Part shown: in pieces, positions 1 to 64,000 of the stretch
Position numbering within the stretch: position 1 is the first letter of the stretch
Layout: every line of letters begins with the position of its first letter
DNA from: Pedobacter cryoconitis
GTDB lineage: Bacteria; Bacteroidota; Bacteroidia; Sphingobacteriales; Sphingobacteriaceae
NCBI RefSeq assembly: GCF_014200595.1
Contig: NZ_JACHCG010000001.1
Location: forward strand, 1,240,001-1,304,000
Direction: 5' to 3'
Length of the DNA: 64,000 bases
The notes under the pieces: model-generated
Databases searched by the model: none
The model's input: only the letters and a program-made list of their open reading frames with translations
What the model was told of the DNA's origin: nothing
Made by a program: the position numbers and the translations under genes

Positions 1-1251
1 AGTAAATACTTTTCGCACCTTGCTTACACAAATTACATGCTGCCACAACAGATCCCTATGGTAGACTGGTCGATGATTAACACTGTCGAACAAGTTCCGG
101 CTTTACTGGAAGAAGTGAACATTAAAGACAAGCTTCAGGAGGAAGCCCTTTATGGCGCTGATTATATCATGCGTTCTTTATCACCCGAAGGATATTTTTA
201 TATGACCGTCTTTAGTTATTTTGATAAAGACCCAAATGCCAGGCGCGTGGTTGGCTTATTGGCAGACAGTAAAACAACCAGTGACTATCAATGTGCCTAC
301 CGGGAGGGCGGTGGTATGGCTATAGCGGCTTTAGCGCGGATTTCAAAATGGAACAGAAATGGCACATTTTCTTCTGCACAATACCTCGCAGCCGCAGAAC
401 GGGCTTTTTCACACCTGCAAAAATTCAGTACAAAATATGCTGATGATGGAAAAGACAATATTATAGATGACTATTGTGCTTTAATGGCGGCCACAGAATT
501 GTGGATAGCGACCGGGAAACCTGAATACCGCGACCAGGCCCGTCAAAGAGCTTTGAATTTAAAAAACAGGTTATCACCTGAAGGTTATTTTATAGCAAAT
601 GATACCAACAGACCTTTCTGGCACGCAGCCGATGCAGGCCTGCCGGTTATTGCACTGGTTAGGTATCTGGATATTGAAAAAGAAGAGCCGCAGCGTAAAA
701 TGGCATTACAGGCAATTAAAACTTCACTGGATTATAACCTGAAAGTAACAAAACAGGTAACTAATCCTTTTGGTTATGCCAGGCAACATTTCCTTTACCG
801 CGGAAAGGTTAAAGGCGGCTTCTTTATTCCGCATGAAAATGAGAGCGGCTGGTGGTGGCAGGGAGAAGATGCTCGCTTAGGCTCATTAGCAGCGGCAGCA
901 ATAGTTGGAGGACGGTTGGTTTATCCGGACAAAGGGCCTTTAGGCGTAAAACAGGAACTTGCCGTTTATGCCACTGACCTGGTATCCTGGATTTTAGGAA
1001 ATAATCCATATAACATGTGCATGCTCTATGGCTACGGAAAAAATAACGTGCCTTATATGAGCTCTATGTATGGTCATGGCTCCGGTAAAGGTGGTATTTC
1101 TAATGGGATTACCGGAAAGGATGGAAACGGAGATGGCTCTGGTATTGATTTTAAAGTAGAAGATCATGGCAACGAATGGCGTTGGAGTGAACAGTGGATT
1201 CCGCATACCAGCTGGTTTTTACAAGCAGTTACGGCTATGTCAGCGAATTAA
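1..1251 (+). CDS. GH9-type glycoside hydrolase, 5'-truncated by window edge
   Basis: The reading frame is open from base 1, so the first ATG (position 37) is probably internal and the gene starts before the window. The visible ~416 residues look like the C-terminal (alpha/alpha)6 barrel of GH9 cellulase-like enzymes. There is a WWWQGED segment, then ILGNNPYNMCMLYGYG matching the GH9 'GxNP' region, a Gly/Asp-rich loop (around residue 360 of the visible part) and a C-terminal WRWSEQW. The Glu in SEQW sits where GH9 enzymes carry their catalytic acid. The Asp pair acting as catalytic base would lie upstream and cannot be checked. Substrate is unknown; beta-glucans or other polysaccharide fragments are typical. 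A ThuA-like gene follows 44 bases downstream on the same strand. Confidence 0.7.
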   Translation, partial: SKYFSHLAYTNYMLPQQIPMVDWSMINTVEQVPALLEEVNIKDKLQEEALYGADYIMRSLSPEGYFYMTVFSYFDKDPNARRVVGLLADSKTTSDYQCAYREGGGMAIAALARISKWNRNGTFSSAQYLAAAERAFSHLQKFSTKYADDGKDNIIDDYCALMAATELWIATGKPEYRDQARQRALNLKNRLSPEGYFIANDTNRPFWHAADAGLPVIALVRYLDIEKEEPQRKMALQAIKTSLDYNLKVTKQVTNPFGYARQHFLYRGKVKGGFFIPHENESGWWWQGEDARLGSLAAAAIVGGRLVYPDKGPLGVKQELAVYATDLVSWILGNNPYNMCMLYGYGKNNVPYMSSMYGHGSGKGGISNGITGKDGNGDGSGIDFKVEDHGNEWRWSEQWIPHTSWFLQAVTAMSAN

Positions 1252-1295
1252 AAATCAGTAAAACAGAAATGATTAATCCATATAATATAAAGAAG

Positions 1296-2057
1296 ATGAG
1301 GTATTTTAAACTGATCAGCATAATCATGGTATTCATGACGCTGTCCATTGGAGGTTTTGCTAAAGAACCTGCCTTCAAGGCGCTTGTACTAACCGAAAGG
1401 GGAGGCCTGCATGAAGGATTTGTCGTTGCTGCACTAGACTGGCTCCAAGGCTTTGCAGCAAAGAATAACTTTGAAATTACTGTAATCAATGATACTAAAG
1501 CTATAAACGAAACTTACCTCTCCAACTATAAATTGTTTATTCAATTGAATTATCCGCCCTATACCTGGACAGATCAGGCGAAGTCTGCTTTTGAAAAATA
1601 TATTGAACAAGGCCGCGGCGGCTGGGTAGGTTTTCATCATGCTACTTTACTCGGAGAATTTGATGGTTACCCCATGTGGGATTGGTTTTCAGGTTTTATG
1701 GGAGGAATACGTTTCAAAAGTTATATCGCCGGGCTTGCGTCGGGCAAAGTTGTGGTAGAAGCTAAAAAACACCCGGTCATGAAAGGCCTGCCTGCCTCAT
1801 TTATTATTACTGATGATGAATGGTATACTTTTGATAAAAATCCAAGAACGCAGGTAAAAGTAATCGCTAACGTAGATGAATCGAGTTATCAACCTGCCTC
1901 CTCCATAAAAATGGGAGACCACCCGGTTATCTGGAGCAATGAAAAAATGAAAGCCAGGAATGTCTATTTTCTGATCGGGCATCACGCAAACCTGCTGAAA
2001 TCCAATGAATTTAAAACGATGTTTGGGAATGCAATTCTCTGGGCATCTGGTAAATAA
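1296..2057 (+). CDS. Secreted ThuA-like (trehalose utilization) domain protein
   Basis: The protein is 253 residues from the ATG at 1296, which starts directly before a signal peptide (MRYFKLISIIMVFMTLSIGGFA); an ATG at 1269 is possible but adds a polar leader. The mature protein begins with KALVLTERGGLHEGF and continues with GRGGWVGFHHA, DEWYTF and the C-terminal GHHANL, the usual landmarks of the ThuA/DUF1037 class I glutamine-amidotransferase-like fold. The family is linked to sugar metabolism, but its reaction is poorly defined. It sits 44 bases after the GH9-type gene and is probably co-transcribed with it. A convergent terminator hairpin follows the stop codon. Confidence 0.75.
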   Translation: MRYFKLISIIMVFMTLSIGGFAKEPAFKALVLTERGGLHEGFVVAALDWLQGFAAKNNFEITVINDTKAINETYLSNYKLFIQLNYPPYTWTDQAKSAFEKYIEQGRGGWVGFHHATLLGEFDGYPMWDWFSGFMGGIRFKSYIAGLASGKVVVEAKKHPVMKGLPASFIITDDEWYTFDKNPRTQVKVIANVDESSYQPASSIKMGDHPVIWSNEKMKARNVYFLIGHHANLLKSNEFKTMFGNAILWASGK

Positions 2058-2062
2058 GGTTG

Positions 2063-2094
2063 TAAAGGGCTGTACTCAACTTTACAGCCCTTTA
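2063..2094. terminator. Bidirectional hairpin between convergent genes
   Basis: A perfect 12-bp inverted repeat (TAAAGGGCTGTA at 2063-2074, TACAGCCCTTTA at 2083-2094) with an 8-base loop lies between the stops of the ThuA-like gene and the lyase on the opposite strand. Each arm starts or ends in A/T runs, so it can serve both directions. Confidence 0.7.
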
Positions 2095-2096
2095 AC

Positions 2097-2984
2097 TTAA
2101 CTAGCTATTCTGTTCCAGGTTAAATCATCATAATAGATCAAACCATCTGATGTTGAAGCCCAGTAATCCTGGCTTCCACCTCTGAAAGTATGAAATGTGA
2201 TTACTTTGATTAAACGCTTAGAAGTATCAGTTGTCCAGCGGATATCATTCTTGGTCAATAAATCAACTCCATCAACGGAATAAGAAATTTGTCCATCGAA
2301 ATTTGAACCAGTATTGCTCTTTACCCTGATTTTGATAGTATACCAGGTGTTTTTAGCCAATTGCTTGCTCTGCTTTCCGAAGTTATTTCCACAATCCTCC
2401 GGCATATCTTTATAATAGACATAAGGTCTGAAATAAGGTTTATCTGTACCACTGTTATCTTTTTGATTGGTTGGATTGTACCACATAATTCTTGCACTTC
2501 CACCTGTTCCGCTATCTGCCTTATTACAGCCAGTAAAACCATCACCAATCAGAAATCCGAATCCGGTTTTCCCGCCTCTGCTCCATTGAAAATTAGAATC
2601 GAAACGTATTTTAAAACTTAATTCATATTCAGAACCATCCGGAACATCGATCTGAACCGTATTTCCGCTGCCGGCGCTTGCCGGAACCGAAGAAATAGAA
2701 TTGGCCGGAATCCTGACACTCACCTGGTTACTGGAAATATTAACATTGCCAGCCTGCCAGTTGCCGATAATATCTCCCATGTCGGCAGCTGCTGTGGCTT
2801 TGCTGTAAGCACCATCGCTATGTGTGAAGTTTACGGTACGACTTGCATAAACAGCTCTGGCCGTCGTTGTTGCATCCTCGTCGATAATCTCATTGGGCTG
2901 CACATCTTTCTTGCACCCTGCAATTGCAAGCGTAATTCCCAATGCGGCAAGGAGGAAATTTGATTGTTTAAAAATGGTTTTCAT
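2097..2984 (-). CDS. PL14-type polysaccharide lyase lipoprotein (alginate/glucuronan lyase-like)
   Basis: The protein is 295 residues with a lipoprotein signal peptide (lipobox LAIAGC, Cys24). The body has the beta-jelly-roll signature of PL14/PL20 uronan lyases: FQWSRGGKTGFGF, a GC-containing loop, SARIMWYNP, YVYYKD, and a late HTFRGGSQDYWAS followed by IYYDDLTW. Family members cut uronate polymers such as alginate or glucuronan by beta-elimination at the cell surface. The exact substrate cannot be read from sequence. It stands alone between a convergent terminator and a co-directional serine-hydrolase-like gene 52 bases upstream. Confidence 0.7.
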   Translation of the reverse strand: MKTIFKQSNFLLAALGITLAIAGCKKDVQPNEIIDEDATTTARAVYASRTVNFTHSDGAYSKATAAADMGDIIGNWQAGNVNISSNQVSVRIPANSISSVPASAGSGNTVQIDVPDGSEYELSFKIRFDSNFQWSRGGKTGFGFLIGDGFTGCNKADSGTGGSARIMWYNPTNQKDNSGTDKPYFRPYVYYKDMPEDCGNNFGKQSKQLAKNTWYTIKIRVKSNTGSNFDGQISYSVDGVDLLTKNDIRWTTDTSKRLIKVITFHTFRGGSQDYWASTSDGLIYYDDLTWNRIAS

Positions 2985-3036
2985 AGTTTTAGGTTTATAT
3001 TTTGATTGATTGTTGAGCTGGTTGAGAAGCGTGTGA

Positions 3037-4563
3037 TTACCCGGGATCCTGATCCGTAGTTCTTTCTTTTATATATTGTTCCATTCCAAAAGCATAGCCC
3101 ATTTGATTTTGATTCAGCAATGGTCTTGATTTTTCGATTGCAATCATCGCGTTGGCGTAGGCTTTACTCTTGATATATAAAGCTGCCATATTCAGATAAG
3201 GTTCCGCTGATTTTGGAAATATTGACGCAGAAAACCCATATAATTTCAGTGCAGCAGGCTGATTGTCCAAATGCTTAAATAAGATATCTCCAAATGAATT
3301 TAAGGCAGTAATATTCAACTCATATTTTGTGTTTTTTGTCTTGCTCAACAACTGGTAAAGACGGAGTGCAGAATCTATACTTCCGGTTTCCTGAAATTTT
3401 TTGCCCATAACCAGGCTCACAGGGATTTTCACTACAGGCAGATGTCCTCCTTTAAGCCAGTTCGTGATATTCCTGATAATCTCTGCGCTGATTGGCCGGG
3501 CGGAGATATTACTCAAAAAGGCAATTCCAATTTCTTGTTCCGGCATCAAAAGAATCTGATTCTGGAAATTGGTAATATTGCTCGTTTTCGTCAATGATTC
3601 CTGACCATCTTCCTTATGGAGTTCCCAGCCCAGGGTGATACCCGATTGTTTGCCCGTCATATACCTGACAGAGAAAAAATCATCAAAGGTAGCCCTGCGC
3701 ACAAAGACACCCTGCCGTGTTTTTCCCTTATTTAAAAGCATTTCCATCCAGACAGAAAGATCTGCTGAAGTTGTATGTAAACCATTGCTGCCACTATTTT
3801 CACGGTTGTAAGGATAGATACTGTCTGGTTTTGAAATAAAAGTAAGCCAGTTAGTAATGCTGAATGGCTGTATTGTTAATGCTGGTTTTAAAAAGCTGGA
3901 AGATTTCATTCCCAGTTTTTTGAAAACCTGCTCGTCTATATAGTTCTCAAATGGTTTGCTGGTCACTTTTCCAATCAGGTCGGCAAGGATATCGTAATTA
4001 TAGGGTGATCTGACCACGCGGGTGCCGGGAAAAGGGAATTTTAACTGTTGAGAGGCAATACTGCGGGTTGTTGTTTCTAACGCCTTAACCGAGGTATCTG
4101 GTGTATCCCATAACAAGGGATAATGTTGTATACCAGAAGTATGCGATAACAAATGTCTGATCGTTATCTTTTTATTTATTTTGTCCGCTGTTTTAAAATA
4201 AGGCAAATACTGCTGTACCGGATCATCCAGTTTGATCAGGCCTGAATCCAGCAGTTTCAGGATTGCTGTGGCAACTAATGGCTCAGAAATACTGCCCGCA
4301 GAAAAAGGCATTAAAGAATCTATCTGCTGCTTTTTATCTGCTGCAATCCCAATCGTCCTGTTAAAAACGGAATCCTGATGTATAATACCAACAGCTAAGT
4401 CAGGGATGGAGTAAGCCTGGCTAACCTGATTCAGGTACTTATTCAGCTCTTTAATTCTGTTACTCGAAAAAGGTTGCTTTGAAGGTGCTTGTTGTGCCCT
4501 GTTGCAACTGAATAAAGTCAATATTAATAAATGGAGGAATAGGAATGAAATTCTGTTTTTCAT
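3037..4563 (-). CDS. Beta-lactamase-fold (class C/serine hydrolase) lipoprotein, likely catalytically degenerate, with C-terminal helical repeats
   Basis: The protein is 508 residues. The lipobox is LFSC (Cys20). Residues ~35-370 follow the class C beta-lactamase/PBP4* fold (DLAVGII, LDDPVQQYLP, HLLSHTSGI at 137-145, VFKKLGM). The usual S-x-x-K motif reads S91-I-S-E94, so the general-base Lys is a Glu. The Y-x-N region reads RSP (185-187) before YNYDIL. The third motif reads KTSN rather than HGG or HTG. Residues ~385-495 form a TPR-like tail (FQETGSIDSALRLYQLL, then AEPYLNMAALYIKSKAYANAM). A scaffold or binding role is more likely than peptidase or esterase activity, but this is inference. 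Confidence 0.75.
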   Translation of the reverse strand: MKNRISFLFLHLLILTLFSCNRAQQAPSKQPFSSNRIKELNKYLNQVSQAYSIPDLAVGIIHQDSVFNRTIGIAADKKQQIDSLMPFSAGSISEPLVATAILKLLDSGLIKLDDPVQQYLPYFKTADKINKKITIRHLLSHTSGIQHYPLLWDTPDTSVKALETTTRSIASQQLKFPFPGTRVVRSPYNYDILADLIGKVTSKPFENYIDEQVFKKLGMKSSSFLKPALTIQPFSITNWLTFISKPDSIYPYNRENSGSNGLHTTSADLSVWMEMLLNKGKTRQGVFVRRATFDDFFSVRYMTGKQSGITLGWELHKEDGQESLTKTSNITNFQNQILLMPEQEIGIAFLSNISARPISAEIIRNITNWLKGGHLPVVKIPVSLVMGKKFQETGSIDSALRLYQLLSKTKNTKYELNITALNSFGDILFKHLDNQPAALKLYGFSASIFPKSAEPYLNMAALYIKSKAYANAMIAIEKSRPLLNQNQMGYAFGMEQYIKERTTDQDPG

Positions 4564-4735
4564 AGGGAGATGTTTGGCGACATTGTATTTGGTTAGTAGT
4601 CAGTGGGGTAGGTAAGATGCAGGGCTGGTGGACAGGAATGGTTAAGACGTACCAATCCCTCCTCCTTTAAGGAGCTTTTTCATCATGTTTATACTGGTTT
4701 ATGTGGAATGAATTTAAGAAAATAGGGAAGAAGAA

Positions 4736-4794
4736 AATCGTTTGAATTTCCCCTGACGTATGGAAAACGTCATTAAAGGAAGATTCAAACGATT
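4736..4794 (-). terminator. Long nested hairpin downstream of the HD hydrolase gene
   Basis: A 12-bp perfect outer stem (AATCGTTTGAAT at 4736-4747, ATTCAAACGATT at 4783-4794) encloses an inner TGACGT/ACGTCA stem (4754-4759, 4767-4772). Read on the minus strand it is followed by a T-rich stretch, so it fits a rho-independent terminator about 65 bases after the stop of the gene at 4859-5404. Confidence 0.65.
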
Positions 4795-4858
4795 GAAATA
4801 ATTCTTAAATGCTTAAGATTGACCTGAATTTTTTATTCGTAGCGAAAGGGAGCAGCGT

Positions 4859-5404
4859 TTATTTTAATAATTTTCTCAGATATGTTAAAAGTTCAAGGCC
4901 TAATGCTGATTTGAGTACTGGAATTAAAACTTCTTCCAATTTCAGCTGTTCAACTTTATACATTTCAAACTTTCGGTCATTACCATGGATGATACTAAAC
5001 TCAACATTTGAAATTCTGTCCGCGAGTTTTACGATAATAGCCTCTTCATTTTTAGCTATCTTTTTATAGAAGTTGATTTTTCTTTCTTCCCTGCTGGCTC
5101 CCTGATCATCACTTAAAGTATAAACGATTTCCGTAACTACGGTTCCGAATTTCTCTTCCAGTTCGGCCTTGGTCACTGCCGTATCTTCCAGTACATCATG
5201 CAGCCAGGCCGCAATTAATAGGTTCAGATTATAGGGGTTACTCAGGTCAACATTAAACTTCATCAGCACACTGATTACATTTCCAAGGTGTATCTCATAA
5301 GGAGAGACACCGTATTTCTGGTCACCATGTGACTTTACTGCAAATGCACGGGCTTCGTTAAATAATCTTTTATAATCCGTTGTTTTTATTTCTTTCCCAA
5401 CCAT
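4859..5404 (-). CDS. MESH1-like HD-domain hydrolase (RelA/SpoT N-terminal-type, putative ppGpp or NADPH phosphohydrolase)
   Basis: The protein is 181 residues, about the length of stand-alone MESH1/small alarmone hydrolases. It shows the HD-fold metal ligands in order: H39 (EIHL), H69-D70 in WLHDVLEDT with E73/D74, and D129 in VKLADR. No synthetase, TGS or ACT domain is present, so only hydrolysis is expected. Likely substrates are (p)ppGpp or related 3'-phosphorylated nucleotides; the real substrate is not certain. It lies 22 bases downstream of the DUF3298 lipoprotein gene and probably shares its transcript. Confidence 0.85.
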   Translation of the reverse strand: MVGKEIKTTDYKRLFNEARAFAVKSHGDQKYGVSPYEIHLGNVISVLMKFNVDLSNPYNLNLLIAAWLHDVLEDTAVTKAELEEKFGTVVTEIVYTLSDDQGASREERKINFYKKIAKNEEAIIVKLADRISNVEFSIIHGNDRKFEMYKVEQLKLEEVLIPVLKSALGLELLTYLRKLLK

Positions 5405-5426
5405 TGTATTTAATTATAAGATGCTG

Positions 5427-6596
5427 TTATAAACTAAGCTCCATTCTTTTAACAAAAGCAGGATTAAGCTGTTTCTTCAAGTCCTTGTAAGGAACAGATA
5501 CTACAATTTGTCCTTGCGCAAAACTGGCGACTTCATAAGGATTATATAAAAATGCAATTCCGTTGGTATCAAAAAAGAAATTCTTATTTGCCGCCAGGTG
5601 GTCATCGAACAATTGAGTCGTTAATGCCTCACCAGGTTTTACCTTGTATTGTATTCTGAAATTCTTTTCTACTAGTTTTTGTAAAGAAACGGAATCGATG
5701 TTGACGAGGTCAGTCAGTGCTAACTGTTTTTGATTTTTCACATCAAAACAATAGAGTGTTGTGGCGTAGTTATTATGTGCACCACCAGAATAACTATCCA
5801 ATAAATGTTTGACAATAGCAAAGCCACTACCATTATACTGTATATAAAGATTCTGGGTTTTGGAATAGTTTGCAGTAGCGCCCAGTCCACCTTCTTCATC
5901 TTTCATCCCTGTTATTTCGGTTCTGTAAGCACTCAGGTAACTCTTTGCATCAGCTTTTATACCCGCAATCCAGGAAGGTGCATTTGGTATTTCCATGATT
6001 TTCTTCAACTGCTTGTCAAGCCATAATACCTCTGGCGCTTTTCCTGCCGGCATTAAATATTCGTAACTGATCACTGCTTGTGGTGAACCTTTTCTTTTCG
6101 GAAGCGCTTGAATTGAATCCTGATAACTGGCAATGTTAAAAGTATAACTTCCTTCAGGATAAGTTTCCTCCAGACGAATACTTGATTTCTCTTTACCTTC
6201 CACTCTTAGCCCGCTTAAGACAGTTCCTGTCCACTTTAAATGTAATTTTGGCCCGGCAGTAATGTCGTCTGAATACCGGTCACCGAGACCACTTTCAGTA
6301 AGAATTATACTATCCTGATTAATAACTGTATCAGTTATCAAATTCACCTGCGTACCATTATAATCATACGTCCCTGTAAAATTGTTCCCGGTCCTGCTTA
6401 AGTTGACCACTACATTCCGCTCTCCGATAATTCCCTGGAATCTTTTGTAAAAGCTTTTCGGAAGATGCTCCTGAACTGCTACCCGGCGGGATACTGCTTC
6501 ATTTGCAGTCGTATCCTGAGTTGATGTTTTTTTTTCTGTTGAATGGCAGCCGGCAATGAATGCCGACAGGCAAAAAGTATAAAATAATGCTTTCAT
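5427..6596 (-). CDS. DUF3298/PdaC-type (RsiV-like) lipoprotein
   Basis: The protein is 389 residues with a lipoprotein signal (FIAGC, Cys17) and a low-complexity Thr/Ser linker. Residues ~45-160 hold a beta-rich domain; ~165-280 resemble DUF4163/PdaC (ISYEYLMPAG, SYSGGAHNNY); ~285-385 match DUF3298 (FDVKNQKQLALTDLV, FLYNPYEVASFAQGQIVVSVPYKDL). This pair occurs in the extracellular part of RsiV anti-sigma factors and in deacetylase-associated proteins. It binds cell-wall or lysozyme-like ligands in known cases. No catalytic domain is seen here, so its role is unknown. Confidence 0.8.
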   Translation of the reverse strand: MKALFYTFCLSAFIAGCHSTEKKTSTQDTTANEAVSRRVAVQEHLPKSFYKRFQGIIGERNVVVNLSRTGNNFTGTYDYNGTQVNLITDTVINQDSIILTESGLGDRYSDDITAGPKLHLKWTGTVLSGLRVEGKEKSSIRLEETYPEGSYTFNIASYQDSIQALPKRKGSPQAVISYEYLMPAGKAPEVLWLDKQLKKIMEIPNAPSWIAGIKADAKSYLSAYRTEITGMKDEEGGLGATANYSKTQNLYIQYNGSGFAIVKHLLDSYSGGAHNNYATTLYCFDVKNQKQLALTDLVNIDSVSLQKLVEKNFRIQYKVKPGEALTTQLFDDHLAANKNFFFDTNGIAFLYNPYEVASFAQGQIVVSVPYKDLKKQLNPAFVKRMELSL

Positions 6597-6641
6597 AGAT
6601 GTTTATAGCTGTAACTTGTGAAAATAAACAAATTTCAGCAT

Positions 6642-8000
6642 TTAAAACGCTTCATTTAATCCCAAAAAGAATCCTCTTGAACCGTAATTTCCGAAGGCGT
6701 AATCAAGACATAGGTTTGTTCTGGTCGCTTTATTGAACAATACGCGTAAACCTGCACCGCCTCCAGGCTGCCACTTGTCAAATATTTTTGTGCCCAGCTC
6801 ATCATTGGTTGTTTGTACATTAAAGAAGGTAACGCCGCTCAAAAACTTATTCCTGGTAATCGGGAACCTGTACTCTAATTCTGAATAGTTATAATTAGTC
6901 CCTTTAAAATAACCTATCGTGTAACCCCTTCCACTACGGAAAGCCGGATCTTTACCCGTTCCTGGTAATTCCAGGTAAGGGATTGCTCCGCTTGCCAGGT
7001 ATGATCCCCAGTTCCAGAACGCAATTACGTGTTCAGGATTGCGTGCAGAAAGGCTCCAGTATTTTCTGAAATCAGTTGTGAATTGTACTGCATTTTTTGT
7101 ACTGCCTATCCAGGTCTGATTTACCCGGATCCCTGCATCTGCATAAATCCCTTTATAAGCTCTGTTCTGGTTATCACGGGTAGTATACTGAACGTTGAAG
7201 AGCAAGCCATTTGAACTATAGTGATCACGATCAAATCCATGACGGTCACTGTATATATTATAAGGTGTTAACTCGTTATCCGTTGTTCTGTCCTCAATCT
7301 TTCTTCTCATATCAAATGATACACCAGCACCCACGAACAAATTTTCTTCCACTTGTTTGTATACTTTCTCTTTGAAGCTGTAATACTCAGCATGCAGTAC
7401 ATAGCCTTTGCGATCCGGATTTAACAGCGCCTCATCTTCTACACTTCCAGGTTGACTATTTCCTATACCTAATCCGAAATCCGGTGTCACAGTTTTTGCG
7501 GCAACCAGGCTTCCCTGAAAATTCCATTTATTACCCGGCGTATATATATTATGATTAATATAAAAATAAATAATGCCTTTAGTAGTGATAGAGGCCGAAG
7601 TGGCCGCTACAGACATCAATGTATTGGGGTCGCTTCCTAATACTCTGCCGGCGACAGCCTTGATACCAATTTGTGCGCCAATACTTGGATTGTAAGCTAC
7701 ATTGGGTATTACCGTAATCCCTGACTTTTTACGCAGCGGGTTTACCTTTCTATTGGGGTGCAACACCTTTCTGAATAAGTCAGAAATATCATATTGCTTA
7801 TAGGTGGAGTCGGTTGGCTTGACCGCAGCAGTAGCTACTGAATCTTTTTTCAAGGAGCCGGCAGACTTGACTTGCTGGCTATAAGCCATACTGCTTACGG
7901 TCGTAAATCCGGCTAATAAAAATAACCTCGATACTAAATAGAATCTTGTCCGGATAGGATTACGCTTTTCTGTCTGATTTGCTGAGTGTCTGAATTCCAA
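6642..8000 (-). CDS. BamA/TamA-family (D15 surface antigen) outer-membrane beta-barrel protein
   Basis: The protein is 452 residues. An N-terminal hydrophobic segment (residues ~22-40, ending AYSQQ) precedes a linker, and from ~90 there are alternating amphipathic strands typical of a barrel. A late LRVLFNKATRTNLCLDYAFG segment and the terminal Phe fit the D15 C-terminal strand. No POTRA domains are evident before the barrel, so this is a short single-barrel member whose cargo is unknown, not the essential BamA. The upstream side faces the long gene-free stretch before the exopolysaccharide operon. Confidence 0.75.
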   Translation of the reverse strand: MEFRHSANQTEKRNPIRTRFYLVSRLFLLAGFTTVSSMAYSQQVKSAGSLKKDSVATAAVKPTDSTYKQYDISDLFRKVLHPNRKVNPLRKKSGITVIPNVAYNPSIGAQIGIKAVAGRVLGSDPNTLMSVAATSASITTKGIIYFYINHNIYTPGNKWNFQGSLVAAKTVTPDFGLGIGNSQPGSVEDEALLNPDRKGYVLHAEYYSFKEKVYKQVEENLFVGAGVSFDMRRKIEDRTTDNELTPYNIYSDRHGFDRDHYSSNGLLFNVQYTTRDNQNRAYKGIYADAGIRVNQTWIGSTKNAVQFTTDFRKYWSLSARNPEHVIAFWNWGSYLASGAIPYLELPGTGKDPAFRSGRGYTIGYFKGTNYNYSELEYRFPITRNKFLSGVTFFNVQTTNDELGTKIFDKWQPGGGAGLRVLFNKATRTNLCLDYAFGNYGSRGFFLGLNEAF

Positions 8001-8765
8001 TTTATAAACGCGTTAGGAGTGTTGATTATAAGTGTTAAACCCCGAAACCAGTATAATGTTTTATGCTTTAGCTATTTATTATTTGCAGTACGGTTTAAAT
8101 ACGGCTTTTCAGGGGACTAAAGATCATTTCTGCCAGGTATCTCAATTCATCTCATTTTTACATTTGTTTGAGGGGAATGATTTTAATTAATTATAATATT
8201 ATTGTACTATATATTTATTTTATTAAAATAAAACAGAAAAATATCAAGTTTAAAAAGATTGTAATTGAAAAATTAATTAACTAAAGGTGTTTGTTTGGTT
8301 TTGATATTTAGGTGGGCATTGGATTTTTATCGCCGATTCCAGCCTCTGAAGCGTATTCCTGCAAGTTGTGTGTGAATTGGCCTCCTGGTGTGTAAAGAGG
8401 TGCAAGTGTATGCTGCTGCGTCCTGTTTGAACAGGGGGCTGATAGTTGGTGTCTGCTTTATATAGCTTTTAAATGTGTTTAAAGCGTGTTTATGAGTTGA
8501 TTATTCCTGTTTTGTGTAGTTAATGTGTGTTTTTGTGAGGCTTATTTTAAGCCCTGTATTTTTTGCCTGATTATGTTTTTATGTCCCATTAAATGAGTTG
8601 TTTTTGACAGTTGTACCTTTACTTGATAAAAAAAACACAATAATTTAATGTCTAAATCATTTTATGTATGAATAAATTTGTACTTTCGTTAAAAAACATA
8701 CGTTATTAATCCACTGTTGGAGAAACCAGATTCTTATTGCTTTACGAAATACCATATTATAAAGA
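8001..8765. other. 765-base gene-free divergent region / leader of the exopolysaccharide operon
   Basis: No convincing ORF is present. The part from about 8290 to 8640 is strikingly rich in G and T on the plus strand, and the part around 8170-8280 is very A/T-rich. It separates the BamA-type gene (minus) from the start of the polysaccharide operon (plus). The only site I can support is a candidate promoter at 8673-8680; the rest may hold regulatory sequence for either side. Confidence 0.5.
8673..8680 (+). promoter_or_regulatory. Candidate Bacteroidota -7 element of the exopolysaccharide operon
   Basis: TAAATTTG matches the Bacteroidota -7 consensus TAnnTTTG exactly, 85 bases before the first gene. 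The expected TTG/TTTG box about 19-20 bases upstream is poorly conserved, so this is a candidate only. Confidence 0.4.
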
Positions 8766-9494
8766 ATGTTTACCTTTTTTAAGAAAAAAAATCAAGTTGA
8801 AGATGTAGAATGGCTGGGTGTTGACATACATTCCCATTTATTGCCGGGGATTGATGACGGATCTCCTGATGTTGTGCAATCTTTGAGTTTGATTAAGCAG
8901 TTAAGTGATCTGGGGTTTAGTAAGTTCTTGTGTACGCCTCATATTTTTGAGGAATTGTATCCAAATGATGCTAATACCATTTCGTCTGCTTTGAAAGAAG
9001 TTAAAGATGGCTTAGAAAGCTCTGGTTTAGAGGTAGATATTGCTGCTGCTGCGGAATATATGATAGATGAAAATTTTCAGGTTAAAGATGGGTTGCTTTG
9101 TTTGCCGGGTAAGTATATTTTGATAGAAATGTCTTATCTCTCTGAAACTCCCGGAATTGATCAGGTGATCTTTGATCTGAAGATTCTTGGGTATCATGTT
9201 ATTCTTGCGCATCCGGAACGCTACGCATTCAATCATCAGTATCTGGCCAGATTTAACAGATATAAGGAAATGGGAGTGATGTTTCAGTTAAATTTATTAG
9301 CTGTTTGTGGATATTATGGGAATGAAGTAAAACGGGTATCCGACTATCTGCTGGAGAACAAGCTTTATGATTTTGCTGCTACAGATTTGCATCATAGCAG
9401 ACATTTGCATGTGCTCTCCGCTGCCATTACCAGTGGTGCTTTATACAAAAAGCTAGGTAGCTATGATTTTAAAAACAAAGAGATTTTCTCTTAA
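8766..9494 (+). CDS. CpsB/YwqE-type PHP-domain tyrosine-protein phosphatase
   Basis: The protein is 242 residues. The PHP metal-binding motifs are clear: DIHSHLLPGIDDG (residues ~20-32), CTPHI near 59, HPERYAF in the middle, and ATDLHHSRHL near the C-terminus. The family dephosphorylates the tyrosine-rich tail of Wzc/CpsD bacterial tyrosine kinases and so controls capsule or exopolysaccharide chain length. The kinase encoded two genes downstream (10444-12807) is the obvious partner. The protein has no signal peptide and should be cytoplasmic. Confidence 0.9.
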   Translation: MFTFFKKKNQVEDVEWLGVDIHSHLLPGIDDGSPDVVQSLSLIKQLSDLGFSKFLCTPHIFEELYPNDANTISSALKEVKDGLESSGLEVDIAAAAEYMIDENFQVKDGLLCLPGKYILIEMSYLSETPGIDQVIFDLKILGYHVILAHPERYAFNHQYLARFNRYKEMGVMFQLNLLAVCGYYGNEVKRVSDYLLENKLYDFAATDLHHSRHLHVLSAAITSGALYKKLGSYDFKNKEIFS

Positions 9495-9608
9495 TATTCA
9501 GATAAAACGATTTATATATTCAGACAGGGCACCAAGAATATGTAGTTGCCAAAGATAGCCCAAATAAACTCTTAAAATTATAACCCGTTAAAAACGCCTT
9601 ATCCACCT

Positions 9609-10418
9609 ATGAGAAGAAGTTTTAGAAATGGTAAAATTAGAAACGGTGCAATACTGTTTCTGACTTTACTTTTTGCATCATGTGCAAGTACTAAAAATGT
9701 ACCTTATTTTCAGGACCTTACGTCCACAGAAAAATCTGTATTAGCCAATACAGCAGTCTTCACAGAGCCAGCAATTCAGCCTGATGATATCCTTTCTATT
9801 TCCATATTTACGATTGATCCGGCTACTTCTATGGTTGTAAATCAGGTAGGTACGCAGGCGCTGAGTACTGTTCCCGGGCCGTCTGGCGGGATTGTCGCTA
9901 CGCCTCCGTCTTCCGGGTTCCTGGTTGATAAAAATGGGGAAATTGATTTATCTATCGTCGGCAAAGTAAAGATCGGAGGGTTGACTACTTTCCAGGCCAG
10001 GGACTTGATTAAAGAAAAAGCCGCGGTCGTTTACAAAGATCCAAACGTACAGGTGCGTTATGCTAATTTTAAAGTCACTGTGCTGGGTGAGGTTGGAAGA
10101 CCATCTTCGTATGTATTACCAAATGAGCGGGTTAGTGTGCTGGATGCCTTGGGTCTGGCAGGAGATATGACGATATTCGGCAGGCGTGAAAACGTTTTGC
10201 TGATCCGGGAGAATAACGGTAAAAAGGAATTCGCAAGGCTGAACTTAAACTCTTCCGAGCTCTTTAACAGCCCTTTTTATTATCTCAAACAAAACGATGT
10301 CATTTACGTCGAGCCTAACAAAGGAAAAGCTGCTTCTTTAAATCAGGCAAGAACCCAGACTTATGCCATTATTGGAACTGCGCTCTCAGTTTTAATTGTC
10401 TTGTTTTCAAGACTTTAG
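9609..10418 (+). CDS. Wza-type polysaccharide export outer-membrane lipoprotein
   Basis: The protein is 269 residues with lipobox FASC (Cys25). After the start CASTKNVPYFQDL it carries a Poly_export (Wza/PES) domain (QPDDILSISIFT; residues ~55-145) and an SLBB domain (KVTVLGEVGRPSSYVLPNERVSVLDALGLAGD; ~150-200). A C-terminal hydrophobic helix (YAIIGTALSVLIVLF) is common in Bacteroidota members and in Wza, where it forms the outer-membrane pore. It acts with the Wzc-type protein encoded 25 bases downstream. Confidence 0.92.
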   Translation: MRRSFRNGKIRNGAILFLTLLFASCASTKNVPYFQDLTSTEKSVLANTAVFTEPAIQPDDILSISIFTIDPATSMVVNQVGTQALSTVPGPSGGIVATPPSSGFLVDKNGEIDLSIVGKVKIGGLTTFQARDLIKEKAAVVYKDPNVQVRYANFKVTVLGEVGRPSSYVLPNERVSVLDALGLAGDMTIFGRRENVLLIRENNGKKEFARLNLNSSELFNSPFYYLKQNDVIYVEPNKGKAASLNQARTQTYAIIGTALSVLIVLFSRL

Positions 10419-10443
10419 TCGCTCACCCTTTTAGTATAAATCA

Positions 10444-12807
10444 ATGAATAAGATAGTTGAAAATAGGATATCACAAAAAGATGATGCTTTAGATATTAAG
10501 CAAATTGTATCACGCTTATTATACAATTGGTATTGGATTTTATTGTCATTATTAATTTGTGTTACTTTTGCTGTGCTGTATGCCAGGTATAAAACACCCA
10601 GTTATAAAATATCCGCAAGAGTGCTGGTTAATGACGAGAAAAAAGGTAGTGGCCTGATGGCCGGCAGCGATATTCTGGGCGACCTTGGTGGGCTGCTGGG
10701 TGCAAAAAGTACCGTAGACAATGAAGCTGAAATTTTAAAGACCCGGTACTTAATGGAGCGTGTTGTCCAGGATATGGAGCTCAATATTACCTATTATAGA
10801 AAAGGAAGAGTAAAGAACACAGAGCTCTACAAATCACCAATTAAGGTGAGGATAATCTCGGCAGAAGATACGATTAAAGAAACGAATGTTGGCGTTGAGC
10901 TACTGAAAAACAATCAGCTGGCGATCAGTTCCAAAAAGCTGGATACGCTGGTGAGCTTTGGTAAACCCTTTAAGGTTCCACGCGTAGGTACGATTCTGAT
11001 TACCAAAAACCCGGAAGTTCCGGATTTATACACCAAATACAATGTGAACATCAATTCTGTTGATACCAAAGTGGCAGACATGATGGAAGACCTTACTGTG
11101 GAGGTGAAAAATAAACTCATTACCATTGTCGATGTCTCTTTGAACCACCCTATACCGAAAAAAGGAGAGGATATTCTGAATAAGCTGATTGAAAGCTACG
11201 TTCAGGAAAATGTGAAAGACAAGAATGAAATTGCTGATAGTACAGTTAAATTTATTCAGAACCGTTTGAGCTTTATTGGTAAAGAACTAGGTGACCTGGA
11301 AGGCAATATTCAGGGCTTTAAACAAAAGAACAACCTGGCAGACATGACCGAGCAGTCTAAGCTCTTAGTGCAGACTACAGGTCAGTATGTAAGTGATCTG
11401 AGTAAAATGGAGACCCAGATCAGTATTCTTAAAAGCTTGCAGGAATACTTGAAAGACGGAACAAAGAACAAACGTGTTTTACCAAGTTCTTTAGTGCCGG
11501 CAGATTTAGTATTTAGTGGTGCGGTAGAAAAATTCAATGCCCTGACACTCGAAAGAGCAAAAAGATTAATCGGTATCACTGAAGCCAATCCGGCAATTAT
11601 ATTATTAGATAAGGAGATTGCAAACGCAAGAGCAGATATCGAAGCTAACCTGGTGACCACACTGGATGCTTTTACCATTACCAGGGATAAATTAAGCAGT
11701 CAAATGAAAAAGGCTGAAACCCAGGTTCGCGGTGTACCCGAAATCGAACGTAATTACCTGAACCTGGCCCGTCAGCAGCAAATCAAGCAAGAACTTTACC
11801 TCTTTTTAATGCAGAAAAGTGAAGAGACTGCGATTTCTAAAACATCAAATATCTCGAATTCCAGGACTATTGATCCGCCTAAATCGGAAGTGAAGCCATT
11901 CAGTCCTAAAAAAGCGATGATTTATATCGTTGGGCTGTTCCTTGGCTTGTTTATTCCGATTGCAATCATTTATCTGAAAGATATCTTAAATGATAAGATC
12001 CAGACTAAAGAAGATATCAGCAGAGTAACCGCTGTTCCTGTGATCGGAGAAATCAGTCACAACGAAGAAGGAACTAACCTGGTTGTGGCCAATAGTTCCA
12101 GGTCTGCGGTCTCTGAACAATTCAGGGCGCTGAGGACCAACCTTTATTTCTATATGAAAGCCGCAGACGCGAAGGTCATTCTGATTACTTCGAGTATGGC
12201 AGGAGAAGGGAAATCTTTTGTCGCGATTAACCTTGGGAATGTACTGGCGCTTTCCAATAAGAAAGTCCTTTTAATGGAGCTTGATTTACGTAAACCCGGA
12301 CTATCTGCCAAACTGGATATTCCAAATGATTCAGGATTTACTAATTATATTATTGATCCCGATTTAACAGCGAAGGATATCGTAAAACCATTAAGTATCC
12401 ATAAAAATTTATCGATCATCAGTTCGGGGCCTGTGCCGCCAAACCCGGCAGAGATGTTATTGGATGACCGTACCAGAGAATTGATTGAAGAACTCAAATT
12501 ACAGTTTGATTATATCATTATAGATGCCCCTCCAATCGGGATCGTTGCCGATGCGCAGCTGATGTCTGCCCATGCAGACGCTTGTGTATACCTGGTCAGA
12601 CAAAACTTTACTGCTAAACAGCAATTGAACATTGTGGAAGATCTGAGCAGGAACGAAATGATGAAAAATATTGGAATCGTTGTCAATGATATTGATGGTC
12701 ATGGTTACGGTTATGGCTACGGATATGGCTATGGTTACGGCTATGGCTCTTACGATGCCCCAGACGATAAAAATAAAAAGTGGTTTAAAAAGTTGTTCAA
12801 ATCTTAA
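10444..12807 (+). CDS. Wzc-type polysaccharide co-polymerase with bacterial tyrosine-kinase domain
   Basis: The protein is 787 residues. A Wzz domain with a first membrane helix near residue 30-48, a periplasmic coiled-coil region (~250-460) and a second helix (~495-515, IVGLFLGLFIPIAII) lead to a cytoplasmic BY-kinase. Walker A is SSMAGEGKS (K590), Walker A' is MELDLRKPG and Walker B is IIIDAPP (D694). The C-terminus has seven Tyr-Gly repeats plus one further Tyr, then a Lys-rich end (KKWFKKLFKS). This is the autophosphorylated tyrosine cluster. It controls polymer length and export with the Wza-type protein, and the PHP phosphatase is its likely antagonist. Confidence 0.93.
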   Translation: MNKIVENRISQKDDALDIKQIVSRLLYNWYWILLSLLICVTFAVLYARYKTPSYKISARVLVNDEKKGSGLMAGSDILGDLGGLLGAKSTVDNEAEILKTRYLMERVVQDMELNITYYRKGRVKNTELYKSPIKVRIISAEDTIKETNVGVELLKNNQLAISSKKLDTLVSFGKPFKVPRVGTILITKNPEVPDLYTKYNVNINSVDTKVADMMEDLTVEVKNKLITIVDVSLNHPIPKKGEDILNKLIESYVQENVKDKNEIADSTVKFIQNRLSFIGKELGDLEGNIQGFKQKNNLADMTEQSKLLVQTTGQYVSDLSKMETQISILKSLQEYLKDGTKNKRVLPSSLVPADLVFSGAVEKFNALTLERAKRLIGITEANPAIILLDKEIANARADIEANLVTTLDAFTITRDKLSSQMKKAETQVRGVPEIERNYLNLARQQQIKQELYLFLMQKSEETAISKTSNISNSRTIDPPKSEVKPFSPKKAMIYIVGLFLGLFIPIAIIYLKDILNDKIQTKEDISRVTAVPVIGEISHNEEGTNLVVANSSRSAVSEQFRALRTNLYFYMKAADAKVILITSSMAGEGKSFVAINLGNVLALSNKKVLLMELDLRKPGLSAKLDIPNDSGFTNYIIDPDLTAKDIVKPLSIHKNLSIISSGPVPPNPAEMLLDDRTRELIEELKLQFDYIIIDAPPIGIVADAQLMSAHADACVYLVRQNFTAKQQLNIVEDLSRNEMMKNIGIVVNDIDGHGYGYGYGYGYGYGYGSYDAPDDKNKKWFKKLFKS

Positions 12808-12817
12808 TTAATTAGTT

Positions 12818-14359
12818 ATGTTTAAAATACTTGATTGTACCTTGAGGGATGGTGGTTATTACACCAACTGGGACTTCGATAAAAGTTTAGTCCATACTTA
12901 TCTGTCATCTCTAAACAACCTGCCAGTTGATTACATAGAGGTTGGTTACAGAAGCATTCCTATCAAAGAATATTATGGTAAATATTTTTATTCTCCCGTA
13001 TATGAATTGCAGGAGCTGAAAAGTCTGACCACTAAAAAACTCGTGATCATTTTTAATGAAAAAGATATCAGAGTTGAACACGTAGCCGACCTGTTACAGC
13101 CTATTATCGGTATCGTTGATATGGTGCGTATTGCACTTGATCCACAGCAACTGGGACGTGCATTGAAACTGGCAGCCGAAATCAAAAGATATGGTTTCGA
13201 AGTGGGTTTCAACGTAATGTACATGTCTAAATGGAAACAATACGGAAACTTCGTGGAAGAACTGAGCGGACTTGATGGTCTGGCGGATTACTTCTATATG
13301 GTAGACAGTTACGGAGGTGTATTTCCTGATGATGTGAAACAAACCATGGATCTGATCCGGTCAAAAACTGATTGTAAAATTGGTTTCCACGGTCACAATA
13401 ACCTGGAGATGGCTTTAATCAATTCATTGACAGCCGTTGATTACGGTGCTGATATTGTGGATTCGACTATTTTAGGAATGGGACGTGGCGCAGGGAATTT
13501 AAAAACTGAATTGCTATTGTCAGTTTTGAATACCAAATATAACATGGATATCGATTTTAATGCGATTGGAAATGTTGTTGACGGCTTTGATAAACTATTG
13601 AAAAAATACGAATGGGGAACTAACGTACCTTATATGATTTCAGGATCAAATTCATTGCCTCAAAAAGATGTAATGGATTGGTATACAACCCGTGTATATT
13701 CTCTGAACAGTATGGTTCGTGCACTTCAGAACCAGAAAAACAATATCAAAGACAATGAGCAGCTGCCAGTTTTCAAGCCTGCAAAATCTTATGATAAAGT
13801 GCTTATTCTGGGGGGCGGGCCAAATTCTGTAGAACATTCCAAAGCAATTATTGAGTTTATCAATCAGACTGAAAATATAGCTGTGGTACATTCAAGTTCA
13901 AAAAATGCCCTGTACTATAAAGATGTCCAGGCAGATCAGTTTTACTGCCTGGTTGGTAATGAAGGCCATCGTTTGGAAAAAGTGTTCAGTGATCTTGGAG
14001 ATTTTAAAGGCGTTTGCGTTTTCCCTCCGTTCCCGCGTAAAATGGGTACTTATATTCCTGCACAGATCCATGATCAATGCTTCGAATTTGAACAGATTTC
14101 CTTTACAGATAAGTTCAAAGAATCGCATAGTATCCTTGCTTTGCAAACCGCTTTGGAGTTAAAAGCAGAAGAGATTTATATCGCTGGTTTTGATGGTTAT
14201 CAGGAAGCTTCGATTTCTCAGCTGGAAAGAAGCCTGGTGGACGAAAATGAATTTTTATTCCAAATCTTCCAGGAAACTTATAGCAAGGATATTATCTCTT
14301 TAACACCTACAAGGTATAAAACCTTACAGTCCGGTTCAGTTTATAGTTTGGTATGCTAA
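12818..14359 (+). CDS. DRE-TIM/HMGL-type aldolase fused to a C-terminal Rossmann-like (DUF115-like) domain
   Basis: The protein is 513 residues. Residues 1-~310 form a TIM barrel of the 4-hydroxy-2-oxovalerate aldolase/HMG-CoA lyase group: LDCTLRDGGY (D11 as metal ligand), HGHNNLEMAL (H191, H193), and DSTILGMGRGAGN. Known relatives use a divalent metal and form or cleave a pyruvate-derived C-C bond. Residues ~325-513 begin VLILGGGPNS (GGGP 332-335) and include EIYIAGFDGY, which recalls DUF115/CstII-like folds. The gene overlaps the KdsB-like gene by one base (TAATG), then come a HAD phosphatase and a sialyltransferase-like enzyme. I infer synthesis of a 2-keto-3-deoxy sugar acid from pyruvate and an aldehyde sugar; the substrate is unknown. 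Confidence 0.75.
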   Translation: MFKILDCTLRDGGYYTNWDFDKSLVHTYLSSLNNLPVDYIEVGYRSIPIKEYYGKYFYSPVYELQELKSLTTKKLVIIFNEKDIRVEHVADLLQPIIGIVDMVRIALDPQQLGRALKLAAEIKRYGFEVGFNVMYMSKWKQYGNFVEELSGLDGLADYFYMVDSYGGVFPDDVKQTMDLIRSKTDCKIGFHGHNNLEMALINSLTAVDYGADIVDSTILGMGRGAGNLKTELLLSVLNTKYNMDIDFNAIGNVVDGFDKLLKKYEWGTNVPYMISGSNSLPQKDVMDWYTTRVYSLNSMVRALQNQKNNIKDNEQLPVFKPAKSYDKVLILGGGPNSVEHSKAIIEFINQTENIAVVHSSSKNALYYKDVQADQFYCLVGNEGHRLEKVFSDLGDFKGVCVFPPFPRKMGTYIPAQIHDQCFEFEQISFTDKFKESHSILALQTALELKAEEIYIAGFDGYQEASISQLERSLVDENEFLFQIFQETYSKDIISLTPTRYKTLQSGSVYSLVC

Positions 14360-15096
14360 TGAATTTTATTGTAGTTATTCCCGCACGATATCAATCGACC
14401 AGGTTTCCAGGAAAACCACTGCTCGATATAAACGGTAAAAGCATGTTATTGCGGACCTATGAACAATGTATTCAGGCCGTAGATAAAAGTTTAGTATACG
14501 TGGCTACTGAAGATCAGCGCATTGTGGAACATTGCGAGTCCTTCGGTATTCAGGTCTTATTAACCTCAGATAACTGCTTAACCGGTACAGACCGGATAGC
14601 TGAAGTTGCAGCTCTGGTGAAAGCAGACTATTACATCAATGTTCAGGGCGATGAGCCCTTGTTTAACCCTGATGATATTACTAAAATGATCTCCCGCCTG
14701 GATACTTATCCGGGGGAGATCCTCAATGGATATTGTCCGATTACAGATGAAAGACAGTACAGAAGCAAGTCTGTGCCTAAAGTTGTTTTCAGACCGGATG
14801 GCAGGCTTTTATATATGTCCAGAAGTCCTGTTCCAGGTAATAAAAGCCTGGATTTTGTGAAAGCATGGAGACAGGTTTGTGTTTACGCATTTCCTTTCAT
14901 GGCATTAAAAGCTTTTGCTGAAACTAAAAATAAGACTGTTCTGGAAGCAGAAGAGGATATCGAGATTTTGAGGTTTCTGGAATTGAATTACGAGGTGAGA
15001 ATGATTGAGTTGTCCAGTGAATCTATTGCGATAGACAATCCGGAAGACCTGAAAGAAGTATTGGCTAAACTAAAAGAAGATGCTATCAAAGTATAA
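14359..15096 (+). CDS. kdsB: KdsB-like CMP-2-keto-3-deoxy-sugar cytidylyltransferase
   Basis: The protein is 245 residues from the ATG at 14359. That codon overlaps the upstream stop as TAATG and puts the conserved IPARYQSTRFPGKPL at residues 6-20; an ATG at 14353 would add two residues. NVQGDEPL and the internal VPKVVFRPDGRLLYMSRSPVP match KdsB, which makes CMP-Kdo from CTP and Kdo. Housekeeping Kdo activation is usually encoded with LPS genes, so a copy inside this operon may activate a different ulosonate. The gene symbol denotes family, not proven substrate. Confidence 0.85.
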   Translation: MNFIVVIPARYQSTRFPGKPLLDINGKSMLLRTYEQCIQAVDKSLVYVATEDQRIVEHCESFGIQVLLTSDNCLTGTDRIAEVAALVKADYYINVQGDEPLFNPDDITKMISRLDTYPGEILNGYCPITDERQYRSKSVPKVVFRPDGRLLYMSRSPVPGNKSLDFVKAWRQVCVYAFPFMALKAFAETKNKTVLEAEEDIEILRFLELNYEVRMIELSSESIAIDNPEDLKEVLAKLKEDAIKV

Positions 15097-15712
15097 AGTA
15101 ATATTGTGGGATTTCGATGGGGTCATTATGGACTCCATGCCCATAAGATCAAAAGGGTTTGAGCTGGTGTTAGCGCAATACCCTAAAGCACAGGTAGATG
15201 AGCTGATGACTTATCATGAACTGAACGGTGGCCTTTCCAGGTATGTGAAATTCAGGTATTTCTTTGAGCAGATCAGGCAAGAAACAATTACTGAGACGCA
15301 GGTGCTGGAACTGGCAGCTCAGTTTTCTGAGATCATGCTTTCCCTTTTGCTGGATGAAAAGCTATTGATTCCCGACAGCGTTGAATTTATCAAAGCGAAC
15401 TGGCAGAATTTCCAGATGCATATTGTTTCCGGATCTGACGGTAAAGAGCTTAAAATGATCAATGATGAACTTGGGCTTTCCAAATACTTTAAAACCATCA
15501 ATGGTTCCCCGACACCTAAAAAACAATTGGTAGAAAACGTATTAACAGCCAATCAGTACGATAAAGATGAGGTCGTGCTGATCGGTGATTCTATCAATGA
15601 CTATGACGCAGCTATGGTCAACAACATTTCTTTTGCGGGTTATAATAACCCTGAACTGAAACTTCTTTCTGAAAATTATATCACGCAATTCAAGCTAATC
15701 GTTTCCCAATGA
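15080..15712 (+). CDS. HAD-superfamily phosphatase
   Basis: The protein is 210 residues. HAD motif I is WDFDGVIMDS (nucleophile Asp10), motif II is VSGSDG, the motif III Lys is in PTPKKQ, and motif IV is LIGDSINDYDAA. A helical cap lies between motifs I and II (C1-cap subtype I). Such enzymes often dephosphorylate sugar phosphates. Overlap with the KdsB-like gene by 17 bases and with the flippase gene by 4 bases shows translational coupling. The likely job is removal of a phosphate from the aldol product before CMP activation, as KdsC does in the Kdo pathway; this is inferred from context. Confidence 0.8.
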   Translation: MLSKYKVILWDFDGVIMDSMPIRSKGFELVLAQYPKAQVDELMTYHELNGGLSRYVKFRYFFEQIRQETITETQVLELAAQFSEIMLSLLLDEKLLIPDSVEFIKANWQNFQMHIVSGSDGKELKMINDELGLSKYFKTINGSPTPKKQLVENVLTANQYDKDEVVLIGDSINDYDAAMVNNISFAGYNNPELKLLSENYITQFKLIVSQ

Positions 15713-16944
15713 AATTCAGTATCCTTAAGACGGTTTTCTTTGAATCCCTGAACAGACTTTGCACTTTAATTATTGTGCTGCTGGTGTCCAGGAATTTTTC
15801 TGTCAGTACTTATGGGTACTTTTCTTTGTTTATAACCATCACTTCTATCGGGCAGACTGTCATTGACTTCGGCTCACAGAATTTTGGCGTAAAGGAGCTG
15901 ATCAAGCTGAAGGAAATTACGGACATCAAAAAAATGGTCACTACCGTGAGTACTTTCCGTTTTATAGGATTCATAGTCTGGGTATTATTCTCTATTGTCT
16001 ATTCCTTTTTCATTGAAGACTCCGTTACTTTCGCCACCCTTTTAATTATATGGGGTTTAATCTATCTCTACTACTGCGACTGGATTTTAAAAGGAGTTGG
16101 TAAAATATCCAGCCAGGCGCTGATCAACCTCACTACAAACGGAATTGCTTTACTGGCGCTTTATCTGCTGATCTGGAAGAAGCTTGATCTGACTAATAGT
16201 TATATCATCAGTGTCGCCAAGATCGGCCCGTTACTCGCCGCGGCTATAATCTCCGGATTCTTTTTGAAATGGTTCACTAAATCTAACCTCGTGCTGGTAG
16301 GGATCAAAAAAACATGGCCTAAAAGCCAGTTTAATGAAACTATGCTCTTTACCACTGGTAGTTTTTGTGCCAGGGCTTATAATTCTATAGGTCTGATCCT
16401 GGTTGGTTTCCTGCTTGATAAAACTACGCTGGGGATGATCTCTTACGCTTTCACCTTTTATAATATTTTCAGTATGGGCAGGGCGATACTGATTACCTCC
16501 GTTTACCCATACTTCTGTAAACTCGAAAGGAAAAAGGCACTTAAACTATCCATGTTTCTGAATCTGGGTGCCACACTGTGCTTCGTTTTATTTCTGATCG
16601 TTTACCTGAATTATTCAGATGAAATTATCCATATCATCGTGCCGAAAACGACCGCTATTTCAGAGGTCATCCGGTTCAATTTTAATGTAGGAGTAGCTCT
16701 GATCGGTGTAGTGTGTATGTCCTTTTTTACCATTACTTTTTTACAAGCCTTTGAAGGGGGCGGGATCTTTAACAGGCTGACCATTTACGGATTGGTGATT
16801 GTGCTGGTGCTAAATCTGCTGGGGTATTTTCTCGGCTATCTGAAATACAGTTCGATTGCTTCCTTGCTGGCAGCAGAATTTTTAATTGCGCTTTATTCTT
16901 ACTTCTACATTTTTAAAAAGACAAATAATGAAGGCATTAGTTAA
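15709..16944 (+). CDS. Wzx-type oligosaccharide flippase (MOP superfamily)
   Basis: The protein is 411 residues with about 12 hydrophobic segments along its whole length. The N-terminus (LLVSRNFSVSTYGYFSLFITITSIGQTVIDFGSQNFGVKEL) is typical of polysaccharide-export flippases that move undecaprenyl-linked repeat units across the inner membrane. It stands directly before a Wzy-like gene, as expected for a Wzx/Wzy-dependent pathway, and overlaps it by 17 bases. Confidence 0.85.
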   Translation: MKFSILKTVFFESLNRLCTLIIVLLVSRNFSVSTYGYFSLFITITSIGQTVIDFGSQNFGVKELIKLKEITDIKKMVTTVSTFRFIGFIVWVLFSIVYSFFIEDSVTFATLLIIWGLIYLYYCDWILKGVGKISSQALINLTTNGIALLALYLLIWKKLDLTNSYIISVAKIGPLLAAAIISGFFLKWFTKSNLVLVGIKKTWPKSQFNETMLFTTGSFCARAYNSIGLILVGFLLDKTTLGMISYAFTFYNIFSMGRAILITSVYPYFCKLERKKALKLSMFLNLGATLCFVLFLIVYLNYSDEIIHIIVPKTTAISEVIRFNFNVGVALIGVVCMSFFTITFLQAFEGGGIFNRLTIYGLVIVLVLNLLGYFLGYLKYSSIASLLAAEFLIALYSYFYIFKKTNNEGIS

Positions 16945-18175
16945 TAGATTATTTTTAAGCCTTGTCCTGTTACTTCCATGGCATTCACTTCTGGTGAACG
17001 GGTACCTGAGAAAATATTTCTCATTGATTGTGCTGTGGAAGGAATTGGCTGTGGTAGCTCTGTTTATTCTGGCTATTACGCACAAAGGGCCTAAAATAAG
17101 TGGTATAAAGCTCATTATATTGCTCAGTACTATTTTCCTGTTAACTGCTCACCTTTTCTTTAACAGTGTCGGTTTGCTGGCCGCCTACAGTTACCGGATC
17201 TATCTCCTGCCTATTTTAATGACCATTTCCCTCTATAAGTTGTCAGATCTGATCGATTGGGAGAAAATCTGTAAATGGTTTATCATCGGTGCCTTTGTGA
17301 TGGCCATATTTACCACGATCCAGCAATTATTTCTGGGGGAAAGTATTTACCTGAACGCTGGTTATCCAGTCAACACCTTTAGCGATGAAAAGCTAAATTT
17401 TACCTTTTACATCGGTTATGGATTACTGCAAAGAGGGGCAGGAGGGTTTATTGCGCCAATTCCTTATAGTGTATACCTGATTCTGGCACTGGTTTTACTG
17501 TTCAAATACAAAGAACTGTTTAGTGCTAAATTTGCCAAGACCCTGAATATGGTTTTAACCATTAGTTTGGTGCTGACCTTTACCCGGTCTACCATTGCCA
17601 CTTATCTGTTCTTCTTTGCCATTCCTTACCTGAATATTTTTACCCGCAAAACTGTGAAATATCTGGTTGTGCTTGTGTTTGTGGTGATCATCCAGTTTTT
17701 TATTGTTCCCACTGCTATTCAGGAAATGGAACTGAGTACTATTGATACTTTCTGGAGCAACAGTACCTCGCTGGAAGATACCAGTTCTGCCGGTCACTTT
17801 GAAAGTCTGGACAGAGGTTATAAAATTGCATGGGAGAACATTGGAAACGGTATTGGCTTAGGGAAAGTTGGGGCACATACTGCCGCATTTTTTGATAACG
17901 CACTGGTTATCGAATCCGGGTACTTATCAGTAATTATTGAACTTGGCTTAATGACTGCCGTATTTGTATACCTGTCATTTCCACTGGTGCATTATAAAAA
18001 AGGCTCACTGTCTACCGTCATTATCCTGGTTTACCTTGCGGTGTCCTTCCTTTTGCCTCTAATCTATTACGTAGAATTATCCCTGTTAATTCTCATCACT
18101 ATTGAAGCGCTAAATAACGAAAAGAAAATATATGTTGATCATAGTAGGAAGTCCATGGCAAGCTCTTTTGGCTAA
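16928..18175 (+). CDS. Wzy/O-antigen-ligase-like polymerase
   Basis: The protein is 415 residues from the ATG at 16928, chosen because it precedes the first membrane helix (ALVNRLFLSLVLLLPWHSLL); the longer frame from 16886 adds an implausible leader inside the flippase gene. About ten membrane helices flank a large periplasmic loop (residues ~240-310) that carries SAGHFESLDRGYKIAWENIGNGIGLGKVG, the usual O-antigen ligase/polymerase loop motif with H/R residues. It should polymerise repeat units in the periplasm. Confidence 0.8.
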   Translation: MKALVNRLFLSLVLLLPWHSLLVNGYLRKYFSLIVLWKELAVVALFILAITHKGPKISGIKLIILLSTIFLLTAHLFFNSVGLLAAYSYRIYLLPILMTISLYKLSDLIDWEKICKWFIIGAFVMAIFTTIQQLFLGESIYLNAGYPVNTFSDEKLNFTFYIGYGLLQRGAGGFIAPIPYSVYLILALVLLFKYKELFSAKFAKTLNMVLTISLVLTFTRSTIATYLFFFAIPYLNIFTRKTVKYLVVLVFVVIIQFFIVPTAIQEMELSTIDTFWSNSTSLEDTSSAGHFESLDRGYKIAWENIGNGIGLGKVGAHTAAFFDNALVIESGYLSVIIELGLMTAVFVYLSFPLVHYKKGSLSTVIILVYLAVSFLLPLIYYVELSLLILITIEALNNEKKIYVDHSRKSMASSFG

Positions 18176-19187
18176 GAGCTATATTCTCAAGGAGAATATA
18201 ACTGACCCGCAATACATCATTGAGAAATCATCTCCGAAATCATTCGCAGAGATTATAAAAATACTCGATGCCGAACAGGATTCGATCCGTATGATTATTG
18301 AATGGTCGCAACTCTCTGTGCTTTCCAGGGCGAAAGCTAACATCGCATCCTCCTATATTGATGCGGTTAAGCAGGCCCTGCAACACGATTACTTTAAAAC
18401 TGTAGAAACGATCCTGGTCTTTTCTGAGCAAACCGTTCTCTTTAAAATCATTTATGATCTTTTTGGGGATGATAAAACTTATATCAAATCAGAAGACGGG
18501 ATCCTGGACTATCTTCCGGAACTTAAACACCACAGTTTGTTAAAACAGATTGCCGGATATCTGTTCATCCAGTCGAAAGTTAAATATTACGTCTATAAAA
18601 ACTATTATCCTGTGTTCAGCCAGGTGATCATGTTCAGTAAGGTTGAAGAAGTGAGCCCGGAGCGTTATGTTCCACTGGCGAGCCTTAAAAAAGAATTCCT
18701 GACCGTTTTAAAAACGGCGTATCAGATTACCGAAGGAAGTGATACTTTCAAAGGTAAAGATGTGCTGCTGCTTTGCCAGTCTCTCTCCGAAGATAAAGTT
18801 GTTCCTCTGGAAGAAGAGCTGAAATTGTATGAGAAATTTATTCAACGTTGTAACGACTTAAAAATGACGGTGATTATCAAACCTCATCCACGGTCGTGCC
18901 CGGAAAAAATTGAAGCTCTAAGTAAGCTCACCTCCAACCGGGTGGAGTTTTTTGAAGATTATGGCATTCCGGCCGAATCCATGTTGCTGAACGGGAAATT
19001 TAAAGAAGTTGTCGGCGTTTATTCTAATACCATTATCTATGCCCATGAATTTTTTGGCGTTAAAGGGATTTCTTTACTCACCCCGCAAATGATTGAGCGG
19101 TTGGCCCGTAAAGAAAAAAAGAAATTTACTTATATCTACGCGCAGTTAAGAAAGTATTTTAGTAATGAATATACTGTTTTCCAATAG
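18132..19187 (+). CDS. Sialyltransferase-clan glycosyltransferase (polysialyltransferase/GT52-like)
   Basis: The protein is 351 residues. It begins MLIIVGSPWQALLA, the start typical of this clan, and shows the two motifs shared by bacterial GT38/GT52/GT80 sialyltransferases: E-D-G at residues 121-123 (SEDGILDYLP) and H-P at 253-254 (IIKPHPR). An S-N-T sits at 299-301 where clan members carry a Ser/Thr motif. Known relatives use CMP-sialic acid or CMP-Kdo donors. With the CMP-sugar synthetase three genes upstream, it is the natural acceptor-side enzyme for the same sugar acid. It overlaps the polymerase gene by 44 bases. Overall similarity is low, so the assignment rests on motifs and context. 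Confidence 0.65.
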   Translation: MLIIVGSPWQALLAKSYILKENITDPQYIIEKSSPKSFAEIIKILDAEQDSIRMIIEWSQLSVLSRAKANIASSYIDAVKQALQHDYFKTVETILVFSEQTVLFKIIYDLFGDDKTYIKSEDGILDYLPELKHHSLLKQIAGYLFIQSKVKYYVYKNYYPVFSQVIMFSKVEEVSPERYVPLASLKKEFLTVLKTAYQITEGSDTFKGKDVLLLCQSLSEDKVVPLEEELKLYEKFIQRCNDLKMTVIIKPHPRSCPEKIEALSKLTSNRVEFFEDYGIPAESMLLNGKFKEVVGVYSNTIIYAHEFFGVKGISLLTPQMIERLARKEKKKFTYIYAQLRKYFSNEYTVFQ

Positions 19188-19190
19188 CTT

Positions 19191-20297
19191 ATGAATTTGA
19201 CATCGTTTCTTCCTCTTAAGATGAACATTGCGATCCTGGCGATTGCGATCATCCCGTTTACCGGCGGCTTTCAAAGCAGCCCAAAAGAAAAACCAGCTGC
19301 TGATATTAAATTAGGAGCTTATTATTTTGACGGATGGACTGGAAAATATGCACAGCATATCAGCCCTAAACTAATGAACTCCTTTGCGAACAGGAAACCA
19401 AAATGGGGCTGGATCACAAGCTCTCAGAGCGTTGTTGACCAGCAGATTACAGCGGCCTCCAATGCGGGGCTTTCTTTCTTTAGTTTCTGCTGGTATTATA
19501 GCGGGAAAGACAAATTTAAAACAGAGCCCCTGAATAATGCATTGAAGTATTTTCAAAAGTCTGCCAATACCAGTAAAATGGAATACTGCCTGATGGTGGC
19601 TAACCATAAAGGATTTGAAATAGGTACAGCTGACTGGAGTACGGTCCAGGCAGAATGGGTAAAGCAATTTAAAACGCCAAACTATTTAAAAGTAAATGGT
19701 AAACCGCTGCTTATCATTTTCTCAGTCGAGAATCTCATTAAAGATCTGGGGTCAGCAGATGCTGTTAAAAGTGCTTTTCAGGACTTAAAAACTGCTGCAA
19801 CAGCTGGCGGGTTAAGCGGTGTAACCATGGCCGCCTGTATTTCTGGTGATGCACGGAGCATCAAACAAGCAGAAGATTGTGGCTTTGATATCCTGACTGG
19901 CTATAACCAGCATAGCGCAGGTTTTACGGCGAAAACTACACAGATTCCTATTGACAGCATGCGGACTGCCGAGAAAAGGTTATGGAACAGGGTTGCTAAA
20001 ATCAGTGACCTGCCCTATATCCCTGTATCCACCCTGAACTGGGACCCAAGACCTTGGGCAGCAGCAAATAATGCCTATGATTCCGCTCCTTATTTTGTCG
20101 GTTATTCTGAAAAATCAGTTTATAACTCCGTTTCCGGAATGATGACCTGGATGAATAAAAATACAGCACATACAACCAAAGAAAACATTGCACTGCTTTA
20201 CGCATGGAATGAAAACGGAGAAGGTGCCTATCTGACTCCCTCTGCAAAAGGGCCAAACTTCCTCAGGGGACTACAAAAAGCTTTAAATAAACAATAA
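19191..20297 (+). CDS. Secreted GH99-like/WbsX-family protein
   Basis: The protein is 368 residues. A signal peptide lies near residues 11-27 (MNIAILAIAIIPFTGGF), so translation may instead begin at the ATG at 19221. The mature part starts LGAYYFDGWTGKYAQH and contains ITAASNAGLSFFSFCWYYSG, MVANH, GKPLLIIFS and a C-terminal YAWNENGEGAYLTP. These are features of WbsX/GH99-like TIM barrels found in polysaccharide clusters. GH99 enzymes are endo-mannosidases; WbsX proteins are often called glycosyltransferases without proof. Periplasmic location suggests trimming or cutting of the polymer. Confidence 0.75.
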   Translation: MNLTSFLPLKMNIAILAIAIIPFTGGFQSSPKEKPAADIKLGAYYFDGWTGKYAQHISPKLMNSFANRKPKWGWITSSQSVVDQQITAASNAGLSFFSFCWYYSGKDKFKTEPLNNALKYFQKSANTSKMEYCLMVANHKGFEIGTADWSTVQAEWVKQFKTPNYLKVNGKPLLIIFSVENLIKDLGSADAVKSAFQDLKTAATAGGLSGVTMAACISGDARSIKQAEDCGFDILTGYNQHSAGFTAKTTQIPIDSMRTAEKRLWNRVAKISDLPYIPVSTLNWDPRPWAAANNAYDSAPYFVGYSEKSVYNSVSGMMTWMNKNTAHTTKENIALLYAWNENGEGAYLTPSAKGPNFLRGLQKALNKQ

Positions 20298-21418
20298 TGA
20301 GTTTGATACAAAAAAAGATAAGAATTCTGCTCGACGCACATATTTTTGATCATTCTTTTCAGGGTACCGCTACTTACATGTATGGATTATATTCTGCGCT
20401 GGTAGAATTCGAAGGACTCGAAATCTCTTTATGCGCAAATGACCTTCAGCATTTAAAAGCACTGTTTCCTGATCCAAGATTTCAATTTGTACAATTGAAT
20501 GCAGGCTCAAGCATCAAAAGACTGCTGACCGAATATCCTAAACTAATCAAAGAAGGGAAATATGACTATGCGCACTTCCAATATATAGTCCCCTTTGTTA
20601 AAAACTGTAAATTCATCAATACCGTTCACGACCTGCTGTTTTTAGAATTTAAACAATATTTTCCCTGGTCTTACCGCATGAGCAGAAAGGTGCTTTTTTG
20701 GGCTTCTGCTAAAAGATCAGATATTGTATTGACGGTTTCAGAATATTCACGAATTGATGTTTCTAAAAAGTTCCTGATTGCTAAAGAACAGATTCATGTA
20801 ACCCCGAATGCCGTTACGGTAAGCCCGGGGAAGGTCGGATCCGAAATTAATATCAAAGCGAAATATGGCATCGAGAAATATATCCTGTTCGTCAGCCGCT
20901 TTGAGCCCAGAAAAAATCACAGTGGACTGTTAAACGCTTTCCTGAATTTAAAGCTCTACGAACAAGGTTATAACCTTGTTTTTATCGGGAGTAAAAAAGA
21001 GAAAATTGAGCAAGATGCTTTTGATGAATTGCAAATGCTGATCAATGACGATAACCGGAAATATATCCACTTTCTGGAAGGCATCAGCTGGCCGGATCTG
21101 AATGCATTCTATCAGCAGGCAGAAGTCTTTGCTTTTCCATCCCTAGCAGAAGGTTTTGGGATTCCGCCTATAGAAGCGGCCATAAATGGATGTAAGGTGA
21201 TTTGTTCCAATCAGACGGCAATGTCAGAATTTGGCTTTTTCAAATACTTATTTGACCCCGGAGATCAGCCTGGGTTTGAATCTATGTTACGTGCAGTGCT
21301 GGATGATCAGGAATACCCTTTTGAACAAATCAAACAAGAGATCACCAGTAAATATAACTGGCAGGTGATCGCAGATAAATTTTATAATATAATTAGCAAA
21401 GATCATATATGCGCATAG
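20297..21418 (+). CDS. GT4-family glycosyltransferase
   Basis: The protein is 373 residues with a GT-B fold. The C-terminal half has FVSRFEPRKNHSGLLNAF, FLEGISWPDLNAFYQQAEVFAFPSLAEGFGIPPIEAA, the usual GT4 donor-site E-x7-E stretch. The start ATG is preceded by TAA of the upstream gene with one base shared, so translation is coupled. Donor and acceptor sugars are not readable. It probably adds one residue of the repeat unit on the cytoplasmic face. Confidence 0.88.
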   Translation: MSLIQKKIRILLDAHIFDHSFQGTATYMYGLYSALVEFEGLEISLCANDLQHLKALFPDPRFQFVQLNAGSSIKRLLTEYPKLIKEGKYDYAHFQYIVPFVKNCKFINTVHDLLFLEFKQYFPWSYRMSRKVLFWASAKRSDIVLTVSEYSRIDVSKKFLIAKEQIHVTPNAVTVSPGKVGSEINIKAKYGIEKYILFVSRFEPRKNHSGLLNAFLNLKLYEQGYNLVFIGSKKEKIEQDAFDELQMLINDDNRKYIHFLEGISWPDLNAFYQQAEVFAFPSLAEGFGIPPIEAAINGCKVICSNQTAMSEFGFFKYLFDPGDQPGFESMLRAVLDDQEYPFEQIKQEITSKYNWQVIADKFYNIISKDHICA

Positions 21419-22515
21419 CGATAATCGGGACAAGAGGTATACCAAACTATTATGGTGGTTTTGAACAATGTGCAGAGTACCTTGCGCTTGGGTTAGTGAA
21501 AAGAGGATTTGAAGTTATCGTTTACAACTCTCATAACCATCCCTGCCAGGAAAAGGAGTGGAATGGTGTTAAATTGGTGCATTGTTACGATCCTGAAGAT
21601 AAAATTGGTACTGCCGGCCAGTTTATTTATGACCTGAACTGTATTCTTGATGTGAGAAAACAGCATTGTGATATCATTCTGCAACTCGGGTATACCAGTA
21701 GTTCGGTCTGGGGCTGGATGCTGCCAAAAAAAGTAGTCGTGACCACCAATATGGATGGACTGGAATGGAAGCGGACAAAGTATTCAGAAAAAGTAAAGAA
21801 ATTCTTAAGGTACGCAGAAAGCCTTGGTGTTAAATATAGTGATCATTTGATCTCAGATTCTATCGGGATTCAGGACTATCTGAAAGATAAATATAAAAAA
21901 GACTCCACCTTCATCGCTTACGGGGCTACTTTATTTGAAAATCCTGATCCGAATGTGCTTCAGGAATACAAACTCGCTCCGTATGCCTACAATATGCTGA
22001 TTGCCAGATTAGAGCCTGAAAATAGTATTGAAGTTATCCTGGATGGTGTAGCGATGGCGAATCTTGATATCCCGTTTCTGGTTGTCGGCAAACACGAAAC
22101 CGCTTACGGAAATTATCTGAAAGCAAAATTTGCTGCCTATCCTCAAATCAGGTTTATTGGTGGTATTTATAACATTGGAATCCTGAATAGTCTGAGACAT
22201 TTCTCAAAGATCTATTTTCATGGGCATACCGTTGGCGGTACTAATCCATCTCTGCTCGAGGCTATGGCATCAAGCAGTTTGATCTGTGCAAATGATAATC
22301 CTTTCAATAAGTACATTTTAGAAAGTGATGCGATCTATTTCCAGAATGCAGCCGATGTTCAAAAGCACTTATTGAAAGTAGTTTATGATCAGGATCTCTA
22401 TCAATCGATGATTGCAAATAACAGGGATAAGATTACCAGGATCTATGATTGGGAATTGATTGTTGATCAATATGCAAATCACTTTGCTACCGTTAAAGGA
22501 CAGATCAGCCGGTAA
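21409..22515 (+). CDS. DUF1972-type GT4 glycosyltransferase (rhamnosyltransferase-like)
   Basis: The protein is 368 residues. The N-terminal IAIIGTRGIPNYYGGFEQCAEYLA is the DUF1972 signature of WchF/CpsT-like beta-1,4-rhamnosyltransferases. The C-terminal half carries LIARLEPENSIEVILDG and HGHTVGGTNPSLLEAMA. The family often uses dTDP-rhamnose, and dTDP-rhamnose genes lie at 26556-29351, so rhamnose is a reasonable guess for its donor. It overlaps the previous gene by ten bases and is the last gene of the co-directional block. Confidence 0.85.
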   Translation: MRIAIIGTRGIPNYYGGFEQCAEYLALGLVKRGFEVIVYNSHNHPCQEKEWNGVKLVHCYDPEDKIGTAGQFIYDLNCILDVRKQHCDIILQLGYTSSSVWGWMLPKKVVVTTNMDGLEWKRTKYSEKVKKFLRYAESLGVKYSDHLISDSIGIQDYLKDKYKKDSTFIAYGATLFENPDPNVLQEYKLAPYAYNMLIARLEPENSIEVILDGVAMANLDIPFLVVGKHETAYGNYLKAKFAAYPQIRFIGGIYNIGILNSLRHFSKIYFHGHTVGGTNPSLLEAMASSSLICANDNPFNKYILESDAIYFQNAADVQKHLLKVVYDQDLYQSMIANNRDKITRIYDWELIVDQYANHFATVKGQISR

Positions 22516-22531
22516 ATCTTACCAGCTTTTT
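22508..22531. terminator. Weak hairpin at the convergent 3' ends of the GT4 and wzi genes
   Basis: A short stem GGTAA/TTACC (22511-22515, 22519-22523), extended by GC pairs across one mismatch, is followed by CTTTTTC. It overlaps the stop codons of both genes. The stem is short, so activity is uncertain. Confidence 0.4.
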
Positions 22532-24090
22532 CTCAGCTTTAAAAGCAAACCATAAGAATTATAAAGTAATTTACCCTGATCAAGGGCTGTAGCAAAACCA
22601 AGACTATAGCCCTTGTTGATTGGTCTCATCCCTTCCAGATAAAAAGAAAACTGATCAACCGGGACAAAGATATTGCTGGTCTGCGGATTTCTGATCGAGC
22701 CCGTTGAACCTCCGTAAATACTCGTTCCGAAAGTACCGTAGTTCTTCGAGTAAGTAAGTTTCGTCGTGAAATCCCAATCTTGTACGCTTCCCGATAAACC
22801 GAAATGCACTGCAACTACCCGGTTATTGATAAAATTATCTGCGTACCGGTAAGCTTGCCCTTTTCGTGCATCGTCTCTTGTGGTAATTAAAGGGTTTCCA
22901 AGTCCCATACGCTTATAAGACCAGCCTTCCATATAATAGAAGTTATTGTAATAATCTTCATCACCAGATTTGGTAGGGGTAGACCACGGATAGCCTGCCT
23001 GATCTTTGGAATAAAAGAACTCAAATAATGCTTTCTTCCACTCAAAGCCACGATTTTTACGGTTGTAATTCTTATTCTCTAAACTAATCCCATTTAAACC
23101 GTCCCTGATATTTGCCAGTTTAGACAAGGCGCCGACATCGTAAAAAGTCTGGCGGTATACCATGACCTTAATACTGTTGAAATCATATTCAGCGCCCAGG
23201 TCCACAGAACCCAGCTGATTGCCAATTTTAGAAGTTGGCACGCCGGTGGCTCCGTAAGATTTACCTGTTGCTACATAAAAGAATGATTTGAGCGGAGAAA
23301 GTTTGAAATTAGGGCCATATGCTTCCTTTTCATTCCCCCAATAAACCTGGTGGTTGAACCCGCCATAGAGCTTTAGTTTCCAATCTTTTCTGCCCAAACG
23401 AACATACAAAGATTTTTGATGAAAATAAGTAGCAGGGTGGGTGTTCTGGATAGTATAAACCTGGTTACTGGACTGCGAACCGGTAATCACATCCAGAATT
23501 CTTGTTTTTCCAACCCAGCCATGCACAAAGTTTCCTTTGATGGCGAAAAGCCCGTTAAATACCGGTAAAGTATAATAATTGGGAATGGAAAGCTCTATTT
23601 TTGGTATGCCCAATGCATTTCCTGAGACGGAGAAATTTCCTGAACTTAATGAGGTGTCTCCATTCAGTCCCATTACATCCTTTGTCCTTCCACCCTTTAA
23701 TTGAAAAATTCCAGCCCTTACTTTGGCATAAGCTTCGATCAACTGGATTTCTGATTCCTTTCCGGCATTTGCTCTCCCGTCAAAGCCAAAACCCCAGTCT
23801 AACAGTTTTTTCTTTCCTGATACACTATCAACTGAAGATGGTATACTATAATCACGGTGAAATCTGGCGATAAAACTTGCCGATGCACCAACAGAAGGGG
23901 TTGATCCGAACTGGTTTGACCGCATCCAGAAAGGAACAACGCCGCTGGTTGTTCCGATGGCCTGAATCTCCACTTCGGCTTTTATACCTTTAAAGGTTTG
24001 TGCTTTGGTCTGGCTGGTCAGTGCCAGAAGTGCTATGGGAATTAATATTAACTTATTGTTAAGGTTTTCAATAAAACTCATCAGGATCAA
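22519..24090 (-). CDS. wzi: Wzi-family capsule assembly outer-membrane protein
   Basis: The protein is 523 residues with a signal peptide (LILIPIALLALTSQTKA); the ATG at 24081 is an equally good start. The mature region shows repeated amphipathic strands and the Wzi family landmarks GVVPFWMRSNQFGS, LIEAYAKVRAG and a C-terminal GLLLKLRKSW. Escherichia coli Wzi anchors capsule to the cell surface. Bacteroidota homologues lie in polysaccharide loci and are thought to act in surface attachment or export. It is convergent with the operon upstream and co-directional with the manC gene at 24141-25220, 50 bases away. Confidence 0.85.
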   Translation of the reverse strand: MILMSFIENLNNKLILIPIALLALTSQTKAQTFKGIKAEVEIQAIGTTSGVVPFWMRSNQFGSTPSVGASASFIARFHRDYSIPSSVDSVSGKKKLLDWGFGFDGRANAGKESEIQLIEAYAKVRAGIFQLKGGRTKDVMGLNGDTSLSSGNFSVSGNALGIPKIELSIPNYYTLPVFNGLFAIKGNFVHGWVGKTRILDVITGSQSSNQVYTIQNTHPATYFHQKSLYVRLGRKDWKLKLYGGFNHQVYWGNEKEAYGPNFKLSPLKSFFYVATGKSYGATGVPTSKIGNQLGSVDLGAEYDFNSIKVMVYRQTFYDVGALSKLANIRDGLNGISLENKNYNRKNRGFEWKKALFEFFYSKDQAGYPWSTPTKSGDEDYYNNFYYMEGWSYKRMGLGNPLITTRDDARKGQAYRYADNFINNRVVAVHFGLSGSVQDWDFTTKLTYSKNYGTFGTSIYGGSTGSIRNPQTSNIFVPVDQFSFYLEGMRPINKGYSLGFATALDQGKLLYNSYGLLLKLRKSW

Positions 24091-24140
24091 GATAAAAAAA
24101 GTACGGTAGCGCGTTTGTATTAATAGAGAGCTGTTTTTGT

Positions 24141-25220
24141 TTAAATGAAGGTTTCTCCGAAAGTGATGCTCATTTCTTTCACCACTTCCTTGATTTCCTG
24201 TTCCTGGTCTTTAGGGTAAATCAATAAAGCATTGCCTTCATCTACGACAATAAAATTATCGAGGCCGCGGATAATAGCCAGTTTATCACTATTGATATGA
24301 ATGATACTATTCTGCGTGTCTTTTATATTGATTTGTCTGGCAGATAATACATTGTTGTCATCATTTCTTGGGGCAGACTCGTACAAAGAAGCCCATGTTC
24401 CAAGATCTGACCAGCCGAAATCTGAAGGAATAGTATAAACGTTATCGGCCTGTTCCATGATCGCATAATCAATAGATATGTTTGGTGATTTTGGATAGTT
24501 TTCGCTGATGAATGTCTGTTCCTCAGAAGTATTGTATACCTCTTTTCCGCTATCAAACATTGTGTATATGGTTTCTGCGTGTTCTTTTAGTCCTTTAAGG
24601 ATAGAGCCGACCTTCCAGATGAAAATACCAGCGTTCCATAGGTAATCTCCTGTTTTCAGGAATTCTTTTGCTTTTTCGAGCGAAGGTTTTTCTGTGAACT
24701 GAATTACTTTATGGAGTCCCTGATCCTGGTCTGCCGCATATTTGATATAGCCGTATCCTGTATCTGGTCTGGTTGGTGCGATCCCTAAGGTAACCAGTAC
24801 GTCGTGCTGTTCTGTATAAGCTAATGCCTGCTTAACTTTATCAATGAAGATATTTTCATGTAATATGAAATGATCTGATGGGGCGACTACAATGTTTGCA
24901 TCCGGGTTGATTTTGTTTAGCTTAAAAGAGGCATAAGCGATACATGGGGCGGTATTATTACGGCTGGGTTCACAAATTAACTGCTCTAAGCTAATTCCTT
25001 TTAGTTGATTTATAATAATATTGCTGTACTGACTATTAGTTACAATGTATATATTTTCAGGCGGACATAGTTTCAAAAAACGATCATATGTTAATTGAAG
25101 GAGCGATTTGCCGATTCCAAGGATGTCAAGGAATTGTTTAGGGTAGGCATTGCGGCTTTTAGGCCAGAATCTGCTGCCGACTCCGCCGGCCATTATCAAT
25201 ACAAAGTTGTTGTTTTTCAT
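24141..25220 (-). CDS. manC: Mannose-1-phosphate guanylyltransferase
   Basis: The protein is 359 residues. The nucleotide-binding start is VLIMAGGVGSRFWPKSRNAYPKQFLDI, followed by VAPSDHFI, VQFTEKPSLEKAK and YLWNAGIFIWK, all standard for GDP-mannose pyrophosphorylase. No C-terminal phosphomannose isomerase domain is present, so it is the single-function form. It supplies GDP-mannose for the polymer or for other glycans (GDP-fucose, GDP-rhamnose). It is transcribed towards wzi. Confidence 0.92.
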   Translation of the reverse strand: MKNNNFVLIMAGGVGSRFWPKSRNAYPKQFLDILGIGKSLLQLTYDRFLKLCPPENIYIVTNSQYSNIIINQLKGISLEQLICEPSRNNTAPCIAYASFKLNKINPDANIVVAPSDHFILHENIFIDKVKQALAYTEQHDVLVTLGIAPTRPDTGYGYIKYAADQDQGLHKVIQFTEKPSLEKAKEFLKTGDYLWNAGIFIWKVGSILKGLKEHAETIYTMFDSGKEVYNTSEEQTFISENYPKSPNISIDYAIMEQADNVYTIPSDFGWSDLGTWASLYESAPRNDDNNVLSARQINIKDTQNSIIHINSDKLAIIRGLDNFIVVDEGNALLIYPKDQEQEIKEVVKEMSITFGETFI

Positions 25221-25616
25221 TTTTTCTGGTTGAATGGGTTTGCTCTTAAATGGTTGAAAATCTTATGTTTATTTATGTATCTGGTTCTTTTTTGTTTCGT
25301 TTTAGCAGTTTATTAAACAATAATAAGGTATAGCCTGAGGTTTTAATGGCAGTTATTCCCCTTGATTCTAAAATTATTGAATTATTCCTTATAAACTGCT
25401 GGTGAATTCAGGAGTTAATGATTTTTTAACCTTAATCTCATCCTCTTCTTGCAAATGTATTTATTTTTATGTTATTATAATTATGTTTCTATTGCTATTT
25501 GCGTTTAATAAAAGGCTTGTTATGTTAATATATTGAATTTAAGTGAAAATTTAATGCTGTGTTAATGAGGTAAAATCCTTAAGAGTGTTATATTTGTACC
25601 TATAACATTTCTACTT
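25221..25616. other. 396-base A/T-rich region between divergent manC and nucleotidyltransferase genes
   Basis: No ORF of interest. It must hold promoters for both sides; only the plus-strand -7 candidate at 25589-25596 is recognisable. Confidence 0.5.
25589..25596 (+). promoter_or_regulatory. Candidate -7 element upstream of the nucleotidyltransferase/rml genes
   Basis: TATATTTG matches TAnnTTTG exactly and lies 20 bases before the ATG at 25617. The -33 region is not well conserved. The leader would be very short. Confidence 0.4.
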
Positions 25617-26525
25617 ATGACTAAATTAAAACCCTCACTCGTTATTTTGGCTGCCGGAATGGCGAGCCGTTATGGTGGCAATAAACAAATTGAGTCTTTT
25701 GGGCCTTCCGGAGAAACCATTATGGAGTATTCAATTTTTGATGCCATTAAAGCAGGGTTTGGTAAGGTGATCTTTATCATCCGTGAAGAATTTGCTGCTT
25801 CTTTTAAAGCTGCTATTGAACCTAAGCTTGCGGGTAAAATTGGGCTGGACTATGTTTACCAGTCTCTGGATAAATTTAGTGGCGGCCAGGAGATTTCTGC
25901 TGAACGTACAAAACCATTTGGGACACAACATGCGCTGTTATGTACAAAGGAGGTTTTAGATGGGCCTTTCGCAGTGATCAATGCGGATGACTTTTATGGT
26001 GATGATGCATTTAAGCAAGCTTACGATTTTCTGACTACAGAAGCCGCAGCAGGAAAATATGCCTGTATCGGATATGAACTTAAAAATAGCTTAAGTGATC
26101 ATGGCTCAGTGACCCGTGGTCAGATTAATGTGAATGCAGCCGGTCATATTACGGGGATCACAGAGCGTAAAGAAGTGGTTAAAAAGGATGGTAAAGCAAT
26201 CGCAAAGGATGGGGATACGCTGATTGAATTACCGCTGGATACCAAAGTAAGTATGAACTTCTTTTGCTTTACGCCGGAGTTTGTGAATTGGAGTGAAATT
26301 GGTTATCTTAAGTTTCTTCAGGAAAATGTAAATGACCTGAAAGCTGAGTTTTTAATCCCGGAAGTTGCAGATCAGCTGATCAATGCAGGTGAGGGGGTAG
26401 TGAAAATGATCCCAACTCAATCTAAATGGTTTGGTGTGACTTTTAAAGAAGATGCACAGATCGTTAAAGAAAGACTATTGGAGCTGACAGCAGAGGGATT
26501 GTATCCTGCTGATCTGTGGAAATAA
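25617..26525 (+). CDS. Sugar-phosphate nucleotidyltransferase (NTP_transferase family)
   Basis: The protein is 302 residues. The N-terminal ILAAGMASRYGGNKQIESFGPSGETIMEYSIFDAI is a pyrophosphorylase nucleotide loop of the type found in uncharacterised Bacteroidota NDP-sugar pyrophosphorylases. FAVINADDFYG is the Mg-binding centre. It differs from RmlA (28491-29351) and ManC in this window, so it probably makes another NDP-sugar. Substrate cannot be predicted. It heads the unit that continues with rmlB, rmlD and rmlA. Confidence 0.8.
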   Translation: MTKLKPSLVILAAGMASRYGGNKQIESFGPSGETIMEYSIFDAIKAGFGKVIFIIREEFAASFKAAIEPKLAGKIGLDYVYQSLDKFSGGQEISAERTKPFGTQHALLCTKEVLDGPFAVINADDFYGDDAFKQAYDFLTTEAAAGKYACIGYELKNSLSDHGSVTRGQINVNAAGHITGITERKEVVKKDGKAIAKDGDTLIELPLDTKVSMNFFCFTPEFVNWSEIGYLKFLQENVNDLKAEFLIPEVADQLINAGEGVVKMIPTQSKWFGVTFKEDAQIVKERLLELTAEGLYPADLWK

Positions 26526-26555
26526 AAATCAGGATAATCAACCATTAAATTTATA

Positions 26556-27614
26556 ATGATGACTAAGAAAATTTTAATTACCGGTGGTGCCGGCTTTATC
26601 GGTTCCCATGTAGTGCGCAGGTTCGTGAAGAGCTATCCCGATTATCAGATCGTAAACCTTGATAAATTAACTTATGCAGGGAATCTTTTAAATCTGACTG
26701 ATATAGAAGCAGCGCCAAATTATGAATTTATAAAAGGCGATATTGTGGATGCCGCTTTTATAGCTGAGCTGTTCCGTACGGCGCAATTTGATGCCGTTGT
26801 CCATTTGGCTGCCGAATCACACGTGGACCGTTCTATTTCCAATCCGATGGAATTTGTGATGACCAATGTGATTGGGACAGTTAATCTGCTGAATGCTGCA
26901 AAAGAACATTGGAAAGGCGACTACGCGAATAAGCGTTTTTATCATGTTTCCACAGATGAAGTTTATGGAGCACTAGGTGAAACCGGTATGTTTACCGAGA
27001 CTACCGCTTATGATCCGCATAGCCCTTACTCTGCTTCTAAAGCAAGTTCGGATCACTTTGTTCGTGCTTACCACGATACCTATGGCCTGGATGTGGTGAT
27101 TTCCAACTGCTCGAATAACTATGGCTCTCATCATTTTCCGGAAAAACTAATTCCGCTGGCGATCAATAATATTAAAAATAATAAAGCAGTACCTGTATAC
27201 GGTAAAGGTGAAAATGTGCGCGACTGGCTTTGGGTAGAAGATCATGCCCGTGCGATTGATGTAATTTTCCACCAGGCAAATGCAGGAGAAACCTATAATA
27301 TAGGTGGTCACAATGAATGGAAAAACATTGACCTGATTAAATTGCTTTGCAGGATTATGGATGAAAAACTTGGGCGTTTATCCGGTACCTCTGAACAATT
27401 GATTACTTATGTGACCGATCGTGCAGGCCACGATTTGAGATATGCAATTGATTCTTCTAAACTTCAGGAAAAATTAAACTGGGTACCCAGTCTTCAATTT
27501 GAAGAAGGCCTGGCTAAAACTGTAGATTGGTATCTTGAAAATGAACAATGGCTGGATGATGTGACTTCGTCAAATTATCAGTCTTATTATGAAACGCAAT
27601 ACGCAGAAAGATAA
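26556..27614 (+). CDS. rmlB: dTDP-glucose 4,6-dehydratase
   Basis: The protein is 352 residues, an extended SDR enzyme. NAD-binding ITGGAGFIGSHVVRRF is at residues 6-21, the active-site STDEVYG holds the Thr-Asp-Glu triad, and YSASKASSDH contains the Tyr/Lys pair. SNCSNNYG and FPEKLIPLAI are RmlB family markers. It converts dTDP-glucose to dTDP-4-keto-6-deoxyglucose. Start ATGATGACT offers two Met; the first is used here. The next gene starts immediately after the TAA. Confidence 0.95.
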   Translation: MMTKKILITGGAGFIGSHVVRRFVKSYPDYQIVNLDKLTYAGNLLNLTDIEAAPNYEFIKGDIVDAAFIAELFRTAQFDAVVHLAAESHVDRSISNPMEFVMTNVIGTVNLLNAAKEHWKGDYANKRFYHVSTDEVYGALGETGMFTETTAYDPHSPYSASKASSDHFVRAYHDTYGLDVVISNCSNNYGSHHFPEKLIPLAINNIKNNKAVPVYGKGENVRDWLWVEDHARAIDVIFHQANAGETYNIGGHNEWKNIDLIKLLCRIMDEKLGRLSGTSEQLITYVTDRAGHDLRYAIDSSKLQEKLNWVPSLQFEEGLAKTVDWYLENEQWLDDVTSSNYQSYYETQYAER

Positions 27615-28487
27615 ATGGATATATTAGTATTAGGTGCATCTGGTCAGCTGGGTAGCTGTATCAAAAAAGTAGCTTCGCAAAAACAGTTCGGTTCTATCTC
27701 TTTTCCTGATGAAAGTGCAGGGAATATACTGGATTATGCAGGGCTTGAAAAATTATTTATCGCAGAGCAGCCGAAATTCGTGATTAACTGTGCGGCTTAT
27801 ACCGCAGTAGATAAAGCAGAAGATGATGTGGAGCTTTGTGAGCAGATCAACAGGGATGGTGCAAAGAATATTGCACTGCTTTGCCAGGCTTACGGTGCGG
27901 CAATGATTCATGTTTCTACTGATTTTGTCTTTGCTGGTAACAGTGTTAATCTATTGAAAGAAGAAGATACTGCTGAACCTGTTAATGTTTATGGCGTGAC
28001 TAAGCTGGCGGGTGAAAAAGATATTGCAGCTGTTTTGTCTGCGCATTTCATTGTACGTACCAGCTGGTTGTATTCAGAATATGGAAACAACTTTGTGAAA
28101 ACTATGCTGAAATTAGGTGCAGAAAGAGATGAGCTGAATATTATTGCTGATCAGATTGGTACGCCGACTTATGCGATCGATCTGGCAAAAGCAATTTTGG
28201 CTATTATTGAATCCGGAAAGGCGGCTTACGGTGTTTACCACTACAGCAATGAAGGGGTCACTTCCTGGTACGATTTTGCACAGGGTATTTTTGAAATCAG
28301 TGATACACAGGTGAAATTATTCCCTATTCCTACTTCTAAATATCCAACCAGGGCAGTAAGGCCGAAGTTTTCTGTCATGGATAAAACTAAAATTAAAGAG
28401 ACTTTTGATTTAGAGATCCCATACTGGAGAGACAGCTTATTAGTTTGTATTGATCAATTGGCTTTAATTAACGCACCTCAAATTTAA
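27615..28487 (+). CDS. rmlD: dTDP-4-dehydrorhamnose reductase
   Basis: The protein is 290 residues. NAD(P)-binding LGASGQLGS opens the protein; STDFVFAG and the catalytic YGVTKLAGE follow, then VRTSWLYSEYGNNFVKTML, typical of RmlD. It performs the last step to dTDP-L-rhamnose but needs the 3,5-epimerised intermediate made by RmlC, which is not encoded in this window. The ATG follows the rmlB stop with no gap. Confidence 0.95.
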   Translation: MDILVLGASGQLGSCIKKVASQKQFGSISFPDESAGNILDYAGLEKLFIAEQPKFVINCAAYTAVDKAEDDVELCEQINRDGAKNIALLCQAYGAAMIHVSTDFVFAGNSVNLLKEEDTAEPVNVYGVTKLAGEKDIAAVLSAHFIVRTSWLYSEYGNNFVKTMLKLGAERDELNIIADQIGTPTYAIDLAKAILAIIESGKAAYGVYHYSNEGVTSWYDFAQGIFEISDTQVKLFPIPTSKYPTRAVRPKFSVMDKTKIKETFDLEIPYWRDSLLVCIDQLALINAPQI

Positions 28488-28490
28488 AAT

Positions 28491-29351
28491 ATGAAAGGAA
28501 TAATTCTGGCAGGAGGAAGTGGAACACGTTTGCACCCCCTGACTCTTGTGATGAGTAAACAAATGATGCCGGTTTATGATAAGCCGATGATCTATTACCC
28601 GCTGTCAACTTTGATGCTGGCCGGCATCAGGGAAGTGCTGATTATCTCTACACCTCACGATTTGCCTAACTTTGAAAAACTGCTGGGTGACGGAAGCCGT
28701 TTGGGATGTAAATTCTCCTATGCTGTACAAGCTGAGCCGAATGGATTAGCGCAGGCTTTTGTGATTGGTGCTGACTTTATTGGAAAAGATAAAGTTGCGC
28801 TGGTGCTGGGTGATAATATTTTTTACGGAGAAGGGATGTCTAAATTATTGCAGGCAAGTGCAGATCCTGAAGGGGGTGTTGTTTTTGCCTACCAGGTTTC
28901 TGATCCGGAACGTTACGGTGTTGTGGAATTTGATGAAGATAAAAAAGCGGTCTCTATTGAAGAGAAACCAGTTCAGCCTAAATCTGATTATGCAGTTCCT
29001 GGCTTGTATTTTTACGATAATAGTGTCGTAGAGATTGCGAAAAATATCAAACCTTCTCCGCGCGGTGAATATGAAATTACAGATGTGAACAAAGTTTATC
29101 TGGAGCAGGGGAAATTAAAAGTTGGTGTGCTGAGCAGGGGTACGGCCTGGCTGGATACTGGTACATTTAACTCTCTGATGCAGGCCGGGCAATTTGTTCA
29201 GGTTATTGAAGAACGTCAGGGGCAAAAAATTGGGGCGATCGAAGAAGTCGCTTACCGGATGGGTTTTATAGATGAAGCGCAACTGACTGCTATAGCTAAC
29301 CCTTTGGTTAAAAGTGGTTATGGACAATACTTATTGAAGTTACTGAAGTAA
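28491..29351 (+). CDS. rmlA: Glucose-1-phosphate thymidylyltransferase
   Basis: The protein is 286 residues, the normal RmlA length. [16 protein letters not shown] is the nucleotide loop; [27 protein letters not shown] and [10 protein letters not shown] are RmlA hallmarks. It makes dTDP-glucose, the substrate of RmlB. The gene lies 3 bases after rmlD and is followed by a strong terminator. Confidence 0.95.
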
Positions 29352-29383
29352 ATTTATTTTTACAGCTTTTTGCTGTGCTGAAA

Positions 29384-29422
29384 AGATCCCCCGGATACCC
29401 ATCCGGGGGATCTTTTTTTTTT
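29384..29422 (+). terminator. Strong rho-independent terminator after rmlA
   Basis: A perfect 13-bp stem (AGATCCCCCGGAT at 29384-29396, ATCCGGGGGATCT at 29401-29413) with a 4-base loop is followed by ten T residues. Confidence 0.95.
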
Positions 29423-29707
29423 GAAATATCACTATAGGTTGTACGGAATGTTTTCAGGTTGTTTCTCTTTTTTTCGTATTGAAGTGTTATTCAGGTTATT
29501 TTATTCTTAAATGAAATCTAAAAAAAGCTTTTAAAACCATAAGGAGTATAGCGCTTTTATTTTGTTCAATTATTGTTAAATTTTGATTAAATAATAAATA
29601 TTCGGCTATAAAAAACTTTTTAAGTTAAATATTGCAATAAAATTGATAATTCTCTTTGCGATTGACGCTTATTTGCTATATTCGTGTGTCTATAAATAAA
29701 TCTCCCT
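29423..29707. other. A/T-rich spacer between rmlA terminator and the initiating transferase gene
   Basis: About 285 bases without a gene. It contains the candidate promoter described at 29655-29684 and nothing else that I recognise. Confidence 0.5.
29655..29684 (+). promoter_or_regulatory. Bacteroidota-type promoter of the initiating sugar transferase gene
   Basis: TTTG at 29655-29658 and TATATTCG at 29677-29684 are 18 bases apart, close to the consensus TTTG-N19-TAnnTTTG with one mismatch in the -7 box. The start codon is 23 bases further on. Confidence 0.6.
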
Positions 29708-31102
29708 ATGCAAACACGTTATTTATACCTTTTGAGGTATGTTTTACCCGTCACTGACCTGTTAATGCTTAATCTGGTTTACTTTGCCGCCTATGATTTA
29801 AGTATTTACATGGGAAAAAATGTTTCTTATGAATTATTACATCATTATGTGATTGTATGTAATCTGATTTGGGTGTTTAATGCCTTGTTTTTTGGTATGT
29901 ATACCGAATATGGAGCAAGGCGCCTGGAGCGTATTTACAGGAGTACCTGGAGAAGTGTACTGATGCATGCTGTGTTATTTTCGGCTTACCTGTTATTGGA
30001 AAAGAATATAGACTTTTCAAAAACCTTCATTGCGGTCTTTTATTTCCTGCTTTCCAGTGCATTTATACTAAATCGTTTTGTAGGAACATCTTTGCAATTT
30101 CTGTTAATCAATAAATTCCACGTGACAAAAAAGGTGGCTGTAATGGGAGGTAATCCTACAGGCAACCGGCTGGCCAGCTATCTGACCAAACAAAATAACG
30201 TAGACTTTTATGGGATTATAGCGGAGCAGGATGAAGACTTTTACAGTGATAAAACAGGCCTGATCTCTGACTTTGCTATTGCTGAAATGAAGGCAGCAGC
30301 AGCAGGTGGTGTCAAAGACTTATATGTTTCAGTTCCGCCCGAAAGAATGTCAAAAATGCATTCTCTGGTTAGAGAGGCAGATAAACAATGTCTGCGCCTG
30401 AAATTCATTCCTGATATAGCAGGAACTTTGGATGCGCCCTATACCATGAGTTATATGGGTGATGAATTTCCGATCATAACTTTGCGTAACGAACCCCTGG
30501 AATTGATGGGGAACAGGTTCAAAAAACGAACTTTTGATATTATATTCAGTGGACTTGTTATCTTATTTATTCTAAGCTGGTTATATCCGATTATTGCACT
30601 GCTGATCAAGCTGCAAAGTAAAGGGCCTGTCTTGTTTAAGCAACTGCGCAGTGGTAGAAATGACGAACCATTCTGGTGTCTGAAATTCAGAAGTATGCGT
30701 ATGAACAGCACCAGTGATAAAAAACAGGCGACTAAAAACGATGATCGTATTACGCCGATTGGTAAATTCCTGCGCAAAACAAGTCTGGATGAGCTGCCGC
30801 AATTCTTCAATGTATTTGCCGGAAGTATGACCGTTGTCGGGCCAAGACCACATATGCTGAGCCATACAGAAGAGTACCGGGCAATTATCAGTGAATTCAT
30901 GGTGCGCCATTTTATGAAACCAGGAATTACCGGATGGGCACAGGTCAATGGCTTCCGTGGAGAAACCAAAGCACCGGGTTCAATGGAAAAGCGTGTAAAA
31001 CACGATATCTGGTATCTTGAAAACTGGACTGCTATGCTCGACGTAAAGATTCTTTTTATGACTATTATCAACGTAATTCATGGCGAGGATAACGCCTACT
31101 AA
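29708..31102 (+). CDS. Undecaprenyl-phosphate glucose phosphotransferase (WcaJ/WbaP-like initiating transferase)
   Basis: The protein is 464 residues. Four N-terminal membrane helices (~residues 10-125) and a CoA-binding-like Rossmann domain (KKVAVMGGNPTGNRLASYL) lead to the catalytic bacterial sugar-transferase domain. That domain starts with a re-entrant helix (KRTFDIIFSGLVILFILSW) and continues with FKQLRSGRNDEPFWCLKFRSM, SLDELPQFFNVFAG and VGPRPHM. It loads the first sugar phosphate, commonly glucose-1-phosphate, onto undecaprenyl phosphate and so starts the repeat unit. It has its own promoter and terminator. Confidence 0.92.
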   Translation: MQTRYLYLLRYVLPVTDLLMLNLVYFAAYDLSIYMGKNVSYELLHHYVIVCNLIWVFNALFFGMYTEYGARRLERIYRSTWRSVLMHAVLFSAYLLLEKNIDFSKTFIAVFYFLLSSAFILNRFVGTSLQFLLINKFHVTKKVAVMGGNPTGNRLASYLTKQNNVDFYGIIAEQDEDFYSDKTGLISDFAIAEMKAAAAGGVKDLYVSVPPERMSKMHSLVREADKQCLRLKFIPDIAGTLDAPYTMSYMGDEFPIITLRNEPLELMGNRFKKRTFDIIFSGLVILFILSWLYPIIALLIKLQSKGPVLFKQLRSGRNDEPFWCLKFRSMRMNSTSDKKQATKNDDRITPIGKFLRKTSLDELPQFFNVFAGSMTVVGPRPHMLSHTEEYRAIISEFMVRHFMKPGITGWAQVNGFRGETKAPGSMEKRVKHDIWYLENWTAMLDVKILFMTIINVIHGEDNAY

Positions 31103-31126
31103 ATACTATTCTAACCAAACCTTTGC

Positions 31127-31156
31127 CCCGGAAAGGATTTTCCGGGTTTTATTTTT
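31127..31156 (+). terminator. Rho-independent terminator after the initiating transferase
   Basis: The stem CCCGGAAA (31127-31134)/TTTCCGGG (31139-31146) with a 4-base loop is followed by TTTTATTTTT. Confidence 0.85.
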
Positions 31157-31181
31157 ATTGAGTGAAACCTAAAGCACATTT

Positions 31182-33509
31182 ATGCGATCTACCTATCGGA
31201 ATTTACTATTGCTTTTACTCCTCACTCAATTCCAGTTATCATTTGCCCAGGTCAAAAAGGCCATTACCGGAAATATAACTGATGGGAAAACAGGAGAAAC
31301 CTTAATTGGTGCCAGCGTTAAAATAACCGGAGGCACAACCGCCGTAGCCATGACCAATGGCTACGGCTTTTATGCTGTTAGCACTACACCCGGCGAACAT
31401 GATATTTCTGTGAGCTTTATTGGCTACAAAACTATTACACAACATCTTAACTTATCAAAAGATATACGGCTTGATTTCGTACTGGAGCCCGGTAATCAAT
31501 TAGATGAAGTGGTTATTTCCAGCGCAAAAAGCACTGACAATATCAGCAGTCCTCAAATGGGGCCTCAGAGAATGAGTGTCAATGAAATCCGGAGTCTCCC
31601 CATGTTGCTTGGCGAAAGAGATGTCATGAAAGCCCTGCAACTCCTGCCCGGTATTAAATTGGCAGGAGAAGGAAACAGCGGCTTTTATGTGAGAGGAGGT
31701 GCAACCGATCAAAACCTGATCCTGCTGGATGAAGCCCCCGTTTACAACGCCTCTCATCTGCTCGGCTTTTTCTCCACTTTTAACTCCGACGCGATCAAAG
31801 ACGTCACCGTTTATAAAGAGGGGATGCCCGCTCAGTACGGCGGAAGGTTGTCCTCGGTCATAGACATCAAAATGAACGAAGGCAATAGCAAAGAAACCAC
31901 TGTAGAAGGAGGGATCGGCCTGATTTCTTCCCGGCTTAAAGTAGAAGGGCCAATTGTCAAAGACAAAGGATCATTTATGGTGAGCGGCCGCAGAACCTAT
32001 CTGGATGCCTTCTTTAAACTATCCCCCAATAAATCTATCAGTAAAAATGCCTTATATTTCTACGATCTCAATGCAAAGGCCAATTACAAAATTGATGACA
32101 AAAACACGCTTTTCCTCTCAGGTTACTTTGGTAGGGATAAGCTGAACCTTGTCAATATATTTGGCTTTGACTGGGGCAATGCAACCGTGACCATGCGGTG
32201 GAACCATTTATACGGGCCGAGGTTATTTTCCAATACTTCCCTTATTTACAGCAATTACAGCTATGTGATCAATAACCTGATGGAAGATGCAAACTTTGAA
32301 GTCAATTCCTTTATCAGGGACTTCAACTTAAAACAGGACTTCCAGTATAATATTAGCAACAAACATCAACTGAAATTCGGCCTTAACGCCATCCATCATA
32401 CCATTGCCCCCGGTAAGATGACCGCTACCAGCGCATCCAGTGTGAACCCCATCACTTATGAAAACCGAAAAGGGCTGGAACTCGCAGCGTATCTAACCGA
32501 TGAATGGAGTGTAAGCGACCGTTTTAAAATGGTCTACGGGTTACGATTGAGCGGTTTCTCTGTGCTCGGGCCGGGTAATTTTAAAACCTATGATGCCGAA
32601 GGGAACATTCTGAAAACTACCAGTTATACCTCCAGCCAGTCTGTGAAAAACTATCTTAACCTGGAGCCCCGGTTCTCGGCCAGTTATAAACTAAATACCA
32701 ACAGTGCTATTAAAGCTTCTTATACCAGGAACACCCAGAATATCCACCTGATGTCTAACTCTACTTCGACTTCCCCAACCGATTTGTACATTATGAACAG
32801 CAATAATGTGAGGCCGGAAATTGCAGATCAGGTCTCTACAGGTTACTTCAGAAACTTCAAGGATAACCAATATGAATTTTCAGCAGAAATCTATTACAAA
32901 ACAATGCAGCACCAAATCGAATACCGGAGTGGTGCAGACCTGCGCGAAAAAGATAATGTAGAATCGGATCTGCTTTATGGCGATGGAAGAGCTTATGGTA
33001 TAGAGCTGTTTTTTAAGAAGAGATTTGGTAAATTCAACGGTTGGATAGGCTATACTTATTCTAAAACCGAGCGGCAATTTGATACCCTGAATGAAGGCCG
33101 GTGGTTTAATGCCAAACAAGACCGGACACACGATGTTTCTTTGGTTGGCATCTATAAAGGGGGGCCACGCTGGACATTTTCTACTGTATTCGTGTACAAT
33201 ACAGGGAATGCAGTGACTTATCCGAGTGGTAAATACCAGGTTAACGGAAGAACCGCTTTCTATTATACAGATAAAAACGGTTACCGTACCCCAGCTTATC
33301 ACCGTCTTGATGTTTCGGCAACACTGGATGGAAAACCGGGTAAAAAATATCAATCCAGCTGGACATTTGGTATTTATAACCTGTACAATCGCCAGAACGC
33401 TTTTGCAATTAATTTTAAGGATGATCCGGATAATGCATCCAAAACACAGGTCGTGAGAACAACCCTGTTTGGAATTATCCCTTCAGTAACCTGGAACTTT
33501 AAATTCTAG
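31182..33509 (+). CDS. TonB-dependent receptor with N-terminal carboxypeptidase-like regulatory domain
   Basis: The protein is 775 residues. A signal peptide (LLLLLLLTQFQLSFA) is followed by a CarboxypepD_reg-like beta-sandwich (~28-110, GNITDGKTGETLIGASVKI), a plug domain (~120-235, GFYVRGGATDQNLILLDEAPVYNASHLLGFF) and a beta-barrel ending SVTWNFKF. It is shorter than SusC proteins and is paired with DUF4249, not SusD. Such pairs are common in Bacteroidota; the transported ligand is not known. The next gene starts one base after its stop. Confidence 0.93.
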   Translation: MRSTYRNLLLLLLLTQFQLSFAQVKKAITGNITDGKTGETLIGASVKITGGTTAVAMTNGYGFYAVSTTPGEHDISVSFIGYKTITQHLNLSKDIRLDFVLEPGNQLDEVVISSAKSTDNISSPQMGPQRMSVNEIRSLPMLLGERDVMKALQLLPGIKLAGEGNSGFYVRGGATDQNLILLDEAPVYNASHLLGFFSTFNSDAIKDVTVYKEGMPAQYGGRLSSVIDIKMNEGNSKETTVEGGIGLISSRLKVEGPIVKDKGSFMVSGRRTYLDAFFKLSPNKSISKNALYFYDLNAKANYKIDDKNTLFLSGYFGRDKLNLVNIFGFDWGNATVTMRWNHLYGPRLFSNTSLIYSNYSYVINNLMEDANFEVNSFIRDFNLKQDFQYNISNKHQLKFGLNAIHHTIAPGKMTATSASSVNPITYENRKGLELAAYLTDEWSVSDRFKMVYGLRLSGFSVLGPGNFKTYDAEGNILKTTSYTSSQSVKNYLNLEPRFSASYKLNTNSAIKASYTRNTQNIHLMSNSTSTSPTDLYIMNSNNVRPEIADQVSTGYFRNFKDNQYEFSAEIYYKTMQHQIEYRSGADLREKDNVESDLLYGDGRAYGIELFFKKRFGKFNGWIGYTYSKTERQFDTLNEGRWFNAKQDRTHDVSLVGIYKGGPRWTFSTVFVYNTGNAVTYPSGKYQVNGRTAFYYTDKNGYRTPAYHRLDVSATLDGKPGKKYQSSWTFGIYNLYNRQNAFAINFKDDPDNASKTQVVRTTLFGIIPSVTWNFKF

Positions 33510-33510
33510 T

Positions 33511-34329
33511 ATGATGATGTATTCAAATCGAAACAGAAAAATTAAGCCCGCAGCAGGATGGCTGACTGGAATAGCAATACTGAGTTTATTTATCGCTTGT
33601 GAGAAAGCAATTGACCTGAATCTGGATAATGTGAAGCCAGTTATTGTGATCGACGGCGGTGTAAATGACCTCAATGAAGTTCAGGTTGTCAGAATTTCTA
33701 CCACCTATTCTTTTACCGAAGCAAATAAATTTAATGGGCTCGCAGGTGCGAAAGTCGTGTTAACCGGAAGTGATGGCACAACGGTTAATTATACGGAGAA
33801 AACTACTGGTATTTATAACAGTCCGAAATTCAAAGGAAAACCCGGGACTACTTATAAACTCACCGTAAATGCACAGGGGAAAACCTATACTGCTACTTCT
33901 ACCATGCCGCAAAAAGTAATCTTAAACCTGCTGACTTTTAAAGAGCTTACCGTGGCTAACAAAACCAGGAAATACGTGGCTGTGATTTATGATGATCCGC
34001 CCGGAGTAGAGAATTGGTATCACTCCATTGTCCGCTTCAAAGGGAAAGTGGAGTTCGATGTCGCGACAGATGACCGTTTTAATGATGGCAATAAAGTTAA
34101 CGACGTGATCTTTTATGATCTCAGCAAGGATATGGTCCCAGGTGATACCGTTGCCGTGGAATTTCAATGCGTTGATAAAGCTGTTCACAGGTACTTTTTT
34201 AGCCTGGGGCAGAACTTATCCGAAACCCAGCCTGTTTCACCCGCTAACCCACCCTCAAACTTTGATAACAATGCTTTAGGTGTATTTAGTGCTTATACCA
34301 CGAGTTCGCGTAAGGCACTTTTCAGATAA
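33511..34329 (+). CDS. DUF4249 lipoprotein
   Basis: The protein is 272 residues with a lipobox LFIAC (Cys30) preceded by a long charged N-region; ATG triplets at 33511, 33514 and 33517 are all possible starts. The family signature is CEKAIDLNLDNVKPVIVIDGGVNDL, with GAKVVLTGSDGTTVNYTE and later TYKLTVNAQGKTYTA. DUF4249 proteins are encoded directly after TonB-dependent receptors and probably act at the cell surface as a partner or ligand-binding subunit. This member is slightly short at its C-terminus compared with what I expect for the family. Confidence 0.88.
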   Translation: MMMYSNRNRKIKPAAGWLTGIAILSLFIACEKAIDLNLDNVKPVIVIDGGVNDLNEVQVVRISTTYSFTEANKFNGLAGAKVVLTGSDGTTVNYTEKTTGIYNSPKFKGKPGTTYKLTVNAQGKTYTATSTMPQKVILNLLTFKELTVANKTRKYVAVIYDDPPGVENWYHSIVRFKGKVEFDVATDDRFNDGNKVNDVIFYDLSKDMVPGDTVAVEFQCVDKAVHRYFFSLGQNLSETQPVSPANPPSNFDNNALGVFSAYTTSSRKALFR

Positions 34330-34338
34330 GAAAGCTGT

Positions 34339-34375
34339 TAAAAGCAGGCTGCCGGGTTGAAGCAGCCTGCTTTTA
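34339..34375. terminator. Bidirectional terminator between DUF4249 and chitinase genes
   Basis: A perfect 14-bp stem (TAAAAGCAGGCTGC at 34339-34352, GCAGCCTGCTTTTA at 34362-34375) with a 9-base loop; both arms end in A/T runs. It lies between convergent stops. Confidence 0.85.
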
Positions 34376-34385
34376 TGAGAATTAC

Positions 34386-35780
34386 TTATTTATTGATACC
34401 AAAAGCTTCCCAGCCCGAAATCGTTGCACGGTTACAAGTCATCGCCTGTGTGCCGTTTTCGCTTGAAATGTATTTTCCATTATTTCCTCTGAAAGATACT
34501 GTTCCATCCGCATTGGTTATCCAGTCAAATTTTTCCCAGTCACCAGCAGTAGTGCGGCTGCAAGTAATTGCCTGCGTTCCATTTTCAGACGACACATATT
34601 TGCCTTTGCTCCTTAAAGAGATTTTACCACCTCCTGCATCTACTACTGTAAAAGTTTCCACAGGTGATGCCGCAGTGCGGTTACAAGTCATTGCAGTAGT
34701 GCCGTCTTCACCACTTACATAACGGCCATTGATTCCTTTTAACGTAACTGTGCTTCCGATTGGAATAGATCCACCTGGATTACCTGCTTTGGAAACCACC
34801 ACCTGATTGATTGCTGATAACAATGAATTTGCGCCAGTAGCATCCTGCGATAATTCCCAGATCATAACACCACCAGCCTGATCAAAAGCAAGATTGGTTT
34901 TGCTTTTGATTGTAGGGATGCCATTGTATCCGATTCCTGCATAAGAATCTGAATTTGGACTTCCACCTCTTGATAAGATCGTTTTATAATCTACATATTC
35001 ATTGGAAGAACGGCCATAAAATGGAAGCCCTAAATTAGCTTTGCTTGCAGGAAGCCCTCTGCCTACCCAGTAGTTTAAAGACTGAACAGCAAGCGCGTAA
35101 GTAGAGTGGTTAGCTCCGCCTTCATCATAAGCCATGATATTCAGGAAATCTACCGCAGCAAATACTGCATTTTGAACACCAGGTCCATTATAAGAAACCA
35201 CAGCAGCGGTCAATAATTTTCCCTTGTTGTGCATTGCTGTACTTAGCTGCTGCATTAAAGCTGTGTAGTTATTGCCTGAATTTCCTGCATCAGGATATTC
35301 CCAGTCAATATCAATACCGTCCAGATTATATTGATTTACCAGATTGACTACATTGTTAGTGAACGTTGTACGGCCAGCTGAGCTGGAAGCGAAGGCTTCA
35401 AATGCGCTGTCATCTCCGTTGTTCCATCCGCCAACTGACACCAATACTTTGACATTGTTAGCATGGGCAGTAGCGACCAGGCTTTGAAGTTTAGCAGGGT
35501 TTTCCAGCGGCTGGAAACCACCAGAAGCAGTAGGAAGAATGAAAGCATAATTGATATGCGTTAATTTACTGTACTGAATTTGATTAACTTCGCCGGCCCA
35601 GGAAGGCACATAGCCAATTACTTTAAAGTTAGCCGCAGAAACGGCATTAACTACATTGTTGTTTGCACTCACCTGATTGTCAGGAATTGCAGAATCTGCT
35701 TCCTGCTTTTTACAGGATACCATACATAATAGCAATAGTGCAGGCATTAACATTAATCTTAAATGTTTTTTTGTTTTCAT
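34386..35780 (-). CDS. GH18 chitinase-type lipoprotein with C-terminal fascin-like beta-trefoil
   Basis: The protein is 464 residues. The lipobox is CMVSC (Cys23). Residues ~52-335 form a GH18 barrel: FKVIGYVPSWAG, VLVSVGGWNNGD, and the catalytic DGIDIDWE at 154-161 with E161 as acid; ANLGLPFYGRS follows. Residues 342-464 hold three repeats of about 40 residues, each with G(K/R)Y(V/I)S-x-E(D/N)GT and a TC(N/S)R, resembling fascin/actin-crosslinking beta-trefoil modules that bind sugars. It should cut chitin or other GlcNAc polymers at the cell surface. No other chitin genes are nearby. Confidence 0.9.
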   Translation of the reverse strand: MKTKKHLRLMLMPALLLLCMVSCKKQEADSAIPDNQVSANNNVVNAVSAANFKVIGYVPSWAGEVNQIQYSKLTHINYAFILPTASGGFQPLENPAKLQSLVATAHANNVKVLVSVGGWNNGDDSAFEAFASSSAGRTTFTNNVVNLVNQYNLDGIDIDWEYPDAGNSGNNYTALMQQLSTAMHNKGKLLTAAVVSYNGPGVQNAVFAAVDFLNIMAYDEGGANHSTYALAVQSLNYWVGRGLPASKANLGLPFYGRSSNEYVDYKTILSRGGSPNSDSYAGIGYNGIPTIKSKTNLAFDQAGGVMIWELSQDATGANSLLSAINQVVVSKAGNPGGSIPIGSTVTLKGINGRYVSGEDGTTAMTCNRTAASPVETFTVVDAGGGKISLRSKGKYVSSENGTQAITCSRTTAGDWEKFDWITNADGTVSFRGNNGKYISSENGTQAMTCNRATISGWEAFGINK

Positions 35781-36060
35781 GATAGTTGGTTTAGGTTATA
35801 GATTTGACATAAAACTAACATCATAAATTGTATAAAACAAAATATTATTTAATTAAAATTAAACAATTAATATATTAAGATAATTAGTGATACGCTTGAA
35901 ACACAGTTAGTTCTTGCTCTTATGGCTGTTTTTGTGGCTAAAAATCATCTTTCTATTTAATCAGGTGGAAAATGATGATTCGGAATAAAACCAATGAAAT
36001 ATTAAGCTAATAAACAGGCAGAATTGCAGCTATACATGATAAAAGATATACTTTTATAGT

Positions 36061-36588
36061 ATGAAAACAATTATCCCATTATTATCTGCCGCAGTGATGA
36101 TACTTTCATCCTGTAGCCATCAAACCTCTACCTCTTCGGCCAGGAAGGTTAAAGAAGATGCTGTGACCAATAAGGCATGGAAAAGACCAGAAGGCAAAAA
36201 GATTTATGCTGCACTGCAAATGGAGAACAGTATTAAAATTGGTGATTCTGTAAAACTGAAGTTTACTGTTTACAACCCTACAGACAGTGTACAGCAGTTT
36301 TGTAAATGGCATACTCCATTTGAACCATTAATGAGCAAGTATCTTGACGTGAAAGAAGTCAATGGTGAAGAAGCAAATTACCAGGGTGCAATGGCTAAAA
36401 GAATGATGCCACCACCAGCAAGCAGTTATCAGAAAGTAAATCCTGGAGACAGTCTTTCTATCACAATTGACCTGCTGAAAGGCTATGCGGTTAAAAAACC
36501 AGGAAAATATATGATCATCTATACCGGAGAAGGAATGAGCGGCCTTTCGGTTAAAGACAGTGTGACTTTTAATTACGTTAAACCCTAA
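36061..36588 (+). CDS. Small lipoprotein with an M35-protease N-domain-like (Ig-like) fold, no protease domain
   Basis: The protein is 175 residues with lipobox ILSSC (Cys18). After a Lys-rich linker, residues ~50-172 read like the Ig-like domain found at the N-terminus of peptidyl-Lys metalloendopeptidases (M35): SVKLKFTVYNPTDS, KWHTPFEP, YQGAMAKRMMPPP, VNPGDSLSITIDLLKGYAV and GKYMIIYTG. No HExxH motif is present. The function is unknown; an accessory or inhibitor-like role is only a guess. Confidence 0.6.
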   Translation: MKTIIPLLSAAVMILSSCSHQTSTSSARKVKEDAVTNKAWKRPEGKKIYAALQMENSIKIGDSVKLKFTVYNPTDSVQQFCKWHTPFEPLMSKYLDVKEVNGEEANYQGAMAKRMMPPPASSYQKVNPGDSLSITIDLLKGYAVKKPGKYMIIYTGEGMSGLSVKDSVTFNYVKP

Positions 36589-36760
36589 CACATTTTTGCA
36601 TTTTTGGACTACTACCATAGTCCATCAATTCAATAGTGTCATCCTTCTGCTTCCAGCAGTACAATCTTCGTAAAAAATGTATGATAATAGGAAATAAGGT
36701 TTATTTGAAATTAAATAAATCCTATCTTATCCTACTAAATCAATAAACCATTAGAATACG

Positions 36761-37741
36761 ATGAATATGTATCAGAAATTTCTTGTTTTAAGCTTAGGCA
36801 GTCTGCTAACATTCGCAGCAGCGGATCCAATATATGCAGCAGACCATTCCACGGCAATTCACCTAAAAAACGCAGTGACAGCAAAGGACCTGATCGGGCG
36901 CTGGGACATCACTATGGATGAAAATGGCAAAGCTGTTCCGTCCTGGTTAGAAGTTAAACTTTCAGGTAACAGTACACTGACCGGCTATTTTGTTGGTGTG
37001 TCAGGAAGTGCCCGTCCAATCGCTAAAGTGAATTTTAAAGATGGAAAATTCAGCTTTACCATTCCACCACAATGGGAAAAAGGAGACCAGGATTTTGTGA
37101 TAGAAGGTGAGTTGACAGGAGATGAAATTCAGGGGACTTTAGTGACCAGTGAGGGTAAAAAACATAACTGGAAAGGTGTAAAAGCCCCTTACCTGTACAG
37201 AACTACTCCGGTAGTCTGGGCTAAGCCAATCGCTTTATTTAATGGAAAAGATCTAACTGGCTGGAAAGCTTTGGGTGAAAACCAGTGGATCGTTAAAAAT
37301 GGTGTTTTAACCAGTCCGCATTCCGGTGCTAATTTAATATCAGACCAGAAATTTACAGACTTCAAATTACACGTAGAATTTAAATATCAGAAAGGAAGTA
37401 ACAGCGGAGTTTATTTAAGAGGCCGCTACGAAGTGCAAATTGAAGACAGTCCTAAAGATGCACATCCTTCAAGTGTATTGTTTAGTGGGGTTTACGGCTT
37501 CCTGCCACCCAATCAGATTGCTGCGCTGGGGCCAGACCAATGGCAAACTTATGATATCACCCTGATTGGACGTATGGTTACTGTGGTGGCAAACGGAAAA
37601 ACAGTGATCAGCAACCAGGAGATCCCGGGAATTACAGGTGGTGCACTGGATAGTAAAGAAGGCGAAGCCGGGCCCATTTATTTTCAGGGAGATCACGGGC
37701 CTATTGAATTCAGAAAAATTATAATTACCCCGGTCAAATAA
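36761..37741 (+). CDS. Secreted DUF1080 (3-keto-disaccharide hydrolase-type) protein
   Basis: The protein is 326 residues with a signal peptide (KFLVLSLGSLLTFAAADPIYA). Residues ~45-145 form a beta-rich domain (DLIGRWDITMDENGK), and ~150-325 are the DUF1080 lectin-like jelly-roll: IALFNGKDLTGWK, SDQKFTDFKLHVEFKY, NSGVYLRGRYEVQIEDS and PIYFQGDHGPIEFRKI. DUF1080 members include 3-keto-glucoside hydrolases. It opens a region of sugar-degrading genes and is convergent with an AraC regulator. Confidence 0.85.
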   Translation: MNMYQKFLVLSLGSLLTFAAADPIYAADHSTAIHLKNAVTAKDLIGRWDITMDENGKAVPSWLEVKLSGNSTLTGYFVGVSGSARPIAKVNFKDGKFSFTIPPQWEKGDQDFVIEGELTGDEIQGTLVTSEGKKHNWKGVKAPYLYRTTPVVWAKPIALFNGKDLTGWKALGENQWIVKNGVLTSPHSGANLISDQKFTDFKLHVEFKYQKGSNSGVYLRGRYEVQIEDSPKDAHPSSVLFSGVYGFLPPNQIAALGPDQWQTYDITLIGRMVTVVANGKTVISNQEIPGITGGALDSKEGEAGPIYFQGDHGPIEFRKIIITPVK

Positions 37742-37773
37742 GAATTATCCAATCCAATAGGAATTAAGCAGTG

Positions 37774-37813
37774 TGGTTAACAGGATTATTCACTGATCCC
37801 GTTAACCATTTTT
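37774..37813 (+). terminator. Probable terminator after the DUF1080 gene
   Basis: The stem TGGTTAAC (37774-37781)/GTTAACCA (37801-37808) with a 19-base loop is followed by TTTTT. It overlaps the 3' end of the AraC gene on the other strand. Confidence 0.5.
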
Positions 37814-38703
37814 AACTGCTTCTTATAATCAGAAGGGTTCACCTTCATGGTTTTTTTGAAGATCTTGGAAAAATGGTGCCGGTCAGAAAAGCCGCATTCA
37901 TAAGAGATCTCATCCAGTGACTTATTGCTATGGTGCATCAAATGGCAACTCGCTTCTACTCTTAATTTAAGGATATACTGTTGCGTAGTTATCCTGGTGC
38001 TCATTTTAAACAATCTTGCAAAGGAATTAACGGCCATATTTGCCATATCGGCCAATTGTTCATTCGTTATTTTACGTCTGAAATTCCCCTCCACGAACTG
38101 AATGGACTTTAAAATCCGGTGGTCAATATTTCCGGAATCCCATATCTCGTCTGGTAAATTAAACAAACAAGCCTCGATTAATTGTTTAGCCCGCAATGAT
38201 TCTTTCATGCTGGTAATCTGGTCGGTCATGCATGCTTTTTTGATTTCTTTTAACAAATGGCCAATTGTATCGTCTGGTGTAATTACATAAATGGTATTAG
38301 CTACAAAATCCAAAGGATAACCCAAAGAAAAGTGGGTGAAAAAATGGTCTACTCGTCCATTTGACTTTAGCGAGGCGAGGTTATCCGTTTGTATGAATTT
38401 TCTGCCGATGATGGACTCATCCGAAAAATTGAAATTTCTTTTTAATTGTGATGAAAATGAAGTGTTGGGAGGGATGATCAGTATATTTTCGTCATTCAAT
38501 GGAACCGTGCTGTTCTTAAACCTGATCGTTGAGCCACCGATGGAATTGTGATAAATTCGCCAGAAAGGAACTTTAAGATCATCACATTCCCACTCTTCCA
38601 GGATCCAGTACCGGCAGCAAAACAATTTAATACTTAGCTCTTTAAAATTCTGATGTACTGTAGAGGGATCTATTTTAATTTCCTCACTTAACTTCCCTGC
38701 CAT
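37786..38703 (-). CDS. AraC-family transcriptional regulator
   Basis: The protein is 305 residues. The N-terminal ~190 residues form an unassigned sensing domain (beta-rich, NDENILIIPPNTSFSS). The last ~100 residues hold two helix-turn-helix motifs: the first in ITNEQLADMANMAVNSFARLFK and the second in SLDEISYECGFSDRHHFSKIFKKTM ending NPSDYKK, typical of AraC/XylS. It is divergent from a second AraC gene and close to GH29 genes, so it may respond to a fucoside-derived sugar. Confidence 0.9.
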   Translation of the reverse strand: MAGKLSEEIKIDPSTVHQNFKELSIKLFCCRYWILEEWECDDLKVPFWRIYHNSIGGSTIRFKNSTVPLNDENILIIPPNTSFSSQLKRNFNFSDESIIGRKFIQTDNLASLKSNGRVDHFFTHFSLGYPLDFVANTIYVITPDDTIGHLLKEIKKACMTDQITSMKESLRAKQLIEACLFNLPDEIWDSGNIDHRILKSIQFVEGNFRRKITNEQLADMANMAVNSFARLFKMSTRITTQQYILKLRVEASCHLMHHSNKSLDEISYECGFSDRHHFSKIFKKTMKVNPSDYKKQLKMVNGISE

Positions 38704-38930
38704 TCAATGTTTGTTTTATACATAATTTTGAGCAAATCATACAACACGATTGGAAATAGTTTTCCCAACTTTAGAAACCGAATATAAACAAAATTAAAAT
38801 TTGACTCGCTTGATTGTCAGAAGGTCTTGTAATCCTGAAAAGTTTTTTCAAAATTCTTTTCTCTTATGGACTCCTTTTGCTACAGTCTGATGGCCTGTCC
38901 TTTGAATCATCAAGATTAATTTTAGAGCGT

Positions 38931-39800
38931 ATGAAACCACAACTGCTGAAAATTTCGAAAAGTCCTGCACAGTCATTTACAGTGCGTCATGACCTGAAGC
39001 CCGGAATGAACAATAAATTTCACTATCATCCCGAGGCCGAACTTATCTATTTTATCAAGGGAAAGGGGACACAGTTTATAGGAGACAGCATCAGTGAATT
39101 TAAACCTGGTGATTTGGTACTTGTTGGTGCAAACCTGCCACATTACTGGCGTTTTGATGAAGATTTTACCACTATAGACCCGGAAAATTACGCTGACTTT
39201 AAAGTGGTTCATTTCTCTGAGAAATTTTTGGGGGAGTACTTTTTAAATATGCCGGAAAATAAACTGATCAAAGATATTCTGGATAAAGCTAAACGCGGAA
39301 TCCGGGTAGAAGGACGTAACAAAAAGAACGTGACCCAACTGCTGGATTATATGCTGGAAACAGAAGGGACGGACAGGATCATTTATATGATTCAGGCTTT
39401 GCAGGAAATTGCTAAATGTGAGCAATCAGAATTCCTGTCTTCTATTGGCTATTTACCGTTGAAAGAAGAAATGAATAATGACCGTATTCAGGATATCTAT
39501 GATTATACATTTGCTAATTTCAGGAATAGAATTGAACTGAAAGAAATCGCAGATGTGGCAAGGATCAGCCCTAATTCTTTTTGCAGATATTTTAAATCCT
39601 TTACCCAAAAAACATACTCACAATTCCTGACAGAAATTAAAGTAGGGCAGGCCTGTAAACTGTTAATTGATAATAGATTAAATATCAAACAGATCTGTTA
39701 TGAGAGTGGATTTAATAACTTCACCAGCTTTCATAAATGTTTTAAAGGCATTACCGGAAAAAGTCCATTAAGCTATCAAAGAGAATTTATGGCCTCCTAA
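38931..39800 (+). CDS. AraC-family regulator with N-terminal cupin domain
   Basis: The protein is 289 residues from the ATG at 38931. I prefer this to the frame start at 38814 because it directly precedes the AraC-ligand-binding cupin (NKFHYHPEAELIYFIKGKG, FKPGDLVLVGANLPHYW) and lacks the improbable hydrophobic leader. The C-terminal HTH pair is IELKEIADVARISPNSFCRYFK and NIKQICYESGFNNFTSFHKCFK ending SPLSYQ. It stands 97 bases before the first GH29 gene in the same direction and is the best candidate for its regulator. Confidence 0.88.
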   Translation: MKPQLLKISKSPAQSFTVRHDLKPGMNNKFHYHPEAELIYFIKGKGTQFIGDSISEFKPGDLVLVGANLPHYWRFDEDFTTIDPENYADFKVVHFSEKFLGEYFLNMPENKLIKDILDKAKRGIRVEGRNKKNVTQLLDYMLETEGTDRIIYMIQALQEIAKCEQSEFLSSIGYLPLKEEMNNDRIQDIYDYTFANFRNRIELKEIADVARISPNSFCRYFKSFTQKTYSQFLTEIKVGQACKLLIDNRLNIKQICYESGFNNFTSFHKCFKGITGKSPLSYQREFMAS

Positions 39801-39897
39801 AATCATAATGCTAAAAAAGTTGAATCATATGCTAAGCGGCGGGTATGCATTAAACGTTTTTATAACTTACTTGCTATGAAAAACCAATAGCAAAAGA

Positions 39898-41772
39898 ATG
39901 AAGCGTTTTTTATTAAAACTGACTGTTTTATGTGCGATTCTCTTGCCCACTGTCAGTGCAATTGCACAAACGGGCGGGGATGAAGATAAAGACATGTTCA
40001 ATAAAGCGCAAGCAAGAGATCAAAAAGCAATTGATGAGGCTGTCAATGGATGGTGGAAAAACTCGATGGTTACGCATGATCAGCGGATTCAATGGTGGCG
40101 TGAAGCAAAATTCGGCATGTTTGTCCATTGGGGCGTGTATTCGCTGGCCGCAGGAGAATGGAAAGGAAAACAAGTTGAAGGTTATTCTGAGCACTTAATG
40201 CGGAAAGAGAAAATTTCCAGAGCCGATTACCTGAAACTGGCTAAAGATTTTAATCCGGTCTCCTTTAATGCTGCCCAGTGGATCACAACTGCTAAAAATG
40301 CGGGTATGAACTACTTTATTATCACGGCCAAACACCATGATGGTTTTGCGATGTATCCGTCAGCGGTGTCTGATTTTAACCTGACCGATCAAACCCCTTT
40401 CAAAAAAGATCCACTGGCTGAACTTGCGGCTGCGGCAAAAAAGCAAGGTATGAAGTTTGGTTTCTATTATTCCCATGCCTTTGACTGGGAAGATCCAGAT
40501 GCGCCTGGTAATGACTGGGAATATAAAAATCCGGGTGGTGATCAATTGATAGGAGGAGCAAACTGGTACGATCGGCATCCCGACTGGCTGCCCAAAGCTG
40601 TGAAATATGTAGATGAAAAAGCTATCCCTCAAATTCTGGAACTGATCAAAAAATATCATCCTGATATCTTATGGTTTGATACCCCGCATAAACTACCCTT
40701 TTCAGAAAACCTGCGTATCCTGGAAGCGATCAGAAAAGCAGATCCAGATGTCGTTGTCAATGGCAGGCTGGCCAGAAACGGCAATACAAATTTCGGAGAC
40801 TATCAGAACACAGGAGACAGGCCCGCTGAATTTGCGCCTGTTTCGGGTGATTGGGAAGCTATTCCTACCACTAACGAATCTTACGGTTATGCTAAACACG
40901 ATAATAGCCATAAATCTGTTGAATTTTTTGTGCAGCTGCTTGCCAAAGCAGTTTCCCGCGGAGGTAATCTGTTATTGAATATCGGCCCGAAAGGCGATGG
41001 TACTTTTGATTCAAAAGATCAGGCGATTCTGGATGGCATTTCCACGTGGACAAAGCAAAACGGAGAAAGTATTTACCAGGCTTCTAAAACCAGATTGCCA
41101 CTGCAAAGCTGGGGCGTAACTACGATGGGTAAAGACAAAATCTATCTGCATGTTTTCAACTGGCCAGCCAATCGCCGTTTATCTTTAGGAGGTTTAAGCG
41201 GGACGACAGGAACTCCTTACTTCCTTCAGGATGCTGCGAAATCCGCAATCCCCATTAAACAAAGTGGTGCTGAAATTGTCTTTACCCTGCCAGCGCAAAT
41301 GCCCGATACGCTAAACACAGTTATCGTTTTACCTGTTAAAAGAATGCCCCGGATTGATTCAGTAAGACTGGTTGCCTCAGCGGGTGTCATGACAAGGCTG
41401 CTTGCATTTGACGCCGATTACAAAGATCCGGACTTTAAATATGGAGATGGTAAAGCTAATAAATATGATATCAATAACTGGAAGTCAGCTCATCAAAAGA
41501 TAGGCTGGAAATTCCGTACCACAGCTACTGCTACCTATAAACTCATGATCAAATATATAGCCGGTGGGGATATCGGGGGGCGTTATACTTTAACGCTCGC
41601 AGACAAAGTGTTCACCAAAACCACTTCTTTGGTATCCAGGGATCCTATTACAGAACAAATAGGGGTAATCCAGCTTAATTCAGGAATACATAATCTTCTG
41701 CTCACCCCTTTAAAAATTCCCAAAACCGAACTGATGAAACTGCTGGAAATTCAGCTGATACCAATTGATTAA
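39898..41772 (+). CDS. GH29 alpha-L-fucosidase (with C-terminal extension)
   Basis: The protein is 624 residues with a signal peptide (LTVLCAILLPTVSAIAQ). The GH29 barrel covers ~65-390: WWREAKFGMFVHWGVYS, ITAKHHDGFAMY, and the nucleophile in DILWFDTP (D261). GGNLLLNIGPKGDG closes the barrel. A beta-sandwich follows, and a further ~130-residue tail (from about 490) is longer than in the next gene's product. It should release alpha-L-fucose from glycans in the periplasm. The downstream GH29 gene begins 36 bases later. Confidence 0.92.
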   Translation: MKRFLLKLTVLCAILLPTVSAIAQTGGDEDKDMFNKAQARDQKAIDEAVNGWWKNSMVTHDQRIQWWREAKFGMFVHWGVYSLAAGEWKGKQVEGYSEHLMRKEKISRADYLKLAKDFNPVSFNAAQWITTAKNAGMNYFIITAKHHDGFAMYPSAVSDFNLTDQTPFKKDPLAELAAAAKKQGMKFGFYYSHAFDWEDPDAPGNDWEYKNPGGDQLIGGANWYDRHPDWLPKAVKYVDEKAIPQILELIKKYHPDILWFDTPHKLPFSENLRILEAIRKADPDVVVNGRLARNGNTNFGDYQNTGDRPAEFAPVSGDWEAIPTTNESYGYAKHDNSHKSVEFFVQLLAKAVSRGGNLLLNIGPKGDGTFDSKDQAILDGISTWTKQNGESIYQASKTRLPLQSWGVTTMGKDKIYLHVFNWPANRRLSLGGLSGTTGTPYFLQDAAKSAIPIKQSGAEIVFTLPAQMPDTLNTVIVLPVKRMPRIDSVRLVASAGVMTRLLAFDADYKDPDFKYGDGKANKYDINNWKSAHQKIGWKFRTTATATYKLMIKYIAGGDIGGRYTLTLADKVFTKTTSLVSRDPITEQIGVIQLNSGIHNLLLTPLKIPKTELMKLLEIQLIPID

Positions 41773-41808
41773 AGTTGACTATAACCAAATATTTAACCGA
41801 ATAAACCT

Positions 41809-43248
41809 ATGAAAAAGAGCTGTTCTATATTATTTATTCTGCTTGCCTGTAGTCAGCTTATCGCTGCTCAGCCTTCGCAGCATCCCAATCAGACTTCACA
41901 GGATTCCAAAGATGAACGAATGAAATGGTGGCGTGAAGCCCGTTTCGGTATGTTTATCCACTGGGGCGTTTATGCGCAATGGGCAGGAGTTTATCACGGC
42001 CACGAACAAGGCAGGGGTGGTGCAGAATGGATTATGAACCGGTCTAAAATTCCTGTAGCTGAATATCAGGCGAAAGCAAGAGAATTTAATCCCCAAAGTT
42101 ATGATCCCGATTCCTGGGTGAAAATGGCTAAAGATGCAGGGATGAAGTATATCGTCATTACTGCCAAACACCATGACGGATTTGCGCTTTTCAAATCTGA
42201 AGCCAGTTCATGGAACATTGCAGATGCCACCCCTTATGGCAAGGATTTATTAAAACCACTGGCAGCTGCCTGTAAGAAATACGGCATAAAACTCGGCTTT
42301 TACTATTCCCAGGCACAAGACTGGAATAATCCGGGCGGTTCAGCCGCAAGAAAGCTGATGAGAGAAGGTTGGGCAAATCCGGATTCTACAAAAATTGACG
42401 CCTATACCTTAGCCCATAACGGACATTGGGATCCCGCACAGGAGACAGCTACCTTTGATCAGTACATTGATAAAGTTGCTGTACCACAGGTGAAAGAACT
42501 CTTGACCAATTACGGTGATATTGCGGTTTTATGGTGGGATACGCCGACTAATATGACAGATCAGGCTGCTTCAAAACTACAGGGACTTTTAAAACTGCAA
42601 CCAAATATTATTACCAATGACCGCTTGAAAAGACCCAACTTTCCGGGGGATACTAAAACACCAGAACAAAAAATACCAGGCAGCAAAGAACTGGACGGTA
42701 AAGACTGGGAAACCTGTATGACGATGAATGGGACCTGGGGATACCGGACAAAAGATACCAACTGGAAAAGTACAGCGGTATTGATTAAAAATCTGGTAGA
42801 TATAGCCTCTAAAGGTGGAAATTACTTATTGAATGTAGGGCCAAAACCAGATGGGACTTTTCCTCAGGAAAGTATTCAGCGCCTGGATGAAATCGGAAAA
42901 TGGATGAAAGTTAACGGAGAAGCTATTTATGCCACCCATGCAAATCCATTGGAAGAGGTAAACTGGGGAAGAATCACAGCAAAAGAACACGGAGCCGAAA
43001 CTATTTTATATCTTACTGTATTGAACTGGCCGGCGACTGGTAAAATAGAGGTTACAGGGTTGAATAACAAAATAAAATCAGCAGTTTTAATAGCAGATGG
43101 CCGTCCGCTGAAATTTAAGGGCAATGTAATTATGCTTCCTGCGCTGCCACCGGATTCCATTGCATCAGTCATTAAAGTTAAAATTGAAGGAAAAATCGGG
43201 CATAAAAACCTCAAAGGAGGAAATATGAAATCCGGTGCACTAGACTAA
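41809..43248 (+). CDS. GH29 alpha-L-fucosidase
   Basis: The protein is 479 residues with a short signal peptide (ILFILLACSQLIAAQ). It has WWREARFGMFIHWGVYAQW, ITAKHHDGFALF, nucleophile IAVLWWDTP (D244) and GGNYLLNVGPKPDG. It is related to but clearly different from the preceding GH29 (HEQGRGGAEW insertion, no long tail), so the two may act on different linkages. A GH3 gene starts ten bases downstream. Confidence 0.92.
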   Translation: MKKSCSILFILLACSQLIAAQPSQHPNQTSQDSKDERMKWWREARFGMFIHWGVYAQWAGVYHGHEQGRGGAEWIMNRSKIPVAEYQAKAREFNPQSYDPDSWVKMAKDAGMKYIVITAKHHDGFALFKSEASSWNIADATPYGKDLLKPLAAACKKYGIKLGFYYSQAQDWNNPGGSAARKLMREGWANPDSTKIDAYTLAHNGHWDPAQETATFDQYIDKVAVPQVKELLTNYGDIAVLWWDTPTNMTDQAASKLQGLLKLQPNIITNDRLKRPNFPGDTKTPEQKIPGSKELDGKDWETCMTMNGTWGYRTKDTNWKSTAVLIKNLVDIASKGGNYLLNVGPKPDGTFPQESIQRLDEIGKWMKVNGEAIYATHANPLEEVNWGRITAKEHGAETILYLTVLNWPATGKIEVTGLNNKIKSAVLIADGRPLKFKGNVIMLPALPPDSIASVIKVKIEGKIGHKNLKGGNMKSGALD

Positions 43249-43257
43249 ACATACAAC

Positions 43258-45705
43258 ATGAAGAAAGAATATCTGATCAGTACCCTTGTTATTTTAATCA
43301 CTGCGCAGGCTTCCTTCTGCCAATCCGGAAATATATACCATAAAGGATGGGTAGACTTTAATAAAAACGGGAAGATGGATCTGTTTGAAGATCCATCTCA
43401 GCCCATCGAAACCAGGGTAAATGACTTGTTAAGCCAGATGAACCTGAATGAGAAAACGAATCAGACTGCTACTTTATACGGCTACGGACGTGTTCTAAAA
43501 GATGAAATGCCCACAGCAGCATGGAAATCTGAGATCTGGAAAGACGGCATTGCCAATATTGACGAGGAATTGAACAGCCTGGCTTACAATAAAAAAGCAC
43601 AAACTCAGTATTCTTTTCCCTTTAGCAAACACGCTTCCGCAATTAATACTGTTCAAAAATGGTTTGTGGAAGAAACCCGTTTAGGGATACCCGCAGACTT
43701 TACGAATGAAGCTATTCACGGTCTTTGTCACGACCGGGCGACCCCGCTTCCTGCACCCATTAATATAGGCAGCACCTGGAACAAAAAACTGGTTTATCAG
43801 GCCGGAAGTATGGTCGGCAGAGAAGCCAGGGCGTTGGGGTATACCAATGTTTATGCTCCTATTTTAGATGTGGCGCGCGATCAAAGATGGGGCAGGGTAG
43901 TGGAATGTTATGGAGAAGATCCGTTTCTGATTGCAGAATTGGGTAAGCAAATGACTCTGGGTATACAAGATCATGGCGCTGCGGCTACGCTGAAACACTA
44001 TGCGGTTTATAGCGTTCCTAAAGGTGGCCGCGACGGAAATGCAAGAACAGATCCTCATGTTGCCCCGCGCGAAATGCAGCAGTTATATTTATATCCTTTC
44101 AAACGTGTGATACAGGAAGCTCATCCTATGGGAATTATGAGCAGTTATAACGATTGGGATGGTGTGCCGGTTACAGCAAGTCATTACTTCCTCACAGATT
44201 TGCTTCGTAAACAATTTGGGTTTACCGGGTATGTGGTTTCTGATAGTGAAGCCGTTGAGTTTATTTTTAGTAAACATCATGTAGCTGAAAATATGAAAGG
44301 TGCGGTAAAACAAGCTATAGAAGCAGGTTTAAATGTATATACCAATTTCAATATGCCGGATAAGTATATTTTGCCGCTGCGTGAACTGGTAAACGAAGGA
44401 ACGGTGTCTATGGAAACTTTAAATCAGCGGGTATCCGATGTGCTGCGGGTAAAGTTCAAATTAGGCTTATTTGATCAGCCTTATGTGAAGGATCCTGCTG
44501 CTGCTGACCGGGTTGTCCATACCAAAGCTGATGAAGAACTGGCCAGGCAAGTCAACAGAGAATCCCTGGTTTTGCTGAAAAACTCAAACCATACATTGCC
44601 ATTGGATAAAAGTAAGTTAAAGCATATCCTGGTTACCGGCCCGCTGGCTACGGAGGTAAACTATACCACAAGCAGATACGGCCCGTCTAACAACCCCGTG
44701 ACAACCATACTGGATGGGATCAAAGAGTATGTATCAAATGATAATAAACATACCCTACAGCCTGAGGTTAACTACGTCAAAGGTTGTGAAGTAATCGATG
44801 AAACCTGGCCGGAGAGTGAAATTATCCCAACACCCTTAACCCCGGCAGAGCAGGCTTCCATAGCTTAGGCAGTTGCTGCTGCTCAGGATGCCGATGTGGT
44901 GATTGCAGTGGTCGGTGAAACAGACGCACAAGTTGGAGAAAGCAAGTCCAGGACCGGACTGGGGTTACCCGGCCGGCAGCTTCAACTGCTTCAGGCACTT
45001 CAGGCTACCGGAAAACCCGTAATTATGGTTATGGTTAATGGAAGGCCGTTAACCATCAATTGGGAAAACAGGTATCTGTCTGCGATCCTTCAGGCAGGCT
45101 TTCTGGGGCCGTCTGCGGGTAAGACCGTTGCAGAAACGTTATTCGGTGACTATAATCCGGGAGGAAAGCTCACGATGACCTACCCTAAATCAATTGGCCA
45201 GATTGAATTTAACTTTCCATTTAAACCGGCCTCACAGGCAGGACAAAGTAGCAAAGAAGATCCTAATGGTTATGGTAAAACCACAGTTCTGGGCGCACTG
45301 TATCCATTCGGTTATGGACTAAGTTATACCACTTTTGAATTCACCGATTTAGTCGTTGCCCCGGCTCAGTTATCCGCTCAGGAAGAAGTGAAAATTAGTG
45401 TCAAAGTGAAAAATACAGGAGATCGCATAGGGGATCAGGTTGTTCAATTGTATTTGAAGGATGTTGAAAGCAGTGTAACCACCTATGAATCTGTTTTAAG
45501 AGGATTTGAACGCGTGTCAATCAGGCCCGGAGAAACTAAAACTGTTCAGTTTGTATTGCATCCTGATGATTTGGCACTGCTGGATAAGGAAATGAAATGG
45601 ACAGTAGAGCCCGGTAAGTTTCAGGTCATGATTGGGAACTCATCAGAAGATATCAAGCTGAAAAAAGAATTTACAGTAACCGGACCTGGCCAGCATTCGC
45701 ATTAA
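43258..45705 (+). pseudogene. GH3 beta-glycosidase interrupted by an in-frame TAG
   Basis: One reading frame runs from the ATG at 43258 to 45705 (815 codons before the final stop) except for a TAG at 44866-44868. The first 536 residues include the signal peptide, the GH3 TIM barrel with nucleophile motif VVSDSEAV (D329), and the start of the alpha/beta sandwich. The remaining 279 codons hold the rest of the sandwich (DADVVIAVVGE, SRTGLGLPGRQ, where the catalytic acid region lies) and the FnIII-like C-terminal domain (VKNTGDRIGDQVVQLYL). A single change of CAG, GAG or AAG to TAG explains the break; reading frame and codon use are intact on both sides. TAG is used as a normal stop elsewhere in the window. 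The truncated protein would lack the acid/base domain. Confidence 0.85.
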
Positions 45706-45794
45706 TCACCTTTCTGATAACAGATTTGGTAATGTCCGTAAATAGATGGAAATTGGTAAGAAGGGTGTGAATTAAAAACATTTAATTGGTGTTT

Positions 45795-46208
45795 ATGAAA
45801 AAAGTAACAGGTTTGGGTGGTATATTTTTTAAATGCGATAATCCGCAAAGTATGAACGAGTGGTATGCCAGAAACCTTGGGTTAGCTACCAGTGAATACG
45901 GAACAACTTTTGAATGGCGACAGGCTGACCACCCGTCGAAAAAAGGATCCACAACCTGGAGCACATTCCCGAAGGATACTCCATATTTTAACCCTTCAGC
46001 CAAGCCCTTTATGATTAATTACCGGGTCGAAAATATTGTTGCACTGGTTGATGAATTAAAAAAAGAGAACGTGACCATTGTCGATGAGATTACGGAATAT
46101 GAGTATGGCAAATTTGTCCATATACTCGATCCGGAGAGAAATATTATTGAACTTTGGGAGCCAAAAGAAGAGGATGATCAGGGTCATTCTGCTACCGAAG
46201 TACCATAA
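45795..46208 (+). CDS. VOC-family (glyoxalase/bleomycin-resistance-like) protein
   Basis: The protein is 137 residues from the ATG at 45795; a TTG in frame at 45786 is less likely. It starts KKVTGLGGIFFKCDNPQSMNEWYARNLGL and ends HILDPERNIIELWEP, the usual beta-alpha-beta-beta-beta halves with the final Glu metal ligand. VOC proteins include lyases, dioxygenases and resistance proteins; substrate is unknown. No clear partner is nearby. Confidence 0.88.
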   Translation: MKKVTGLGGIFFKCDNPQSMNEWYARNLGLATSEYGTTFEWRQADHPSKKGSTTWSTFPKDTPYFNPSAKPFMINYRVENIVALVDELKKENVTIVDEITEYEYGKFVHILDPERNIIELWEPKEEDDQGHSATEVP

Positions 46209-46262
46209 GTAGTTTCCCAATTCCAATAATCCCTGCCAATCTAGTTATTGCAGAAGCAGCCG

Positions 46263-46691
46263 TTAAAAATTCTTTTCTGTATAAGCTTTAAAGTTATCCA
46301 GAATGGCTTGCCAACCGCCACGCTGCATCTCAACCGGATGCGTATTTTCAGGGTCAAAGGTTTCGGTAACTTTAGTCTGATCACCTTCGCTGCTGAAGAT
46401 TATCTTTACTTTTCTTCCGTCTCCCATGGTATATTCAATAAGCTCATGCGCTTTTACATCAGTATATACACCCTCAAAATCAAAACTTACGCTGCCATCC
46501 TTAGCGGCCATAGTAGTTTTGAACTTACCACCTTTACGCAGGTCATTGTCTGCATAAGGGGAATGCCAGTCGGGCGAGGCGTTGTTCCATTTAGTAATGT
46601 GTTCAGGATTACTCCATGATTCCCATACTTTAGCTACGGGTAAATTAACTGTGGTTTCTACGGTGACAGGGGTGTTATTTGCAGTTTCCAT
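46263..46691 (-). CDS. SRPBCC/AHSA1-domain protein
   Basis: The protein is 142 residues. It has the AHSA1 pattern: VTVETTVNLPVAKVWESWSNPEHITKWNNASPDW, DLRKGGKF and a C-terminal GGWQAILDNFKAYTEK helix. The fold binds hydrophobic ligands in a helix-grip cavity. The role in bacteria is usually unknown. It lies 23 bases downstream of the membrane protein gene at 46715-47467 on the same strand. Confidence 0.88.
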   Translation of the reverse strand: METANNTPVTVETTVNLPVAKVWESWSNPEHITKWNNASPDWHSPYADNDLRKGGKFKTTMAAKDGSVSFDFEGVYTDVKAHELIEYTMGDGRKVKIIFSSEGDQTKVTETFDPENTHPVEMQRGGWQAILDNFKAYTEKNF

Positions 46692-46714
46692 ACTCAGGTC
46701 TTGATTTATAAATT

Positions 46715-47467
46715 TTAGTTGGTTATCGTTTTATTCTTTGCAGTTTGAAAGTAATAATAAATTGAAGTTGCGATAATTGCTGAAATTGTGCAGCCAACAA
46801 TCAGAAAGCCCATTTGATTGAACAAAAACTTCTGATTAAACAGCATAGAGATCGTCGCCCCATTGTTCATATTAACGTATTCTATGTAAAAGAGTAACAT
46901 ACCCATTGTTACGACCAGGAAAAATACAGGCCAGTTAAATAATACGGCAGTCTTAAAAATTTCACTTTTCACTAAAGGTGGTTTTATTCTATATAAAGCC
47001 CAGATACAGCAAGTAGTTACAATACACCAGAAGATTACACTTTGAATCGTATAGAGTGTTTTGATTGATCCTTCCTGATAACTAACCAATTGAGAATTGA
47101 TCAGATAATTGATAGCACCTTTGCATATTGTGGAGAAAGCCATCAGGATGACTACTGTTCTAAAGATTAAAACCAGCTTCAATTTATTTCCCTCTGCTAG
47201 CTTTGACCGGTAATGCAGGAGTAAAAAGAAAGTCAACAGTATGGTTAAAAGATAGGCATCAAACCAGCTGAATTCTCTGGAAACGCCAAAATGGATAAAA
47301 GCGAGGTAAAGCACAATTGATAATCCACCACAAATCCAGGCAATAATTTCTGGCACAGTTTTCCTGGAATAGAAGACAACGATAGCAAGCAGCAGGCCTA
47401 AAAGCAATACTGCGGCCGCACCCGCACCTAATAACATAATTATAAAATAGTCTCCTGACAGATACAT
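46715..47467 (-). CDS. Integral membrane protein of unknown function (about seven helices)
   Basis: I do not recognise the family. The protein is 250 residues with about seven evenly spaced hydrophobic segments (e.g. LLGAGAAAVLLLGLLLAIVVFY, FDAYLLTILLTFFLLLHY, VVILMAFSTICKGAINYL, LFNWPVFFLVVTMGMLLFYIEY) and a short charged C-terminus. No conserved catalytic motif is visible. It may be co-transcribed with the SRPBCC gene. Confidence 0.7.
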   Translation of the reverse strand: MYLSGDYFIIMLLGAGAAAVLLLGLLLAIVVFYSRKTVPEIIAWICGGLSIVLYLAFIHFGVSREFSWFDAYLLTILLTFFLLLHYRSKLAEGNKLKLVLIFRTVVILMAFSTICKGAINYLINSQLVSYQEGSIKTLYTIQSVIFWCIVTTCCIWALYRIKPPLVKSEIFKTAVLFNWPVFFLVVTMGMLLFYIEYVNMNNGATISMLFNQKFLFNQMGFLIVGCTISAIIATSIYYYFQTAKNKTITN

Positions 47468-47665
47468 AGCTTGATCAATTAATTAATGAGCTCCAATTTA
47501 TTGATTAAATCTGGAATAACCATTGTATTGAAGTGCAACAATGCGCTTAACGGAAAAATATATATTAATATCCTCCGAAAACAGTATTAATCACTATAAT
47601 ACCGGGATTAACAGTCCGGAAAACAAGCATTAATTAACTTTCATTTCACAAAATTTAACAAAGTG

Positions 47666-47673
47666 TAACTTTG
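47666..47673 (+). promoter_or_regulatory. Candidate -7 element upstream of the small secreted protein gene
   Basis: TAACTTTG matches TAnnTTTG exactly, 55 bases before the ATG at 47728. The -33 region contains only TTTC. Confidence 0.4.
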
Positions 47674-47727
47674 CTTAACACTACTATACCAGATCTTTAA
47701 GCTATAAAATTTAATAGATCAAGCATC

Positions 47728-48213
47728 ATGAAAAAACACATTTTAAGTCTGGCTTTAATAGCCATGGTTTCGATTGCAGTATATGGACAGGAAATACACC
47801 GAACCGAACCAATGCCCGCAAATGCGGAGAGTTTTGCAATGACTGAGCAGGTTGAAATCAGTGTTACCCCAGACAAATACCATATTCTGGATCTCAGGAA
47901 AGTGGATCTGGATAAAGGTACAAACCTGGGGAGGCTGAAAATTCAGTCTGTTCCGAATGATCCCGTTTTTAAAAACAAACTCGCTTCGGATCAGAATCTG
48001 CAAGAGTTCGTTTTTATCAGTAATGGGGCAGATCATAAGAAGTTAGTCCTGTTGCTGCCAAAAAGCATGATTTTGGCTGGCGCTTATACAGAAAGGCTTC
48101 CGGCTATTGTTCCCCGGATTCCTGCGGGTAATCCAGGAGCTGCTGCCACGACCAGGATTTATGAAACAACTACTCCCGTAAAAACCGTTCCGGCGACAAG
48201 ATCCGGAGAATAA
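47728..48213 (+). CDS. Secreted hypothetical protein
   Basis: Family not recognised. The protein is 161 residues with a clear signal peptide (ILSLALIAMVSIAVYGQ). The mature part is a small mixed domain (residues ~38-120, VEISVTPDKYHILDLRKVDL, LQEFVFISNGADHKKLVLLLP) followed by a Pro/Thr-rich, low-complexity tail. It probably stays in the periplasm or is exported. A terminator separates it from the dnaA region. Confidence 0.7.
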   Translation: MKKHILSLALIAMVSIAVYGQEIHRTEPMPANAESFAMTEQVEISVTPDKYHILDLRKVDLDKGTNLGRLKIQSVPNDPVFKNKLASDQNLQEFVFISNGADHKKLVLLLPKSMILAGAYTERLPAIVPRIPAGNPGAAATTRIYETTTPVKTVPATRSGE

Positions 48214-48222
48214 AACTTACAC

Positions 48223-48263
48223 AGGTGGAGGGTAGCTCACCGCTTATTCTCCACCTTGTTTTT
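48223..48263 (+). terminator. Terminator between the secreted protein gene and the dnaA upstream region
   Basis: The stem AGGTGGAG (48223-48230)/CTCCACCT (48249-48256) with an 18-base loop is followed by TGTTTTT. Confidence 0.6.
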
Positions 48264-48691
48264 AACGGATATGCTTAATGTGCATAACCCCAACTCTTCA
48301 CACCGGAAATTATGTCCTTTTTCAGCCCGTTATTGAAAAAGCAGGGTGGCAAAATCAAAAAACCGGATTTTTAAAAGTTATTAACAAGCCTTGTCTTCCC
48401 GCTGAAATTTACCCTAACTGGTTGATAGTTATTAGTTTTTTGCCAGCTACATCCAGTGGTTCATAACCTGGTAAAGTTGTTAACAGGTCTTTAGTTAACA
48501 ACACCTGTTGGTAACCCATACTTATCAACATTATGGCCAAAAAAAAAGAGCTAAATAATTGCTTTTTAGCATCTTACTGCTGGGTATAAGTTTATGTTTT
48601 TTTGTTGGTAATTTTCTGGATCTTCGCAATCCCAAAAAGGAAGGAAGCTTTTTTCAGGGCCAATAACATTACCAATAACAATAAAAAAACT
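48264..48691. other. Candidate replication origin (oriC) upstream of dnaA
   Basis: This gene-free stretch precedes dnaA. It has several DnaA-box-like 9-mers differing from TTATNCACA by one or two bases: TTATTAACA (48378-48386), TTGTTAACA (48477-48485), and TTATCAACA (48522-48530), with further GTTAACA elements at about 48494. An A/T-rich part (about 48538-48612) lies next to dnaA and could be the unwinding element. No perfect TTATCCACA is present, so the assignment rests on clustering and location. Confidence 0.45.
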
Positions 48692-50122
48692 ATGCAGAAT
48701 ACTTGTACAACAGTGTGGAATAACTCGCTTCAAACCATTAAAGCTAACATCCCGAATCAAAGTTATAAGACTTGGTTTGAGCCGATCTCAGCCTTAAAAT
48801 TAGAAGGTAACGTTTTAACTGTACAAGTACCAAGTTTGTTCTTCTATGAGTGGTTAGAAGAGCATTACGTTGGACTTTTACGCAAAACAGTCAAGCAGGA
48901 ACTAGGAGATGAAGGCCGTTTGGAATACAACATCGTTGTAGACAATAAACCATCAAAAAGCAATACACCCTACATTGCTGCAAGCTCACCGGCAAACACC
49001 AATACCATTGCTTCAAAAGCACTGCCAACACCAGCGCCGATCAGCAAAGACCTGAGAAATCCTTTTGTGATCCCGGGTTTGAAGAAATTAAACGTTGATC
49101 CTCAGCTGAATTCTAATTACACTTTAGAGAATTACATTGAGGGAGACTGCAACCGTCTGGCACGCTCTGCGGGCTTCGCTGTTGCCGCTAAACCTGGTGC
49201 AACATCATTCAATCCATTAATGATTTATGGTGCAGTAGGATTAGGAAAAACGCATTTGGCCCAGGCCATCGGTAACGAGATCAAGCGTACTTACCCGGAC
49301 AAATTAGTGATCTTTGTATCCTGCGAAAAATTCTGTCAGCAGTTCGTTGAATCTTTGAAAAATAACACGATCAATGACTTTGTGAATTTCTACCAGGCTA
49401 TGGATGTGATCATCATGGATGATATTCACAACTTCGCCGGAAAAGAGAAAACACAAGATATCTTCTTCCACATTTTTAATCATTTACACCAATCCGGTAA
49501 ACAAATTATTATTACTTCAGATAAAGCACCAAAAGACTTGTCTGGTTTAGAAGAACGTTTGCTGAGTCGTTTCAAATGGGGTTTATCAGCAGATTTGCAA
49601 ATTCCTGATTTAGAAACAAGAATTGCTATTCTGAGAAAGAAAATGGCTAGTGATGGTATTGACCTGCCAGCAGAGGTCGTAGAATACGTTGCACATAACA
49701 TTGATAACAATGTCCGTGAGCTGGAAGGCGCGATGGTTTCCTTACTTGCACAGGCAACCTTAAATAAAAAAGAGATCGACCTGGCCCTTGCTAAATCGAT
49801 GTTGAAAAATTTCATTAAGAATACGTCCAAAGAAATTTCAATGGAATATATCCAGAAATTAGTTTGTGAATATTTTGAAGTTGCTGTAGATCTTGTCAAA
49901 TCACCAACCCGTAAACGTGAGGTGGTACAAGCCAGACAAATCTCTATGTACCTGTCTAAAAGTCTGACTAAATCTTCTTTGAAGAGTATCGGTGCTTTTT
50001 ACGGAGGCAGAGATCACTCTACCGTAATTTATGCCTGCCAGACTGTAGAAGATCTGATTGACAGCGATAAGAAATTCAAAGGATATGTAACCGATATCCA
50101 GAAGAAATTAAAGATGAGTTAA
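48692..50122 (+). CDS. dnaA: Chromosomal replication initiator DnaA
   Basis: The protein is 476 residues from the ATG at 48692, which gives the conserved DnaA domain I start (TVWNNSLQTIKANIPNQSYKTWFEPI); the longer frame from 48602 adds an unrelated leader. The AAA+ domain has Walker A GAVGLGKTH, Walker B IIMDDIHNF and sensor segments. Domain IV ends with the DnaA-box-binding signature GGRDHSTVIYAC. Domain II is short and Ala/Pro/Thr-rich. It opens the replication origin, likely the adjacent upstream region. Confidence 0.97.
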   Translation: MQNTCTTVWNNSLQTIKANIPNQSYKTWFEPISALKLEGNVLTVQVPSLFFYEWLEEHYVGLLRKTVKQELGDEGRLEYNIVVDNKPSKSNTPYIAASSPANTNTIASKALPTPAPISKDLRNPFVIPGLKKLNVDPQLNSNYTLENYIEGDCNRLARSAGFAVAAKPGATSFNPLMIYGAVGLGKTHLAQAIGNEIKRTYPDKLVIFVSCEKFCQQFVESLKNNTINDFVNFYQAMDVIIMDDIHNFAGKEKTQDIFFHIFNHLHQSGKQIIITSDKAPKDLSGLEERLLSRFKWGLSADLQIPDLETRIAILRKKMASDGIDLPAEVVEYVAHNIDNNVRELEGAMVSLLAQATLNKKEIDLALAKSMLKNFIKNTSKEISMEYIQKLVCEYFEVAVDLVKSPTRKREVVQARQISMYLSKSLTKSSLKSIGAFYGGRDHSTVIYACQTVEDLIDSDKKFKGYVTDIQKKLKMS

Positions 50123-50142
50123 TTCGAACCCACAAGAAAACT

Positions 50143-50574
50143 ATGAACTTAAATGCGACTACGATAGCAATTCTACTGGTTGTTATACTTGCGATCCCTT
50201 ACCTGGTCCATGTGATCAGGAAAGTACAAAACTATAGTATCCCTCTGATCAAAGCATTGAATCCCTTTTATACAAAGGAAATGCACGAAGCAGATCAGCT
50301 GAAGTTAAGTTTATCTCCAATCCTTAAAGAAATGGAGACGCAGGAGCTTGCAAAATTCATTAAACACTGGACTGCTAAATTTGAGAACGGTAGTTTAACT
50401 GAACAAGATGTGACAGACCTGAATGCGAGAATCGCAGATGGCAGAACAGATCAGGTGAATGGTATCCTGGCTTTACATCCAGCCGCCAGAGCTCAGTTTC
50501 AGGAGATCAATGCACAATTGAAACTCAAAGAAGCCGGAGTTGAACAAGAAGCTTCAACGGAAGTCCTGGCCTAA
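50143..50574 (+). CDS. Hypothetical single-span membrane protein downstream of dnaA
   Basis: Family not recognised. The protein is 143 residues: one N-terminal membrane helix (TIAILLVVILAIPYLVHVI), a short basic segment, then a mostly helical cytoplasmic or periplasmic part (ILKEMETQELAKFIKHWTAKFENGSLTEQDVTDLNARI). The start is 20 bases after dnaA, so the two genes may share a transcript. Confidence 0.7.
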   Translation: MNLNATTIAILLVVILAIPYLVHVIRKVQNYSIPLIKALNPFYTKEMHEADQLKLSLSPILKEMETQELAKFIKHWTAKFENGSLTEQDVTDLNARIADGRTDQVNGILALHPAARAQFQEINAQLKLKEAGVEQEASTEVLA

Positions 50575-50580
50575 AAAAAT

Positions 50581-50632
50581 ATTAAATGATAAAGCTTAAT
50601 CTTAATAACAGGATTAAGCTTTATCATTTAAT
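50581..50632. terminator. Bidirectional terminator with a 21-bp perfect stem
   Basis: ATTAAATGATAAAGCTTAATC (50581-50601) and its exact complement at 50612-50632 enclose a 10-base loop between convergent genes. The right arm overlaps the last codons and stop of the TPR protein on the minus strand. A-rich sequence lies on the left side (T-rich on the minus strand). Confidence 0.85.
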
Positions 50633-52062
50633 TTCGCTGCAATATTCTGAATAGAGTGATCCAGATTTTCAGCGGAATCAAAAAGGGCCTGTTCAAATTC
50701 AAGGTAAGTTTCCTTCCGGTCTTCACTCATTCTGATCACCATGATGATGCCTAGTATATTACTCAGGTAGCCCCTTATTTCATGAGAATTGATAAATGAA
50801 ATCTCACTGTTTAATTTATTGAACATCAATTCATCATATTTTTTCTTCATTTTCAGCGAGCGGTACAGGAAAATAAAAGTCAGTATAATCATACCCGCAA
50901 CTACCATACACAACATAAAGTAGTTTTGCCTCACTGCTAAGTCCTCCTGAGCAACCACATACTTTTTCTTAATTTCATCGTATTTCAGGTAATTCAGGAT
51001 ACTTCCGGTTTTCATGGTTCTGACTGTATTCACTGCGGCCTGATCCGTCGCTTTTTTATAGTATAACGCTGCTAAAGCAAATTTTTTCTCTTTCGCATAG
51101 GCGTCGCCCATAATGTTGAATAGTTTACATCTCATATGTCCCAGGTTCTTCAGATCTCCGGATGATAAGAGTTTAAGGGCTATTTCCCTGGCCTTTCCTG
51201 TTTGATCAAACAGGAGGTAAGCCTGTGCAAAATGAAGATAAGTAAATAGTTTTTCAGGATCATTGGCATTATCAATCAGTATCTTGATTTCATCAATTGA
51301 TCTTTTATCCTTTTTTAATAATAACATCATGTATTTCAGACGATGTGTATTGATCGTATTGGTGGATTTGATATGGCTTACTTTGTCCGCATAATAGTTT
51401 AAAGAATCCAGGTTGTTTAAATGGAAGTAGGCTGTAGCTTTATTCTCATAAACCAGCATTTGAATCTGCTCTTTTCCTTGTTGGGCAGCCAGATGAGTCG
51501 CAGTGTCTAAAGCTGTTATGGCTTCTTTGTAGAGACTGCTTTTGATGTAAAGATCTGCAATGTTTGCATAATTCAAAATAAGTTTACTGGTGTCCTGAAG
51601 GTTTTGCAATTGCTTTTCTATAATCAGGTAACTTTCCATGGCCCGCATGTAATTTTCCAGGTCAGTATCAATAAACGCCAGTATTCTCAGCAGCCTGATA
51701 AACCGTGAATTTTCCTGTGGTGTTTCATCCAGCGCTCTGAGGATATAACGCTTTGCCTGTTCAAACTTTAAAAGTCTTTTTGCATATAAGGCCTCTATTT
51801 CATAGCTAAATACTTTTTTATCAGAAAGATTACTTTTTAGAATTGCCGACAATAATATTTCTTTGTTACTGCTCAGGTTTTCTTCTTTTGCCAGCCATAT
51901 ATAAGAGGTGATCAGTTTTTCCAGCTGCTTTTCTGCGACAGGCGCAGAAGAATTTACAGCCGTTTGTATTTTGTCCTGAAGGCCATTGCCAGCAAGCAGG
52001 GAAAAAGAAGAAAGGAAAGAGATTAACGTTGAAATGACAGCCGTTTTGAGGATTGTCTTCAT
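50614..52062 (-). CDS. TPR membrane protein with an orphan histidine-kinase-like dimerisation (H-box) helix
   Basis: The protein is 482 residues with a signal peptide or helix (AVISTLISFLSSFSLLAGN). About seven TPR-like repeats span ~60-370; a membrane helix lies near 385-405 (FMLCMVVAGMIILTFIFLY); a short coiled coil follows. Residues ~425-480 read FINSHEIRGYLSNILGIIMVI, like the H-box of the DHp domain, including the His-Glu pair. The protein stops here with no HATPase domain. It resembles hybrid TPR-sensor kinases of Bacteroidota in layout. It may act as a phosphoacceptor or partner of a separate kinase, or may be non-functional as a kinase. Confidence 0.75.
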   Translation of the reverse strand: MKTILKTAVISTLISFLSSFSLLAGNGLQDKIQTAVNSSAPVAEKQLEKLITSYIWLAKEENLSSNKEILLSAILKSNLSDKKVFSYEIEALYAKRLLKFEQAKRYILRALDETPQENSRFIRLLRILAFIDTDLENYMRAMESYLIIEKQLQNLQDTSKLILNYANIADLYIKSSLYKEAITALDTATHLAAQQGKEQIQMLVYENKATAYFHLNNLDSLNYYADKVSHIKSTNTINTHRLKYMMLLLKKDKRSIDEIKILIDNANDPEKLFTYLHFAQAYLLFDQTGKAREIALKLLSSGDLKNLGHMRCKLFNIMGDAYAKEKKFALAALYYKKATDQAAVNTVRTMKTGSILNYLKYDEIKKKYVVAQEDLAVRQNYFMLCMVVAGMIILTFIFLYRSLKMKKKYDELMFNKLNSEISFINSHEIRGYLSNILGIIMVIRMSEDRKETYLEFEQALFDSAENLDHSIQNIAAKLNDKA

Positions 52063-52775
52063 TTATACTTATTTAAATTGCTTGATGAGAGGCTGATTTA
52101 AAAATAGTGAAGGAGAAGCAATCTTCCTTAAGAATTTTTACTTTAATAGTCGAAAATTAACGAATTTGCAGTACTTATTACATATATATGTTGTTTTGTT
52201 AACATAAATAGTGTTTTCCTGATAAAATCAATGCTGGATACAACCATGGCGCTTTCAAATTAACTGCGGCTGAATTCTATGAAATCTCCAGGTAATCTGT
52301 AGCAGGCAGAGGTAAGTTTAGCAAGGGTTAAGAAATGTTTATATGCGCTTTGAACAAGGCTGTAGATTGATAAAAGACTAATATCAAATGATATTCTTTT
52401 TTATTAATTTCTGAGCTGGACACGCAATTGTATTCAAATGATTTCTTTTGAGCATAATGATAAAGTTAATTTTATTGATTTTATTCGCCGTATTAAAATT
52501 CAGTATACAATCTGTAATTTTTATGATCCGGATCATGAGTGATGTAATATGCTGGGAACTAAATCGATAAGATTTATAGCTTATTTGAAAATATGAATTG
52601 TGTTTTTAATTTAAACAGTTAAAAATTTAATAACTAGTTTAAATTCATGAACTTGTTTTGGGTTTTGATATGCTGGTTTTATGGCCTATATCTTTTAATC
52701 ATTAGCTAATAAAGTAAAACCAGCATTTCGATTATTTTCTTTATTTTATCCTGACCAAATTTAAGCCATATATCA
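52063..52775. other. 713-base gene-free region between divergent TPR-sensor and GH95 genes
   Basis: A/T-rich, no plausible ORF. It contains a 14-bp perfect palindrome ATGATCCGGATCAT at 52523-52536 that could be an operator. No tRNA or other structured RNA is recognised. Confidence 0.5.
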
Positions 52776-55160
52776 ATGAAGAAACGTCTCCTTTTTTTTG
52801 CCAGCCTCCTGTTGACTGTAATCCAAGCCTCTGCACAACAAAATAACCATAAACTCATTTATAATAAACCTGCCACGCAGTTTGAAGAAGCATTGCCATT
52901 AGGGAATGGCAGGCTTGGCGTAATGGTTTACGGAGGTATACAGACGGAGCGGTTTTCGTTAAATGAAGCCACACTGTGGGCTGGAGGGCCTGTAAATCCC
53001 GATATGAATCCACAGGCGAAAACCTATTTAAAGCCAGTAAGAGAAGCTTTGTTCGCAGAGAATTATAAAAAAGCAGATTCCCTGGTGCGTTTTATGCAAG
53101 GTAAATTCTCAGAATCTTATGCACCGCTTGGTAACTTGTTTTTTGATTTTAAACATCAGGGAAAGCCTGCTGCTTATCAAAGAGAGCTTGATATACAAAA
53201 TGCAAGGAGTAAAGTCAGTTATATAATTAATGGAACAACTTATACCCGGGAAACTTTTGTCTCTCATCCAGATCAGCTGGTGGTAGTCCGTTTTACTGCT
53301 ACTGGAAAAGATAAGCTGGATTTTACCTGTCATTTGAACAGTCTGTTACAACATAAGGTATCTTCAAATGGTAAAGTCCTGTCCATGAACGGACATTCGC
53401 CTGTGCATGTTTCTCCGCTTAACCATGGAAATGAAGTGATATGGGATGATGTGAATGCGATGCGCTTCACTGCGCAGGTTAAGGTGCTTAAAACTGATGG
53501 AAAGTCTAATGCAAAAGATAGTATCCTGCATATATCTGATGCACGTGAAGCGATTATTGTGCTCTCTATGGCAACCAGTTATAACGGATTTGATGTCAAT
53601 CCGGGTACTCATGGAAAAAATGAATTAAAAATAGCGGAGGCTTACCTGAAAACAGCGGCCCCTTATGCTGTACTTTTGAAAAATCATACCCAGGATTTCA
53701 GGAAATATTATGATCGGGTACAGCTTACTTTAGGAGATGAAGATCGCGCAGCGCTAAATACTGTTGACCGGTTAAATGCTTTTGCTGCGGGTAAAAATGA
53801 TAATGCACTTGTTGCCTTATATTATCAATACAGCAGATATCTATTGATAAGTTCATCAAGGCCAGGCGGACAGTCTACTAATTTACAGGGAATCTGGAAT
53901 GAGAAAGTACAGCCACCATGGAGCAGTAATTATACGACCAATATCAATGCAGAAATGAATTACTGGGGGGTGGAGACTGCGAATTTACCGGAAATGCATC
54001 AGCCGTTACTTGATTTTATAGGGCGTCTGTCAAAAAACGGAGCAGTGACAGCCAGAAATTATTATGGGGCAGGTGGCTGGGTTTTACACCATAACAGTGA
54101 TATCTGGGCAATTACCAATCCGGTTGGTGATTTTGGAAAGGGCTCTCCGGCATGGGCAAACTGGCCAATGGGCGGTAATTGGATGGCAACTCATCTTTGG
54201 GAGCATTACGCTTTTACACAAGATAAAGTGTATTTAAAAGAGCAGGCTTATCCGTTAATGAAAGGTGCAGTGCAATTTTGCCTTGACTTTTTAGTCGCAG
54301 ATAAAAAAGGCAACCTTTTGACTGCTCCCTCTACATCACCAGAAAATAATTATGTCACGCCATCGGGCTATGTGGGCTCTTTGTTGTATGGTGGTACGGC
54401 TGATTTAGCTATTATCAGGGAATTATTTAATGATTATGTGAAGGCAAGTGAACTGTTAAATGCAGATCCCGATGTACGTAATCAGGTTAAAACTGCTTTA
54501 AAGAAGATGCTGCCTTATCACATCGGTAAGGCTGGGAATTTACAGGAATGGTATCATGACTGGAAGGATGAAGATCCTAAACACAGGCATCTTTCTCATC
54601 TTTTTGGCGCTTATCCGGGGTATTCTATTACCTCGGCAGCAAATCCTGAGCTGGCCAATGCGGTCAGGAAGTCTTTAACTGTGCGCACCAATGAAGGGAC
54701 AGGATGGGCAATCACCTGGAGAATCAATTTGTGGGCAAGAATGCAGAATGGGGAAAGAGCTTATGATGCATTAAAAAAACTGCTGCGTTTTGTTGGTAAC
54801 GGGGCAGAAGTGAAAATGAATGGTGGCGGTACTTATGCAAATCTGTTTTGCGCGCATCCGCCATTCCAGATTGATGGCAACTTTGGTGGAGGTGCAGGTA
54901 TTGCAGAAATGCTTTTGCAAAGCCATCAGGGGTACATAGAACTGTTGCCAGCTATTCCTGTGGAGTGGAAACAGGGGCAGGTTAAGGGTTTAATTGCCAG
55001 GGGAGGATATACGCTGGATATGCAATGGGAAAATGGAAAATTGATCTCGGCACAGTTGAAAGCTAAAAAAGCGGGAGACTGTAAGCTTAAATACGGAAAT
55101 AAAATAATCAGCTTGTCTGCGGCCGCAGGAAGCACTTATAACCTCTCTGAATTGCTGTAA
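52776..55160 (+). CDS. GH95 alpha-L-fucosidase
   Basis: The protein is 794 residues with a signal peptide (LLFFASLLLTVIQASAQQ). The N-terminal GH95 domain opens with LPLGNGRLGVMVYGGIQTERFSLNEATLWAGGP; the (alpha/alpha)6 barrel includes NLQGIWNEKVQPPWSSNYTTNINAEMNYW with the catalytic Asn/Glu region, HHNSDIWAITNP and HLSHLFGAYPG. A C-terminal beta-domain closes the protein (NGGGTYANLFCAHPPFQIDGNFGGGAGIAEMLLQS). GH95 enzymes act by inversion on alpha-1,2-linked fucose, and some on galactosides. It complements the two GH29 enzymes, about 10 kb upstream, but has no own transporter. Confidence 0.93.
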   Translation: MKKRLLFFASLLLTVIQASAQQNNHKLIYNKPATQFEEALPLGNGRLGVMVYGGIQTERFSLNEATLWAGGPVNPDMNPQAKTYLKPVREALFAENYKKADSLVRFMQGKFSESYAPLGNLFFDFKHQGKPAAYQRELDIQNARSKVSYIINGTTYTRETFVSHPDQLVVVRFTATGKDKLDFTCHLNSLLQHKVSSNGKVLSMNGHSPVHVSPLNHGNEVIWDDVNAMRFTAQVKVLKTDGKSNAKDSILHISDAREAIIVLSMATSYNGFDVNPGTHGKNELKIAEAYLKTAAPYAVLLKNHTQDFRKYYDRVQLTLGDEDRAALNTVDRLNAFAAGKNDNALVALYYQYSRYLLISSSRPGGQSTNLQGIWNEKVQPPWSSNYTTNINAEMNYWGVETANLPEMHQPLLDFIGRLSKNGAVTARNYYGAGGWVLHHNSDIWAITNPVGDFGKGSPAWANWPMGGNWMATHLWEHYAFTQDKVYLKEQAYPLMKGAVQFCLDFLVADKKGNLLTAPSTSPENNYVTPSGYVGSLLYGGTADLAIIRELFNDYVKASELLNADPDVRNQVKTALKKMLPYHIGKAGNLQEWYHDWKDEDPKHRHLSHLFGAYPGYSITSAANPELANAVRKSLTVRTNEGTGWAITWRINLWARMQNGERAYDALKKLLRFVGNGAEVKMNGGGTYANLFCAHPPFQIDGNFGGGAGIAEMLLQSHQGYIELLPAIPVEWKQGQVKGLIARGGYTLDMQWENGKLISAQLKAKKAGDCKLKYGNKIISLSAAAGSTYNLSELL

Positions 55161-55184
55161 TCGGCAATTCAGATTTAATTTTTT
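55146..55184 (+). terminator. Terminator overlapping the stop of the GH95 gene
   Basis: The stem TCTGAATTGC (55146-55155)/GCAATTCAGA (55164-55173) with an 8-base loop is followed by TTTAATTTTTTG. The left arm encodes the last residues. Confidence 0.75.
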
Positions 55185-55628
55185 GTTCAAAATTCCGTGA
55201 TGTTCACCTAGGGCAATCGTCAATTGGTGTAATAATAAATAGATTTAATTTTTTATAATTTAACTTTAAGGCATCTATTAGTAATTAGAGTTAATGTGTG
55301 TTTAAGGATAGTTGTAAAAAAAAATGAATATCCCGTAAGTCATTGATTATGTTATGCTAATGAGTGTGAAGTTGAATAATTATTGATAAATAAAGAGGTT
55401 ATTGCCTGTTAAAGGGGGAATAGCTGTTTTACTGTGGAAGACGCAGCAAAGATTAAGGGTTTTAGAAATGAAATTATAATCAGGCCGCCCTCCATGTAGT
55501 TTTAATTTGTCTTTTTTTGTTCCTGCTGATATATTTTGTTAATGATAATAAGTTGTTCAATTAATAATGTATTAATGTATGTTGCTTTACTTTATAAAAT
55601 ATATTAATAGGTTTAATTGGTTACTCAT
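55185..55628. other. 444-base gene-free region upstream of the ECF sigma gene
   Basis: A/T-rich, no ORF or structured RNA recognised. It should hold the promoter of the sigma gene, but no clear consensus element was found. Confidence 0.4.
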
Positions 55629-56255
55629 ATGGCAGGATTAAAGGGACGCGACTTAAAATATAGCTGGATATCTTTTATAAAAACAAAAGGGAAAGATGAT
55701 TTTTATACTATATATTCTCATTATCACCATTATCTGAGTTTTATAGGCTATAAAAGATACTTTTCAGAAGATGTGGTTAAAGATGCAATTAATGATGTTT
55801 TTCTGTACTTGTGGGAGAACAGATCATCACTTCAGAATGTAAACAACTTCAATAGTTATATTATTACTTGCTTTTTAAGAAAGCTTTACCGCAAAAGTCT
55901 GATTAGTCCCGGTGAATTATTTCCTTTTCAGGGTATTTCTGATACACAGTTATCTCCTTCAGTAGAAGAAGAATATATTCACCAGAAGGTGAATGGAACC
56001 GTGAAACAGATTGTTAAAGATCATATCGGGCAGCTGGCAGTGAAGCAGCGTCATATGATTTACCAGAAATATTACCTTGGTTTATCCTATAAAGAAATAG
56101 CTGTAAATAATAAAGTTTCTATCCATACGGTCTACAATACGATTTACAAAGCGATTGATAAAATCAAATTGTCGATCACCAAAGAACAGGAAGGGTATCT
56201 GTTACTCTCTATGGGAACCTTGTTTTTATTTGTTTTATTTTTTCAAATCCACTAG
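55629..56255 (+). CDS. ECF-type sigma-70 factor with a C-terminal membrane helix
   Basis: The protein is 208 residues from the ATG at 55629; an in-frame TTG at 55617 is less likely. Region 2 (~25-95) contains FSEDVVKDAINDVFLYLWENRSSL, and region 4 (~120-185) contains LAVKQRHMIYQKYYLGLSYKEIAVNNKVSIHTVYNTIYKAIDKIK. After region 4 comes YLLLSMGTLFLFVLFF, a hydrophobic stretch long enough to span the membrane. The factor may therefore be tethered and released or inhibited there. No anti-sigma (FecR-like) gene follows; sbnA starts 123 bases downstream. Confidence 0.88.
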   Translation: MAGLKGRDLKYSWISFIKTKGKDDFYTIYSHYHHYLSFIGYKRYFSEDVVKDAINDVFLYLWENRSSLQNVNNFNSYIITCFLRKLYRKSLISPGELFPFQGISDTQLSPSVEEEYIHQKVNGTVKQIVKDHIGQLAVKQRHMIYQKYYLGLSYKEIAVNNKVSIHTVYNTIYKAIDKIKLSITKEQEGYLLLSMGTLFLFVLFFQIH

Positions 56256-56378
56256 TGAAAATGCAAATATTTATACTCTATTAAGAAATAATTAATCGGA
56301 TTAAAACGATAACCTTAACTATGAACCATTTTAACAAATTATAAATTAGTCAATCTCTCATCTTTAGCTCATCTACCC

Positions 56379-57353
56379 ATGTTAAACGAACTAGGAAAAC
56401 TCGCTGCCTTTATTGGTAATACCCCTTTAATTGAACTGAAAAATAATGAAGCCAACCTTTTTGCAAAGTTAGAATACAATAACTTTTCAGGAAGTTCAAA
56501 AGACAGGGCCGCATTCAGCATCATTTATAATGGTATCAAATCTGGAAAAATTACTGACCATACGACAATCATTGCGTCAAGTTCCGGTAATCTTGCCATA
56601 GCAGTTGCTTCTATCTGTAAAAGACTTAGATTAAGATTTATCCCGGTAATTGATCCGAATATTAATTCCTCTTACGAGACTTTATTAAACCTGATGTCAT
56701 ACCAGGTGGTGAAAGTTACCGAAAGAGATCATACTGGAGGATACTTGTTAACCCGGATTAATGTAGTGAATGAATTACATGAAAGAACGCCGGATTCTTT
56801 TATTGCTGATCAATACGGGGATCCTAATAATTATAAAGGCTACTATGGCCTTGGAGAAGAGATTATTGCCTCTTTTGATCGTCTGGACTATATTTTTGTT
56901 GCAGTAAGCTCCAGCGGAGCGATTACCGGCATATCTGATTTTATCAAAAGAAAAAGACCAGAAGTGAAAATTGTAGGCGTAGACGTAGAAGGTTCTGTTA
57001 TTTTCAGTGACAAACCTGTCAAACGTTATATCTCCGGAATAGGCGCGAGCCAGGTGCCTCCGATTATGGAAAATGCAATCATTGATGATGTGGTTATTGT
57101 TTCTCAAATGAGCATTATCAGAGGTTGTAATGAACTGCTGAATGAGCAGGCGATTTTCGCCGGGGCTTCTTCAGGTGCTGTTTATCTGGCAGCCAAAAAT
57201 TATTTCAGATTTAATGATAGCGATACCAAGGCTACTTCTCTGTTGATTTTCCCGGATAAAGGCCATACTTATTTAGATACTATTTATAACCAGGAGTGGG
57301 GTACACAACTGGCAGCCAAGTTAAACGAAGAAGTACTTTCCATCAATTTTTAA
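56379..57353 (+). CDS. sbnA: SbnA-type 2,3-diaminopropionate biosynthesis enzyme (PLP-dependent)
   Basis: The protein is 324 residues, a fold-type II cysteine-synthase relative. The PLP Lys is K41 in FSGSSKDRAA; IIASSSGNLAIAVA is the phosphate/substrate loop; SSSGAITGI binds PLP phosphate. In Staphylococcus aureus SbnA joins O-phospho-L-serine with L-glutamate to form N-(1-amino-1-carboxyl-2-ethyl)glutamate. The paired SbnB gene 18 bases downstream makes the assignment much stronger than similarity to CysK alone. Confidence 0.88.
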   Translation: MLNELGKLAAFIGNTPLIELKNNEANLFAKLEYNNFSGSSKDRAAFSIIYNGIKSGKITDHTTIIASSSGNLAIAVASICKRLRLRFIPVIDPNINSSYETLLNLMSYQVVKVTERDHTGGYLLTRINVVNELHERTPDSFIADQYGDPNNYKGYYGLGEEIIASFDRLDYIFVAVSSSGAITGISDFIKRKRPEVKIVGVDVEGSVIFSDKPVKRYISGIGASQVPPIMENAIIDDVVIVSQMSIIRGCNELLNEQAIFAGASSGAVYLAAKNYFRFNDSDTKATSLLIFPDKGHTYLDTIYNQEWGTQLAAKLNEEVLSINF

Positions 57354-57371
57354 AGCCGTAAAATAGAAATC

Positions 57372-58343
57372 ATGTTATATCTGAATGCCAATAATATTAA
57401 AGAGATAGGTTTTAATTGGGAACAATTAACATCAGTAATTAAGGATGCAGTGGTACAGCTTCACGCCAACGACTATTCACAGCCAATTAAGCCTTATTTA
57501 AGATTCGGAGATCCTAAAAACAGGATTATTGCAATGCCCGCTTATATCGGCGGAGAAAATCCGTGGGCAGGTATCAAATGGATTGCAAGTTTTCCTGATA
57601 ATATTTATAAAGATAAACTAAGAGCAAATTCCGTTACCATTTTGAATGAACATGATTCGGGAATTCCGCGTTGTATCATTAACACAGCGACGATCAGCGC
57701 AATCAGAACAGCTGCTGTATCTGGTTTAGTGGCCAGAGAATTTATCAACAGCCGTAATAGTGACCGCAAACTAATTGTTGGAATCAATGGTTTCGGCCCG
57801 ATCGGTCAGATGCACCTGAGAATGATTACTTCTATTTTGGGTGATACTATTGATAAAGTTCTGATACATGACCTGAACCCTATTGATGTCAGTAACATCG
57901 ACGATGAAATTGCAGAACAAACGTTTATCGTGTCAGGCTGGGAAGAATGTTATCAGGATGCTGATATATTTATTACCTGTACAGTATCTGACGCACCTTA
58001 CATTAATCTTCCGCCTAAAGAAGGCTCACTGCAACTGAATGTCTCTCTGAGGGATTATACAGTAGATATGAAAGACTTTATGGACATCATTATTGTAGAC
58101 AACTGGGAAGAAGTTTGCAGACAGAATACTGATATTGAAAACATGCACAAACAAAAAGGACTTTTGGAAAACGATACCTATTCCATCGCGGAAATCGTGA
58201 ACAAAGGTATTCTGGATAAAAGAGAGGCAACTGATGTAGTGATGTTCAATCCAATGGGAATGGCCATTTTTGATATTGCAGTAGGCGGATATTATTACCG
58301 TGAAGCACTGCATAAAAATATGGGTTTCGCATTGCCAGACTAA
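57372..58343 (+). CDS. sbnB: SbnB-type 2,3-diaminopropionate biosynthesis dehydrogenase
   Basis: The protein is 323 residues of the ornithine cyclodeaminase/mu-crystallin family. A dinucleotide fold begins LIVGINGFGPIGQMHLRMI; the N-terminal part has AGIKWIASFPDN and TATISAIRTAAVSGLVA, as in this family. SbnB oxidatively splits the SbnA product to L-2,3-diaminopropionate and 2-oxoglutarate with NAD. The product is a building block of siderophores and peptide antibiotics. No assembly enzyme lies in the window. Confidence 0.88.
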   Translation: MLYLNANNIKEIGFNWEQLTSVIKDAVVQLHANDYSQPIKPYLRFGDPKNRIIAMPAYIGGENPWAGIKWIASFPDNIYKDKLRANSVTILNEHDSGIPRCIINTATISAIRTAAVSGLVAREFINSRNSDRKLIVGINGFGPIGQMHLRMITSILGDTIDKVLIHDLNPIDVSNIDDEIAEQTFIVSGWEECYQDADIFITCTVSDAPYINLPPKEGSLQLNVSLRDYTVDMKDFMDIIIVDNWEEVCRQNTDIENMHKQKGLLENDTYSIAEIVNKGILDKREATDVVMFNPMGMAIFDIAVGGYYYREALHKNMGFALPD

Positions 58344-58368
58344 TCACTAACATTTATGAATTTTTATC

Positions 58369-58398
58369 ATTATAGCCCGCCGGAATGCGGGCTATAAT
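58369..58398 (+). terminator. Hairpin after sbnB, possible terminator or processing site
   Basis: A 12-bp perfect stem (ATTATAGCCCGC at 58369-58380, GCGGGCTATAAT at 58387-58398) with a 6-base loop, but without a good T-tract. It suggests at least partial separation of sbnAB from the ABC transporter gene. Confidence 0.45.
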
Positions 58399-58426
58399 TG
58401 CGTAATTTAAATACAAAGCTCTCTAA

Positions 58427-60196
58427 ATGCAAAATCCGGAAATTGTTAAAGTTAAACGTGTCAAGAGTAATTCTCTTAAGCCGCTATTGCGGTTATTACA
58501 TTATGTAAAGCCTTACTGGCTGGAATTCAGTTTAGGACTTTTTCTGCTGATGGTTGCCAGTGTATCTGGTTTGGCGCTGCCAAAATTACTTGGACAATTG
58601 ATTGATGGGGGGAAGCAGGGAATTGAGTCGGGTAAAACAACTTATATTGGCTGGTTGCTGATCATTATTCTTGTGCTTCAGGCCATATTCTCCTTTTTCA
58701 GGGTAGTCTTGTTTGTGAATGTTACGGAGAAAACACTAGCTGCTTTACGCCAGACTGTTTATAGTCATCTGATCAAAATGCCGATGAGTGTTTTTCTGCA
58801 CAAGCGGGTAGGAGAGCTAAGCAGCAGGATTTCGGCTGATATTACCTTATTGCAGGAAATATTCAATACTACATTAGCAGAGCTGGTGCGGCAGTCGGTC
58901 ATTATTATTGGTGGCCTGGTTTTACTGATGCTCACTTCATTCGAACTGACTATTTTCATGCTGCTTTTATTGCCGGTCATGATGGTAGTAGGTGAATTAT
59001 TCGGGCAGTTCCTGAATAAATATGCGATGCAGGTACAAGATAAAGTAGCCCTTTCGAATACTGTTGTAGAAGAAACTTTACAGGGGATTTTCAGTGTAAA
59101 AGCTTTTGTCAGTGAGTTCTTTGAAATTGGCCGCTACCGTGCGCATACAAACGAAATGGCCCGGTTAGGAATGAAAGGCGGTAAGTACAAAGGGTTATTT
59201 AGCTCTTTTGTGATTATCGGGATGTTTGGAACACTCGTAGCAGTGATCTGGCGTGGGGTAACAACAGGTGTTGCTTCAGGTGAACTTATTTCTTTCTTAT
59301 TATACTCTATATTTATTGCCACTTCTATTTCTGGCCTGGCAGAAGTATATACTTCTTTACAGAAAAGTATCGGAGCGACTACCCATCTTTTTGAGCTATT
59401 GGAAGAACCGGTAGAGGAGCTGACAGATTTCAGGAACATTGCACCGGAAAACCTGCTTCATGGAACAATTGCTTTCCGTGATATCCACTTTCATTACCCT
59501 ACAAGGGAAGATATTAATGTGTTGCAGGGCGTATCTTTCGAGGCCTCTTCCAATCAGAAAGTTGCTATTGTAGGTTCAAGCGGAGCCGGTAAAAGCACGA
59601 TTGTATCCCTATTATTGAGATTATATAATCCTTCCAAAGGTGGTGTATTCTTTGACGGCAGAGACAGCGCAGGTATTCCTTTATCGGAATTGAGAGCGCA
59701 GATTGCAGTTGTTCCACAGGATGTTTTCCTTTTTGGCGGAACCATTGGAGATAACATTGGCTACGGTAGAAAAGGTGCTTCCAAAGAGGAGATTATTGCT
59801 GCTGCGGAAAAGGCAAATGCATGGGAGTTTATCCAGAGATTTCCTTTAGGATTGGACACTATTGTAGGGGAGCGGGGAATACAGCTTTCTGGCGGACAGC
59901 GTCAGCGGATTGCAATTGCACGTGCGGTATTGAAAGCTCCACGCATTTTAATACTGGATGAAGCCACATCGGCGCTGGATTCTGAGTCTGAAAGATTGGT
60001 ACAGGATGCGCTGGATAAATTGATGGAAGGACGTACTTCTATCGTGATTGCGCATCGCCTGGCTACAGTAAGGCAGGCTGATAAAATTATAGTACTTCAC
60101 CAGGGGCAGATTGTTGAAGAAGGTACACACCATGAACTGATTGATGTGAGTGGTGGGTTGTACCGGAACCTGAGTGAAATGCAGTTTACAAACTAA
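58427..60196 (+). CDS. MsbA-like ABC exporter (permease and ATPase fused)
   Basis: The protein is 589 residues. Six membrane helices in residues ~30-310 are followed by a nucleotide-binding domain: Walker A GSSGAGKST (383-391), Q-loop PQDVFLFG, signature LSGGQRQRIAIARA, Walker B ILILDEATSALD and the switch His in IAHRLAT. It forms a homodimeric exporter for lipids, peptides or drugs. It could export a diaminopropionate-containing product or be a housekeeping lipid flippase; context does not decide. The MBL-hydrolase gene follows by 11 bases. Confidence 0.93.
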   Translation: MQNPEIVKVKRVKSNSLKPLLRLLHYVKPYWLEFSLGLFLLMVASVSGLALPKLLGQLIDGGKQGIESGKTTYIGWLLIIILVLQAIFSFFRVVLFVNVTEKTLAALRQTVYSHLIKMPMSVFLHKRVGELSSRISADITLLQEIFNTTLAELVRQSVIIIGGLVLLMLTSFELTIFMLLLLPVMMVVGELFGQFLNKYAMQVQDKVALSNTVVEETLQGIFSVKAFVSEFFEIGRYRAHTNEMARLGMKGGKYKGLFSSFVIIGMFGTLVAVIWRGVTTGVASGELISFLLYSIFIATSISGLAEVYTSLQKSIGATTHLFELLEEPVEELTDFRNIAPENLLHGTIAFRDIHFHYPTREDINVLQGVSFEASSNQKVAIVGSSGAGKSTIVSLLLRLYNPSKGGVFFDGRDSAGIPLSELRAQIAVVPQDVFLFGGTIGDNIGYGRKGASKEEIIAAAEKANAWEFIQRFPLGLDTIVGERGIQLSGGQRQRIAIARAVLKAPRILILDEATSALDSESERLVQDALDKLMEGRTSIVIAHRLATVRQADKIIVLHQGQIVEEGTHHELIDVSGGLYRNLSEMQFTN

Positions 60197-60207
60197 AAAA
60201 GGATGTT

Positions 60208-60861
60208 ATGGAAGTGAAACTTTTTCGTGTTTCTGAGGGGAGGATGAAAAATCAATGTTATTTGATTCATGAGGGCGAAACTGGTGTACTGGTTGACCCG
60301 GCATGGGATTATGAGCTGATCAATGGTTTTTTATCGGCACATCAAATTGTATTAAAAGGAGTGCTTTTAACGCATTCGCATAAGGATCATATCAATCTGG
60401 CTTCAACTTTTGCGGAACTGCACGGAGTTCCGGTTTATATGTCTGCAACTGAAATCAGGGACTATAATTTCAGTTGTCCAAATCTGCAACCGGTTTACCA
60501 TTTGGAAGAGCTGGTTATAGGCCATTTAAAGATTACCCCGGTAGTGACACCAGGCCACACTTCAGGAAGTACCTGTTATCACATCGGCCCGCATTGTTTT
60601 ACCGGAGATACTGTTTTTATTGAAGGCGTGGGAGAGTGTGGTATTAACGATATTGATGCCCTTTATGATTCTGTCCAGTTTTTTAAAGGTTATTTTCCTA
60701 AAAATACACTGATCTGGCCGGGGCATTCTTTTGAGATGACGGCTGGTAAAGAGCTGGATTTTCTGATGTCTAATAATCTCTATTTTATGATTGATGAAAA
60801 GAACATGTTTGCCGATTTCAGGATGCGTAAAAACAGGCCTGATCCTTTAGCATTTAAATAA
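60208..60861 (+). CDS. MBL-fold metallo-hydrolase (glyoxalase II-like)
   Basis: The protein is 217 residues. The metal motif is THSHKDH (H56, H58, D60, H61), with TPGHTSGS and FTGDTVF for the second metal ligands and IWPGHS near the end. The size and sequence resemble hydroxyacylglutathione hydrolase-like enzymes, but the substrate is not defined. It lies directly behind the ABC exporter gene and shares its terminator. Confidence 0.88.
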   Translation: MEVKLFRVSEGRMKNQCYLIHEGETGVLVDPAWDYELINGFLSAHQIVLKGVLLTHSHKDHINLASTFAELHGVPVYMSATEIRDYNFSCPNLQPVYHLEELVIGHLKITPVVTPGHTSGSTCYHIGPHCFTGDTVFIEGVGECGINDIDALYDSVQFFKGYFPKNTLIWPGHSFEMTAGKELDFLMSNNLYFMIDEKNMFADFRMRKNRPDPLAFK

Positions 60862-60863
60862 AG

Positions 60864-60943
60864 AAGAGGTCGTATTGAGCATATATAATCTCCCGGCAGT
60901 TAGACACTAATTGGGAGAGGTATCTCAATACGGCCTCTTTTTT
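60864..60943 (+). terminator. Long nested terminator after the MBL-hydrolase gene
   Basis: A stem of about 16 pairs (AAGAGGTCGTATTGAG at 60864-60879, CTCAATACGGCCTCTT at 60924-60939, one G-T pair) holds an inner TCTCCC/GGGAGA stem (60889-60894, 60913-60918) and ends in a T run. Confidence 0.85.
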
Positions 60944-61035
60944 ATGAAATAAAATATTTCGGGCTTCGCTGATTATGGGGCATTTGTCCTGCTTAAGCGG
61001 TTTTATAATGGATAAATTTAAGTAATCTCAAAAAG

Positions 61036-61398
61036 ATGAAAAAATTAGTCCTTTATATCAGCTTGTTATCCTTGTTTGCTGTTTTAATACTCAGTTTTAC
61101 CGCCAGTTCACCAGCAGAAACTGTTTATTATCAAATAGCTAGCAGGGAATCTATGCTCCATGTTGTTGTAATTGATGAAGAGGCTAAGCCTTTTCCAGGC
61201 GCAACTGTGAGATTAATAGAGCTCAATAAAGATACTATTACGAATGCTGAGGGGGTTGCAGTAGTAAAAATCTGTCAGTACAGTTGTATAATGGCTGTCT
61301 CATTTGTTGGTTATCAGCCTAAAGTAATGAAGGTGATCCGTGGAAATACGGCACCTTATAAAGTAGCACTTTATCCTGAGCGTTTAACAAAAAACTAA
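61036..61398 (+). CDS. Small secreted carboxypeptidase-regulatory-like domain protein
   Basis: The protein is 120 residues: a signal peptide or anchor (YISLLSLFAVLILSFTASS) and one CarboxypepD_reg-like beta-sandwich (~45-115, LHVVVIDEEAKPFPGATVRLI, TNAEGVAVVKI, VSFVGYQPKVM). This domain normally fronts TonB-dependent receptors; here it is alone. Two Cys residues in KICQYSC could form a disulphide. No receptor gene is attached. Function unknown. Confidence 0.75.
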   Translation: MKKLVLYISLLSLFAVLILSFTASSPAETVYYQIASRESMLHVVVIDEEAKPFPGATVRLIELNKDTITNAEGVAVVKICQYSCIMAVSFVGYQPKVMKVIRGNTAPYKVALYPERLTKN

Positions 61399-61419
61399 AA
61401 TTAGTTGTTTGCAAATTAA

Positions 61420-61445
61420 GAGGCCATATCTTTACGATTGGCCTC
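61420..61445. terminator. Short hairpin between convergent genes
   Basis: The stem GAGGCCA (61420-61426)/TGGCCTC (61439-61445) with a 12-base loop between convergent stops. No strong T-tract; possible bidirectional terminator. Confidence 0.45.
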
Positions 61446-61466
61446 CTATAATTGGTTTACAGGATC

Positions 61467-63950
61467 TTAAAACGCTGCTGAGATCCTGAATCCTGTCGTA
61501 CTTTGGTTCTCTTTTGAAGCACTTACGTTATGATAATTAAAAGCTTTAACAAAGTTTAACCTTAACCCGAAGCGCTGCACACCCACATAAACTTCCGTGT
61601 AATTTTTGATCACATCAGAAGTCAGGTAATTTACACCCGCAACTTCCTGTAGTTTTAATATTTTAAACAACGGGATTTTACTCAGAAAAAGACCTCCGAA
61701 ATTGTGTTCGAAATGCCCTTCCAGGAATTCCTTTCCTGTACTGAATTCATAAGGGCTGAGCAGCATAAAACCATCGGTAAATTGGGTGTAAACTACAATA
61801 TTACTACCTGCAAAGTGCTTGAAATCCATATAATACATTTTGTCCCTGTTGAGGAATTTACCTGCTGCTAAACTATACCTGAAAGTACCGATCATCCCCA
61901 GCCTCTTGTTTGAATCAAAAACACGTGCTCCTAAATAATCATAGTCTATATCCGAGTTTAACAAGCCCTTTATTCCTTTACGGTAATCCAGCTGAAGCTT
62001 TGGATAAACAGAACCCTGTCTGATCTTGAAATCCGGACGCTCAATATAACTTTGAGCAAAGGTGATATTCAGTGATAAACCAAGAGTAAGTGCCTTGTTT
62101 GCTACAAAGGCGTAATCATTGCCTGTAGTAGGATATGGATTGTTTGCTGTAAATTCTTTATCCGGAAAGTCTTTAATTGTTCTGAAAGAAGTATTCAACA
62201 AGGGAGTTCTGCTGGCATATTCCAGGCTACCCGAAAGATATAATCCATTACTAAGTTCTCTGCCCGAATTGATATTTACAAAATCTTTTTTGTAAAGTTT
62301 TAAGATATTGTTCTTATCAAATAACGTACTGATCGTATTGAACAAGGCAGGTATCGCATCGTAGTTTGTGTTAAAATCGGCGTAGCTTGTTCCTCCGCGG
62401 ATTCCGGCATAAGCATTGTGTTTCGGATCGTATCTGTAACTCAGGTTCGCGTTGGCACTTAACTTCTTATTTTCAAAACCGTAACGTGGATTCAGCTGCA
62501 TCACTAATGAAGTACTGTCTTTCAGCGTTTTTCTATACGTTATTTTAGGATTATAAATCCAGCCTTCTACGGTATTATAGTTGATGTTTAAAAGCGGGCC
62601 GCTGATGCCCCAATGTTCTTTCTCCTTCGTGTTTTGATAGCTATAACCTAAAAATAATGCCTTTAATGGCTTAAATTTATTCTCTTTTCTATCAATTGAA
62701 TCGCGGTATTTATCAGAACCCCGTACCAGTTTGATACTGTCTTTTTTCACATAGTCTCTGCGTTCATCAGGGGTCAGCAGCATCGGACGGACTCCTGCCC
62801 AATAGGTTGAATCTTTTTTATTGGCATCGGCATTGACTTTCATTACCCTGTTGGTAAAGAACTTTGGCGGAAAATTGGGCTCAATATTATAGTTGTTGAA
62901 TACCCCTGTATAGGTACCCATAAATTTGAAGCCCAGCAGACCACCTGAATAGTCATAACGCTGACTGGCCAGCATCCATTTATCTTGATTGACCGGAATA
63001 AACTGTTGTTTGATATGCAGGGTATCAATACCTTCAATAATCGAATTGTTGGTGATTGCCAGATCTGCACTGTGGATGCGCCAGCTGTCATCAATGATAT
63101 AGATATAACCATTAAATACCTGGTCGTATTTACGGCGGGAAATTACTTGTATCTTGTTGATCCAGTCATTACCTTCTCTAAAAGTCCCAATAAATTTATA
63201 GCGGTAAAATAACATGGCGTTATCAGCTATAGGTGAGACAAAACCTACATTACTCAACTCTTTGATATCAATGGTGTTTTTATAAAAACTAATCAAAAAG
63301 TCTGTAGCCTGGTTAAAACTAAAACCATTACTGTTGCCGCTCACTTTTGAAGAAATCATTTCTTCATTGATTTTACCGGGCTGCTGAAAGTTAAATTTAG
63401 AAACCGATTCAGAAAGATAGAGTATCCCTCTTTTACCGGAATCGAGCCCTATGTTTTTAAGGTCATCCTGTACATTTCTGCCCATAAATTTCTTAGGTGC
63501 ATTTCTAAGTTTGGTTACTCCTTTGATATAAGTGTCACAAGAAAACGCTTGTACTTCAGTTAGGTGTTGTTTACGTTTTTTGATTGCATTTCTGATGATT
63601 TCGTAAGCGGGGTCTTCTGAATTCGCTTTAATCACCACATCCTTAAGCTGGTATACTTCGGCTTCCATAACAACAGACAGGTTCATGTCTGCACTGATAT
63701 CTATTTGTTTGATCAGCTGATTATAACCTACGGCTTTGAAAATTAAGGTATAATGCCCTTTTTCCAGTTTAAACTGATACTCCCCATTGGTATTGGCAGA
63801 AGTACCTTTAGTAGTGCCCTGAATATAAATACTGGTGAATGGAAGGGTGTTGTTTTGTTTGTCGGAGGTGACACCTTTAAGGATAAATTGCTGTCCAGAA
63901 ACGAGGTTTGCAGCAAAAAGGAATAGTAAGGAAAATAATAGTTTCTTCAT
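61467..63950 (-). CDS. DUF5686 outer-membrane protein with N-terminal carboxypeptidase-like regulatory domain
   Basis: The protein is 827 residues with a signal peptide (LLFSLLFLFAANLVSG). A CarboxypepD_reg-like domain (~20-100, FILKGVTSDKQNNTLPFTSIYIQGTTKGTSANTNGEYQFKL) precedes the DUF5686 core (~105-450, DPAYEIIRNAIKKRKQHL), and the C-terminal half has repeated amphipathic strands (barrel). Bacteroidota DUF5686 proteins are outer-membrane proteins of unknown function. The gene is followed by a short hairpin and reads towards the small regulatory-like protein. Confidence 0.88.
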   Translation of the reverse strand: MKKLLFSLLFLFAANLVSGQQFILKGVTSDKQNNTLPFTSIYIQGTTKGTSANTNGEYQFKLEKGHYTLIFKAVGYNQLIKQIDISADMNLSVVMEAEVYQLKDVVIKANSEDPAYEIIRNAIKKRKQHLTEVQAFSCDTYIKGVTKLRNAPKKFMGRNVQDDLKNIGLDSGKRGILYLSESVSKFNFQQPGKINEEMISSKVSGNSNGFSFNQATDFLISFYKNTIDIKELSNVGFVSPIADNAMLFYRYKFIGTFREGNDWINKIQVISRRKYDQVFNGYIYIIDDSWRIHSADLAITNNSIIEGIDTLHIKQQFIPVNQDKWMLASQRYDYSGGLLGFKFMGTYTGVFNNYNIEPNFPPKFFTNRVMKVNADANKKDSTYWAGVRPMLLTPDERRDYVKKDSIKLVRGSDKYRDSIDRKENKFKPLKALFLGYSYQNTKEKEHWGISGPLLNINYNTVEGWIYNPKITYRKTLKDSTSLVMQLNPRYGFENKKLSANANLSYRYDPKHNAYAGIRGGTSYADFNTNYDAIPALFNTISTLFDKNNILKLYKKDFVNINSGRELSNGLYLSGSLEYASRTPLLNTSFRTIKDFPDKEFTANNPYPTTGNDYAFVANKALTLGLSLNITFAQSYIERPDFKIRQGSVYPKLQLDYRKGIKGLLNSDIDYDYLGARVFDSNKRLGMIGTFRYSLAAGKFLNRDKMYYMDFKHFAGSNIVVYTQFTDGFMLLSPYEFSTGKEFLEGHFEHNFGGLFLSKIPLFKILKLQEVAGVNYLTSDVIKNYTEVYVGVQRFGLRLNFVKAFNYHNVSASKENQSTTGFRISAAF

Positions 63951-64000
63951 ATATAATAACTTATGACTAAGTTGGTTATATTATTTGTATAATATAATAT
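63951..64000. other. A/T-rich upstream end of the window
   Basis: Fifty bases of A/T-rich sequence upstream of the DUF5686 gene; presumably its promoter region. Nothing more can be seen. Confidence 0.3.

Follow-up and report, generated by a model that had tools for sequence, protein, structure and literature searches.

CMP-ulosonates are textbook products of PEP-dependent synthases. An exopolysaccharide operon of Pedobacter cryoconitis raises the question of whether such a sugar acid could be made by another route: in the window (the whole stretch of 64,000 nucleotides analysed here), the gene for a pyruvate-type aldolase stands directly before those for a KdsB-like cytidylyltransferase and a HAD phosphatase. 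The same three genes recur in many distant relatives of this soil bacterium; together they seem to produce an acidic surface sugar and to activate it, with a pyruvate aldolase in place of the enzymes from which Kdo and sialic acids are known to arise.

Gene content of the operon

The aldolase, KdsB-like, HAD and glycosyltransferase genes singled out in the first-pass annotation were all found where it had placed them, each supported by profile matches (Table 1). The motifs it had listed are likewise present, LRDGGY and HGHNNL in the aldolase and EDG and KPHP in the glycosyltransferase. Reading frames overlap by 7 bases between aldolase and kdsB, 17 between kdsB and HAD and 4 between HAD and the Wzx-like gene; we therefore regard these four genes as one operon-like unit.

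Table 1 Features of the exopolysaccharide operon, in window coordinates
Feature	Coordinates	Strand	Profile matches
CpsB/CapC phosphatase, start of exopolysaccharide operon	8766..9494	+	PF19567 127 bits
Wza-like export protein	9609..10418	+	PF02563 53.8 bits
Wzc-like co-polymerase/tyrosine kinase	10444..12807	+	PF02706, PF13807, PF13614
Cassette gene 1, two-domain DRE-TIM (HMGL-like) pyruvate-type aldolase, 513 aa	12818..14359	+	PF00682 81.4 bits (gathering cut-off 29)
Aldolase C-terminal domain, weakly MptE/GT42-like (CMP-sialyltransferase superfamily)	13739..14356	+	PF01973 17.2 bits, below cut-off 34.6
Cassette gene 2, divergent KdsB-type putative CMP-ulosonate synthetase, 247 aa	14353..15096	+	PF02348 132 bits; NF009905 285 bits (cut-off 255)
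Cassette gene 3, HAD-IA phosphatase, 210 aa	15080..15712	+	PF13419 (HAD_2) 62.8 bits
Wzx-like flippase	15709..16944	+	PF01943 26.6 bits, slightly below cut-off 28.2
Wzy/O-antigen-ligase-like polymerase	16886..18175	+	PF04932 25.9 bits, below cut-off 31.7
PF07388 polysialyltransferase-family glycosyltransferase, 351 aa	18132..19187	+	PF07388 211 bits (cut-off 23.3)
WbsX/GH99-like protein	19191..20297	+	PF14307 59.3 bits
GT4 glycosyltransferase	20297..21418	+	PF00534 82 bits
Cps2T-like glycosyltransferase	21409..22515	+	PF09314 83.2 bits; NF046071 198.8 bits, below cut-off 500

A two-domain aldolase

The aldolase passes the gathering cut-off of PF00682, the family of DRE-TIM/HMGL-like metalloenzymes, through a catalytic barrel that spans approximately residues 1-306. 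R10, D11, H191, H193 and N227 (motifs RDG, HxH and the N of GAGN/GPGN), which we take to be the metal and catalytic residues, are invariant in 19 sequences from two deep clades. In a whole-model fold comparison, with a match list filled by the barrel, the protein was nearest to pyruvate aldolases and not to homocitrate or isopropylmalate synthases. It failed the 4-hydroxy-2-oxovalerate aldolase equivalog TIGR03217 (91.3 bits, cut-off 286). Tyr14 aligns with the His of the RDGSH motif of that enzyme, presumably its catalytic base, so the chemistry could differ. The family is large: of 8000 candidates that were scored, 6788 pass a threshold of E 1e-5, and the 120 matches listed are all almost full-length, with identities to the window's aldolase of 58% or more.

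A second domain, approximately residues 307-513, was absent from the first-pass description. The two deep clades both retain it (99.2%, 171 columns), and its profile found nothing convincing among solved structures (best E 0.35). The window's own domain stays below the cut-off of the MptE-like family PF01973, which is matched at E up to 1 by the C-terminal domains of 45 of the 57 aldolase members. Comparison with GT42-like neighbours by hhalign gave 95% probability, over 28-32 columns only, with at most 0.9% in the three negative controls. This distantly CMP-sialyltransferase-like domain may, speculatively, sense or bind a CMP sugar.

CMP synthetase and phosphatase

The product of the second gene passes the cut-off of the KdsB subfamily model NF009905 and fails that of the KdsB equivalog TIGR00466 (134.6 bits, cut-off 155.2), against which the other KdsB of the genome scores 231 bits. 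The CTP and metal residues R12, R17, K21, D100 and D228 were present in all 29 rows called cassette KdsB; the roles of the KdsB CTP loop and of the two Asp metal ligands, mapped here onto cassette positions, are those given in section 6 of PMC3149649. The Kdo-binding domain is altered: H174, G176 and Q205 of the canonical HxGIY and LEQLR motifs are replaced by Q174, C176 and I205. The canonical His was missing in 28/28 cassette KdsBs, a count that excludes L052 with its canonical-like protein at -3, apart from the aldolase, and was present in 21/21 canonical relatives (30 loci, of which nine sequences were dropped by a motif filter). This loss suggests that the activated sugar is probably not Kdo, and the changed residues make it less likely that the second gene simply encodes a Kdo enzyme.

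Both the HAD_2 profile and the four HAD motifs were found in the third protein. Residues D11, D13, S117, K147, D170 and D174, in our assumption those of the catalytic motifs, and the cap motif NGGLSRY are conserved in no fewer than 90% of the 59 sequences compared.

Distribution of the cassette

We located 68 loci by the aldolase alone, with two peptide patterns derived from aligned relatives that share 58% or more identity with the window's protein; identity to it across these loci is 37-98%. A CMP-ulosonate synthetase adjoins the aldolase in every one of them. Counts over 67 loci, as well as the tree, exclude L050, in which the aldolase was missed by the ORF caller, and absences among the 68 are upper bounds because contigs end within some loci. 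Sampling 395 genomes across the phylum gave ten aldolase loci (own included), all with a CMP synthetase and HAD, and the order aldolase-KdsB-HAD is kept for 3/3 full-length homologues on plasmids of Leisingera, which belongs to another phylum (identity about 25%). Such an arrangement goes far beyond what chance would give. Beside the same aldolase, 34/67 loci have a NeuA-type synthetase at +1 in place of KdsB; judged from sequence comparison, with quick trees that have long branches at L073 and L074, the synthetase is repeatedly exchanged between KdsB and NeuA types across cassettes.

The same HAD family occurs in 61/68 loci, in one of them as a gene split into two frames. Among the seven loci where it is missing, L048, L050 and L071 end at a contig edge; L049, L052, L054 and L060, from one group of gut Bacteroidales, seem truly to be without it, and L049 has another HAD (32 bits). 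The distances of aldolase and HAD are correlated, as would also be expected if whole loci were inherited together.

Short RDGGY-type aldolases elsewhere do not belong to the cassette: on Paraburkholderia/Mesorhizobium plasmids no CMP synthetase was annotated or matched and the HAD is of another type, and in Priestia megaterium no CMP synthetase is annotated nearby. A phage origin of the aldolase was also considered; the two matches from the phage collection were partial and weak, and one of these, an ordinary 4-hydroxy-2-oxovalerate aldolase adjoining sugar-acid catabolism genes, speaks against a phage source.

Transferases near the cassette

The first-pass annotation had named GT52/GT38/GT80-type enzymes as those that usually transfer such sugars. 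The window's glycosyltransferase passes the cut-off of the polysialyltransferase family PF07388 and is the probable user of the activated sugar. A first-pass suggestion was to search Bacteroidota for the aldolase, KdsB-like, HAD and transferase genes as a set; the first three indeed form a widespread cassette, and PF07388 was found in 14/68 loci (0/38 controls). CMP-sialyltransferase-type families altogether occur in 39/68 loci, three of which (L055, L056 and L065) rest on weak MptE matches of 32-37 bits, against 0/38 controls, the latter being poorer in glycan genes since a GT2/GT4 gene (own profiles) is present in 27/38 of them against 58/68 test loci; the GT profiles had these same test loci as their training set, which held-out halves offset only partly. 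The controls comprised 40 stretches, two of which were too short and were dropped. No recognised CMP-sialyltransferase-type gene was found in 29/68 loci, nor in the Leisingera locus L189.

PEP-dependent synthases

The absence of KdsA- and NeuB-like genes from the window, noted in the first pass, holds: all genome-wide PF00793 matches fall outside it, and the NeuB-type family PF03102 has no match in the whole genome at E 0.001. Such a gene, feeding the KdsB-like enzyme, had been named as evidence against an aldolase route; none lies in the window, but the genome encodes KdsA elsewhere (271 aa, C1:2285037), as well as a second, canonical KdsB (C2:746752), so a housekeeping supply of Kdo may exist despite that absence. 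Across the cassette loci KdsA was found in 0/68, NeuB no more than 10 kb from the aldolase in 15/68, and no NeuB in the retrieved stretch of 52/67; these counts weaken the possibility that either synthase feeds the cassette from within the locus.

Predicted pathway and alternatives

On balance, the genes at 12818-15712 rather likely form a cassette for a CMP-activated non-Kdo 3-deoxy-2-ulosonic acid, made by the aldolase and then polymerised. Directly established are the genes, their co-conservation, the retained CTP residues and the altered Kdo domain, and from these the following steps can be proposed. The metal-dependent DRE-TIM aldolase would join a pyruvate enolate to an aldose, probably phosphorylated, giving a 2-keto-3-deoxy-aldonate phosphate, from which the HAD phosphatase would remove the phosphate. 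The divergent KdsB, clear as to family, would couple the cyclic ulosonate to CMP, and the PF07388 transferase would add it to a repeat unit, to be exported as exopolysaccharide through Wzx/Wzy/Wza/Wzc. The first-pass proposal of an aldolase in place of the PEP-dependent synthase, with an unusual CMP-ulosonate as product, is thus a prediction that gained comparative support, set against the KdsA found in the genome; we consider it well supported because of the cross-phylum conservation, the 68 loci in which no KdsA was found, the KdsB/NeuA swaps, the altered Kdo domain and the CMP-sialyltransferase-type neighbours.

The presence of KdsA and a canonical KdsB in the genome, together with the NF009905 score, would also fit a cassette KdsB that serves as a second CMP-Kdo synthetase, like KpsU of E. 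coli capsules, and draws on the product of the housekeeping KdsA; the polymer would then receive an unrelated decoration from the aldolase and HAD. We judge this improbable, as KdsA was found at no cassette locus, the canonical H174, G176 and Q205 are altered, and NeuA-type enzymes replace KdsB in about half of the loci. Somewhat less remote, though still unlikely, is that the DRE-TIM enzyme makes or breaks a precursor (e.g., an aldehyde, a hydroxy acid or an acyl-CoA Claisen product) and another enzyme builds the CMP-activated acid. HpcH/HpaI (PF03328), a second pyruvate-type aldolase, directly follows the aldolase in 7/67 loci and in 3/9 further ones, so that the C-C bond former could be either aldolase, and Tyr14 in place of the motif His points the same way; however, 60/67 loci have no HpcH/HpaI beside the aldolase, yet do have a CMP synthetase, and it is pyruvate aldolases that the fold most resembles.

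Activation of a non-sugar or phosphonate group, with no ulosonate at all, seems highly improbable. Where cell surfaces are tailored with phosphonates, nucleotidyl activation is a common step (PMC6697681), and a PEP-mutase-superfamily protein is encoded elsewhere in the Pedobacter genome. This alternative is weakened by the PF13714 matches, all of which lie outside the window, the best about 289 kb past its end. KdsB- and NeuA-type synthetases use anomeric 2-keto acids, and the CMP-sialyltransferase-type neighbours fit enzymes of that kind.

Returning to the aldolase-made ulosonate, a broader reading is tentative, and we hold it at a little under an even chance: a third CMP-ulosonate route beside KdsA and NeuB, in which a pyruvate aldolase, metal-dependent and carrying a fused CMP-sialyltransferase-like domain (product sensor or transferase), would make a non-Kdo, possibly shorter 3-deoxy-ulosonate. 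This sugar acid would be found in surface glycans of Bacteroidota, Alphaproteobacteria and further groups, and KdsB- and NeuA-type enzymes would be interchangeable as its activators. No description of such a pathway was found among the literature matches listed (titles and abstract openings of openly licensed papers). If an aldolase route of this kind is real, the large family annotated as '4-hydroxy 2-oxovalerate aldolase' or 'aldolase catalytic domain-containing protein' would gain a function and the orphan structure 3dxi would be accounted for. A class of surface sugars not yet described would also be predicted, and a new biocatalyst pair would become available. Three small enzymes suffice for a direct test of the aldolase route.

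Comparison with known systems

The nearest characterised fold is that of 4-hydroxy-2-oxovalerate aldolase (DmpG/BphI), which shares the metal-ligand motifs RDG, HxH and GAGN with the cassette enzyme. The latter differs in Tyr14 and in its C-terminal domain, and no partner aldehyde dehydrogenase was found among the scanned genes of the Pedobacter operon. The same family (57% identity) includes a solved structure, 3dxi, the N-terminal domain of the putative aldolase BVU_2661 from Bacteroides vulgatus; the crystal is without the C-terminal domain and its title names only a 'putative aldolase'.

Neu5Ac aldolase cascades are a preparative use of a catabolic aldolase. PMC7729866 describes Neu5Ac aldolase combined with CMP-sialate synthetase in vitro, a logic of aldolase plus CMP synthetase that the cassette would share. 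The Pedobacter system, in contrast, is a conserved gene cassette with a different aldolase fold. As for nonulosonate pathways (NeuB, NeuA and sialyltransferases), NeuA-type enzymes recur at +1 and GT42-like, GT29 and PF07388 transferases lie near, whereas NeuB is no part of the cassette. With the Kdo pathway (KdsA, KdsC and KdsB), the cassette would have in common a 2-keto-3-deoxy acid, a phosphatase step and CMP activation by a KdsB fold. It differs in having a pyruvate-type aldolase for the PEP-dependent KdsA, a HAD resembling phosphoglycolate-phosphatase-type profiles and presumably unlike KdsC, and a KdsB with an altered Kdo domain.

The operon and its surroundings

The window (G000:C1:1240001-1304000) comes from a genome of 6.35 Mb and holds an exopolysaccharide operon running from a CpsB/CapC phosphatase gene through Wza-like and Wzc-like genes to a glycosyltransferase. 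Gene calls and Pfam searches bore out the four genes that the first-pass annotation had placed in it, the aldolase-KdsB-HAD cassette and a downstream glycosyltransferase, and every motif claimed there was found in the translated genes. Overlaps between successive genes (aldolase/kdsB, kdsB/HAD, HAD/Wzx-like) are of 7, 17 and 4 bases, and the closest named relatives of the aldolase among the matches listed are from Pedobacter (96-98%). Wzx-like and Wzy-like Pfam profile matches fall slightly short of the cut-offs.

Close to its C-terminus the Wzc-like protein carries consecutive Gly-Tyr repeats, probably a tyrosine-phosphorylation tail. In both phyla (here and in the Leisingera locus L189) the cassette has a gene for a GH99-like/WbsX protein downstream of it; the N-terminus of the window copy is hydrophobic. 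Beyond two minus-strand genes lies a second sugar block, which together with a Cps2T-like transferase fits a repeat unit containing rhamnose. The operon shares the window with three glycoside hydrolases.

Features of the window, of its genome (contigs C1, C2) and of loci elsewhere (L-numbers)
Feature	Position	Assignment
Glycoside hydrolase	37-1251	family 9 match
Exopolysaccharide operon	8766-22515	
Gly-Tyr run, Wzc-like protein	12703-12750	
Cassette	12818-15712	
Aldolase		HMGL-like, 81.4 bits (Pfam)
CMP synthetase		CTP_transf_3, 132 bits (Pfam)
HAD phosphatase		HAD_2, 62.8 bits (Pfam)
Glycosyltransferase	18132-19187	PF07388 polysialyltransferase, 211 bits (Pfam)
GH99-like/WbsX	19191-20297	
Second sugar block	25617-31102	nucleotidyltransferase, rmlB-like, rmlD-like, Bac_transf initiating transferase
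Glycoside hydrolase	43258-44868	family 3 match
Glycoside hydrolase	52776-55160	family 95 match
KdsA	C1:2285037	
Second KdsB	C2:746752	
GH99-like/WbsX, Leisingera	L189:13025-14077	
Short aldolase and its neighbours, Paraburkholderia plasmid	L190:6971-10809	RDGGY-type aldolase
Short aldolase and its neighbours, Mesorhizobium plasmid	L192:6977-10224	RDGGY-type aldolase
Salmonella contig filed among phages	L197:2960-7084	4-hydroxy-2-oxovalerate aldolase, acetaldehyde dehydrogenase

Conservation of the cassette

Contigs of genomes scanned with two aldolase peptide patterns yielded 68 confirmed loci. At L050 the aldolase was seen by six-frame translation, followed by a KdsB-type gene; having no called ORF, it stands outside the 67-locus counts. 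All 67 include a CMP synthetase in their gene set: 26 KdsB-type, 34 NeuA-type and seven with an HpcH/HpaI (PF03328) gene first and then a NeuA-type one. The HAD family of the window occurs at 61/68 loci at 100 bits or more; the L021 copy is split across two frames. Three of the seven loci without it end at contig ends, and the other four (L049, L052, L054, L060) make up a single starred group on the aldolase tree, from gut Bacteroidales, where the step is therefore either lost or the work of another enzyme. These four retain the CMP synthetase, and L049 has a different HAD in the same place. KdsA was found at none of the 68 cassette loci and NeuB at 15.

In an independent sample of the window's phylum, the aldolase was present in 9 of 395 genomes, and all 10 of its loci have both CMP synthetase and HAD. 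In another phylum, 3/3 full-length plasmid homologues (all Leisingera, 25.2-25.6% identity) keep the order aldolase-KdsB-HAD. One locus bears the label Akkermansiaceae (L059) and one the label Rhodohalobacter (L051). L067 is the cassette locus of a MAG labelled Streptomyces griseus, probably wrongly, since its aldolase falls within the Bacteroidota part of the tree.

Both the aldolase and the HAD family are absent from 38 control stretches downstream of Wzc in other genomes of the class, and neither turned up around 30 canonical KdsB genes, out to a distance of 1.5 kb. CMP-sialate-using transferase families (PF07388, GT29 and MptE-like proteins) occur at 39/68 cassette loci, 36 of them with scores of at least 100 bits, versus 0/38 controls, the latter being somewhat poorer in glycan genes (GT2/GT4 gene in 27/38 versus 58/68). 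Transferase profiles built from half of the loci recovered 17-20 of the remaining 34, versus 0/38 controls. The MptE-like profile matches alpha-2,3/2,8-sialyltransferases in the PDB (E 3.4e-11), which we take to be GT42.

The activated sugar

The three synthetase states require 18 changes on the aldolase tree (67 rows), so that KdsB-type and NeuA-type enzymes can replace each other beside the same aldolase. Since the substrates of both families are anomeric 2-keto-3-deoxy acids, an ulosonate is the likeliest common product. Distances between the aldolases correlate with those between the HADs (r 0.65, 58 loci), a pattern that whole-locus shared ancestry would also produce.

Could this ulosonate be Kdo itself? 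The window was said to lack KdsA- and NeuB-like genes, which holds; a whole-genome search found no NeuB match anywhere, and KdsA sits elsewhere on C1. The same genome has a second KdsB, scoring 231 bits with TIGR00466 (cut-off 155.2) against 134 bits for that of the window, which makes the latter an extra, divergent paralogue. Cassette KdsBs retain the CTP loop and both Asp metal ligands. Position 174, His in 21/21 canonical relatives, is Gln in 25/28 and Ala in 3/28 cassette enzymes, with the same split for Gly176 to Cys (25/28) and Gln205 to Ile (24/28); the Leisingera enzyme shows the residues of the cassette group. The canonical HxGIY and LEQLR are carried by solved KdsB chains (the five shown of 13 matches) and likewise by the genome's other KdsB. 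PMC3149649 describes the C-terminal domain of KdsB as binding Kdo. Judged from these residues, the cassette sugar is probably not Kdo; a shorter sugar, at a guess, would fit the loss of polar residues in the sugar domain.

Variant cassettes and related aldolases

The main puzzle is the adjoining of two pyruvate-type aldolases in one cassette: an HpcH/HpaI-type gene lies directly behind the DRE-TIM aldolase at L033, L034, L036, L037, L043, L045, L062, L194, L195 and L196, together with a NeuA-type synthetase and HAD. For the first seven, this state requires five changes on the aldolase tree. An extended-SDR-like gene (about 300 aa, by eye) lies within or beside the cassette at L043, L045, L193, L194 and L195, accompanied by HpcH/HpaI in 4/5; its product may modify the sugar or a precursor.

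The short plasmid aldolases of L190 and L192 have no second domain and belong to a different small-molecule pathway; encoded nearby are an aminotransferase, as a gene or as a domain, and a large HAD fusion protein. L197, neighboured by altronate-dehydratase-like genes and a ketodeoxygluconate transporter, represents the aldolase fold in catabolic sugar-acid use.

Proposed pathway

In the simplest chain, the aldolase would condense pyruvate with an aldose phosphate to an ulosonate phosphate, the HAD would dephosphorylate it, the KdsB or NeuA enzyme would activate it with CMP, the PF07388 enzyme would transfer it, and Wzx/Wzy would serve export. That the cassette includes a HAD suggests a phosphorylated intermediate; among 59 sequences, 90% or more keep the HAD cap motif NGGLSRY. 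These are known enzyme families in a conserved, non-random combination, undescribed as far as the open-access literature searched shows. From sequence comparison, we rate it as a putative CMP-ulosonate pathway entered through an aldolase, a variant on a known pathway.
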